From a virus, in IMG/VR virus record IMGVR_UViG_3300010370_000009, positions 1-36,201 of that record: a DNA stretch of 36,201 nucleotides. The stretch is one strand, 5' to 3'. The notes below the pieces were generated by a model. The model had not been told where the DNA came from, did no database searches, and saw only the letters and a program-made list of their open reading frames with translations. A program made the translations under genes and the position numbers. Shown here one piece after another: positions 1-36,201 of the stretch. How positions within the stretch are numbered: position 1 is the stretch's first letter; every line of letters starts with the position of its first letter.

Positions 1-123
1 GAACTAAGGGCAGTAAACCATTCCGTAAACAGCGGAGGAGCAGGGGAAGTTACGGGACCAACGAACGGTTCCTTGCCTTTGATATAGCGGGCTACTGCTT
101 GGTCAGGGACAAGATGCAACAAC
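1..123. repeat. Terminal direct repeat, left copy (circular closure)
   Basis: Bases 1-123 are identical to 36079-36201. A minus-strand gene reads through this joint without a frame break when the ends are fused, so this is an assembly overlap of a circular or circularly permuted genome. It is not evidence by itself for a physical short terminal repeat. Confidence 0.95.
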
Positions 124-875
124 TCTTGTTTGATGATTTCGGGAATCTGAAGATACTGTATTGCCTGATGACAACCAACAGCCGCAGGTTCACCATTTCC
201 GAACTCAGTATAACAATAATCCCATTCCAGCATCAATCTAAACAGTTCATGCGCTGTGCGCGCATCCAACTGAGGATGAATCTTCCGCTTATCAATCATC
301 ACATCATAATCAAACCAGTCAATGCCACTATAGACAATAATGCCGATAGACCCCATGTCAACTGGTTTGGTAATAAATGTTCTGTATCCTGCGTTGACAG
401 TAGACCCGTCAACAACTAGTGGCAAACCATCGCGGTCCGTCATCTTTCCATGAGTGGCAAACTCAAACGGCACATAAGTATATTCGCCGTTATTCAAGCA
501 GTACGCAAACTCGCCAGTTGTATGACCCTCGGATGGTATGGCCTGAAGAAATCTGTAGGCATGACAGCAGTAATCAGATGTGACAATGTAGTCCCACTCT
601 GCATCAGTAAATGGTTCGCCAGTATTCCTATTTATCCACCATGCATACTTGAAGGTGTCACTTCTAGAATCGTAACAATCTCCGATAGCGGCAAACTTTC
701 CGCGAATACGACTATTGTAGGATGTTTGTATCCAGCGTCCACCAAATAGTTTAGTGCAGAATGCTACGCCAACTTCTTCAATCTCGTTGCCGTACTCATC
801 TTGCGTGTCGTTGTCGTTGATGACAACTACACGCTGGACAATGTTGTTCTCGTCTAGTTCTGCAAAGTGTGCCAT
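1..875 (-). CDS. Tail fibre/receptor-binding-like protein, N-terminal part (spans the genome junction)
   Basis: The reading frame begins at ATG 875-873 and stays open to base 1. Fused to the other end of the map it continues for Ser-Lys-Lys and stops at TAA 36071-36069, giving 294 residues. The N-terminus (MAHFAELDENNIVQRVVVIN, then GGRWIQTSYNSRIRGKFAAIG at about 46-66) matches from memory a domain found at the start of many cyanophage and pelagiphage fibre or appendage proteins. The remaining ~200 residues are aromatic- and Cys-containing and are not recognised. Its start overlaps the stop of the Gly-rich tail gene as TAATG, implying translational coupling. Role: probably an accessory tail or adhesion protein; the domain is used in virion appendages but its exact function is not established. 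Confidence 0.8.
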   Translation of the reverse strand, partial: MAHFAELDENNIVQRVVVINDNDTQDEYGNEIEEVGVAFCTKLFGGRWIQTSYNSRIRGKFAAIGDCYDSRSDTFKYAWWINRNTGEPFTDAEWDYIVTSDYCCHAYRFLQAIPSEGHTTGEFAYCLNNGEYTYVPFEFATHGKMTDRDGLPLVVDGSTVNAGYRTFITKPVDMGSIGIIVYSGIDWFDYDVMIDKRKIHPQLDARTAHELFRLMLEWDYCYTEFGNGEPAAVGCHQAIQYLQIPEIIKQELLHLVPDQAVARYIKGKEPFVGPVTSPAPPLFTEWFTALS

Positions 876-1816
876 TATGCCGCGTACCTTATGATTACGA
901 TTCCCGAACCACCAGCACCACCGTTACCAGTGCCACCGTTACCACCGCCGCCGCCACCAGTATTTGCTGTTCCGTTTGGGGCAGTAGATGAAACAACGCC
1001 GTTTCCTCCGCCGCCCAGACCGCCAGTTCCATTGGAGGCAGTCCTAGCGTCATTGGTGTTTGCTCCACAGACACCGCCGCCGCCGCCAGCATAATATGTG
1101 GCAGTACCAGAAATAGAACTGGAAACTCCAACTCCACCATTTCCGCCAGCACCACCAGTTGAACCAGATGCATTTCCACCATTAGACCCAACGGCACCAG
1201 CACCGCCACCGCCGCCCGCGCCGCCCAATGGTCCGTCGTTACCTTTGACTTCCGCCAATGATGTTCCACCACTACCACCAGCATATCCTTGACCGCTAGT
1301 GCCAGTTCCTCCCGCTTGAACCCCAGCCCCGAGCCATGCTTCACCACCACCACCACCACCAGAACCGCCATTACCAGCGGCCGATAATGGCGTGCCACCT
1401 CCGCCTCCGCCCGTGCAACTGATAGTGGTCAAACCAGAACCAGCGATAGACGAATCGGAACCATTTGCTCCAGTTGTTTCATTAGTGGAGTTTGCGGCGG
1501 CACCAGCACCAACAGTAATAGTATATGTAGTTGTAGTTGGCGAGAATGTTCCACTCTTTAGACCGCCCGCACCAGCACCAGCGGGCGAGGATAATGAGTT
1601 CTGCCATTTGCCGCCCGCACCACCGCCAGCAACAACCAAATACTCAAAGGTAGTGCCATTAGGAATGGAAGAAACAACCAGAGAACCGCTACCAGTGAAA
1701 GTATGTACCTTGTAGCCGCTAATGGTTGTTTCTGTTCCACCACTAGCAACAATACCAGAACCGCCACCAGTCCAACCCAAACCACGAGCACCACCAGCAG
1801 AAGAAATAATCGGCAT
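875..1816 (-). CDS. Glycine-rich tail/adhesin protein
   Basis: A 313-residue protein, over one third Gly. After a short N-terminus come a segment typical of phage Gly-rich tail domains (TFEYLVVAGGGAGG at about 57-70), a long GGGG-rich body, and the common C-terminal signature GGSGIVIIRY. Such proteins usually form part of tail fibres or needle-like adhesins; polyglycine-II helices are known for some Gly-rich fibre tips. The DNA on the opposite strand is correspondingly CCN-repetitive, which creates spurious proline-rich frames. It lies 8 bp after the preceding fibre gene and is coupled to the next one. The specific receptor role is inferred from composition and position only. Confidence 0.8.
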   Translation of the reverse strand: MPIISSAGGARGLGWTGGGSGIVASGGTETTISGYKVHTFTGSGSLVVSSIPNGTTFEYLVVAGGGAGGKWQNSLSSPAGAGAGGLKSGTFSPTTTTYTITVGAGAAANSTNETTGANGSDSSIAGSGLTTISCTGGGGGGTPLSAAGNGGSGGGGGGEAWLGAGVQAGGTGTSGQGYAGGSGGTSLAEVKGNDGPLGGAGGGGGAGAVGSNGGNASGSTGGAGGNGGVGVSSSISGTATYYAGGGGGVCGANTNDARTASNGTGGLGGGGNGVVSSTAPNGTANTGGGGGGNGGTGNGGAGGSGIVIIRYAA

Positions 1817-1824
1817 ACTAGAAC

Positions 1825-2415
1825 CTAGGCAAACTTAGTGAAACTAGCGAATACAGTATAAGTCGGCGTAGCCGCAGTCTTGACAATAACGAAAGTATAC
1901 AAATCCACAGAAGACGCATTACCCGCCGCAGGAGCAGAACCATTCTGCCACTTCGGGGTGACGCTAGTGCCATCAATCTGGAAAGCCGTAGCACGATATG
2001 CGGTTGCACCGTTTGTCACAGCAAACGAAACAGTAACCGAATCATTTGTCTCCAACACTGAAGCCAAAGTTGTCGTACTGGAACCACGGAAGTTGAAAGT
2101 CCAGTTTGCGCTAGCGTTGCTGGTGTAGTAAACGACAGATGTCGTTGAGACATCCACATTGACCGTACCCGTAGCGGCAGTAGCAGAAACAGTCCACCGT
2201 TCCTCGGGGGAAATCAGAACAGGTGCCGACTGGAAACGCAACTTGTAGTCAAGGCTAGTTGTTACGGCAGAACCGTCAACACCAACCTTGGCTTCCAAAG
2301 CCTCAATAGCGTCGTTCGCATTGGCGTGTTGCGCCGAATGCGACGGACTATTCAGCGAATCTGTGGATGCTGGGTTTGTCAGCGCATCCAGTGAAGCGGG
2401 AAAGTTAGTAGCCAT
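1825..2415 (-). CDS. Tail fibre-associated structural protein (NxxHAQHANANDAIEALE family)
   Basis: A 196-residue protein. Its N-terminus contains NSPSHSAQHANANDAIEALE (about residues 23-42), a motif I recognise from many aquatic phage tail or fibre proteins, where it precedes a short coiled-coil oligomerisation segment (AIEALEAKVG). The rest is Thr/Ser/Ala-rich beta-type sequence ending in YTVFASFTKFA, as in trimeric fibre or neck-appendage domains. It starts 3 bp after the upstream gene ends and sits in the fibre cassette between the terminase subunit genes. It probably trimerises as part of the host-recognition apparatus; the fold was not tested. Confidence 0.75.
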   Translation of the reverse strand: MATNFPASLDALTNPASTDSLNSPSHSAQHANANDAIEALEAKVGVDGSAVTTSLDYKLRFQSAPVLISPEERWTVSATAATGTVNVDVSTTSVVYYTSNASANWTFNFRGSSTTTLASVLETNDSVTVSFAVTNGATAYRATAFQIDGTSVTPKWQNGSAPAAGNASSVDLYTFVIVKTAATPTYTVFASFTKFA

Positions 2416-2418
2416 TGA

Positions 2419-2781
2419 TTAGTCCAGCGTCAAAGTAAGGCTAGTGATTTGGAAAGTGTCGCCAGCGGTCACGCTGGCGGACGAACTAAGGGCACCAGTC
2501 CACAAACAGTTGCCAGCAGTGCTGGCATCCCAAGCCGACCAATGCGTATAGGTTTCCGTGTTGGACACATTCGTCCAAGTCACAGCCGCCGAACTGGCCA
2601 TAGAACCACTAGCGGCAGTGGAGAAGGTGACCTGCTGACGGCTGGTGTTGGAGGCGGCGTTAGCCGTGCCATCCTCCCCAGCGTCACCAGTGTGCAACTT
2701 CAGGTACACAGCAGCAATAGACAGCGACTGAGCACGCAGGGTGTCCAGCAACTTGTTCTCCAAATAGTTAGAAATGCTCAT
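2419..2781 (-). CDS. Small tail/structural protein (LHTGDxGEDG family)
   Basis: A 120-residue protein with the conserved block VYLKLHTGDAGEDGTANAAS (about residues 25-44), then TSRQQVTF and a Ser/Ala/Thr-rich segment with WSAWDASTAGNCLWTGAL. Proteins with this pattern are frequent in phage tail-fibre loci, and I know them only as putative tail proteins. The ATG overlaps the TGA of the preceding 46-residue zinc-ribbon gene (ATGA), so the two are probably translationally coupled. Function is inferred from neighbours: a virion surface or adhesion component. Confidence 0.7.
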   Translation of the reverse strand: MSISNYLENKLLDTLRAQSLSIAAVYLKLHTGDAGEDGTANAASNTSRQQVTFSTAASGSMASSAAVTWTNVSNTETYTHWSAWDASTAGNCLWTGALSSSASVTAGDTFQITSLTLTLD

Positions 2782-2918
2782 TCGTCGTCCTCGGTTTCGT
2801 CAACAACTTCTACAAATGGGGTTTGCGTTCGTTTGCGCGGAGCGCAGAACGGACACCTGCCCATGCTAGCAGGGTACTCGTCCCCGCAAACATAACAGTC
2901 TACCGTCCTACCAGACAT
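2778..2918 (-). CDS. 46-residue zinc-ribbon-like peptide
   Basis: A short frame from ATG 2918 to TGA 2780-2778. The protein begins MSGRTVDCYVCGDEYPASMG and continues with RCPFCAPRKR, giving two CxxC knuckles (Cys8/11 and Cys22/25) typical of a small rubredoxin-like zinc ribbon, followed by an acidic C-terminus (ETEDDE). It starts 3 bp after the small terminase stop and its end overlaps the next start as ATGA, a tight arrangement that supports it being a gene. Function unknown; such peptides in phages are often protein- or nucleic-acid-binding. A weak copy of the late CGAACG motif lies inside it (around 2811-2832). Confidence 0.7.
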   Translation of the reverse strand: MSGRTVDCYVCGDEYPASMGRCPFCAPRKRTQTPFVEVVDETEDDE

Positions 2919-2921
2919 AAA

Positions 2922-3359
2922 CTACACGGCCTTGGGCCGCTTAGACTGGTGTTCGGCAATATTGAGAATCAGAGCGTCCAACTCCTCATCGCTGAGTTCT
3001 GCCGCCTTGGAACCAGTATTGATAACCGTTGTGGGCGGCAACAAGCGATTCGTCGCCTGTAGGTACAGTTGAGCCGCTTTGTTGTCCCCACCTAGGGCTT
3101 TGGCATATAGTGCGTCTAGTAGTTTCTGGGTGCGTTCTGGGGACCCTTGGATTTCGCTGACTCGGCGGTCCCATTCGCCCTTGAAGGTAGGCTTCTTCTC
3201 CCACCTCCGTAGGGTGGTGGGGTCAACTCCGACCTGTTTGGCGAATGCCTGTTGGGTTGGGGGGATGCGTTCGGACGCTGGGGTCACCAACCACTCTAGG
3301 TATTGTTCTTGTCGCGCGTCCAGTAGGGGGGTGTTGTCCGCGCTGATTTCACTGGTCAT
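2922..3359 (-). CDS. terS: Terminase small subunit (putative)
   Basis: From ATG 3359 the protein is 145 residues. An early segment, TQQAFAKQVGVDPTTLRRWE, is a clear helix-turn-helix of the kind found in phBC6A51-like small terminases. Helical oligomerisation sequence follows (TQKLLDALYAKALGGDNKAAQLYLQATNRL) with a C-terminal tail rich in Glu/Asp then Lys/Arg. Small terminases bind the packaging site and load the large subunit. The frame is open further upstream to ATG 3446, but the 29 extra residues (MSWYYYNTETP...) look untranslated and lie across a hairpin and a TATAAT box, so I chose 3359. No Shine-Dalgarno precedes 3359. It is unusual that the large subunit gene is about 4.8 kb further along the transcript. 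Confidence 0.75.
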   Translation of the reverse strand: MTSEISADNTPLLDARQEQYLEWLVTPASERIPPTQQAFAKQVGVDPTTLRRWEKKPTFKGEWDRRVSEIQGSPERTQKLLDALYAKALGGDNKAAQLYLQATNRLLPPTTVINTGSKAAELSDEELDALILNIAEHQSKRPKAV

Positions 3360-3385
3360 ACTAATGGGTTGGGCGTTCGTTTTCG
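3360..3385 (-). promoter_or_regulatory. Late-motif copy upstream of small terminase
   Basis: On the minus strand this reads CGAAAACGAACG, a 7-base spacer (CCCAACC), CATTAGT, then directly the ATG of the small terminase at 3359. It matches the motif family also found at 33017-33040, 30565-30590, 28675-28701 and 25084-25104. Confidence 0.5.
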
Positions 3386-3396
3386 GAAACGAACGC
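3373..3396. promoter_or_regulatory. Perfect inverted repeat built from two divergent late motifs
   Basis: Arms GCGTTCGTTT and AAACGAACGC (10 bp each) flank a 4-base TCGG. The minus reading gives the motif in front of the small terminase. The plus reading gives GAAACGAACG, a 7-base spacer and AGATAATAG toward the gene at 3516. It may be a pair of divergent promoter recognition elements, or an operator or hairpin in the leader. Confidence 0.55.
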
Positions 3397-3434
3397 GGGG
3401 GGAGATAATAGAGGGGGGTTTCTGTATTATAGTA

Positions 3435-3472
3435 GTACCATGACATGGAACGCTAGTGACATGGCATGGTAC
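3435..3472. promoter_or_regulatory. Operator-like imperfect inverted repeat in the divergent control region
   Basis: GTACCATGACATG (3435-3447) and CATGGCATGGTAC (3460-3472) are inverted copies with one mismatch, separated by 12 bases. The 8-mer TGACATGG is also directly repeated at 3441 and 3457, 16 bp apart. TATAAT-like boxes flank it: minus strand at 3431-3426, plus strand TATACT at 3475-3480. Location and symmetry suggest a regulator binding site controlling both blocks; no repressor gene was identified. Confidence 0.5.
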
Positions 3473-3515
3473 CATATACTATAGTGCGTGGACAGCAGGA
3501 AAGAAGGTACTGGTT

Positions 3516-3686
3516 ATGGCCAGTAAGAAGACCAAGAAGCAGACCGCGGCCGTGAAGACGGCCTCAAAGAAGGTTCCCAAGGGGTACCATCGTATGCCGA
3601 ATGGCAAACTAATGGAGGGTGCCAAGCATGAGAAGCGCGAGTCGGCGGCTGAACGCCGCCGTGAGTATGGCCGAAAGTCACGCTAG
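3516..3686 (+). CDS. Small basic protein of unknown function
   Basis: ATG 3516 is preceded by AAGAAGG nine bases upstream, so I prefer it to the longer frame starting at 3456. The 56-residue product is highly basic: MASKKTKKQTAAVKTASKKV, then GYHRMPNGKLMEGAKH and a Lys/Arg-rich tail. The phrase MPNGKLMxGAKH is one I have seen in short proteins of aquatic phages. Composition suggests nucleic-acid binding or charge neutralisation of packaged DNA. Its TAG overlaps the GTG start of the next gene (TAGTG), so the three genes 3516-4380 form one coupled unit. Confidence 0.7.
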   Translation: MASKKTKKQTAAVKTASKKVPKGYHRMPNGKLMEGAKHEKRESAAERRREYGRKSR

Positions 3687-4090
3687 TGGGGTATACTAAT
3701 CCCAGTTTGCGGAAACGGATTGTTTCTCAGGTCAAGGCTGGTTCCAAGGGTGGGAAACCAAACCAGTGGTCTGCTCGCAAGGCTCAACTGGTGGCTCAGA
3801 AGTATGAAGCCGCAGGTGGGGGATATACGGGGTCCAAGACATCTAAACAGAAATCTTTGTCCAAATGGACGAAAGAGGAGTGGGGTACCAAGTCAGGCAA
3901 ACCGTCTACGCAAGGACCTAAGGCTACGGGTGAACGGTATCTGCCGAAGAAAGCCATCCAGTCCTTGACCCCCAGCCAATACAAGGCTACCAGCGATAAG
4001 AAGCGTCAAGGCATGAAGCGTGGACAGCAGTTCGTATCAAATACGCCCGCCGCCAAAGCGGCAGGTCGTCGCGCCAGAGGAGTAAAGTAA
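3686..4090 (+). CDS. DUF5872-like basic protein
   Basis: A 134-residue basic protein starting at GTG 3686, overlapping the previous stop. The sequence SLRKRIVSQVKAGSKGGKPN, QWSARKAQLVAQKY, KSLSKWTKEEWGTKSGKPS and GERYLPKKAIQSLTPSQYKAT closely follows the pattern I remember for DUF5872, a family found in cyanophages, other marine viruses and some large eukaryotic viruses. No biochemical role is established. Pairing with a DUF6321-like neighbour is common in those viruses. The charge and repeated K/S/G segments would suit DNA or RNA contact. The family name is from memory and untested. Confidence 0.75.
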   Translation: MGYTNPSLRKRIVSQVKAGSKGGKPNQWSARKAQLVAQKYEAAGGGYTGSKTSKQKSLSKWTKEEWGTKSGKPSTQGPKATGERYLPKKAIQSLTPSQYKATSDKKRQGMKRGQQFVSNTPAAKAAGRRARGVK

Positions 4091-4380
4091 TGGCAACCTC
4101 TAGGGACCCAAGACTAACTAGGGCGGGGGTCACAGGCTACAATAAGCCGAAACGGACACCCAATCACCCCAAGAAATCCCATGTGGTGGTCGCCAAGCAA
4201 GGCGACCAAATCAAGACCATCCGTTTCGGAGAACAGGGTGCGGTGACGGCAGGACGACCCAAGGCTGGGGAGTCTGCCAAGATGACAGCGAAGCGCAAAT
4301 CGTTCAAGGCACGCCATGGCAAGAACATTGCCAAAGGAAAGATGTCAGCCGCCTACTGGGCAGACAAAGTAAAGTGGTAA
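4090..4380 (+). CDS. DUF6321-like basic protein
   Basis: A 96-residue protein beginning SRDPRLTRAGVTGYNKPKRT and ending KARHGKNIAKGKMSAAYWAD plus KVKW. This arrangement, with the middle HVVVAKQGDQIKTIRFGEQG, matches my memory of DUF6321, a conserved viral and bacterial family without known function. The start overlaps the DUF5872-like stop as TAATG. It closes the three-gene plus-strand unit; the next 1.08 kb contains no gene. The conserved C-terminal YWADKVKW appears intact. The high content of Lys, Arg and Gly is consistent with nucleic-acid association, but this is only an inference. Confidence 0.75.
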   Translation: MATSRDPRLTRAGVTGYNKPKRTPNHPKKSHVVVAKQGDQIKTIRFGEQGAVTAGRPKAGESAKMTAKRKSFKARHGKNIAKGKMSAAYWADKVKW

Positions 4381-4401
4381 CAATCTAGTATCCTATCAGG
4401 A

Positions 4402-4417
4402 TGTTTCATGTGAAACA
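4402..4417. promoter_or_regulatory. parS-like: parS-like site (ParB-binding consensus, one mismatch)
   Basis: TGTTTCATGTGAAACA matches the bacterial chromosomal parS consensus TGTTTCACGTGAAACA at 15 of 16 positions, and the 7-bp arms are perfect inverted repeats. It lies 22 bp after the DUF6321-like gene. No parA or parB gene is present, so any ParB would have to come from the host. A half site (GTGAAACA) recurs at 5051-5058. Confidence 0.55.
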
Positions 4418-4426
4418 CTAGGGGCA

Positions 4427-4442
4427 TGTGACCACGGTCACA
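4427..4442. promoter_or_regulatory. Second 16-bp palindrome beside the parS-like site
   Basis: TGTGACC-AC-GGTCACA has 7-bp perfect arms around a 2-base centre, the same geometry as the parS-like palindrome. Its centre is 25 bp from the centre of that site. It is probably a protein-binding site; the 2-base centre makes a terminator hairpin unlikely. Confidence 0.45.
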
Positions 4443-4751
4443 CACAATAACATCTGGTATCCCCCCAAACCGTACAAATAACGCCACGGCTCTCGACTAT
4501 AGGATTCCCATAGGCGCGCATGCCCGTGCCCCCCCATGCGTACCCCCCCGTGCTTGCGCGCGTGTTACGGTTCGCGCCATCGGCCCTGCCTGCCCCCAGT
4601 TTCGGGGCATAGGACCAACCGTCCCAACAGGTGCTTGACAGCGGTGCTATTCGGGCGCGCGTGCGTGACCGCTCCCGTGTGTCATGTGTGTGCGTCGTAT
4701 GCACTGCCGCGTGTTTCCGAGGCGGAGAACAGCGCGGAAAGGCTCGGGGCA
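4443..4751. other. Gene-free, C-tract-rich stretch
   Basis: No frame here has a convincing Shine-Dalgarno or protein-like composition. The stretch holds C6-C7 runs (around 4461 and 4530-4556, where GTG/GTAC-flanked C7 runs occur twice) and alternating GCGC/CGCG tracts. An isolated TTGACA near 4635 lacks a spaced -10. It might be part of an origin or a protein-binding region; I see nothing decisive. Confidence 0.4.
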
Positions 4752-4790
4752 GTGAGGGACTTGACATCGGGTCGGACCGTCCCTTACAGT
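4752..4790 (+). promoter_or_regulatory. Sigma-70-like early promoter with flanking inverted repeat
   Basis: The -35 TTGACA lies at 4761-4766 and a -10-like TACAGT at 4785-4790, with an 18-base spacer. GTGAGGGAC (4752-4760) and GTCCCTTAC (4779-4787) form an inverted repeat with one mismatch that brackets the -35 and overlaps the -10, as an operator would. A transcript would start near 4797, giving a leader of about 660 nt before the gene at 5462. Confidence 0.6.
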
Positions 4791-4796
4791 GTGGGA

Positions 4797-5461
4797 CATC
4801 TAGCGACGGCACCGACCGAACCACGGTAGGGCCGACGGGAGCAACCGAGAGAACCGCACAGCCAGTGCGAATCTCGGAAACAGCCGCTAGCGATTCCAGT
4901 GTCCGACGGGGTGACCCGTTCGGGTAGCGATTGGAACGAACGCCACAGCACGAGGTGGCCTTGAGCGTGAGGGTGACCGAATCCCTCCCTACGGGAGAAA
5001 GTGTGAACTTCCGTAGTGCGACAGGCTACGACCTTTCGGTGAGCGTTGCCGTGAAACACACAGTAGCCCGACTTCGTCGGTAGACTCTAGTGCGATTCGG
5101 CCAAGGTCCTACGGGGTGGTGCTCGCCTCGTGGACAATATGCAGAGCACCCTGAGCCTTGTGTCCGCGACGACTTCGTCGTAGGCAAGGGTCGGGCCAAG
5201 GGTACCCTAGAACCTCGCCGAACATGGTGACGGTTCGCGGTCCGCCAACACGAGCGACAGCCACATGATTCTACGAATCCCGCATCGCTGTAGTTGAGAC
5301 GGCATCGCTTGGTCTGATTCACGCCACGACAAGGTCGTCAGGTCAGCGTACAGGCAGTACGACACCCAGCCACCTTTGGTGGACGGTGAGACGGGTCCGA
5401 TTCCCGTCCTGACCGCTATTCGCAATAGCGAATAATCCCAACACAACACAGGAGGTATCCA
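4797..5461 (+). ncRNA. Long structured leader or non-coding RNA candidate
   Basis: About 660 nt downstream of a TTGACA promoter with no credible gene. I can draw a succession of local stems: 4845-4877 (CCGAGA/TCTCGG enclosing CGCAC/GTGCG), CTCCC-TAC-GGGAG at 4985, CCGAC-TTC-GTCGG at 5068, ACGAC-TTC-GTCGT at 5169, GATTC-TAC-GAATC at 5267, ACGAC-AAG-GTCGT at 5326, a cloverleaf at 5341-5414 and CGCTATT-CGC-AATAGCG at 5414. A Shine-Dalgarno (GGAGG at 5451) follows. It could be a long regulatory 5' leader or a separate RNA processed from it. Structure is seen by eye only; no covariation is available. Confidence 0.5.
5341..5414 (+). ncRNA. tRNA-like cloverleaf element
   Basis: GGTCAG (5341-5346) pairs with CTGACC (5409-5414). 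Inside are a hairpin CGTAC/GTACG (5-base loop), a long hairpin CACC/GGTG enclosing CCACC-TTT-GGTGG, and ACGGG/CCCGT with the 7-base loop TCCGATT, close to a tRNA T-loop (TTCGANN). Size (about 74 nt) and topology mimic a tRNA. However, there is no 7-base anticodon loop or normal D-arm, so I do not call it a functional tRNA. Confidence 0.45.
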
Positions 5462-5794
5462 GTGAAACTGGAAGACATCAATCCGAATACGGGCCACCCC
5501 TTCAGGGTGTCCACGGACAAGAAACTCGGCAACTGGCAACTCGTGGACATCTACGATGACGAGGCATTCATGGCGGTTCGCATGGTGCTTCACCATGGGA
5601 CTCGGATGGGCGAATGGTTCCGCTTGGACGGAGACGAAACCTTTGGTTTCGCTCCGACCAGCACTGGCTGGGGTTCGGTTTCCGACCAGCAGGGCATGAA
5701 TCGCATCCTGCAGGGGACGGGCTGGAAGTTCCTTCGGAACGGTGGCGTTGCTCGCTACGAGCACTGCGACGGTGTTCGTCGGTTCCCCCACTGA
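5462..5794 (+). CDS. Early protein of unknown function
   Basis: GTG 5462 follows a strong Shine-Dalgarno, AGGAGG with six bases of spacing. The 110-residue product (MKLEDINPNTGHPFRVSTDK..., later EWFRLDGDETFGFAPTSTGW and a C-terminal RRFPH) is not recognised. It is aromatic-rich with no membrane segment, and reads like a small soluble globular domain. It is the first gene after the long structured leader, and its own message contains a perfect 7-bp hairpin with a TTT loop at 5635-5651. Its stop codon lies within another minihairpin (5792-5804). The position suggests an early host-takeover or regulatory function; this is inference. Confidence 0.65.
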   Translation: MKLEDINPNTGHPFRVSTDKKLGNWQLVDIYDDEAFMAVRMVLHHGTRMGEWFRLDGDETFGFAPTSTGWGSVSDQQGMNRILQGTGWKFLRNGGVARYEHCDGVRRFPH

Positions 5795-5804
5795 CCTACG
5801 GTCA
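5792..5804 (+). other. Minihairpin at the stop codon of the first early gene
   Basis: TGACC-TAC-GGTCA has a 5-bp stem closed by C(UACG)G, and its first three bases are the stop codon. There is no T tract, so it is a weak terminator candidate at best. It belongs to the family of C(UNNG)G hairpins spread over this region. Confidence 0.45.
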
Positions 5805-5814
5805 ATCTCAGGGC

Positions 5815-5843
5815 TTGACATGGTTGTCACGATGCCATACGAT
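5815..5843 (+). promoter_or_regulatory. Sigma-70-like early promoter for the ATPase gene
   Basis: TTGACA at 5815-5820, a 17-base spacer and TACGAT at 5838-5843. The predicted start near 5850 would place the TCCGATT-loop hairpin (5852-5868) at the very 5' end of the transcript, about 75 nt before the ATG at 5925. Confidence 0.6.
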
Positions 5844-5851
5844 GGTGTCGT

Positions 5852-5896
5852 CACGGTCCGATTCCGTGAAGTCCACTGCCACCACAATAGTGGTGG
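5852..5896 (+). promoter_or_regulatory. Structured leader resembling the one upstream of 5462
   Basis: Hairpin CACGG/CCGTG with loop TCCGATT (5852-5868), then CCACCAC-AATA-GTGGTGG (5879-5896), then CCCAACACA (5900-5908) and GGAGGT (5913-5918). The leader of the gene at 5462 has the same four elements in the same order and at nearly the same distances, with the same loop sequence but different stems. Confidence 0.55.
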
Positions 5897-5924
5897 TTTC
5901 CCAACACACCAAGGAGGTCTCCCT

Positions 5925-7247
5925 ATGGGAGCAACCAAAGCAGGATGGGTGCACGCCGTTCGGCGGTACCCCGATGGAACCGTTCGGGTCCTACGGTCTG
6001 AAGACCGTAACACCGAGCGGAACGAGGTGGACCTAATGGTCCTGACTCGGACCGACATTCGTCGGACTTGCGCTCACCTCGGGCTGAGCGGTGCGGCTGA
6101 GCGTACGAATCAGGAGATGGTCTACGACATTCGTCGTTGGGCCAACGAATGGTTCGGTGCCACGGCATCGGGCGGTGACTATGTCACCGTCGGTCGGTTC
6201 GTTGGATGGGGCACACTGACCCCGAACGCCGAGCCTACGGCTACTGTGGTCCCTGAGCCTGTCGTGGTGGCACCGTCACCTACGGTGTCGTCGTCGTCGT
6301 CGTCGCTGGATGGTGTCATCGCTGACATCGTTCGCACCGTGGTGGACCAGCGTCTCGCCACATGGGAACCGCTGGATGCGGGCAAGATTGGCGACATCGT
6401 CACCGCCAAGGTCAATGACCTTGTGTCACGGCCCGTCGTCACTAATGTGACGGTCGGTCAGAATCCGACGGTCACCCTGCAGGGCAGGGAGCACTTCCAG
6501 TTGCAGGATGTTCTCGCTCACATCGCATGTGGCGACGAACTGTACCTGTGGGGTGGTGCTGGTGCAGGCAAGACCACCACGGTCAAGCGGTGCGCCGAGA
6601 TTCTATCTCGGCGGTTTGAGTTGGTCACCTTCTCGTCTCAGACTACCGAGGCCAAACTCGTCGGGTTCCGCGATGCCACTGGAGAAGTGCGCACGACACC
6701 TTTGGTGGATGCGCTTCTCAACGGTGGGGTCGTGCTGTTTGACGAGTTTGACTCGTGCCCACCTTCGGTGGCTGTGACCATCAACTCGGTGTCCGCTAAT
6801 CGGGTGGTGTCCACCCCTGCTGGAACCTTTGACCTGCACCCCGACACGGTGCTGGTCTTCTCGGGAAACACCGCGCTAGACGGTGCGACCACGGCCTATA
6901 ACGGCCGACAGGCCGCAGACTTCAGCACCAAGGACCGCATGTCGGTCGTACAGTTCCTGTACGACTTGGAACTGGAGCGTGACCTTACGGTGCAGGCTAT
7001 TGGCGGTGACAGTGGTCGGGCCGACCAGTGGTTGCGCATCGTCAGGGCATGTCGTGCTAATGCCGAGGCCCTCGGCGGTGCCACTAGTGCCCGCATCGCG
7101 GTGACCCCTCGGGCCGCTATTGGCGGAGCCAAGTTGCTCCGTCAGGGAATGTCGCTACAGTATGTGGCGAATGCTCGTATCCGCAAGGGAATGGACGCTC
7201 GGACTTGGGACCAAGTCCGCAACGGCATCCCCGAACTGGCCTCCTGA
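5925..7247 (+). CDS. AAA+ ATPase, MoxR/CobS-like
   Basis: ATG 5925 is chosen because AAGGAGG lies seven bases upstream and a promoter lies between it and the longer open frame. The 440-residue protein has an N-terminal ~120-residue part of unknown fold, a Pro/Ser linker (with a six-fold TCG repeat at 6288-6305), then an AAA+ module. Walker A is GGAGAGKTT (about 210-218), Walker B is VVLFDEFD (about 269-276), and a sensor-1-like VLVFSGN follows. The closest type I know is the MoxR/CobS/CbbQ clade that remodels partner proteins using ATP, usually with a partner encoded next door. Here the partner is the gene at 7261, 13 bp downstream. Target unknown; roles in replication or host modification are possible. 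Confidence 0.85.
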   Translation: MGATKAGWVHAVRRYPDGTVRVLRSEDRNTERNEVDLMVLTRTDIRRTCAHLGLSGAAERTNQEMVYDIRRWANEWFGATASGGDYVTVGRFVGWGTLTPNAEPTATVVPEPVVVAPSPTVSSSSSSLDGVIADIVRTVVDQRLATWEPLDAGKIGDIVTAKVNDLVSRPVVTNVTVGQNPTVTLQGREHFQLQDVLAHIACGDELYLWGGAGAGKTTTVKRCAEILSRRFELVTFSSQTTEAKLVGFRDATGEVRTTPLVDALLNGGVVLFDEFDSCPPSVAVTINSVSANRVVSTPAGTFDLHPDTVLVFSGNTALDGATTAYNGRQAADFSTKDRMSVVQFLYDLELERDLTVQAIGGDSGRADQWLRIVRACRANAEALGGATSARIAVTPRAAIGGAKLLRQGMSLQYVANARIRKGMDARTWDQVRNGIPELAS

Positions 7248-7260
7248 AAGGAGATTCACA

Positions 7261-8091
7261 ATGATAGTCAACGCAATCAAGCGCGGTAAGCAGGTGGTGT
7301 TCCCCACCCTCGCGGACATGCTGTCCACGATGGACGGGAAGACCCCTGCTTACAGGGACAACGGTCTTCGTGACTGGCATGGCACCGACAACCTGCAGGA
7401 GGCGGTGAACCTAGCCCGCGAGGGATGGACCCACGGTCGTAAGACCGTGGAAGACATCCTCGGTCGGCTGGAGTCGTCGCTCCAGCAGGTGGCGCAGGAC
7501 ATGGTCATGGAAACTACGCACGATGTAGTCGGTGCGTACCCCGACATGGGACGGTTCATGGAAGGCGAGCCTGAGTGCATGGTGCAGTTCCTGCCCGAGA
7601 CCGACACCACTAGTGGTCAGGTCACGCGGTTGCTTATTGACAACGGTGCTTGTGCCAAGTATTCAGCCGACTGGATGACCCGTCGTGCTGGTGCTGTCAC
7701 CGCACTAGTGCAGGCCCTGACCATGGTCGGCAAGTCGGTGGAAGTGTGGGTCGCGTCACCCGTGGAGATTGGTGGCAAGATTCACGACACGGTGGTGTGT
7801 GTGCACCAAGCAGGCCAGCCCCTTAGTGTGGACGCTATTGCGTTCTGCTTGGGACATCCCGCGATGCTTCGCCGCATGATGTTTGAGTGTCGGGCTGACC
7901 GCACGATGGGCCATGCTAGTGGGATGGGTGGTACCTACGGTAAGCATCTCCCCGAGACACTGGAGTATGTGCAACCGCACATCGTCATCCAGCGTGCAGA
8001 GAACGAACCGAAGACGGTTCCCGACCCTGCTGACAGGCCACTGGAGTGGGTGCGGTTCCAACTGCAGAAGTTGGGCCTGCTCCCCGAGTGA
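7261..8091 (+). CDS. DUF7192-like partner protein of the AAA+ ATPase
   Basis: ATG 7261 has AAAGGAG seven bases upstream. The longer open frame starts inside the ATPase gene and was rejected. The product has 276 residues. The segment LRDWHGTDNLQEAVNLAREG followed by W fits the W-x-G-T...EA...LA...GW pattern I associate with DUF7192, a phage family found beside AAA+ ATPases. It has Cys/His residues but no obvious vWA MIDAS motif. It is probably the ATPase's adaptor or substrate, analogous to CobT/vWA partners of MoxR proteins. A strong 14-bp hairpin ends the two-gene operon at 8096. The family name is from memory and the function is an inference from pairing. Confidence 0.65.
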   Translation: MIVNAIKRGKQVVFPTLADMLSTMDGKTPAYRDNGLRDWHGTDNLQEAVNLAREGWTHGRKTVEDILGRLESSLQQVAQDMVMETTHDVVGAYPDMGRFMEGEPECMVQFLPETDTTSGQVTRLLIDNGACAKYSADWMTRRAGAVTALVQALTMVGKSVEVWVASPVEIGGKIHDTVVCVHQAGQPLSVDAIAFCLGHPAMLRRMMFECRADRTMGHASGMGGTYGKHLPETLEYVQPHIVIQRAENEPKTVPDPADRPLEWVRFQLQKLGLLPE

Positions 8092-8095
8092 GCAT

Positions 8096-8131
8096 GGTGG
8101 TGGGCACCCAGTTGGGAGGGTGCCCACCACC
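8096..8131 (+). terminator. Strong stem-loop terminator without a T tract
   Basis: GGTGGTGGGCACCC (8096-8109) pairs perfectly with 8118-8131 around an 8-base loop, starting five bases after the stop codon of the DUF7192-like gene. No run of T follows, as is common for proposed terminators in GC-rich actinobacteria. It separates the ATPase operon from the next promoter. Confidence 0.7.
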
Positions 8132-8149
8132 GCTTGTGGTTGGTCCGAC

Positions 8150-8177
8150 TTGACAAGGGTCGGATGATGCTAGTAAT
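8150..8177 (+). promoter_or_regulatory. Sigma-70-like promoter for the 8211-16445 operon
   Basis: TTGACA at 8150-8155, then a 16-base spacer to AGTAAT (8172-8177; overlapping TAGTAA). It is placed just after a terminator and 34 bp before the ATG at 8211. The downstream genes are close or overlapping all the way to 16445, so this may drive the whole replication block. Confidence 0.6.
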
Positions 8178-8210
8178 GTTCAGTCAAACACAACTGCCAA
8201 GGAGGCAATA

Positions 8211-8897
8211 ATGAGTAAGCAAACGGTGGGGATTCTGGTCCCCTCGGACGACAGCATGCCAAGCATGCCTGTTCAGGTGAGCGGTTACGAATCGGTGCGC
8301 GACTTCGTCGGTGGCATGATTGATGTGGTGCGCACGACTGTGTCGGCGCATGATATTGGTGCCAAGGATGGCGAGGACAACGAGCGGTTCACGGCGGTGG
8401 GCTATGTGCACGACGAGGGTCTGCTGATTGGACTGCCCTTGAACGCTAGGGCCTCGGTGATATTCGGCCGTGAACTGGTGGGTGATGTGCTGATTGTCAA
8501 CGCCGAGAACACCAATGGTGTGTGCGATGGTGACAACTACGATGTTCCCGAGTGGTTCGTGGAGCGCATGAGTGACGGTTCACTGGAGCGCACCATCACG
8601 ATTGGTCGGTCCATTAGTCAGACCGTCGTGGATGCGATGGCGCACTGTGTCAGGGCTGGCATCTATACCGAGCAAGAGGTGGCAGTGGTTGTCGCGGCTA
8701 TGGAAGACGCTATTCATGGCCGTGGAACCGACGAGGACCGCGAGATGGTGGAACTGTTCCTGATGTCTTGCGTGAAGTATCACATGATGCACGAACTAGG
8801 CGTGGACTTGGACATGGTGAACATCGTGGAAGATGTTGCACGCAACGGCATCTCTGATGACGAGTTGGAGAAGTTTCTACAAGAGGAAGGAGAGTGA
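8211..8897 (+). CDS. DUF3846-like early protein
   Basis: ATG 8211 is preceded by AAGGAGG with suitable spacing. The 228-residue product has an N-terminal domain whose pattern (VRDFVGGMIDVV, then VGYVHDEGLLIGLPLNARAS, then GDVLIV.AENTNG) resembles DUF3846, a small domain of phages and plasmids of unknown function, often near antirestriction or DNA-modification genes. The C-terminal ~100 residues are helical and acidic (EEVAVV..., DEDREMVELFLMS, ISDDELEKFLQEEGE). It is the first gene after the promoter at 8150, so it is probably expressed early. The assignment is from remembered pattern only. Confidence 0.65.
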   Translation: MSKQTVGILVPSDDSMPSMPVQVSGYESVRDFVGGMIDVVRTTVSAHDIGAKDGEDNERFTAVGYVHDEGLLIGLPLNARASVIFGRELVGDVLIVNAENTNGVCDGDNYDVPEWFVERMSDGSLERTITIGRSISQTVVDAMAHCVRAGIYTEQEVAVVVAAMEDAIHGRGTDEDREMVELFLMSCVKYHMMHELGVDLDMVNIVEDVARNGISDDELEKFLQEEGE

Positions 8898-8898
8898 C

Positions 8899-9123
8899 AT
8901 GCGTATCAACGCGATGCATAAGAATGCAGTGCTTGGCACACTGATTGAGGTATCATCCGAGTGGGACCCGTCCCACCCTAGGTTCGTGCAGGTGGTCATC
9001 CGTGATGATGACCCGTTTGAGCCTACCATTGTGCCCCTGATGGTGCGCAATGGTGATGATGCACTGTTGCTGATTGACCGTAAGGTTATCGTTCACGAGG
9101 GGTTCATCTATGGCATCCACTAA
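8899..9123 (+). CDS. Small early protein of unknown function
   Basis: The start ATG 8899 has AAGGAG seven bases upstream and follows the previous stop by one base. The 74-residue product (MRINAMHKNAVLGTLIEVSS..., FVQVVIRDDDPFEPTIVPLM, LLIDRKVIVHEGFIYGIH) has alternating hydrophobic strands, suggesting a small all-beta domain. I do not recognise the family. It overlaps the following gene by 14 bp. Context: part of the tightly packed early operon with small regulators. Confidence 0.6.
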   Translation: MRINAMHKNAVLGTLIEVSSEWDPSHPRFVQVVIRDDDPFEPTIVPLMVRNGDDALLLIDRKVIVHEGFIYGIH

Positions 9124-9298
9124 TAGCAAGAGCGTAGCCCACGCTCCCTCTATCAAGAGGGAGCGTGAGTACCCACCGTCGCTGTGGGCTTGTCCGAAGT
9201 GTGACACTAGGGTGCGCACGCATGTCATCACATTCGTGGTAGAATGTCGGCATCGGTCGCATGCCCCGAAAGGGATTCTCATGGAGGTGGTTGAATGA
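9110..9298 (+). CDS. Small zinc-binding protein
   Basis: ATG 9110 is selected over the longer frame because GAGGGG lies seven bases upstream. The 62-residue product has a basic N-terminus and then WACPKCDTRVRTH, followed by VECRHRSH. CxxC plus C-x3-H type ligands could bind one zinc ion, as in a degenerate zinc ribbon. It starts inside the end of the previous gene and ends in an ATGA overlap with the next, so it belongs to the operon. Likely a nucleic-acid- or protein-binding accessory factor; the function is not known. Confidence 0.6.
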   Translation: MASTNSKSVAHAPSIKREREYPPSLWACPKCDTRVRTHVITFVVECRHRSHAPKGILMEVVE

Positions 9299-10044
9299 CC
9301 AGCGAACTGGTTACTTGTGGCGTGGTTGGTCACGGTGACGACTGCTTGTGTGATGTGGTGGTCACATCCCCTACCCCTATTGGGGTGGGGGATGCGGTGC
9401 GTGATATGTGGATGGGTGAACAGTTGTGCGAGTACCGCGACTATCCGTCCGAGGATGGGTGGACGGACGATGCGATACTGGGTTATCTGACTGAGGTCAC
9501 TAGATTGCATGATGCTTGGGTGGAGAACAATGGTGTGTGCAACTACTATAGCACTAGCACCTTGGATGGTTCCGCCTTGGCCCGTGATGGCAAAGCCCTG
9601 AAGATGGTGCGCACCTTGGTGCGCAATCGTTTGGCTGAACCTAGTTGCCCCACTATTGATGTGGTGTTGGGGGAGTTTGGTTTCACGGCCGAGCACTTCA
9701 CTTCGGCTGTGTCAGGATGCAAGTGGACAATGGACATGCAGACGCTAGTGGAGTTTGAGCGTGTGCTCCGTGACCCCGAGCACAGGCCAACATTCTCGTG
9801 GCTGTCTCAACGGTTCGGCCTGAGTGACGAATCCACCTACAGTTTGTGTTCCTATTGGAACTACAAGTCCCCTCGTGGGAACAGGAACAAGTGTTCGTTG
9901 GAGCGTGAGCGTTTCAATACAATGCTTTCCAGCGATATGTCTATCGTTGACATTGTCAACGCCATGAAGAAAGAGTTTGGGTTGAACTACACTACGGGTG
10001 CCGTGCGCCGTGCACGGTACCGTCTACGGAAGGGAGGCAAGTGA
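9295..10044 (+). CDS. Putative DNA-binding protein with helix-turn-helix-like C-terminus
   Basis: The start overlaps the upstream stop (ATGA). The 249-residue product has a Cys-containing N-terminus (TCGVVGHGDDCLCDVVV), a middle helical region, then two helix-turn-helix-like segments: FSWLSQRFGLSDESTYSLCS, and SIVDIVNAMKKEFGLNYTTG followed by AVRRARYRLRKG, with a basic end. I do not recognise a family. The basic C-terminus and paired HTH-like parts make it a candidate transcriptional regulator of the phage, possibly the missing factor that acts at the palindromes in 3435-4442. That link is an inference. Confidence 0.55.
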   Translation: MTSELVTCGVVGHGDDCLCDVVVTSPTPIGVGDAVRDMWMGEQLCEYRDYPSEDGWTDDAILGYLTEVTRLHDAWVENNGVCNYYSTSTLDGSALARDGKALKMVRTLVRNRLAEPSCPTIDVVLGEFGFTAEHFTSAVSGCKWTMDMQTLVEFERVLRDPEHRPTFSWLSQRFGLSDESTYSLCSYWNYKSPRGNRNKCSLERERFNTMLSSDMSIVDIVNAMKKEFGLNYTTGAVRRARYRLRKGGK

Positions 10045-10045
10045 C

Positions 10046-10189
10046 ATGCTGTTACTATCCATAGCGTATGCTATTCTGTTCGGGGGATTGGCGTGGGGGA
10101 TTATGGTTGACCCTTACACTGATGAGAACGGTGATGGCCGTGAGTGGGAACTGTTGGACAGGTACTTGGAGAGAAGGAGAAACCGATGA
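10046..10189 (+). CDS. Small single-pass membrane protein
   Basis: ATG 10046 lies one base after the previous stop, with GGGAGG upstream. The 47-residue protein begins MLLLSIAYAILFGGLAWGIM, one clear transmembrane segment, and ends with an acidic then basic tail (DENGDGREWELLDRYLERRR). Too short for the usual 60-residue cut-off, but its spacing and its 4-base overlap with the next gene support it. Possible roles are membrane anchoring or exclusion of other phages; nothing specific is known. Confidence 0.6.
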   Translation: MLLLSIAYAILFGGLAWGIMVDPYTDENGDGREWELLDRYLERRRNR

Positions 10190-11064
10190 GGTTTGACCCA
10201 GAAACTAATAGGGTTCTGGTCCGTCAGTCGTGGCTGGGGGATGCGCTGATGTGCCCTCAGCGTGCGAAGTATGCGCTCAGCATGCCAAGCATGCGTCGCG
10301 GTTCTGATGCTACTGCTATTGGCACGGGGTTGCATTCTGTTATTGAGCAGGTGCTTCGTGGTGATGTGCTGGAGTTGGAGCACATGAAGTCCAATGCTCG
10401 GTTGTTTGTCGCCAAGGAACTGGAGAAAGATGTCAAGCGAACTGGTTTGTCTGATGATGTTGATGAGATGAACCAATGCGTGGACAGCATGTGTCAGGCT
10501 TGGTGGGATAACATCCGTCCGTCCGTAGCCATGGGCGGTCTTATTGAATACAGGTTCGTGGCCCCTCTTGGTGTCCACGCTTTCAATGGTAATGAGATAT
10601 GGCTTGAAGGGACAATGGATTATGTTGCACCTGATGGTACTATATGGGATTGGAAGACTTCTAGCCGCACTTATTATGCGAAGGAGAAACAGTCCCAGTC
10701 ACACCAAGCGACCTGCTATATAACCGCAGGTAGAACGCTAGATTTGATTCCGAATACTGATGAGCCTAGTGTCTTCAGGTTCGGAGTAATGGTCCGTCAA
10801 TCTACGCCAAAGGCGCAGATTGTATCGGTATCCCGTGGCCCTGAGCAGGTGCAGTGGTTCGCCCGTCAGGTGAAGTCAGTTGTGGATTCAGCAATGCGGT
10901 CATGGGGTGATTCCGACTGGCCGATGAATGACCAACACAACCTGTGCTCATCTAAGTGGTGTGACTATTGGAACATCTGCAAGGGTGCGCACTGGACAGA
11001 GGCATCACTCAGTTTGCCTTCGCAGACTGTGAACATTGCCGTCACTACCGACCCCACCGTGTGA
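10186..11064 (+). CDS. Cas4/RecB-like PD-(D/E)XK exonuclease with Fe-S cluster ligands
   Basis: ATG 10186 has AAGGAG six bases upstream. The 292-residue protein shows the RecB-family motifs: an early His in GTGLHSVIE (about His49), EGTMDYV (Asp145), IWDWKTS (Asp155 and Lys157, the D-x-K catalytic pair) and a Q-rich motif in QSHQATCY. Four cysteines are placed as in Cas4 and AddB, one near the N-terminus (CPQRAKY, about Cys23) and three near the C-terminus (CSSKWCDYWNIC, about 254-265), predicting a 4Fe-4S cluster. Cas4-like phage nucleases act on DNA ends in recombination or replication. No CRISPR array or other cas gene is present. Neighbours (helicase, primase, RusA) support DNA metabolism. 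Confidence 0.88.
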   Translation: MRFDPETNRVLVRQSWLGDALMCPQRAKYALSMPSMRRGSDATAIGTGLHSVIEQVLRGDVLELEHMKSNARLFVAKELEKDVKRTGLSDDVDEMNQCVDSMCQAWWDNIRPSVAMGGLIEYRFVAPLGVHAFNGNEIWLEGTMDYVAPDGTIWDWKTSSRTYYAKEKQSQSHQATCYITAGRTLDLIPNTDEPSVFRFGVMVRQSTPKAQIVSVSRGPEQVQWFARQVKSVVDSAMRSWGDSDWPMNDQHNLCSSKWCDYWNICKGAHWTEASLSLPSQTVNIAVTTDPTV

Positions 11065-11111
11065 TATGGTGTGGTCACCGCAAGCAACAACAATCAGACC
11101 TAGGAGGGTCA

Positions 11112-11567
11112 ATGATTAGCAAGGATGAGTCAATCATCACGCAGGTCGTGGCAAAGATTGCCAGCGAACTGACGACAGTGACACAGACGGATGGCACCGC
11201 CGAAGGCGTGCAGTCCGCTTACCTCAGCCACTTTGACTTTGTGCGTGAGGTTGTCTTCAGCGCACACAGCATCAGTGCTACTGCCACTCAGCCCACTACC
11301 GTGGAGCAGAACATCATGTCAGCGTTCGGCGGTCAGGTCACCGATGTGACCCCGTCGTCGGGCGGTTTGGAGGTTGTGGGCGCACAGCACGGTCCCATCC
11401 CTGCATGGTTGTCGGATGCTTGCGCCAAGGCTGGTTGCCGTAAGGTGTACGACAATCGTGACACCGCTAATGCGGAGAACCGTCGCCCCCTGTTCAAGGC
11501 GGCCGACGGTACCACCGATAGCAAGGGCAAGCCCATGGCGTTCTGGGCACCGAGTCCTCGGCGGTAA
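11112..11567 (+). CDS. Replication-module protein, possible single-stranded DNA-binding accessory
   Basis: ATG 11112 follows TAGGAGGG. The 151-residue protein has a helical N-terminus and a flexible middle. The C-terminal block PAWLSDACAKAGCRKVYDNR ... RPLFKAADG ... PMAFWAPSP resembles, from memory, C-terminal domains in phage proteins encoded directly before DnaB-like helicases (DNR ... FKC ... FWPP). In related proteins this part often holds zinc-binding cysteines; here only two remain. I suspect a single-strand DNA-binding or helicase-loading helper, but have no direct evidence. The helicase starts 7 bp downstream. Confidence 0.6.
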   Translation: MISKDESIITQVVAKIASELTTVTQTDGTAEGVQSAYLSHFDFVREVVFSAHSISATATQPTTVEQNIMSAFGGQVTDVTPSSGGLEVVGAQHGPIPAWLSDACAKAGCRKVYDNRDTANAENRRPLFKAADGTTDSKGKPMAFWAPSPRR

Positions 11568-11573
11568 CAACTA

Positions 11574-12659
11574 GTGGATGACGCGACGCTTGCACAGCGT
11601 TGGTCTGCACTCGGGCGGGGGGAATCAATCTCCCCGCCCGAACTGCAACTAGCGCACTCTTTCTATAGGCCGTTGACCGAAGCAGTCAACGAGTTCGTGC
11701 ACTGGGCGCAGACACCCGAGGAACGAGTTTACTTGGGGTTTGACCAACTGGACCAGCAGATGCGCGGTATCGCACCCGCGGAGATGCTACTCATCAACGG
11801 CTATAGCCACAGTGGTAAGACCATGTTCCTGCTCAGTGTCCTAGCGAACAATAGTCATATGCCCGTAGTCTACTTCTGTCCCGATGAACCGCGCACCTTG
11901 ACTCTGGTCAAGTTGGCGTGCGTTGCTAATGGGATTGATGCCAATGAACTTGAGATGGGCGTTGCCAATAACGACCCTCGGGCTATTGATATTCTTCGTG
12001 ACACAGCAACCACTAGGTTCCCGAACCTTGCAGTGTTTGACCAGCCGATGACCCTTAGTGACATGGAGCGCGCCATGGGTGAGGTGGCTGACCTGTTCGG
12101 TAAGCCTGCACTGATGGTGTTTGACTACTTGGAACTGTTGCAAGGTGGCGGTGAAGATGTGCCATCCAAGGCAAACACTATCAAGGCGTTCGGCAAACGG
12201 CACGGTGTACCGCTGATTGTCCTGCACCAGTCGTCACGCACCAGCGGTGCGGACGGACGGAAGCAGACCATTAGTTCAGGTGCGTATGGTGGTGAACAGC
12301 AGGCATCACACATCATTGGTGTGCGACGCAAGAAGTTTGAGATTCAATCACAGATTCAGGAGATTGATGAGAAACTTGCTAAGGGCACCGCTAGTGAACG
12401 CCATCTGGAACGCTTGGATTTCCTGCGCTATGAGGAACGCATCCACGAGAACACGGTCACGCTGAATCTGGTGAAGTGCAAGCGTCCTGCTAGCACGCTA
12501 TTGGATGACATGGACTACGAGATTGAGCAGGGCACTGGGAGACTGATGCCGTTGCTTGGTGTCCCATACGAGATGAGTCTGGCGGCTAGGAATGCGCAAC
12601 CTTCGGTTGCTGAGCAAACCGTGACAGAAGCGGAACTATCCCCGATGATGTGGGAGTAG
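11574..12659 (+). CDS. DnaB/RecA-like replicative helicase (C-terminal ATPase type)
   Basis: A 361-residue P-loop ATPase beginning at GTG 11574, with a weak ribosome site. The order is GFDQLDQQMRGIAPAEMLLI, Walker A GYSHSGKT (76-83), YFCPDEP, Walker B LMVFDYLELL (about 180-189), a sensor-like PLIVLHQSSR (213-222) and a C-terminal strand NLVKCKRP. This is the RecA-fold C-terminal domain of DnaB-family helicases. The N-terminal primase-binding domain is missing, common in phage versions. The role would be 5'-3' fork unwinding together with the primase encoded next. Confidence 0.85.
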   Translation: MDDATLAQRWSALGRGESISPPELQLAHSFYRPLTEAVNEFVHWAQTPEERVYLGFDQLDQQMRGIAPAEMLLINGYSHSGKTMFLLSVLANNSHMPVVYFCPDEPRTLTLVKLACVANGIDANELEMGVANNDPRAIDILRDTATTRFPNLAVFDQPMTLSDMERAMGEVADLFGKPALMVFDYLELLQGGGEDVPSKANTIKAFGKRHGVPLIVLHQSSRTSGADGRKQTISSGAYGGEQQASHIIGVRRKKFEIQSQIQEIDEKLAKGTASERHLERLDFLRYEERIHENTVTLNLVKCKRPASTLLDDMDYEIEQGTGRLMPLLGVPYEMSLAARNAQPSVAEQTVTEAELSPMMWE

Positions 12660-12670
12660 GGTGCGGCCTG

Positions 12671-13576
12671 ATGGAAACCACATCCGAGAAGTTCATCACT
12701 CTGTTTCGTGGACGAGGTGACTGCTATGGGTCCGAGGAGGGGGGCTGTGTCCGTCAACGCTTGACGGAATCTGTCTTCGCTGACCACCTGAATGGCATCG
12801 CTGGTATTGGTGTGTACCCAGCGGTGCCTGCACGCCCACTGCCCCTGTGCGTATGGGGATGCATTGATATAGATGTGGAAGACCTAGGGTCAGCCCGTCT
12901 GATGCAACGCACATTGGGGGCAGTGGGCATTATCTCATGGGTAGAGCGTTCACGCTCCAAGGGTTACCATGTGTGGGTCTTCGCCACCGAACCAGTGCCT
13001 GCGGAACATATGCGCAGGATGCTATTGGCGGCACACCAAGTTGCTAACTATCCTGCACGGGAAGTCAACCCGAAGCAGTCCGATGTTTCCATCCACAAGG
13101 TTGGCAACTATGTCAGGTTGCCCTATTACGGTGGGCTAGTTGCCGTGCCCAGTCGTCGTGTCGTCCTTGACGACAACGACAATCCGATGCCGTTGGAACA
13201 GTTCGTGGATTCGGCCACAGCCGACCGCGTTCCCCCGTCCGTCATCTCGCACCTGTCGTCACTGTATGTGCCCCCTGTGTCCACGAAGCCCAGCATTGAC
13301 TTTGGTTCCATGATGATTGAAGAAGACTTGGAGCAGGCTTTGCGTAGCACCAGCCAACTGGCTCGCGTCATCTGGAAGCAAGGCCCAATCAACGGGCAGG
13401 ACCGTTCAACCGCACTCATGCGCTTGGCGCATGTGTGCTTCAGGTCGGGCGTGTCCCCATCCATGTGCCGTGTAATCGTCATAGACGCAGACAAGCGGTG
13501 GGGCAAGTACCACATGCGAGGAGAGTCTGGCCTAATGGAAATCAATAAGATTGTGGAGCGTGCGTACCGTGGCTAG
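12671..13576 (+). CDS. Archaeo-eukaryotic-type primase (AEP/prim-pol)
   Basis: I take ATG 12671; a GTG at 12650 would overlap the helicase and has no ribosome site. The 301-residue protein has the AEP motifs: WGCIDIDVED (DxD metal site, about Asp66/68), SRSKGYHVWVF (the S...G-x-H motif, about His100) and a later REVNPKQSD ... GNYVRLPYYGG. The C-terminal helices (DRSTALMRLAHVCFRSGVS, DKRWGKYH) resemble a PriCT-type domain. It probably makes primers for the helicase-driven fork and may have DNA polymerase activity, as some prim-pols do. This would matter because no separate DNA polymerase gene is present. Confidence 0.8.
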   Translation: METTSEKFITLFRGRGDCYGSEEGGCVRQRLTESVFADHLNGIAGIGVYPAVPARPLPLCVWGCIDIDVEDLGSARLMQRTLGAVGIISWVERSRSKGYHVWVFATEPVPAEHMRRMLLAAHQVANYPAREVNPKQSDVSIHKVGNYVRLPYYGGLVAVPSRRVVLDDNDNPMPLEQFVDSATADRVPPSVISHLSSLYVPPVSTKPSIDFGSMMIEEDLEQALRSTSQLARVIWKQGPINGQDRSTALMRLAHVCFRSGVSPSMCRVIVIDADKRWGKYHMRGESGLMEINKIVERAYRG

Positions 13577-13919
13577 TCGCAAGAAGAAAGAGCACACGGT
13601 CACCTATAAGGGGCGACCGCAAGTGAAGCAACGCCCACGCATGACGCGGCGCGGCAAGGCGTACACACCAATGAAGACCCACCTAGCGGAGAATGTTATT
13701 CGTGACGGATGGACTGGCCCGAAGTATGACGGGCCTGTGTTCTTGCGAGCAGAGTTCACGCGCGAAGGAACCATCGTGACCGTCGGCATCCATGACGGAG
13801 AAGCGTCCCCCCTTAGGGGAGACATTGACAACTATGTGAAGTTGGTGATGGATGGCCTGAACGGTGTCGCCTACGAAGACGACAACCAAATCGTATATCT
13901 GGAAGTTTACAAACAATAG
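13569..13919 (+). CDS. rusA: RusA-like Holliday junction resolvase
   Basis: I choose GTG 13569, which overlaps the primase stop and has GGAG upstream; the frame is open to a TTG at 13551. The 116-residue protein shows GRPQVKQRPRMTRRGKAYTP (the PRPR-type entry strand) and GDIDNYVKLVMDGLNGVAYE followed by DD. The acidic residues at about 85, 87, 95 and 104/105 correspond to the catalytic aspartates of RusA. It would cut four-way junctions in replicated or recombined phage DNA before packaging. Length is normal for the family. Confidence 0.88.
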   Translation: MASRKKKEHTVTYKGRPQVKQRPRMTRRGKAYTPMKTHLAENVIRDGWTGPKYDGPVFLRAEFTREGTIVTVGIHDGEASPLRGDIDNYVKLVMDGLNGVAYEDDNQIVYLEVYKQ

Positions 13920-13926
13920 GAGTGAC

Positions 13927-14226
13927 ATGACTAGTAGCAATAACCCCGAGGAGTTCAACCCCGTACTGTGGATATCAGAACTCGTGCAAGACGAAATGAA
14001 AGGTTTGCATGACACGCTGGTAGTGGTCCGCTCTTTGTGCGACCAGATGTACGGACTGCTAGCCCAGTTGAGAGGTGCACAGGAACTAACGGAACAAGAA
14101 ATGGACCTGTTCATCTATAGCGTGGACCAAGTCCTATATGTGTACGACCAGATGTTCCCATGCTGTGAGGAGTGCGAGGAAGAACAGGAACGCCTGCGAG
14201 CGGAACGAGAGTTGGACGATGACTGA
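13927..14226 (+). CDS. Acidic helical protein of unknown function
   Basis: ATG 13927 has TAGGAG seven bases upstream. The 99-residue product is helical and acidic (SELVQDEMKGLHDTLVVVRS, MDLFIYSVDQVLYVYDQMF) with a CCEEC cluster near the C-terminus and a charged tail (ERLRAERELDDD). No family recognised. It overlaps the next gene by 8 bp, so the two products are probably made together. A small DNA-mimic or adaptor is possible, but unsupported beyond composition. Confidence 0.55.
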   Translation: MTSSNNPEEFNPVLWISELVQDEMKGLHDTLVVVRSLCDQMYGLLAQLRGAQELTEQEMDLFIYSVDQVLYVYDQMFPCCEECEEEQERLRAERELDDD

Positions 14227-14692
14227 GTTCAACAAAGGCAGTTGGAACCAACGCTATAAGACGATGGGCGATACGGCCGAAACAGCGTTCACGACCATTC
14301 ACCCACACGCCCACCGTCTGGGAATCAACCGCCCAGACTTCAGCGTCGCGGCTTTGCCGCGTCTATTCAGACATACCCCAGACTTCCTATTGCCCAACGG
14401 GTTCTATGAGGTGATGGGTGTGTCCTCGCGCAACAAAGACGCAACCCTGAAACTCAAGTTTGAGAAACTAGATAGTCTCAAACAGTGGACCCTAATGGGC
14501 GACGGGTATCTATGGGTGTGGGATTCGTACCGCAAGCGATACTGGTGTGCATCCATAGATGAATGGGCGCATGCTTGCGCCCATCATGCCACCGTGTCGT
14601 TCTTTGATGACAACAACAAACCCTATTGGGACCTGCCAATCGGGCAGTTCCCATGCGAGCCAACCACGGGCGTGGACATCAGCAATGGCTAG
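14219..14692 (+). CDS. Possible endonuclease-fold protein
   Basis: ATG 14219 overlaps the previous gene. The 157-residue product contains HTPDFLLPNGFYEVMGVSSR, then KLKFEKLDSLKQW and LWVWDSYRKRYW. The layout P-D-(x8)-E-V-x-G, followed by a helix with Lys and a W-x-W-D-S strand, recalls the PD-(D/E)XK fold of phage endonucleases. However, the position expected to be Lys in E-x-K is Met, so the active site may be altered or the Lys supplied from the next helix. Position among RusA, primase and nuclease genes supports a DNA-processing role. The next gene starts inside its last codons. Confidence 0.45.
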   Translation: MTEFNKGSWNQRYKTMGDTAETAFTTIHPHAHRLGINRPDFSVAALPRLFRHTPDFLLPNGFYEVMGVSSRNKDATLKLKFEKLDSLKQWTLMGDGYLWVWDSYRKRYWCASIDEWAHACAHHATVSFFDDNNKPYWDLPIGQFPCEPTTGVDISNG

Positions 14693-15524
14693 GTCTAGAG
14701 AAGTCGGGTTGACAGCCGAGCAATGGGCACAACTAGTTGTGCCTGCGCCAGTGGGCAACGACCCAATAGAACAACTAATGGCGAGCATCAACGAGCAGAT
14801 GCCCGACGACTTCAGCATGCATATACGCGAAGCCGTCGGTAACGCTATTGCCAAGTTAGATGAACGAGAACAGTGGCTTATTGAAGCCGTGTATGTTCGC
14901 GGCATGTCCTATAAGGACATCAGCACAGTTCTCAACTACAAGTCCAAAGCATCCGCCCACAAGGCAGTGCAAGATGCAACTGATAAACTGAAAGACATCC
15001 TGTTACAAGACAAAGATATGGTAAGATTCCTACGGAGGAAAGGAAACGGAAACATGAGCAAACATCAATACTGGCAGGACGCATCGTGGGAAGCGGTCCG
15101 TTGCATTGACAGATGTTCCGTGCATGACGCGATGCCCGAAATGTTTGACATCCACTTCCACAACCTAGGGTTGTTGGTGCGGGCACACGGAGAAGAAGAA
15201 GCAATCAGCGATATCTGTTTCTCGGTTGGGTGTGAAGCATCACGAGTGCTGAACGAAATGGGCGCATGGGATATTGAACTCATGCAGGACACCCTGTGCA
15301 AGAAACAGCATGACTATGGGCATGAGAACATCAACGCCTTCGGCATCATCGGTATCGCTGTGCGCATTAGCGACAAGATTGCGCGCTACAAGAACCTTCA
15401 GGACCGCGCCAACTCTGTTGCCGACGAAACATTCTTGGACACACTGATGGACATGGTGGGTTACGCGGTGCTCGCACGCATGCTTGACAATGGCTCGTTC
15501 CATCTGGAACTGGAGCCGTTCTGA
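14685..15524 (+). CDS. Sigma region-4-like HTH fused to a DUF1599-like domain
   Basis: ATG 14685 overlaps the previous stop. The 280-residue frame has two parts. Residues ~58-108 (LDEREQWLIEAVYVRGMSYK, DISTVLNYKSKASAHKAVQD) look like a sigma factor region-4 helix-turn-helix. Residues ~124-280 contain LCKKQHDYGHENINAFGIIG, IAVRISDKIARYKNL and DTLMDMVGYAVLARML, the pattern of the DUF1599/nucleotide-modification-associated domain 1 family, related to MazG-type all-alpha enzymes. The linker region at 15034-15053 carries strong ribosome-binding sequence before an in-frame ATG at 15054, so a shorter 156-residue product containing only the second domain is likely. The HTH part is a candidate regulator of late promoters. 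Confidence 0.7.
   Translation: MARSREVGLTAEQWAQLVVPAPVGNDPIEQLMASINEQMPDDFSMHIREAVGNAIAKLDEREQWLIEAVYVRGMSYKDISTVLNYKSKASAHKAVQDATDKLKDILLQDKDMVRFLRRKGNGNMSKHQYWQDASWEAVRCIDRCSVHDAMPEMFDIHFHNLGLLVRAHGEEEAISDICFSVGCEASRVLNEMGAWDIELMQDTLCKKQHDYGHENINAFGIIGIAVRISDKIARYKNLQDRANSVADETFLDTLMDMVGYAVLARMLDNGSFHLELEPF
15034..15056 (+). promoter_or_regulatory. Internal ribosome binding site and in-frame start
   Basis: GGAGGAAAGGAAACGGAAAC immediately precedes ATG 15054, inside the fused sigma-like/DUF1599-like frame. Spacing from AAGGA to ATG is nine bases. It would allow separate synthesis of the 156-residue C-terminal protein (15054-15524). Confidence 0.55.
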
Positions 15525-15694
15525 TGGCACCACGGAAGAAACCATCGGTTGACTTGAAGGAAGCACAGTCGCAGTTGACGCAAGTCAAAGCCCTGATTAT
15601 ATCTCTGGGTCAACCATACGCGCGCGTGCGTCGCATAGACGACGCGCTAGAGGTCATCAACTCATTGATGGAGAAAGAGAAACCGAAACAATGA
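15524..15694 (+). CDS. 56-residue helical protein
   Basis: ATG 15524 overlaps the stop of the previous gene (TGATG), and its TGA overlaps the next ATG (ATGA). The product starts MAPRKKPSVDLKEAQSQLTQ and continues with a helical, mildly basic sequence ending in MEKEKPKQ. The double overlap and good helical periodicity (VKALIISLGQPYARVRRIDD) support a real gene. Function unknown; possibly a small coiled-coil accessory of the replication block. Confidence 0.65.
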   Translation: MAPRKKPSVDLKEAQSQLTQVKALIISLGQPYARVRRIDDALEVINSLMEKEKPKQ

Positions 15695-15948
15695 CTGACG
15701 CAGACTTTGACCCAGAGGACATGGCCGAGATTGAGAAACGGTTTCGTGAAGTCTTATTGAACCAAGGAGAACAGCGGGAGGGATATGAACTGGTGTTCTT
15801 CATCACCGACGAAGATGCGATGGACTTGCTGGCATCCTATGAGGATGCCGCGCGAGGTAACGCATTAGCGATGGCTAAATGCTGGCGGGAGTTCTCCAAG
15901 ATTATGCGACGCTTACAGGATGCGGTGACAGATGGCGAAGATTATTAG
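15691..15948 (+). CDS. Acidic early protein of unknown function
   Basis: An 85-residue product whose ATG overlaps the stop of the preceding small gene. Sequence: MTDADFDPEDMAEIEKRFRE, then ELVFFITDEDAMDLLASYED and a helical C-terminus. It is strongly acidic and mostly helical with no known motif. It shares a 17-bp overlap with the membrane peptide gene at 15932. Position at the end of the early operon, among very small genes, is typical of accessory host-interaction genes; the role is not determined. Confidence 0.6.
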   Translation: MTDADFDPEDMAEIEKRFREVLLNQGEQREGYELVFFITDEDAMDLLASYEDAARGNALAMAKCWREFSKIMRRLQDAVTDGEDY

Positions 15949-16111
15949 ACACATCACTCTGATGCTTCTCGGATTCGGCATCGGCTATATCGCGGGTGCC
16001 GCGATGTACGCCTACTTCGTAGCCGAACACTATAGGACTGGCGGCTCAGATAAGACCGCTATGAAACACCAACGGACAACAATCAAGAAGGGGGCCAACA
16101 GTGGCAACTAA
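15932..16111 (+). CDS. 59-residue membrane protein
   Basis: ATG 15932 to TAA 16111, overlapping the genes on both sides (17 and 11 bp). The product begins MAKIIRHITLMLLGFGIGYI and continues AGAAMYAYFVAEHY, a clear single membrane span with a basic start, then a hydrophilic basic tail (KHQRTTIKKGANSGN). Such short, overlapping membrane peptides are common in phages. Possible roles include superinfection exclusion or regulation of lysis timing. It lies far from the holin in the late block, so I do not call it a holin. Confidence 0.6.
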   Translation: MAKIIRHITLMLLGFGIGYIAGAAMYAYFVAEHYRTGGSDKTAMKHQRTTIKKGANSGN

Positions 16112-16445
16112 GAATCCTCCCATCCCTCCGCTAGTGGAAATCTTCTGGGAAGACCACTACAGCATGGGCGACGACTGGCATGAGCCAGACCACAAGCACA
16201 CGCCATGCATCCTGAGCGCAGTCGGATATATCGTCGCGGAAGACGAGATGTATTACTATGTGGCATCCACCTACGAGTTGGACAGCGGTAAATACAACGG
16301 TGGCACAGCAGTCCTAAAGAACTGCATCATCAACTTCCGACGCTATACGCCGAAGCAAGCAATCGTTGACCGCAAGACCAAGACCACGAAGACCAAAGGT
16401 AAAGCAATCAAGACCACGCCGATGCGTGGTCCGCGCAGACACTAG
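16101..16445 (+). CDS. Conserved small phage protein of unknown function
   Basis: GTG 16101 follows AAGGGGG with six bases of spacing. The 114-residue product begins MATKNPPIPPLVEIFWEDHY, continues with SMGDDWHEPDHKHTPCILSA and VGYIVAEDEMYYYVASTYE, and has a Lys/Thr-rich basic C-terminus. The VEI-x-W-x-D-H start and the YY-strand pattern are familiar from short proteins of many aquatic phages, where a function has not been shown. It is the last gene of the plus-strand block. Its TAG overlaps the stop codon of the convergent endolysin gene in the shared tetramer CTAG. Confidence 0.65.
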   Translation: MATKNPPIPPLVEIFWEDHYSMGDDWHEPDHKHTPCILSAVGYIVAEDEMYYYVASTYELDSGKYNGGTAVLKNCIINFRRYTPKQAIVDRKTKTTKTKGKAIKTTPMRGPRRH

Positions 16446-16933
16446 GCTTTCGGGGGCTTGGACCCATAGGCAGGTTCCAGCAACTTGCCGAACACCACAT
16501 CAAACCAGTCCGCACTGTCCGCGACAGTGGGGCTGAGTTCAACATGAATCCACTTGCCATAGGGTGCTCCCGCGACCGTCGGCTTGGTGTAATCACGCCA
16601 AGACTGGCGGTCGCAACACCATCCACGCCCATGGGGGCGCGGGTAATAGTCAACAATCAACTCAACTCCCAGTGCACCGTTATTGCGCACAAGGAAGTCA
16701 ATCAAAGCCAACCCGTCCTCGCGGTTGCTGAACCCGAAGTCAATCGCTCTGCCCGTGCTGTGAACACTGGGTTTCTCTTTCCCGCGCATATTGCGAATCT
16801 GGAACGAACCCAGATTCTTGATGCGTCCCCCATTCAGGAACACAATCCAGTCAATGAACTTCTGTGTCCCCTTGCGCTTGCCTTTGGAGTCGCCGTCATA
16901 GCCCGTATAGGGTCGTTTGTTATTGAGGTTCAA
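16442..16933 (-). CDS. Endolysin, M15-like D-Ala-D-Ala metallopeptidase
   Basis: The protein carries SVHSTGRAIDFGF and KWIHVELSP, the H-x(3)-GRA-x-D...H-x-E layout of zinc peptidases of the M15/DD-carboxypeptidase type, that is His58, Asp65, His130 and Glu132 from the TTG start. It would cut peptide cross-links in peptidoglycan at lysis. I choose TTG 16933 because AAGGA lies nine bases upstream and the overlap with the giant gene is only 14 bp. The frame is open to GTG 16969, which has no ribosome site. There is no signal peptide, so export needs the holin. It is last in the late block, far from the holin (32399). Confidence 0.8.
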   Translation of the reverse strand: MNLNNKRPYTGYDGDSKGKRKGTQKFIDWIVFLNGGRIKNLGSFQIRNMRGKEKPSVHSTGRAIDFGFSNREDGLALIDFLVRNNGALGVELIVDYYPRPHGRGWCCDRQSWRDYTKPTVAGAPYGKWIHVELSPTVADSADWFDVVFGKLLEPAYGSKPPKA

Positions 16934-19900
16934 GATAACCCGTCCTTGTAAGATTAGCCAAATAGTCACGCAACGCGAACTGCCTGCGGGTCAGTTCGTT
17001 CAACTGTTCCTGTTCCGATATGCCACGGTACGGTACGCCCAGCGCGCTAGCGATGGACGAACCTTGCCGTTGCACATACGATTCCTTGCCACCCAACTGA
17101 GGTATGTAGCGTTGCAACTGTGCCAACGGTGGCAACAAGTTCGGCACCGCATACGCGGCCTTAGAAGATGTATAGGGCTGGCCTTGGGCGGTGAACCCAG
17201 ACTGACCGAACAGTGCGCCACCCAAGAACGCTGGGATGTCCAGCGGTCCGCGAACCATCTGAGGTTTGTCGCTGAACGGCACATCGGTCGCATACTGGCG
17301 TGAACCCAACAGTTCTGGAATCAACTTGATGGCTGGGTTGAACTGGCTGAGCAGACGCATCGGGTCTGCCATCATTGCCATCTGACCCCTCAGTTCCAAC
17401 TGGGGTAGGTCGGGGTTCAGCACGGCACCCTTGGAGAAACCAAGGGGGCCTTGCGCTTCAAGCCATGAAGGCAACACTAGGTTCTCGTCGGGTGGCAGGT
17501 TGCGCTGAACCGACTCGTATGCGCGATATAGCGACGGTCTGGCAACCTGATTCACCATCTGCAACGGGATGTTACGGCTAGCAAATATCCAGAAGGGAAT
17601 AAAGTTGCGCATCACTTCGTCAACCTTGCTCAGGTCCGTATAGTCAAAGTGGTAGCGCGCCACCTGAGCGGCGGCCGCGTCCATATCCAAACCGCGACGA
17701 AGCGAGGACAAAGCCAACGACATACGGGCGGCCAACTCCGCCCCCTCGTTCGCCTGTGTCCACGCGCGGAACGGCTTGGTTGATAGCAGTCGCCCACCCT
17801 TGCCAGTCAGAACTGGATACAGCAAATCGTCGGTTGTCTGGCCACCACCAGTGGCCAAATAGACGCGATAAGCCTGCTCGTATAGGTCGCGTTCGGCGGC
17901 GGGAACCGACTCCAACGCGGCGTTGATACCAAGACGATTAGCCTTGATGGCAAACGCTATTCCTTCCTTCGTTTCTGCGAGCGTCACGCCAGCAACAAAG
18001 TTGTTGAACGCGGCCGTATAAGAGTTACGGACGATAAATCCAGCCGTAAACATTGCGGAAATCTTGAAGAACCGCGTATAGGCGTTGTATATCTTGCGGA
18101 ACTTGCCCCACTCTGCTGGCGTTGACAGTGAACGAATCCTGTTGAATAGCATGTCTGCAATCTCGGGTGGCATCTGAACGCCGAGACTTTCAATCTCCGA
18201 CCATCCCCGTTCAATCTTGCTACGAAGAACATTGCCGAACTCGCCATTCATCACGCGGTCCATTTGTCCGACGGTGAACTCTCTAGCGGATTCGTAAATA
18301 GCGACCTGCGCCTCATAGCCCTTCAACTGGAGAATAACTTTCTCCAACGCTTCCTTCTGGGATGCGGGAAGTTCAAGCGCGCGCAGATTCTCTAATGCTT
18401 GGGTTGTGCTACGCAACCATTCGGCACTGACTTCACCAGCGGAACCCTTCGTTGGGGGTCTGCTGAGAAGCAGGTCTTGAATAGTCTTCAGGTCATCCTC
18501 ATACAGTTGACCGTATGTTGCTTTCCATTCACCCAACTCGCCACGCAAAGAACTGGCGGCATCCATAGATGCTTGCGCTGTACGCAGTTCATCGCCCTTC
18601 TTGGCCGCACCCTTGATAACAGGGTCGTTCTTCAACGCCGTATCAAGTTTGCGTTGCTCCGCCTGCAACTTACGCGCGGTAGACGCTGACTGTGCCTCGG
18701 CTTCAGCGCGGCTAACGGTCTTCGTACCACCCTTCAGTTGAGGAATATCAATAGCCTCTTGTGCTTTGCGTACCGTTTCGGCCGCAGTTGAAACACGCCC
18801 CTCTAGTTGACTGGCCGACGACCTGACACCACCAACCTGACGACCAACACTAGCGGCTTGTGCCTGTCGGCGGGCGACCTCCTCGGCCGCCGCCGCTAAT
18901 GCCTGCTCATTAGTGCCGAGCATTGAAGTGGCAATATCTCGGCTGGCTTGTGCGCCCATCAAAGCCCCAACAGGGTCAAATCCTGCGGTGCTAAGAACCG
19001 AGTCAGCAATATCCGCAGGCACTTCTTCCATGGTGCGACTGAGATGCCCAGCGTTCAACACCGTATCAAGGCCATAGCCGAAAGTGTTGAACTCACCGAT
19101 GTTCACACCAATGACATCCGAGAACCCAGAACCCGAGGAGCCAATGAACCCGATGGCATCGTACAGCATGTCGTTGCCATCAACATAAACATCAACAGGG
19201 AACGACGGGTCCATGCTCTGCTTGGACAACCAAAGGTCCAACATGGAGCCAACAGCCTCCATGTCATCATCAAATAGCGACGAGAACTCGGCCGCGCTCA
19301 TGTTGCTGAAATCACGGCGCGCCATCTTGTCCACGCGAATAAGGATTCCAGCCAACTCTGGTTCTGCCTCCACAAAGGTGGGGTCCAATGCGTTGGCCCC
19401 ACCACGCTGAGAGCGGATAACGGTATCCCACATCTCACCGAAATATTCGGCGGTCTGATTGTCACCCAACTTGTTGATGGCTCCACCGATTCCGTAACCC
19501 AAACCATCAATGAAATCCAAATAGTCTTCGCCATTCTCCCACGGCTTGAGAATACGACCAGTCATACCACCCTGAACATCGGGAGCGTAAGCCATCACAA
19601 AGTCATTAGGGTCAGCACCTTCGGGCAGATGCTGATACACGGGTACGCCCTCGGCGTATCCCGAGTCCAGTTTCTCAACATCAGCCTTGTGAACGAAGTA
19701 AACACCATCAGGGAAGTCTTCGCTTGACCGTTCAACAACAGTATTCAGATTCTCAATCTGCTTATCCAACGCCCGCAACTCTGCGGTCGTTGACTCAACG
19801 GCACCACTAGCCGCGGTCACAGCCCTAGTGGCTTTGCCTCGCGGGCCAACGGACCTTTGCAAGCGTGCACGCCTAGTTTCCAACGCCTTCAGTTTGCTAG

Positions 19901-22037
19901 CGGTACGAGACTCCGACTTGGCAAGAATCTGGGCGGCCATCTCCCGAGGGTCGCTCGGCCGATTCTTCATCTTCGGGAACATGCGCTGATGCGCTTCCTC
20001 CAAATACATGGTGGCCGCAAGTTCCAACTGGTCGTTCTCTGACAACGCCTTGTCAATACCCTCCAGACGGGCACGATACGGGGCGGTGACAGCATCAAAC
20101 GCTTCCTTGATTTCTCCACCACGAGCAGTAGCCAAAGCATCAGCCGCATTGAAATCCTCCAACGCTTTAGCAATGATTACGGTCAACTCCTGAAGTTGCT
20201 GTTCGTTGAAGATTGACTGCTGGGCCTTATCAATAAGAACCTTGCTGGCAACATTCTGGGCGGTACCCAGAATATTCGCCGCCTTATTCGCTGTCTTATT
20301 CAGGTTTCTCCCAATAGACATTACGCCTTCGCTGATGGTATTCAGACTTCTATTCAGCGTCGCAACAACCCTGCCATCAGGTATCATTTCCTTTGTTACG
20401 CCACGAACAACATCAGGCCCATAGTCAAACAGGCGGTCGGTGAAACCGACGCGCTTCACCAAGTTGCCAACCGAGTTGATATACGAGTTCATATAGGTGG
20501 CGGCATCATCCTCAAACCACTTGAACCCCAACTCGTCCATAGAAATATCGTTGATTTCCTTGATTGTTGCAGTACCGTCACCCGTGTCGGTGACCAGTTT
20601 CCTACCCAACCATTCCTTGCCTGTCTCCAGCGTTCGTCCACGCAGAATCTGAGGCCCACGAATAAACTCATCTGGGGTCAAATCCACCATCTGCTTCATA
20701 TAGGACTGCCAGCGAGTATTTGCCCACCGCTTGGAGGACAGATACTCGCGCGCTTCCTTGGACAGACTGTGGTTCACATAGTTCTGGCGAACATTTATCT
20801 TATAGGCGCGGACACCACGGCGGCTGGAGAACTCGTCAACAACAGAGTTGCCTGCTTCCCTGACATCCACATAGAACTTGCGGACTTTACCAATCAAATC
20901 TTCGGAACCAGACGGAGCCTGCAAAGTGAGGTCTTCCAAATAGTGTGCAATCTTCTCGCCAGTGCGCGCTTCCCAATCGCGTGCTTCGCTGGCAAGTTGC
21001 TGATGTTGCGCCGCAAGTTTATTCACAAACGACTTGCCTAAAGATTTGCCTCGCTGAGCAGACGAATAACCACCCAAACGGTTAGTCATCTCTTTCAGCG
21101 TCAAACTCTCAACCGAATCCAAACCTGCCGTCTTGCGCCACAACTCGGGAACGAGTTTGGCTTCACGCATCGCCTTGCCCATAAGGGCGTTCTGTATGGG
21201 ACGAAGCATCGGGAAGTCTCCGATACGCGCCCGCAACAATGACGCATTAGAACCAATAACCTCAGCAAACTTCTCGCTGGCGGCACGAGTCCTCGTGCCT
21301 TCCTTACCAATAACCTGCCCAGCCTTGCTACCAAATGACCGCGTAACACCCTTGGGCACATTCAGAACTTGACGCTCAACATCGTCCAAAGCCCATTCGC
21401 CGTAACGAAGAATGGAACCGTCAGCAATCTTCGCGGCCAAACTAGGAGCCTTGGCAATGTTCGCTTCTTCGGCCGCCTTGGTGGCCAATGCGGCGCGACC
21501 CTTCCAACCCGTGTATCCGCTAGCACCAAAGGTCATATAGGTCAATGGGTCGGCGGCGATGTCCACGGCAATACCAACGGGAGCATCAATCCACTTGATG
21601 CCTGTCTTGGAAATCAGCGTGGACGGATAGAAGTTCTCGTCAAATGGCTGGGTGACAAGTTCCTTCAGCGACGCACCCCCACCTGTCAACAAATCTGCGC
21701 CTTCCTTGGCGACAGATGCGACAGTACGCACGGGTAGACCGCTGATATAACCGATGTTCTTTGCGGCCCCACTAAGGCCGCTAAGAATCCATCCTCCGAT
21801 TCCACGCGAATAGCGTGAACTGCCCTTGCCAGAAATCTCTGCCGCGGCTTGACGCAAAGCATCAGTGTATTTGCCGCTAGAAACCAGTGCAGGACTGCCC
21901 GCCAACCGTGTGTTGGCGGTACGCAAAGAAGTGCCTAGTTCAACTTGCTTGGCAAGAATCGCTGGGTTGACTGAACCGCCAGCAGAACCTGCCGTGCTTT
22001 GTCCAGCCTTGCGTAGGATGTCCTCAAATGCTCCCAT
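16920..22037 (-). CDS. Giant internal virion/ejection-type protein (1,705 residues)
   Basis: The largest gene, about 14% of the genome. The N-terminal half is rich in Ala/Gly and helices (SRYSRGIGGWILSGLSGAAK, APVGIAVDIAADPLTYMTFG). Several coiled-coil-rich stretches occupy the middle (around residues 600-740 and 1080-1250). The C-terminal ~450 residues contain a hydrophobic segment (FFKISAMFTAGFIVRNSYTA) and VARYHFDYTDLSKVDEVMRN followed by FIPFWIFASRNIPLQM, a block I recall from very large structural or polyvalent proteins of other phages. With the three preceding mid-sized genes it looks like a set of internal core/ejection proteins as in podoviruses, though no transglycosylase or polymerase motif was found. 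Start ATG 22037 has AAGG upstream. Confidence 0.7.
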   Translation of the reverse strand: MGAFEDILRKAGQSTAGSAGGSVNPAILAKQVELGTSLRTANTRLAGSPALVSSGKYTDALRQAAAEISGKGSSRYSRGIGGWILSGLSGAAKNIGYISGLPVRTVASVAKEGADLLTGGGASLKELVTQPFDENFYPSTLISKTGIKWIDAPVGIAVDIAADPLTYMTFGASGYTGWKGRAALATKAAEEANIAKAPSLAAKIADGSILRYGEWALDDVERQVLNVPKGVTRSFGSKAGQVIGKEGTRTRAASEKFAEVIGSNASLLRARIGDFPMLRPIQNALMGKAMREAKLVPELWRKTAGLDSVESLTLKEMTNRLGGYSSAQRGKSLGKSFVNKLAAQHQQLASEARDWEARTGEKIAHYLEDLTLQAPSGSEDLIGKVRKFYVDVREAGNSVVDEFSSRRGVRAYKINVRQNYVNHSLSKEAREYLSSKRWANTRWQSYMKQMVDLTPDEFIRGPQILRGRTLETGKEWLGRKLVTDTGDGTATIKEINDISMDELGFKWFEDDAATYMNSYINSVGNLVKRVGFTDRLFDYGPDVVRGVTKEMIPDGRVVATLNRSLNTISEGVMSIGRNLNKTANKAANILGTAQNVASKVLIDKAQQSIFNEQQLQELTVIIAKALEDFNAADALATARGGEIKEAFDAVTAPYRARLEGIDKALSENDQLELAATMYLEEAHQRMFPKMKNRPSDPREMAAQILAKSESRTASKLKALETRRARLQRSVGPRGKATRAVTAASGAVESTTAELRALDKQIENLNTVVERSSEDFPDGVYFVHKADVEKLDSGYAEGVPVYQHLPEGADPNDFVMAYAPDVQGGMTGRILKPWENGEDYLDFIDGLGYGIGGAINKLGDNQTAEYFGEMWDTVIRSQRGGANALDPTFVEAEPELAGILIRVDKMARRDFSNMSAAEFSSLFDDDMEAVGSMLDLWLSKQSMDPSFPVDVYVDGNDMLYDAIGFIGSSGSGFSDVIGVNIGEFNTFGYGLDTVLNAGHLSRTMEEVPADIADSVLSTAGFDPVGALMGAQASRDIATSMLGTNEQALAAAAEEVARRQAQAASVGRQVGGVRSSASQLEGRVSTAAETVRKAQEAIDIPQLKGGTKTVSRAEAEAQSASTARKLQAEQRKLDTALKNDPVIKGAAKKGDELRTAQASMDAASSLRGELGEWKATYGQLYEDDLKTIQDLLLSRPPTKGSAGEVSAEWLRSTTQALENLRALELPASQKEALEKVILQLKGYEAQVAIYESAREFTVGQMDRVMNGEFGNVLRSKIERGWSEIESLGVQMPPEIADMLFNRIRSLSTPAEWGKFRKIYNAYTRFFKISAMFTAGFIVRNSYTAAFNNFVAGVTLAETKEGIAFAIKANRLGINAALESVPAAERDLYEQAYRVYLATGGGQTTDDLLYPVLTGKGGRLLSTKPFRAWTQANEGAELAARMSLALSSLRRGLDMDAAAAQVARYHFDYTDLSKVDEVMRNFIPFWIFASRNIPLQMVNQVARPSLYRAYESVQRNLPPDENLVLPSWLEAQGPLGFSKGAVLNPDLPQLELRGQMAMMADPMRLLSQFNPAIKLIPELLGSRQYATDVPFSDKPQMVRGPLDIPAFLGGALFGQSGFTAQGQPYTSSKAAYAVPNLLPPLAQLQRYIPQLGGKESYVQRQGSSIASALGVPYRGISEQEQLNELTRRQFALRDYLANLTRTGYLEPQ

Positions 22038-22039
22038 TA

Positions 22040-23344
22040 TTACCTTCTCTTGGCTCCTTGAAGTGCCGCGTTAGTGAGGATTTGATTCATTGCTTGCGAG
22101 AACGGCGTAATGCCACTGCTCGTCAACATTGATGTCGCCTGCTTAGAACCAGTCACACCCTTGGACAACAGGTTCTTCAACAGTGCTTCTGTCTTGGCGA
22201 TTTGAGAGTTCACAGAACCATAGGTAGGACTGATATCCTTGGGGGTAATCGTCTTGCTGTATTTCTTCAGGTTCTTGGCCAGTTCTTCGGCGTACACTTT
22301 CTTATACAAAGCGTCCGCTTTCACATTCAAGCCACTAGCAAATCTCTCGTTCTTACTACTGGGGTCATTGCCAGTCATCACATCAACAACACCTCGCGGG
22401 TCCCACCAAGATTTACCCTTGGGTTCCTTGCGAGCCGATGTTTGCTGAGTGATAAACTCCTGCTTCTTCGCTTCAGCAATGCGCTTTGCCGCAGATTCTG
22501 CGGCGGTACGCGCCATCTTGTCCTGTTCTCCTTGCGCGCTAACAACCTGCTTCGGAAGTTGCGTAAACTCTGGCATGGAAGCACGCTGACGCAGACGGTC
22601 TAACTGCTGATACAACTGGAAAGCCTGACTGTTCTCTGCTTGATTCAGGAAGATAGACGGGTCAAGTTGGAACTGTTCAGTCGGGTCTGGCAGAACAGCC
22701 AACTGGGGCAAACCAATAGACTTATAGTATTCCGCCATAGCGGACTGCCGTGACGGCTCCGACAAACCCAATGCCTGCGCCCTAGCATTAGCATCAGCAA
22801 TAGCGTTCTGCGTCTTGAAATCGTATTCGGCTTTCGCCCGAAGATTCTGTTCGCTTTCCTTGAACAAAGTGTCAATGTCCGACTGGATGGTCGGAAGCAG
22901 GTTGGCATACGGGGCTAGTTCTGGCCTAGAGCCAATAACGCTAGCAATGGCGACCTTTGCATCGTCAGGATTTGTGTATCCCTGTTCGCCATTCAATATC
23001 ATATTGGCGGTATCGCTCATAAACTCGGCCAACACAGGGTTGCTGGAGTACCGTGGCAACTGCTTGTATGACCAATACTCAAACGGAGCAGAAGGCAACT
23101 GGGTTGCATTCAGAATATCCTTAGCGTACTGCGACTGCTGGTCGCGCAAAGCCGCCTCAATGCCAGCATTCACAAGACTGGGGTCATACAGGCCACTAGC
23201 AAATAGAACCTCGGGGTTCATCGTGCTAGTGATACTGCTAGAGGACAGGCCCATGGGCAGGCTTGTCAACGCAGGAGTTGTCATCTGATTCTGCGAAGCA
23301 ACGCTTTGCAGAATCTTCAGTAATACTTCGGGGTCAAATGCCAT
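22040..23344 (-). CDS. Putative internal virion protein (434 residues)
   Basis: A helical, Gln/Ala/Ser-rich protein beginning MAFDPEVLLKILQSVASQNQ. A central region is predicted to be coiled-coil (about 165-215 and 245-305, RIAEAKKQEFITQQTSARKE), and a basic C-terminus ends ALQGAKRR. GAGG is six bases before ATG 23344. It lies between the 430-residue and giant proteins with only 2-bp gaps, indicating a single functional group. No family is recognised. Composition and position, between tail-tube genes and the endolysin, fit an internal virion or ejection protein; this is inference. Confidence 0.6.
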   Translation of the reverse strand: MAFDPEVLLKILQSVASQNQMTTPALTSLPMGLSSSSITSTMNPEVLFASGLYDPSLVNAGIEAALRDQQSQYAKDILNATQLPSAPFEYWSYKQLPRYSSNPVLAEFMSDTANMILNGEQGYTNPDDAKVAIASVIGSRPELAPYANLLPTIQSDIDTLFKESEQNLRAKAEYDFKTQNAIADANARAQALGLSEPSRQSAMAEYYKSIGLPQLAVLPDPTEQFQLDPSIFLNQAENSQAFQLYQQLDRLRQRASMPEFTQLPKQVVSAQGEQDKMARTAAESAAKRIAEAKKQEFITQQTSARKEPKGKSWWDPRGVVDVMTGNDPSSKNERFASGLNVKADALYKKVYAEELAKNLKKYSKTITPKDISPTYGSVNSQIAKTEALLKNLLSKGVTGSKQATSMLTSSGITPFSQAMNQILTNAALQGAKRR

Positions 23345-23346
23345 TG

Positions 23347-24639
23347 TCAGCCTCCGAACAGAGTGCTAGGGTTGTATGTGACCGTGCCATAGTTCGGCAA
23401 AGTAATCGTGTTGAACGGCATCTGCGGCACGCTGTAAGAACCACCGCTTCCCGACCTCTGCAGTTTGCCGAAGTTCAGAATCGCATTCAACAAGGTGTCC
23501 TGAATGCCAGTCTGACGGTTCAGTTCGGCATTGCGAATCGCCTGCGCATTAGCAAACGACTGCATTGCCAGCATCCGCTGTGCAATATCTGCAGTATTCC
23601 GTGCGATGCTCTGCTGAGCGTTGCGCCAGTTCTGTGCGGCATTACCAACACCCTGAGAATACTGGGCTATATTGCCCAATGCTTGGTTCAACAGTTGCTG
23701 GCCAAGTCCGCGCGTTGCTTCAACACCACCAGTTCCACCACCGATATAGTCCAAATAGCCAGCGGCAGGAGCATTGGGAATAACAACATTGCCTGTGTTG
23801 AAACGGAACTGTGCCATCGGGTCAACGCTCTGCAGGCCAGTAAGTTGCTGTGCCAAAGCCGTACCGATGTCCGCGCTGGCAAGACCAGTTGTTTCGTTCA
23901 ACTTGTTCAATGCTTCTTGAACGAGCGGATTAGTGGTCAATCCGCCCATGGTCACATTGCCAGTTCCAGCAGGAACGGTTCCAGCAGGAACAGTTCCAGC
24001 GGGGACAGTTCCAGCGGGGGTCTGGCCACCTGCTCCACCCATGCCTGTTCCTGTCGCATCAGTCACCGTGCTATCGCCAGTTCCCCTAAACTGAGAACCA
24101 TTATTGAACTCAGGGAACCCACCCGTCCACGGCATGCCAGTCAGACGCTCATACTCAGCCGCGGCCGCGGCGTTCGCCTTGGCACGCCAGTCCCTAGCCC
24201 ACTGTTCCCAGCCAGCCTGTTCCGCGGCCACATCGGGTGCCAGCCGACGCTGGCCGCCCACGGGTCCACCACTGGCAGTCCGACCTGCCTGCACATTCCG
24301 TTCCATCTGGTCGGCAGACCCAGTACGGGACACGCCACCAGATTGCCCTGATTGGCCTCCCATTGCCCTTCCAAGGCCCGCCCACTGCTCGGGGGTAATC
24401 TTGTCCAGTTCGGCCCTCAAACGGGCCTCAGAAGACCCGCTAGGGGTATTCTGGACGCAACGGGTTCCGTTCCACCTAGCGTTCGGACCACAGTTCGGGG
24501 TGCCCCGTCCACCACCCGTACTGGTGCTACCAGTGCGGGACCCGCTGGCCGCCCCAGAATCACGGGCAGTCTGCTTCGCTTCCTGAGCAAACTCCCTGTT
24601 GTTCCCCATGGAACCTCTAGTTACACCTAATGCCGCCAT
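23347..24639 (-). CDS. Putative internal virion protein with pentapeptide repeats
   Basis: A 430-residue Gly/Gln/Ala-rich protein. A disordered N-terminal part includes NCGPNARWNGTRC. Around residues 207-226 the pentapeptide PAGTV is repeated four times (last copy PAGTG). The C-terminal part is helical and Gln/Asn-rich (NQALGNIAQYSQGVGNAAQN, RNAQQSIARNTADIAQRM). GGAG precedes ATG 24639 by a proper distance. The length and composition resemble virion-internal or tail-associated proteins of podoviruses, but I recognise no family. The four 15-bp DNA repeats could expand or contract by slippage. Confidence 0.6.
   Translation of the reverse strand: MAALGVTRGSMGNNREFAQEAKQTARDSGAASGSRTGSTSTGGGRGTPNCGPNARWNGTRCVQNTPSGSSEARLRAELDKITPEQWAGLGRAMGGQSGQSGGVSRTGSADQMERNVQAGRTASGGPVGGQRRLAPDVAAEQAGWEQWARDWRAKANAAAAAEYERLTGMPWTGGFPEFNNGSQFRGTGDSTVTDATGTGMGGAGGQTPAGTVPAGTVPAGTVPAGTGNVTMGGLTTNPLVQEALNKLNETTGLASADIGTALAQQLTGLQSVDPMAQFRFNTGNVVIPNAPAAGYLDYIGGGTGGVEATRGLGQQLLNQALGNIAQYSQGVGNAAQNWRNAQQSIARNTADIAQRMLAMQSFANAQAIRNAELNRQTGIQDTLLNAILNFGKLQRSGSGGSYSVPQMPFNTITLPNYGTVTYNPSTLFGG
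23963..24019. repeat. Four tandem 15-bp repeats within the 430-residue protein gene
   Basis: The unit GTTCCAGC(A/G)GG(A/G)ACA/G starts at 23963, 23978, 23993 and 24008. It encodes PAGTV repeats on the minus strand. Period and homogeneity suggest recent slippage-type expansion. It is not a CRISPR, as there are no spacers. Confidence 0.85.
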
Positions 24640-24648
24640 AATAATCTC

Positions 24649-25083
24649 CTAGGAATACAATCCGCTCATGGGTGCCCACTCCTTCAGAGTGGCCGCCGAG
24701 TTATAGATACTTTGAGCCTTCTCACGCTGAATAGCGTCCAGAGCGTCCTGCAAATCCTGCGCCGCTTGCTGGTCCTCTATCTGCTTACCGCCAATCTGCT
24801 CGGCCGTAGACCGAGCGATATCCCCCATGGCACGCTGTTGATTAGCCGCATACTCCTGCATAGCATTACGGAATAATCCAGACCGTCCCAAACCACGCTG
24901 TGCAAACCCAGTAACCCTAGGTTGGAACCCCTGAGCATACTGACGCTGAGATTCCAGCAGGCTTTCCTGCCCACGCTGAGCGATATTAGAAACATCCAGT
25001 TCATAGGCGCGACGGGCCATCTCCCGCTTACGGCGGGCTTGGGCCTCCTGCAAATCCCAGTTAGTATTATAGAAATCACTCAT
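24649..25083 (-). CDS. Small virion-associated helical protein (GRSGxFxxAxxEYA type)
   Basis: A 144-residue, mostly helical protein: DLQEAQARRKREMARRAYEL, then SLLESQRQYAQGFQPRVTGF, AQRGLGRSGLFRNAMQEYAA and a long Gln/Ala-rich coiled-coil. The middle phrase GRSG-(V/L)F...EYA occurs, as I recall, in small proteins encoded next to internal virion genes of aquatic phages. ATG 25083 lies two bases after a TATTAG box belonging to the late-motif copy at 25084-25104. A weak AAGG serves as a possible ribosome site. Likely a minor internal or tail component. Confidence 0.6.
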   Translation of the reverse strand: MSDFYNTNWDLQEAQARRKREMARRAYELDVSNIAQRGQESLLESQRQYAQGFQPRVTGFAQRGLGRSGLFRNAMQEYAANQQRAMGDIARSTAEQIGGKQIEDQQAAQDLQDALDAIQREKAQSIYNSAATLKEWAPMSGLYS

Positions 25084-25104
25084 CTCTAATAGCCTTATCG
25101 TTCG
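25084..25104 (-). promoter_or_regulatory. Late-motif copy upstream of the internal-protein genes
   Basis: On the minus strand: CGAACG, ATAAGGC (7 bases), TATTAGAG, then the ATG at 25083. It overlaps the last codons of the preceding tail gene. It differs from the 30565-30590 copy at only two positions over CGAACG-N7-TAT. Confidence 0.5.
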
Positions 25105-25469
25105 CTGGTGGGTGGCAGAATATGGTAATATCCTGCCACATTGTGGGTAACGCGGTCGTTTCCGTTCTTGTCAAAGAAATGCAAATGCAAGGTGGTTTCG
25201 GTAACGGTTTCAATGTGATATGGACCCATCTTGGTCACATCCCCAGCATCCTCCTCGGTTACCAGCACGGCCGCTGGGACAAACCCAGCGTTGTGCGTAA
25301 CCGTCAAATCACCATTAGCGTCGGTGGTGCCCGAGAAAGACCCCCATACACCGATGTGTCCACGCAGATACTCGGTCAAATCAGCAAAGATAGCGCGGAC
25401 AGCAAGACCATCACTGCCCCTCAGGGAGTTGGTCAAGGGGTTGGTCCAAGTGCGTTTCACAATAGGCAT
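25095..25469 (-). CDS. Small tail/structural protein
   Basis: A 124-residue protein: MPIVKRTWTNPLTNSLRGSD, GHIGVWGSFSGTTDANGDLT, VTHNAGFVPAAVLVTEEDAG and a C-terminal HNVAGYYHILPP. The HNAGFVPAAV phrase and beta-rich pattern are typical of small phage tail or decoration domains, where Gly-Phe-Val-Pro leads into a beta-sandwich. The start overlaps the stop of the 551-residue tail gene (TGATG), so they are coupled. Likely part of the tail or its fibre-attachment site; the exact role is unknown. Confidence 0.65.
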   Translation of the reverse strand: MPIVKRTWTNPLTNSLRGSDGLAVRAIFADLTEYLRGHIGVWGSFSGTTDANGDLTVTHNAGFVPAAVLVTEEDAGDVTKMGPYHIETVTETTLHLHFFDKNGNDRVTHNVAGYYHILPPTSER

Positions 25470-27124
25470 CAGACCTTCACCCCCCGCGGGTTATACTTAT
25501 AGGCGATTGAGTTCACACACCACGGCAGTGGGGTGCTGGACGAAATCTTCAGTTGAACAGATTTGGCTAGACCCAAAGAATGAGCCTTGACTCCAGTAGA
25601 ACCCAAATCAGGCTCGTTCCAGTTGCTATAATCCAAACCAGTTGTGTCAGCCGCTTCGCTAGATACGGTGTAGGACTTCTGAACATCAACAGCATTCCAA
25701 TCGTGATAAACGGAAACATCAAGATTCACAGCGGAAGTTTCACGACGCAACACAAACTCGGGTCTGCGCCACAACTTCTTAGTTACATAGTTGCCAGCAT
25801 CCTGCCAAGGCATCACATAGTATGAGTTATACGAACTGGGAGTACCTGTGAAGTTATCGTTGTGCGTATTCTTCACATCAAAGTTGAAGGCATACGGCTG
25901 ATATGGGTGAACAGCAACGAAACTTGTATTGCCATTATTGTCGCCGTAAACAATCGGAGAAACGAAACCATACCCATCCGCGGTACGATAAACAGTCCAT
26001 GCTCCATTGCCTACGGTTTCATCCCAAACAAACGAAACTGTGGCGCGATTAGCGCGACTGATACCACCATAACTACGCTCATAGAAATCATAGGCAATAC
26101 CAGACTGGTCATACTGGTATGCTCCACCAGTAGCAGACGAACCAGCAGGCACACTGAGGAAGACCTTATTGTTGGCGTAACCAACACTGATGGAACCGAG
26201 GGCTGTTTCCGAAACTCCAGCATCATAAATCATTGGGCGAACATTCTTGAAGATATCCCGAATCGTCTTCCCATCATAGAAGAACATGCCGTCAGGATAC
26301 GAGAAGAAATACACGCCACGCTCAGTAGCAACAAGACCCTTAGAGTTGGGTGTACCAACAGACCTAGTTATTTCAACAACCTGAAATGTATCTTCGCTAT
26401 AACCATAAATGGCGAAGACAGCACGATTCTTGAACACCAGCAAATGTCCACCAAACGGCACAATAGCAGTAATGGTGCCACCACCGCCAACAATATCAAT
26501 ATAGTCCAGTTCACGCCACGACTCAGGGAACAAAGGATGGCTGAAACGCACGCGATTGGGATGATGCGTTGAACCCTCCATAATATCGGCCACCCATATC
26601 CGCTCGTTATGAACAGCAATATGCTCACACTTCGGCATATGAGTACCATTCGGCGTAGCCAAATCATTCTGCCAAGCACCAGTACCGCTAGCAGTCAGAG
26701 TTGTGAGAGTGGTGCCATCCCACTTGCGCGGCACATACCCGTGACCCAACGACATATATAAATAACTGGAGGCTTCCGTTGTCCACGAACCAAACTCAGC
26801 ACCATAAGTAGCATCACTAGTGACACCCAAATCGGTGAAGTTGCCAGTCGTACTGTGGAACACCTTGTTATCTGTGGCCAACATCAACTTCTTGCCCTGC
26901 TCACCATCCCAAGGATACAAACGGTGAGGAGTGAACGAACCAGCAGACAAAGAACCAATAGCGGATGCGTTGCGTTGCACGCAACCCAGCCGCCGTTGGA
27001 AACCACCCCTAGGGTTGATGTCAACATTCAACATATCGCTGGATTGATTGCTGGCCAACTGGAACACATTGGCCTCTAGGTTCAACCCGCCCGTGAAATC
27101 ATCTGCTTGGACAACGCGAATCAT
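25469..27124 (-). CDS. Tail tubular/stabilisation protein (T7 gp12 / P22 gp10-like)
   Basis: A 551-residue protein beginning MIRVVQADDFTGGLNLEANV and DMLNVDINPRGGFQRRLGCV. This opening (GGLN...L...N...D..NVD..P.GG...R.G) is the hallmark of nozzle or stabilisation proteins of short-tailed phages that I know as tail tubular protein B / gp10-like. The rest is repetitive beta sequence (blades with W/Y-rich strands such as RIWVADIMEGSTHHPNRVRF), consistent with a beta-propeller. It follows the adaptor gene with an ATGA overlap, the classical adaptor-nozzle order of a podovirus tail. Confidence 0.8.
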   Translation of the reverse strand: MIRVVQADDFTGGLNLEANVFQLASNQSSDMLNVDINPRGGFQRRLGCVQRNASAIGSLSAGSFTPHRLYPWDGEQGKKLMLATDNKVFHSTTGNFTDLGVTSDATYGAEFGSWTTEASSYLYMSLGHGYVPRKWDGTTLTTLTASGTGAWQNDLATPNGTHMPKCEHIAVHNERIWVADIMEGSTHHPNRVRFSHPLFPESWRELDYIDIVGGGGTITAIVPFGGHLLVFKNRAVFAIYGYSEDTFQVVEITRSVGTPNSKGLVATERGVYFFSYPDGMFFYDGKTIRDIFKNVRPMIYDAGVSETALGSISVGYANNKVFLSVPAGSSATGGAYQYDQSGIAYDFYERSYGGISRANRATVSFVWDETVGNGAWTVYRTADGYGFVSPIVYGDNNGNTSFVAVHPYQPYAFNFDVKNTHNDNFTGTPSSYNSYYVMPWQDAGNYVTKKLWRRPEFVLRRETSAVNLDVSVYHDWNAVDVQKSYTVSSEAADTTGLDYSNWNEPDLGSTGVKAHSLGLAKSVQLKISSSTPLPWCVNSIAYKYNPRGVKV

Positions 27125-27807
27125 ACCGCACTATCCCAATCCGTACCCTTCCAGCGTCGGATGGCTTTGCCACCAGCAAACACCATGGGCGAGTACGACT
27201 CGGGGCGCATCAAGTCACGACGCGCCAAACCAATAGCATCAGCAAACGACCGCTCATATTCCTGAGCAATACTCATTTCCTCCTGCGACTGGTAGACACG
27301 CGAAGTCACATAGTAAACCAACGGCAAATCAAACGCATCGGGACCATCAGGATGGCTGGCATTCGTCACCCAATCCTCAGGATGGCGATATGCGCGCACC
27401 GTCAACTCGTATGCTTCCGTTGGCTTGGGGAACAAATGAATCTGGTCGTTCCAGAACGAGAAGAACATAGGACGACCCTGCGGTGTTTCAACAGCAAGGA
27501 ACTGGGCTTCGGCCTCATCGTAATCAATATACGACAACCTCAAAGAGTTAGGCTTGACAACGCTGATAACCTCGCGGATGTCATCGTTGGAGAAATCGTT
27601 GACCGTATAAGCCTGCTGACCAATAGCGCAAGTCAGCGTAAATGAAACCTCAAGGAACGGCCAACGCCGTTCCAAATCAATAATACGGTTATAGCCGTCA
27701 CGCAAATACAGGGTCAGCAAACTATCGGGAATATCATCCGAATCCATTTCGGTAATATCCCGAACAGCACCGAGAATATCAGCCTTCGTCAACCTCGTTT
27801 GCGCCAT
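27121..27807 (-). CDS. Head-to-tail adaptor (gatekeeper-like) protein
   Basis: A 228-residue protein: LTKADILGAVRDITEMDSDD, LLTLYLRDGYNRIIDLERRW, then PFLE and the beta region QQAYTVNDFSNDDIREVISV. A helical start plus RRWPF...T is characteristic of adaptor proteins (T7 gp11 / P22 gp4-like) which join portal and tail nozzle. A later segment (FDLPLVYYVTSRVYQSQEEM) fits the second helical bundle. It overlaps the upstream small zinc protein by 29 bp and the nozzle gene by 4 bp. Confidence 0.75.
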   Translation of the reverse strand: MAQTRLTKADILGAVRDITEMDSDDIPDSLLTLYLRDGYNRIIDLERRWPFLEVSFTLTCAIGQQAYTVNDFSNDDIREVISVVKPNSLRLSYIDYDEAEAQFLAVETPQGRPMFFSFWNDQIHLFPKPTEAYELTVRAYRHPEDWVTNASHPDGPDAFDLPLVYYVTSRVYQSQEEMSIAQEYERSFADAIGLARRDLMRPESYSPMVFAGGKAIRRWKGTDWDSAV

Positions 27808-28042
27808 CAGTAATCTCTACCTTCTTGTTTGCCTTGGACCGCAAATGGCCCATGCAGAACTCGGTGCCTTTGGCGCGACTACCCTCACAGGTGTCATCGT
27901 TGCCAACACACTTATTTCCGCGTCCAACATATGGTGCGGATGCCGCGGCAATCCGCGCATCCGCCACCATGTTCAATCGCATATCTGTTGCTGGCCGACC
28001 ATACAAACTATGGGCGGGGACAGCACCCTTGGGAACACTCAT
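27779..28042 (-). CDS. Small CCCH zinc-binding-type virion-locus protein
   Basis: An 87-residue protein with the block GRGNKCVGNDDTCEGSRAKG and TEFCMGHLRS. Cys-x7-Cys...Cys-x2-His could bind zinc. I recall very similar short proteins (C-GN-DTC-G-RA-GT-FC-GHLR) in many freshwater phages, always near capsid and tail genes, with unknown function. The ATG overlaps the stop of the basic 111-residue gene as TAATG, and its 3' end overlaps the adaptor gene. The location argues for an assembly or connector role. Confidence 0.65.
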   Translation of the reverse strand: MSVPKGAVPAHSLYGRPATDMRLNMVADARIAAASAPYVGRGNKCVGNDDTCEGSRAKGTEFCMGHLRSKANKKVEITDGANEVDEG

Positions 28043-28377
28043 TACAGCATTCCACGCCCATACTTGGTGGCACCAGTGCGCTTACGCTTGGGACCGCTTG
28101 GAACGCGCGGCATCTTGCCAATAGCACTGGGCTTATAGGCTCCCTGCTTGCCAGTAGCCCAAGTCTTTCCGCCCTTAGTGGGTGGCTTGCGGATGCCCAC
28201 CTTAGCGGGCAAGGTCGTCATAGAGCCAGAACCAGCAGGCGGCATCGGCATCTTGCCGAAACCAACATTGATACCCTTGGCTTGTTCAACCGCGCCTTTC
28301 TTGGTGGGCGGCTTCTTGCCACCACCAATAGGCGGACGAGGAGTACGATTATCTGCTTTGATACGACGACTAGCCAT
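28042..28377 (-). CDS. Basic Pro/Gly/Lys-rich protein
   Basis: From ATG 28377 (TGATG overlap with the previous gene; a GTG three bases upstream is also possible) the product is 111 residues. It is low-complexity: ASRRIKADNRTPRPPIGGGK, KPPTKKGAVEQAKG, GSMTTLPAKVGIRKPPTKGG, KRKRTGATKYGRGML. A net strong positive charge and no hydrophobic core indicate an unstructured nucleic-acid-binding or capsid-internal protein. Together with the next upstream gene it forms a pair of basic proteins immediately after the capsid gene; no family is known to me. Confidence 0.6.
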   Translation of the reverse strand: MASRRIKADNRTPRPPIGGGKKPPTKKGAVEQAKGINVGFGKMPMPPAGSGSMTTLPAKVGIRKPPTKGGKTWATGKQGAYKPSAIGKMPRVPSGPKRKRTGATKYGRGML

Positions 28378-28643
28378 CACTTACCCCACATCGGCTTCTT
28401 CTTAGCCTTGATGCGCACTTCACCGCGACGCTTCGGACCTTCCGAAGAACTCTTAGCGGTGACAGGGGGCTTGACGCGCTTCTTCGGACCCTCGGAACCC
28501 AGACCTCCGACCTTCTGGAAATCCACCTTGCTCAGAGCGGTGCGAACGCCTTGGTCCAAGTAACCCTTAGTCTTGGAACCAACCTTGGTGCCGCCTGCGG
28601 GCGGCTTCTTTGAGGGGGCACTAGCCTTCTTCTTAGCGGCCAT
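28377..28643 (-). CDS. Basic Lys-rich protein downstream of the capsid gene
   Basis: An 88-residue protein, about one quarter Lys/Arg: MAAKKKASAPSKKPPAGGTK, then VDFQKVGGLGSEGPKKRVKP and a C-terminal KAKKKPMWGK. AGGAG precedes ATG 28643 at normal spacing. It lies after the capsid terminator and a late-motif copy, so it opens a new transcript segment. The composition recalls histone-H1-like tails; a role in DNA condensation within the head is a guess. Confidence 0.6.
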   Translation of the reverse strand: MAAKKKASAPSKKPPAGGTKVGSKTKGYLDQGVRTALSKVDFQKVGGLGSEGPKKRVKPPVTAKSSSEGPKRRGEVRIKAKKKPMWGK

Positions 28644-28674
28644 AACTTCTCCTAATCAATAAGCCCAATAGGGT

Positions 28675-28701
28675 CTATACAATAGGGGGTGTCGTTCTTT
28701 C
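28675..28701 (-). promoter_or_regulatory. Divergent copy of the late motif after the capsid terminator
   Basis: On the minus strand: GAAAGAACG, ACACCCCC (8 bases), TATTGTATAG. It is a variant of GAAACGAACG-N7-TAT placed between the capsid terminator and the basic-protein gene at 28643, where a new promoter would be needed. Confidence 0.4.
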
Positions 28702-28717
28702 TGCCCCCAAATAGGAA

Positions 28718-28751
28718 GAACCCCCACCGCGGATTGGCGCGGTGAGGGTTC
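28718..28751 (-). terminator. Rho-independent-type terminator after the major capsid gene
   Basis: A 14-base arm pairs with its partner with one mismatch around a 6-base loop (28718-28731 with 28738-28751). On the minus strand it is followed by TTCCTATTT, a T-rich tail. It lies 17 bp beyond the capsid stop codon. It probably lowers expression of downstream genes relative to the capsid. Confidence 0.8.
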
Positions 28752-28767
28752 CCAATCCTAGGGGTTA

Positions 28768-29709
28768 TCAGGCGGTCTTAGCCGTCAACTTGCCCTGACG
28801 CTTGGCGTTACGGACCGTGAGGTTGCCGTAGCACATAATCAGCGCGTAGCGGGCATCCATGTTCTCGGGACGGACGAACTCCGTCTGCGAGAACCACTTG
28901 CCCGAGTGACCCACGAGGGTGAGGTACTTGCTGTTCAGGAAGTAAACCACACCAGCGGTGCAGTGCACATCGTAGGTCACGGGAGCGGCCTTGAACAGCA
29001 GGTTCTGGAAGCCCGCGTCAGCGGTCTTCGTGTCGGTGTACCGCAACTGCGGCTGGAGAAGCGACTCGTACTTCTCGTACAGGGTCTGGGTCGTCAGCAC
29101 CATGTCGGGGTGGTCGTTACCGACCGACACCGAGTTGTATGCCGTTGCCAACTGGGCGAGAGTAAGAGCACCAGCGGTGTTCTCCTCGTACGACTGCCAG
29201 AACTCGTTGCCAGCAGTGGCGCGGTTGATGCCACCGACCGTTCCCGAAGCCTCAACGAGGTTTCCGAGACCGTTCCAGTTCTTGCCCGAGTTACCCGTGC
29301 CGTCACCGAAGAACATCTGGTTGAAGCCTTCCTTCATGGATTCCTCAGCCTGCATAATCTTAGCCTCAAGCAGGTTGATGATAGCGGCTTCGCCGTTGTT
29401 CTTGGCTTCTTCAATACCCGAGATAGCGATGCTGGCGGCGTACTGCTTCCAGTCGTATTCGGCGGCCGAGATGCCTTCCTGAGCGGTCAGCGACAGAGTG
29501 TCGTAGCCCGAGTACGAAGCAACAGTGCTGTTGGTTCCGTAAATCAGCGGCTCCACAATCTTGGTGCCGCCATCCACCATGCGGATACGACCCTTGTCCA
29601 TGAGGAAGTAGGTCAGCGGACGAGCCGTGAAGATGTTGTCAGTGAGTTGGTCCCGATAGTTGGCAAGCGTAGTTGCCAACAGGGAGTCAAATGATGCGTT
29701 TCCTGCCAT
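28768..29709 (-). CDS. Major capsid protein
   Basis: A 313-residue protein, MAGNASFDSLLATTLANYRD with an N-arm-like helix. Then come IRMVDGGTKIVEPLIYGTNS, YDTLSLTAQEGISAAEYDWK, a long helix (EAAIINLLEAKIMQAEESMK), and the C-terminal strand RYALIMCYGNLTVRNAKRQG. The helix (spine), P-domain and beta-strand order are consistent with an HK97-fold capsid protein of the Phage_capsid_2/P22-like type. Position, downstream of portal and scaffold and ended by a strong terminator, agrees. GGAG precedes ATG 29709 by seven bases. There is no protease gene or obvious cleaved propeptide, so a separate scaffold is used. Confidence 0.88.
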   Translation of the reverse strand: MAGNASFDSLLATTLANYRDQLTDNIFTARPLTYFLMDKGRIRMVDGGTKIVEPLIYGTNSTVASYSGYDTLSLTAQEGISAAEYDWKQYAASIAISGIEEAKNNGEAAIINLLEAKIMQAEESMKEGFNQMFFGDGTGNSGKNWNGLGNLVEASGTVGGINRATAGNEFWQSYEENTAGALTLAQLATAYNSVSVGNDHPDMVLTTQTLYEKYESLLQPQLRYTDTKTADAGFQNLLFKAAPVTYDVHCTAGVVYFLNSKYLTLVGHSGKWFSQTEFVRPENMDARYALIMCYGNLTVRNAKRQGKLTAKTA

Positions 29710-29746
29710 TAGATTACTCCAATACTAGAGAGGTTGATAGATGAGT

Positions 29747-30529
29747 TCACATCCCCATTTGTCGTTTGGCCGCCGCCCAAGCGTCCTGAACGGATGTGAT
29801 TCGTCCCACGGGTTCAACTCCAGCACCATTAGCGGATGCGCCACCTGCCACAAATGCGGCGTTGCGCTTAGCATCCACAATCTGATTGTTCTGGTCAGCC
29901 ATCACCTGCTGAGCCTGACGATAAGTGGCCACTTCTTTCGCCAACTTGTCGTAAGACAACTGCTTGTAAACTGCTTCCAGATTGTCAGTGCCAACCTGAA
30001 GCGCAGTTGTGATAACCTGAACAGGGTCAAAGTCAGGGTACTGCTGTTGAAGCCGAGAAACTTCACGCTCCAACTCTTGCTGTGCTTGGGCAGTCTCAAA
30101 GGATTGAATCTTCTGATTCATTTCCCAAATCTGCCGCTCAAGCGGGTCCAGAAACTCTGGCTCTGCGGGAGGCAACTGCTGGTTGGCGAGGTTCGCTCCA
30201 TAGTGCCGTGACAGAACATCCAAAGTCGCAACGGGGTCACGCTCAAGTGCCTCAGCAATAGTCATTGCATGTTGTAGGCTTTCACGCTGGGATGCTAGTT
30301 CCTGCGTCTTGCGGGTATAATCCGCCTGACGCTGGTAACCAGACAAGGCTTCCTTTAGAGGAACATCCAGTTCTTCCCCATCAACCTTCAGTTTCACATA
30401 TTTGTCAGCGAAACTATCAGTGTCAATGTATTCGTAACTGGGTGCCTCGGCAGGGGCCGATGTCCCAACTTCCGTTCCTGCGGATTGTCCCGCTTGGGGG
30501 TCCGAAGTTACAGCATTCTCGTTATCCAC
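29747..30529 (-). CDS. Capsid scaffolding protein
   Basis: A 260-residue protein starting at GTG 30529 (GGAG five bases upstream). It has a disordered acidic N-terminus, then FADKYVKLKVDGEELDVPLK, EALSGYQRQADYTRKTQELA and a long coiled-coil (SQRESLQHAMTIAEALERD; IWEMNQKIQSFETAQAQQEL). This layout, VDGEE-x-DVPL...GYQRQADYTRK followed by helices, is common to scaffolding proteins encoded just before phage major capsid genes. It would template procapsid assembly and leave before packaging. Confidence 0.85.
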   Translation of the reverse strand: MDNENAVTSDPQAGQSAGTEVGTSAPAEAPSYEYIDTDSFADKYVKLKVDGEELDVPLKEALSGYQRQADYTRKTQELASQRESLQHAMTIAEALERDPVATLDVLSRHYGANLANQQLPPAEPEFLDPLERQIWEMNQKIQSFETAQAQQELEREVSRLQQQYPDFDPVQVITTALQVGTDNLEAVYKQLSYDKLAKEVATYRQAQQVMADQNNQIVDAKRNAAFVAGGASANGAGVEPVGRITSVQDAWAAAKRQMGM

Positions 30530-30564
30530 GATATCTCCAATATCTAGAGTCCTAAATGGTTGCT

Positions 30565-30590
30565 CTATATATAGCCCTAGCGTTCGTTTC
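30565..30590 (-). promoter_or_regulatory. Late-motif copy upstream of scaffold and capsid
   Basis: On the minus strand: GAAACGAACG, CTAGGGC (7 bases), TATATATAG. It lies in the 59-bp gap between portal and scaffold, 36 bp before the scaffold GTG, with the CGAACG overlapping the end of the portal stop region. Confidence 0.55.
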
Positions 30591-32415
30591 AGAGTCCCAT
30601 GGGGGGCATCGGCGGGGGTGCGCCACCGCCCATTTCAGGCGGTGCGCCACCCCCAGCCTGCGCCAACAGAGCCATCAACACCTCGGGTGGAATGTCTGCT
30701 GGCAATGCGCCACCCTGAGGAGCCATAGGAGGCATCGGCTCCATGGGAGGCGGAGGACCTGCTGGGAGTTCGGGGGGCATGGCCTGCTCCTGCGGAGCGG
30801 GCGGAGGTTCTGGGGCGAGGACAAATGCCTCGGGGTTCTTGATGCCGAAACCGCTCTGGAGCACATAGGCGGCAAACTTGGCCATGTCAATAACTCCAGC
30901 CTGAGCGAAGGGCATCAATGCCTGAACCATCTCGGCTGTCTGGGCACGCTGGAAAGACTCGTTATGCGGACGGGTAGAACCGCCAACCACATCAAAGTCA
31001 AACTCGCCCGCAATATAATCGCGGTCGTAAGTAATCCAAATAGGTTCGCCGTCCTTGCCGACAATACGGGCAGTCATGTCATTGGTCATAAACTGCTGTG
31101 TCAGTTTCAGTAGACGCTTGCCTACCTCGCCAATAGCCTGCTCAATAGTGGCAAGTTTGTCGGCTGTACGCGCGTTGGCGGCATCCTGCGCCAATCCAAC
31201 TTCTGTCGCTGTGCGACGAATCTCAGATACGGAACCACGCATAAACTCGGAAACACCCGAGATGCTGTTGATATCCTGCTCAATCAGCGATGACTGATTG
31301 TAGAACTCGGGTGGGTTGATAAGCGCAGGGAATGGGGCGACAACATCCCCCAAGGGGAAGTCGCCCACAACAGGGACCATAACATTATCATCGTCAGATT
31401 CCATGGCTGAACGGCCATTGGAATCCAACGCCGCTTCACGGTACAAATATTTACGAGCATACCGTTTACGATGATTCATCATCTGGGTTCTGGTTGCGTT
31501 CAGTTCACGCTGAAGCGGCTCAATAGCCTCTAGGTCGCCAAGCGGATAGAAGAAATCAGGAATCTCATAGTTGCGAATCATTACGAAAGGATGTCCGAAA
31601 GCATACGGCATCTTCTGTGGTTTGATTAGGAAACCATCACCAGACTCGGCAAACACGGATACAGTTTGATTTCGCAAATCATAGAACTCGTAGATGTCTG
31701 CGTAACCCTCGTCCTTATCGTTTATCTTACGATGGGCGGGTTCTTCCGTGCTATAGCGGGAGAAACTGATTGCGCCGACATCTTCACGGACTGCGCGGTT
31801 ATACCGCTTGTCCGTCCGAACATCACGAATAGGGCGACGAACGCGATGCGAAATCCATTTCGCGTCGTTCAGAGTCGTGGCATCTGGGTCAACAAATACA
31901 TCAAACGGAGACACACGCTCCACAAACGGAGCGTCCTCTAGAACATTATAGTTGGTCTGCGTATAGTTCTCGGACATGGGGTCGTTGACATCCTCGTCCA
32001 ACCCAATCCGTTCTTCCTCAACATACTTATAGCCAACTTTCAGCCAGCCATGACCAACGATAAGAAAGTCCTTGACTGCCATACGGAACTGGTCTTTGAT
32101 GTTCCGATGTCGCCACCAGTAGTTCACTACAGCCTCAGCAATAATAGCATTAGGTGCGTTCTCGGGGCTGATGGCGTTGACAGTAATCTTCGGATAGTTC
32201 ACCGAGATTGACGGGTAAATCACATTGATTGTGGAGAACGCCATGTTGACGAGGATGCGGTCCTCGTCGGTGAAATACTCGTAATGACGGCCACGATACA
32301 GGTCAACTAGCCGTCGCCAAGTTTCGTCGTATGACTCCTCTTTGCGCCACTTGCGAGAAGAAGAAACCTTCTTCCGATAGCGGGCAAGAATGTCACTGTT
32401 AGAGGGACGAGCCAT
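30589..32415 (-). CDS. Portal protein
   Basis: A 608-residue protein: SNSDILARYRKKVSSSRKWR, DETWRRLVDLYRGRHYEYFT, INVIYPSISVNYPKITVNAI, MAVKDFLIVGHGWLKVGYKY. A long-helix region (SLIEQDINSISGVSEFMRGS; TADKLATIEQAIGEVGKRLL) follows. These are standard features of phage portal proteins (stem and wing, then crown helices). The C-terminal ~90 residues are very Pro/Met-rich (PPEPPPAPQEQAMPPELPAG), unusual but seen in other aquatic phages. GGAAGG precedes ATG 32415. It forms the dodecameric DNA gate at one vertex and binds the large terminase and the adaptor. Confidence 0.9.
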   Translation of the reverse strand: MARPSNSDILARYRKKVSSSRKWRKEESYDETWRRLVDLYRGRHYEYFTDEDRILVNMAFSTINVIYPSISVNYPKITVNAISPENAPNAIIAEAVVNYWWRHRNIKDQFRMAVKDFLIVGHGWLKVGYKYVEEERIGLDEDVNDPMSENYTQTNYNVLEDAPFVERVSPFDVFVDPDATTLNDAKWISHRVRRPIRDVRTDKRYNRAVREDVGAISFSRYSTEEPAHRKINDKDEGYADIYEFYDLRNQTVSVFAESGDGFLIKPQKMPYAFGHPFVMIRNYEIPDFFYPLGDLEAIEPLQRELNATRTQMMNHRKRYARKYLYREAALDSNGRSAMESDDDNVMVPVVGDFPLGDVVAPFPALINPPEFYNQSSLIEQDINSISGVSEFMRGSVSEIRRTATEVGLAQDAANARTADKLATIEQAIGEVGKRLLKLTQQFMTNDMTARIVGKDGEPIWITYDRDYIAGEFDFDVVGGSTRPHNESFQRAQTAEMVQALMPFAQAGVIDMAKFAAYVLQSGFGIKNPEAFVLAPEPPPAPQEQAMPPELPAGPPPPMEPMPPMAPQGGALPADIPPEVLMALLAQAGGGAPPEMGGGAPPPMPPMGL

Positions 32416-32590
32416 TATTTACCTTCCATGCCTGAGCGGTGCGGGCCGCCCAGTTCCATACGGCAATCAGCCCTGCGATTGCCGCCGCCTTGAAGAACGA
32501 CACATCAGCAACTGCAGCCGTCAACGGGGCGGCCGTAGCCCCCGCAATGAAAGTAGCAACAGCCCGCTGGAACGCTTCCTTGTATGTCAT
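32399..32590 (-). CDS. Holin (r1t-like)
   Basis: I choose ATG 32590, which overlaps the previous stop (ATGA), rather than the upstream in-frame ATG at 32620. The 63-residue protein begins MTYKEAFQRAVATFIAGATA, then APLTAAVADVSFFKAAAIAG and LIAVWNWAARTAQAW: a short amphipathic start and two membrane segments with D-V-S-F-F-K between. This matches the general form of r1t-type holins of actinophages (R-A...T...D...K-A-x-x-x-A). Its 17-bp overlap with the portal gene and its location among small lysis-like genes support this. It would permeabilise the inner membrane to release the endolysin encoded at 16442. Confidence 0.75.
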   Translation of the reverse strand: MTYKEAFQRAVATFIAGATAAPLTAAVADVSFFKAAAIAGLIAVWNWAARTAQAWKVNNGSSL

Positions 32591-32787
32591 CGTGATTCCC
32601 CCTTGTTGTCCATGTGCCATTCAATATGACCGTGTAAACGGTCATCAACTTTATCAATCTTGCGTTCTATGGTTCTCAGAACTTTCATGTTCTGACCATG
32701 CTGTTCTGTGTTCCGCTTGTCAAACCTGTGAAGCCCCCACATCAGAGGTCCACCAATAAGGGCAACGACAATAGGAACCCACCACAT
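32587..32787 (-). CDS. Small membrane protein with coiled-coil tail (lysis cassette)
   Basis: I use ATG 32787, one base after the previous stop. The frame is open upstream to 33006 but that part overlaps the zinc-ribbon gene entirely. The 66-residue protein starts MWWVPIVVALIGGPLMWGLH, one transmembrane helix, then a charged helical region (MKVLRTIERKIDKVDDRLHG) with HIEWHMDNKG. Membrane anchor plus short coiled-coil is typical of holin partners, antiholins or DUF2746-like proteins next to holin genes in actinophages. It is followed directly by the holin gene with an ATGA overlap. Confidence 0.65.
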   Translation of the reverse strand: MWWVPIVVALIGGPLMWGLHRFDKRNTEQHGQNMKVLRTIERKIDKVDDRLHGHIEWHMDNKGESR

Positions 32788-32788
32788 A

Positions 32789-33016
32789 TTACACCCAACG
32801 ATTCCCAACAGGCTCAGCCTTGATGCCCGCGGCCGAGGCTTGGGCTTCCTGTTCACGCTGGCGTTCCCGAATAGTCGGACCATGAAAGTCCTGCTTGCCG
32901 TGGGTGAAACCCAAACGAATACCCTTGAGATGGCAGGCGAAGCAGACCGCGCCACGGCGCGGCAGAACATCAAACTGAAAGACTTTGGCACATTCGGTGC
33001 AAGCAATACTACCCAT
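32789..33016 (-). CDS. Small zinc-ribbon protein with FHGPTIRE motif
   Basis: A 75-residue protein: MGSIACTECAKVFQFDVLPR, AVCFACHLKGIRLGFTHGKQ, DFHGPTIRERQREQEAQASA. The two CxxC knuckles suggest a zinc ribbon, and the following FHGPTIRERQ...A is a phrase I recognise from a frequent small protein of actinobacterial and other aquatic phages, function unknown. Its ATG sits directly after the late motif TATAAGT (33017-33023) without a Shine-Dalgarno. It is the first gene of the lysis/portal segment. It may act in packaging, being placed between the large terminase and portal. Confidence 0.7.
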   Translation of the reverse strand: MGSIACTECAKVFQFDVLPRRGAVCFACHLKGIRLGFTHGKQDFHGPTIRERQREQEAQASAAGIKAEPVGNRWV

Positions 33017-33040
33017 ACTTATAGGCTCATCGTTCGTTTC
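33017..33040 (-). promoter_or_regulatory. Late-motif copy upstream of the lysis/portal genes
   Basis: On the minus strand: GAAACGAACG, ATGAGCC (7 bases), TATAAGT, then immediately the ATG at 33016. It lies in the 30-bp gap after the large terminase. The distance from CGAACG to the ATG is the same (14 bases) as in front of the small terminase. Confidence 0.55.
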
Positions 33041-33046
33041 GGGGAG

Positions 33047-34648
33047 TTACCGTGTAATCCCAGCCCCATGGCGGACATTATAGGCCCCCAAAGGCTGGTT
33101 CTTGGGAGGTTCTTCCCCCATCAAGAACTGCTCCCACCATGCCAAAGTATTCCTAGGGATGACCTCCCCCACATAGTATTCGGGCAACCACACAAACTTC
33201 AGCATCTGGTTAGCAATAGCCAGCGAGATGACACGGTCGTCGTGGGGCGACCCCTGCATGCGTCCGTTCTCCTTGCGGACAAAGGTCCGCAACTCGCCAA
33301 TGGTGTGCTCACAGCAGATATCCAAATCTTCCGACCTGATGGACGCGGACAGTTCGTCAATCATCAGCGGTTTAGATGAGGCAGTGGTACGCCAACCCAG
33401 AATCTCGGTGGGTGCAGGACGGGCATGCGCCAGTCTGCGTTGACGATAAATATTTCTGTAGCCGTACCGCTGGATAGCCTTCAGGGTTGTTAGACCGTGG
33501 TTGTTGTTCTCCACGCCCAGCAGTGCCGAGTTATACATCCAGCCCAGTTCAGCCAACATTTCTCCAAACAAGTCTGGTTCTATGCGCCCATGCCAATGGG
33601 CGGCAATCAACCCCGTCTTAGCATTGATGATATGTGCGGAACTATAGTCACCGTGAGCCAGACCTTCGGCCACATCGGCTCCAATCGCGTACACGCCATC
33701 AATCTCAGGGAACTCCCAGACGCGCAAAGGACCATCCTCCGCAGGTTGAAACTGGTAGTCTCCGCTGGCGGTAGGTCTAAGTAGTCCAATGGTTGGGTCT
33801 GCCGCTACCAGCGAGTTGATGATATCCAAATCAAACACGGGGTTGCCCGACTTGATGAACGCTTCCTCGGGGGAGCGTGGATATTCTTGATGCAACTGCC
33901 AATCGGGTAGAGAACGCTTCTTGACTTCATACCAGTCTTGGTTGCGGTCGCCTGCATCCCAAGCCCAGAACACTCCACGAAACAAGTTAGTTCCCGTCTG
34001 CGAACCAACCCACAACTTGTGGAAGAAGTTACCAGACCCATTAGCGGTACTAAGACAAATAACGCGACCACCCACATCGGCAATAGGTTCAATAGATGCC
34101 CACGCCTCATCAGGATTCGGCAAGAATGCCATCTCGTCCACGACCACCAGATACACTGATTCACCACGAGCAGGGTCATTAGACGACGGCAACGATTCAA
34201 TAGCAGACTCGTTATCAAATACCATCTTCAACTGGTGGTCCGTCAACAATCTAGGACCACGCTCGCGCATCCAACTAGGCAACCATCTATAGCCATACTT
34301 GGATTTCTGAAGCAACTTCATGGCCTCACGCTCAGTACGACTGAGCATAATGATGAAACGGTCAGGCTGAAAGAATACCAGCCAGAAACAGAAAGCCGCC
34401 GCCAAAGTGGAGAACCCAATCTGGCGCGCTTTCAGAACAACACTATAGCGGTTCTCCAACCATGCACGCACAGTTTCACGCTGGGCGTGACGCATCTCAA
34501 ACATGATGCGCCCACGCTCAGGATGTTTGATGCTCCAATAGTTCTCACAGAAATGTGTGAACGCATCCAACAGTTCTTCAACACTGGGGTCGTTCGGTCC
34601 GCGGCACAAACGCCATTCGCGTTCCTGAACCAACTCATTTAGTTCCAC
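33047..34648 (-). CDS. terL: Terminase large subunit
   Basis: A 533-residue packaging ATPase/nuclease. The Walker A variant VVLKARQIGFST lies at about residues 70-81, Walker B VYLVVVDEMAF at about 165-175, and the motor-coupling region is VICLSTANGSG. The C-terminal RNase-H-like nuclease has GADVAEGLAHGDYSSA (first Asp), LLGVENNNHG and GSPHDDRVISLAIA (last Asp pair). The motor uses ATP to pump DNA through the portal and cuts the concatemer. I prefer GTG 34648, which has AGGGA six bases upstream; the longer TTG 34654 start lies against that sequence. It is separated from the small subunit by the whole fibre cassette. Confidence 0.93.
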   Translation of the reverse strand: MELNELVQEREWRLCRGPNDPSVEELLDAFTHFCENYWSIKHPERGRIMFEMRHAQRETVRAWLENRYSVVLKARQIGFSTLAAAFCFWLVFFQPDRFIIMLSRTEREAMKLLQKSKYGYRWLPSWMRERGPRLLTDHQLKMVFDNESAIESLPSSNDPARGESVYLVVVDEMAFLPNPDEAWASIEPIADVGGRVICLSTANGSGNFFHKLWVGSQTGTNLFRGVFWAWDAGDRNQDWYEVKKRSLPDWQLHQEYPRSPEEAFIKSGNPVFDLDIINSLVAADPTIGLLRPTASGDYQFQPAEDGPLRVWEFPEIDGVYAIGADVAEGLAHGDYSSAHIINAKTGLIAAHWHGRIEPDLFGEMLAELGWMYNSALLGVENNNHGLTTLKAIQRYGYRNIYRQRRLAHARPAPTEILGWRTTASSKPLMIDELSASIRSEDLDICCEHTIGELRTFVRKENGRMQGSPHDDRVISLAIANQMLKFVWLPEYYVGEVIPRNTLAWWEQFLMGEEPPKNQPLGAYNVRHGAGITR

Positions 34649-34650
34649 AA

Positions 34651-36066
34651 TCAATCCCTAATGTAGAATGGGTCATCTGCTTGCCACCTTAGAGGCATGA
34701 CCACTTTGCCCACCAAAGACTTTCCAGCGTTCTTCCAAATCGCAACATCCGTACCGCCACTAGCGGAACTAGAAGCGGTACGATACATCGTAGACTTGGA
34801 TACAACAATCACAGACCCAACACCAGAACCAGAGGCTGTACGAAGTTGAGCAGTGGCACCATACGCGCTAGATGTTCCAGTGCCAACACCAACAATACTG
34901 CGAACATGAGTTAGCAACTCGGTTGTGGCATCACCAGCAGTAGCCCCGCCCGTTCCAGTAGCGGTGCGCGGAGAAATATGTGTGCCACTTGCCGACTCGG
35001 TTCCAGCACCAGAACCGCTAGCATTTCTTGCGTGGAACACATAAACAACACCAGACGCAGAACTGGAACCCGTACCACTAGAAGTTGCTGTACGAACATA
35101 CTGGATGCCGCTAGTTGATGTCTGGTTTGATGTCCCCGCACCAGAAGCGGAAACAGAGTTGCCGCCATCATATATGCGCGTCAGTTCATCATAAGTTCTA
35201 GAAGGACCATCATAAACACTATAGGTGTAGCCCGTTCCATTTCCTGTGCCCGTGCCAGTTGCTGTGCGGATGCGCGTCGGCAATGGTGTTGCCGACTGCG
35301 TGCCAGCACCCGAGTCGCTGGCAGTTCTCTTGAGAGCAACACGACCCTCTCCATTGCCCGTGCCAGAACCAGTAGCAGTAGCCGTTATTGGTGCTGGCGC
35401 AAACGAAGCAACAAAGAACACATAGCGACCCTGAGCGGGAGCCGCCACAGTAGTCGCAGTAGCACTAGTGTTGGTGGATGTCGCAATAGTAAACAATGAC
35501 AAACGGGCATCAGTGCCAGCAGTCGTACTATCGTTGATATCCAAAGTCCAGTTAGTTGGCGCAGAACCAGCAGACTGGTCGTCCGATGACACAAGGAACG
35601 CGGAAACCAGACGATTACCACCAGACAATGTTGTGGCTGGAATACTCTGGTTTGCTGTTGAGAACAAACTAGATGCTGTCAGTGTATCAAACGGATTGCC
35701 GCTCGTTTGGCAACCACGAAACACAAATGCTTTGCCCGCCCAGCAGGTGTCCGTACCAGTATCCCATGATGTTGGTCTAGTGATTGTTAGGCTAGTTCCT
35801 AGAGAAGATGACGATGTTGCTCGCGCCCACCAGAAAGCCCACTCTCCATCAATCGGACTATTTAGCGTAATATTCGGACTGTATTTGGTCCAAGGCGAAG
35901 ACAACGATTGTGTGTTTGTTCCTGTTGTTGTATTAGGAACCCAACCAACACTGGTGATAACAATAATGTCATCTGCCTGATATGCAACAGTTGATAAATC
36001 TATCGTCAGGTTTCCTGTCGTTGCCTGACCTATTGGATTGGCACCAACTAGTGTGGGAGCCGCCAT
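34651..36066 (-). CDS. Repeat-containing tail adhesin
   Basis: A 471-residue protein. Residues ~1-225 form a beta-rich domain beginning MAAPTLVGANPIGQATTGNL with AFWWARATSSSSLGTSLTIT and AFLVSSDDQSAGSAP, similar to domains in aquatic phage tail or surface proteins. Residues ~225-445 hold about nine degenerate ~25-residue repeats with the core R-(T/S)-A-(T/S)-G-x-G-x-G-x-x-x-A (for example RTATGTGTGNG, RTATSSGTGSSSASG). The C-terminus is MPLRWQADDPFYIRD. Repeats of this kind form extended stalks. Its position among other fibre genes supports host binding; repeat number could vary between relatives. Confidence 0.75.
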   Translation of the reverse strand: MAAPTLVGANPIGQATTGNLTIDLSTVAYQADDIIVITSVGWVPNTTTGTNTQSLSSPWTKYSPNITLNSPIDGEWAFWWARATSSSSLGTSLTITRPTSWDTGTDTCWAGKAFVFRGCQTSGNPFDTLTASSLFSTANQSIPATTLSGGNRLVSAFLVSSDDQSAGSAPTNWTLDINDSTTAGTDARLSLFTIATSTNTSATATTVAAPAQGRYVFFVASFAPAPITATATGSGTGNGEGRVALKRTASDSGAGTQSATPLPTRIRTATGTGTGNGTGYTYSVYDGPSRTYDELTRIYDGGNSVSASGAGTSNQTSTSGIQYVRTATSSGTGSSSASGVVYVFHARNASGSGAGTESASGTHISPRTATGTGGATAGDATTELLTHVRSIVGVGTGTSSAYGATAQLRTASGSGVGSVIVVSKSTMYRTASSSASGGTDVAIWKNAGKSLVGKVVMPLRWQADDPFYIRD

Positions 36067-36068
36067 GA

Positions 36069-36201
36069 TTACTTCTTAGAACTAAGGGCAGTAAACCATT
36101 CCGTAAACAGCGGAGGAGCAGGGGAAGTTACGGGACCAACGAACGGTTCCTTGCCTTTGATATAGCGGGCTACTGCTTGGTCAGGGACAAGATGCAACAA
36201 C
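36069..36201 (-). CDS. Tail fibre-like protein, C-terminal end (joins the gene at 1-875)
   Basis: This is the end of the 294-residue fibre-like gene that crosses the map junction. The frame enters from base 1 (equivalent to 36079), adds Ser-Lys-Lys and stops at TAA 36071-36069. Most of it duplicates bases 1-123. Two bases separate the stop from the start of the repeat-containing adhesin at 36066. Confidence 0.8.
   Translation of the reverse strand, partial: LLHLVPDQAVARYIKGKEPFVGPVTSPAPPLFTEWFTALSSKK
36079..36201. repeat. Terminal direct repeat, right copy
   Basis: Identical to 1-123; see the left copy. The unit genome is 36,078 bp. Confidence 0.95.

Follow-up and report, generated by a model that had tools for sequence, protein, structure and literature searches.

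The late genes of this phage lie on the minus strand, and the question they raise is which signal starts their transcription and what reads it. The DNA analysed, here called the window, is the whole 36,201-nt stretch of IMG/VR record IMGVR_UViG_3300010370_000009. A first-pass annotation had proposed a family of phage-specific late promoters with the pattern CGAACG-N7-TAT. This proposal was largely right with regard to strand bias and position at late-unit starts, and the motif family recurs in more than 100 related loci, but its core, its GAAA part and its coverage of gene clusters had to be corrected (Table 1).

Exactly three copies of CGAACG-N7-TAT occur in the window, all on the minus strand (25104-25089, 30586-30571 and 33036-33021), where they had been claimed near 25104, 30590 and 33040. 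Shuffled genomes, which the annotation had named as a check, give far fewer matches: the mean over 100 dinucleotide shuffles is 0.17, and none of them reaches three. When a position matrix was trained on relatives only and then applied to the window, the five top sites were all on the minus strand (25103, 33035, 30585, 2830 and 3378), and four of them stand at places that the annotation had pointed to. The third-best site scores 21.6 in the window versus at most 12.9 in Markov-shuffled genomes, and the fifth-best 12.8 versus at most 10.4. The match at 2830 is probably a coding coincidence or a chance hit. Could chance or coding composition account for the motif as a whole? CGAACG by itself is at chance level (26 in the window, 19 expected), and part of the relatives' matches are coding, within a zinc-finger ORF; however, the shuffles, the opposite strand and the later-fetched loci exclude the full motif as chance, and we give this explanation practically no credence. 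A collection-wide scan with a 14-base motif pattern returned mostly chance-level matches in unrelated contigs and was set aside.

Among relatives, 80 loci contain 68 late-strand copies of GAACG-N7-TAT and none on the opposite strand. In a set of 150 loci, 81 of 2340 late-strand ORF starts have a motif whose end lies 2-6 nt ahead of their ATG (1.6 expected), compared with 1 of 1316 starts on the opposite strand (1.2 expected). The conserved parts are [A/G]GAAC[G/A] and TAT(A/T), with the core GAACG, 7 nt, TAT(A/T); the leading C and the preceding GAAA, both claimed as motif parts, are not kept (GAAACGAACG: four on the late strand, one on the opposite). Judged by its position and conservation, the motif is very probably a phage late promoter. 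A host search by portal and capsid through 84,980 genomes gave no usable host; its sole match is a 58% capsid relative on an 18-kb contig that bears the label of a Euryarchaeota MAG. This contig has no scaffold-leader element of the window's kind, and the label is a probable binning artefact.

Table 1. Late promoter-like sites, neighbouring elements and the candidate reader in the window.
Feature	Position	Strand	Details
Weaker match GAACG-N7-CAT	2816..2830	-	within 46-aa zinc-finger ORF (2918-2778)
Late promoter-like site before terminase small subunit	3364..3379	-	GAACG 3378-3374, CAT 3366-3364, ATG 3359, offset 19 nt
22-bp inverted repeat CGTTCGTTTTCGGAAACGAACG	3374..3395	both	divergent late/basic-gene junction
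Candidate reader	14685..15524	+	sigma region-4 domain (~residues 45-107) fused to DUF1599
Late promoter-like site before 144-aa gene 25083-24649	25089..25104	-	GAACG 25103-25099, TAT 25091-25089, ATG 25083, offset 20 nt
Looser late site past capsid terminator	28682..28697	-	GAACG-N8-TAT, ATG 28643 lies 54 nt downstream
Conserved scaffold-leader element AGAGCAACC-N5-GGACTCT	30546..30566	-	at inferred RNA 5' end
Late promoter-like site before scaffold/capsid	30571..30586	-	GAACG 30585-30581, TAT 30573-30571; leader element from 30566, offset 19 nt
Late promoter-like site before small zinc-finger gene and portal	33021..33036	-	GAACG 33035-33031, TAT 33023-33021, ATG 33016, offset 19 nt

Two further copies had been claimed in the window. 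The one at 3380 is a good member of the family (GAACG-N7-CAT TAGT ATG), and the small-terminase gene that it serves starts at ATG 3359 and not at the upstream ORF start 3446. The inverted repeat at this junction yields a GAACG box on each strand, the weaker plus-strand copy being GAACG-N7-AGATAATAG. The copy at 28701 is a plausible looser member, but with a spacing of N8. The motif keeps to one strand and to the starts of late units, as claimed, but some late clusters go without one: portal, capsid and the 551-aa gene have no copy directly in front.

The box stands 19-20 nt before a start codon without a Shine-Dalgarno sequence, or before the scaffold-leader element. From GAAC to ATG the distance is 19 or 20 nt at 57 of 85 sites, a set chosen with the TAT pattern, so that part of the TAT box's weight comes from this choice; in 42 of 45 cases the leader element, which is unrelated to ATG, follows GAAC at the same 19 or 20 nt. 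The later-fetched loci show the same spacing behaviour with some spread. Shine-Dalgarno 4-mers accompany 9 of the 85 motif-coupled starts versus 141 of 267 control starts. Because the box keeps this fixed distance, the RNA 5' end is probably located at the start codon or leader element, and we consider it likely to fall within a few nucleotides of the start codon. The adjoining of motif and start codons, which the first-pass annotation had missed, probably implies leaderless or near-leaderless late mRNAs, with the terminase small subunit, the zinc-finger/portal unit and the 25083 gene as probable candidates. At the scaffold, the leader element is followed by a Shine-Dalgarno sequence (GGAG) and then by a GTG start at 30529. 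The two blocks of this element are nearly invariant and compensatory changes are absent, which leaves an RNA structure undemonstrated; a leader hairpin was rejected, and Rfam gave no match in the window.

A strand-specific motif coupled to start codons without Shine-Dalgarno sequences would also suit a signal that acts on RNA, whereby long late transcripts are cut at the motif to leave leaderless 5' ends, or the motif helps ribosomes to start. At the scaffold and 28643 genes, however, it lies about 55 nt upstream of starts that each have their own Shine-Dalgarno sequence, so it is not simply a translation signal. Moreover, genes upstream of the small-terminase site run the opposite way and no late-strand sigma-70-like promoter was seen there, and G004 has a divergent copy on its opposite strand. 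We regard an RNA-level signal as unlikely and keep to the promoter.

Such a promoter does not resemble the usual bacterial kind. The annotation had judged its spacing unlike that of a -35/-10 pair, and this is borne out: the sigma-A -10 element TANNNT, which in an ordinary promoter lies about 7 nt upstream of the start and 16-18 nt from the -35 box, is present at no more than 6 of 95 sites whichever register is taken that would put the RNA start on the ATG or ahead of it. Sigma-70-like sites in the late half number 7 versus 14.6 expected, which is below chance. The companion claim that early genes use TTGACA drew slight support from the early half, with 11 promoter-like matches compared with 7.5 ± 2.5 by chance.

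What might read the box? The annotation had named the 14685 protein as a sigma-like candidate. In the window this protein joins a sigma region-4 domain to DUF1599, a nucleotide modification-associated domain; in many relatives the sigma-4 protein is a separate gene of about 110 aa. The gene is present in the window, in all 10 genomes first examined and in 13 of 14 further ones, and thus in 23 of 24 relatives. Its profile matches region 4 of FliA, SigF and ECF factors (E 3e-7), 10 of 11 members match Sigma70_r4 in Pfam, and the window protein lies above the r4_2 cut-off. In an AF2 model, 65 residues agree at 1.1 Å with the -35-binding domain of M. tuberculosis SigL, which suggests an ECF-like fold. 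The candidate is therefore sigma-like in this domain, but in this domain only: the ~110-aa proteins have no region 2 and are not full sigma factors. No partner with sigma region 2 was found, and the conserved early protein 9295, considered for this part, has a profile that matches nothing relevant in the PDB. We lean slightly toward the sigma-4 protein as reader of the box. Against it stands the position of GGAAC at about -20, some 15 bp too near the start for sigma-4 on the beta flap at -35, and this geometry does not match canonical sigma-4 use.

The box exists in natural variants, GAACG, GGGAAC[A/G] (class B) and GTAACG (classes C and D), and the type of recognition helix changes with them between lineages. 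An invariant DNA-contact Lys is kept in the helix. In class B the K-S/T-x3-R pattern, through which SigW touches its -35 element (PMC6713349), is kept as well, and the helices of the GAACG class, including the window protein, depart from it. As classes C and D group together as one clade in most trees, among them those of terminase, portal, helicase and primase, the covariation largely follows lineage and the independent changes are few, which weakens it as independent proof.

Both the GGAAC sequence and the fold of the candidate reader recall ECF sigma factors, for E. coli SigE region 4 reads GGAACTT and the SigW -35 is TGAAAC (PMC6713349), although the box here lies at about -20. A GGAAC-type box is present in the family as GGGAAC[A/G] in class B, with GAACG and GTAACG in the other classes. 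GGAAC, the SigE -35 core (PMC6713349), could be a true -35 here, with RNA starting about 33 nt downstream within the first codons and the overlap with the ATG incidental. However, no conserved -10 element follows GGAAC at a spacing of 16-17 or is shared after the ATG, and the first codons of the zinc-finger gene encode a conserved protein (CxxC from about codon 5), so that genes of this type would need another transcript. An ECF-like start would also leave the constant ATG offset and the missing Shine-Dalgarno sequences unexplained, and we find it decidedly improbable.

A contiguous promoter of about 20 bp with a TATA-like end near the start and one-turn geometry resembles those of phage single-subunit or otherwise cryptic RNA polymerases of T7, N4 or AR9 type. 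AR9 late promoters, a phage-specific class, read AACA-N6-TA/G with the last base as the start, and so have a box containing AAC and, about one helical turn away, a TA-rich box close to the start (PMC5312081). AR9 differs in having multisubunit RNA polymerases, of which the non-virion enzyme reads its late promoters (PMC5312081); no genes of this type are among the window proteins searched against Pfam and PHROGs, a set that covers the small ORFs in part. The window spacing is about N7, with RNA probably starting some nucleotides further on. As for a T7/N4-type enzyme, RNA_pol (PF00940) has no match in 18 records, with none in control genomes either, no unassigned early ORF has the size of T7 polymerase, and a PDB comparison with the profile of the 1705-aa virion protein gave no polymerase. 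A phage polymerase as reader is very unlikely in our view.

Other phage late systems offer partial likenesses. Phages phiEco32 and 7-11 combine host polymerase with a phage specificity factor at promoters before late genes, but 7-11 has a normal spacing (GTAAtg-16-aCTA), in phiEco32 one tAATGTAtA element precedes the start by 6-8 bp, and neither has the one-turn spacing; the phiEco32 sigma has no region 4 and its promoters no -35 box, the reverse of region 4 without region 2 in the window (PMC8948821). T4 splits its sigma into gp55 and gp33 (PMC2988020), and its sigma-4 stand-in is likewise a separate phage protein of about 110 aa. Unlike the window protein, which has a true sigma-4 sequence with its DNA-contact residue kept, gp33 shows no discernible resemblance to sigma in its sequence, does not read DNA and acts with gp55 on an 8-bp TATA box (PMC2988020); neither such a box nor a gp55-like sigma-2 partner was found here. 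RinA and Ltr are also small activators of packaging and structural genes, in Gram-positive phages (PMC13123087). However, phi13 Ltr depends on repeats located between -107 and -42 and on a normal sigma-A TATA box (PMC13123087), whereas the window has one box at about -20, no sigma-A -10 and no upstream repeats.

We propose that the late promoter consists of two boxes one helical turn apart: [A/G]GAAC[G/A] would precede the RNA start by about 20 bp, and TAT(A/T) by about 7 bp. Transcription from it would be late, and RNA would start at or within a few nucleotides of the start codon at the terminase small subunit, the zinc-finger/portal unit and the 25083 gene, and of the conserved leader element at the scaffold/capsid unit. 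As the search for a phage RNA polymerase found none, the host enzyme is probably redirected by a phage factor, for which the sigma region-4 protein, contacting GAAC, would be the best candidate. Taken as a whole, this explanation seems to us moderately probable. More doubtful is the stricter version, in which the stand-alone sigma-4 is the sole phage specificity factor, an ECF-type GGAAC box acts at -20, host polymerase starts late mRNA at the AUG, and box and helix co-diverge. We know of no precedent for a sigma-4-only mode of initiation.

Sigma-like proteins with region 4 only occur among the predicted structures of viral proteins, and we found no account of their role in the literature. Here, such a protein comes with a concrete candidate target in the DNA and with several natural variants of the box, and the recognition code that they suggest can be put to the test. 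In this large and abundant family of uncultured aquatic phages, with at least about 600 related contigs found, late control appears to use a promoter that fits no standard sigma geometry and to give rise to near-leaderless messages.

The motif CGAACG-N7-TAT occurs exactly three times in the window, each time on the minus strand and where the first-pass annotation had placed it, against 0.17 copies in shuffled sequences; CGAACG alone is at chance level. The five top window sites of a matrix trained on related phages only (25103, 33035, 30585, 2830 and 3378) are also all on the minus strand, and the one at 2830, within the small zinc-finger ORF, may be a coding coincidence. A looser copy had been proposed past the capsid terminator (28701-28675), and a copy is present at 28697, with a spacing of 8 between its boxes rather than 7. 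Confirmed relatives number at least 593; in 80 related IMG/VR loci obtained by portal query, the late strand has 68 copies of GAACG-N7-TAT and the opposite strand none. Sites in relatives lie directly 5' of the zinc-finger/portal, scaffold and post-capsid units, the 144-aa gene and the terminase small subunit. Across about 150 loci, the motif ends 2-6 nt before ATG at 81 of 2340 late-strand ORF starts (1.6 in shuffles) and, as the opposite-strand control, at 1 of 1316 (1.2 in shuffles). The motif is very likely a real late promoter family. In MW202803, a more distant relative, GGAAACG boxes stand immediately 5' of start codons in late gaps.

Features of the window discussed in the text
Feature	Position	Strand	Context
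Sigma region-4 domain and DUF1599 in one ORF	14685-15524	plus	
22-bp inverted repeat	3374-3395		divergent junction; one GAACG box per strand
G-tract/TATAAT-like/G-tract stretch (GGGGGGAGATAATAGAGGGGGG)	about 3395-3421		adjoins terminase small subunit
Leader element AGAGCAACC-N-GGACTC	30566-30546	minus	5' of scaffold gene; equivalent place in most relatives
1705-aa protein	16920-22037	minus	end of late region
Zinc-finger ORF, 46 aa	2918-2778	minus	between terminase small subunit and gene 2781

The 36,201-base record is bounded by a direct repeat of 123 bases. On its minus strand, the late genes begin with the terminase small subunit (about 3359), continue past the record ends and finish with the 1705-aa virion protein (16920); its plus strand carries early genes for an AAA protein, a PD-(D/E)XK nuclease, a DnaB-like helicase, a primase, RusA and the sigma-4/DUF1599 protein. 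Homologues of the 1705-aa protein measure 1340-2178 aa among the relatives aligned, with the best conservation in the C-terminal part; PDB comparison gave no convincing match for it. The 46-aa zinc-finger ORF has likely homologues in relatives, with CPxCGEE. At the terminase junction, the GGGGGGAGATAATAGAGGGGGG stretch is conserved in the equivalent gap of three relatives (G001, G007 and G010) and is possibly a packaging site, a G-quadruplex or a divergent promoter. The divergent junction of another relative, G004, also has an inverted repeat with motif copies in both orientations. An 18-kb contig with a 58% capsid relative (L334) was binned as a Euryarchaeota MAG; it is probably a mis-binned phage.

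At 57 of 85 sites, 19 or 20 nt separate the G of GAAC from the start codon. The scaffold start codon is more distant from the box than at other sites and has its own Shine-Dalgarno; here the same 19 or 20 nt lead to the start of the AGAGCAACC-N-GGACTC element (42 of 45 sites), so that two unrelated downstream elements lie equally far from the box. Later-fetched loci gave similar distances with some spread. The leader element is near-invariant among carriers with portals diverged to about 50-60% identity; its spacer is mostly 5-9, and it could form a small hairpin. No compensatory changes were seen in it in the window and relatives, and Rfam gave no match. A Shine-Dalgarno 4-mer precedes only 9 of 85 motif-coupled start codons, compared with 141 of 267 long ORFs; the ATG of the zinc-finger gene must be in use, since its first codons encode conserved protein. 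On these distances, the simplest reading is that late RNA would begin at, or just upstream of, the start codon or the scaffold leader element, and the late messages are likely to be near-leaderless.

The motif is not of a known promoter type. The first-pass view that its spacing does not fit a -35/-10 pair holds: TANNNT is essentially absent from every register placing the RNA start at or 5' of ATG, and no shared -10-like element was found 3' of ATG. Sigma-70-like matches in the late half of the window are fewer than by chance, and one helical turn separates the GAACG and TAT boxes. Published neighbours of this two-box motif are the AR9 late promoters, AACA-N6-TA/G (PMC5312081), and the phiEco32 and 7-11 promoters, read with a phage sigma (PMC8948821). 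No phage RNA polymerase gene was seen in the window or relatives, although the family search gave no match in any control genome either.

The protein at 14685, previously suggested as a sigma-like factor, does contain a sigma region-4 domain; in the window, G001 and G006 this domain shares one ORF with DUF1599, and in other relatives (G003-G005 and G007-G010 among them) a separate gene of about 110 aa adjoins the DUF1599 gene at the equivalent place. A sigma-4 match came from the window, from each of the 10 genomes examined initially and from 13 of a later 14, some of these being partial contigs; the one without a match, G022, is of the GGGAAC class and may be partial (30.2 kb). PDB profile searches returned FliA, SigF and ECF region 4. 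The AF2 model (pLDDT about 90 in the helical C-terminal part, low elsewhere) superposes on the SigL -35-binding domain at 1.1 A over 65 residues; the accompanying Foldseek E-values are weak, which is to be expected of so small a helical domain.

Box and recognition helix vary together. GAACG (window, G001-G004) accompanies a YxSK-type helix, GGGAAC[A/G] (class B, nine genomes) I(K/R)AKSHAWRK, and GTAACG (classes C and D, eleven genomes) LGV-SKPHAWRL; a fourth variant, GTAGCG, occurs in a few fragments. Class C has GTAACG-type promoters even though one of its capsids shares 94% identity with that of the window. Because trees of terminase, portal, helicase and primase unite C and D in a single clade, few independent changes underlie the correlation. 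In SigW the -35 box is contacted by K170, T171 and R175, and GGAACTT is the sequence recognized by SigE region 4 (PMC6713349); in the phage proteins the DNA-contact lysine is invariant, and the K-S/T-x3-R pattern is complete in class B and partial elsewhere. However, sigma-4 seated on the beta flap and reading GGAAC as in normal initiation would start RNA about 33 nt downstream, inside genes. This leaves three options: the protein acts from another position, the 5' ends lie elsewhere, or the box has a different reader. Because of this conflict we place the mechanism well below the promoter claim, and suggest, with modest confidence, that the motif is probably read through the phage sigma-4 protein acting on host polymerase.
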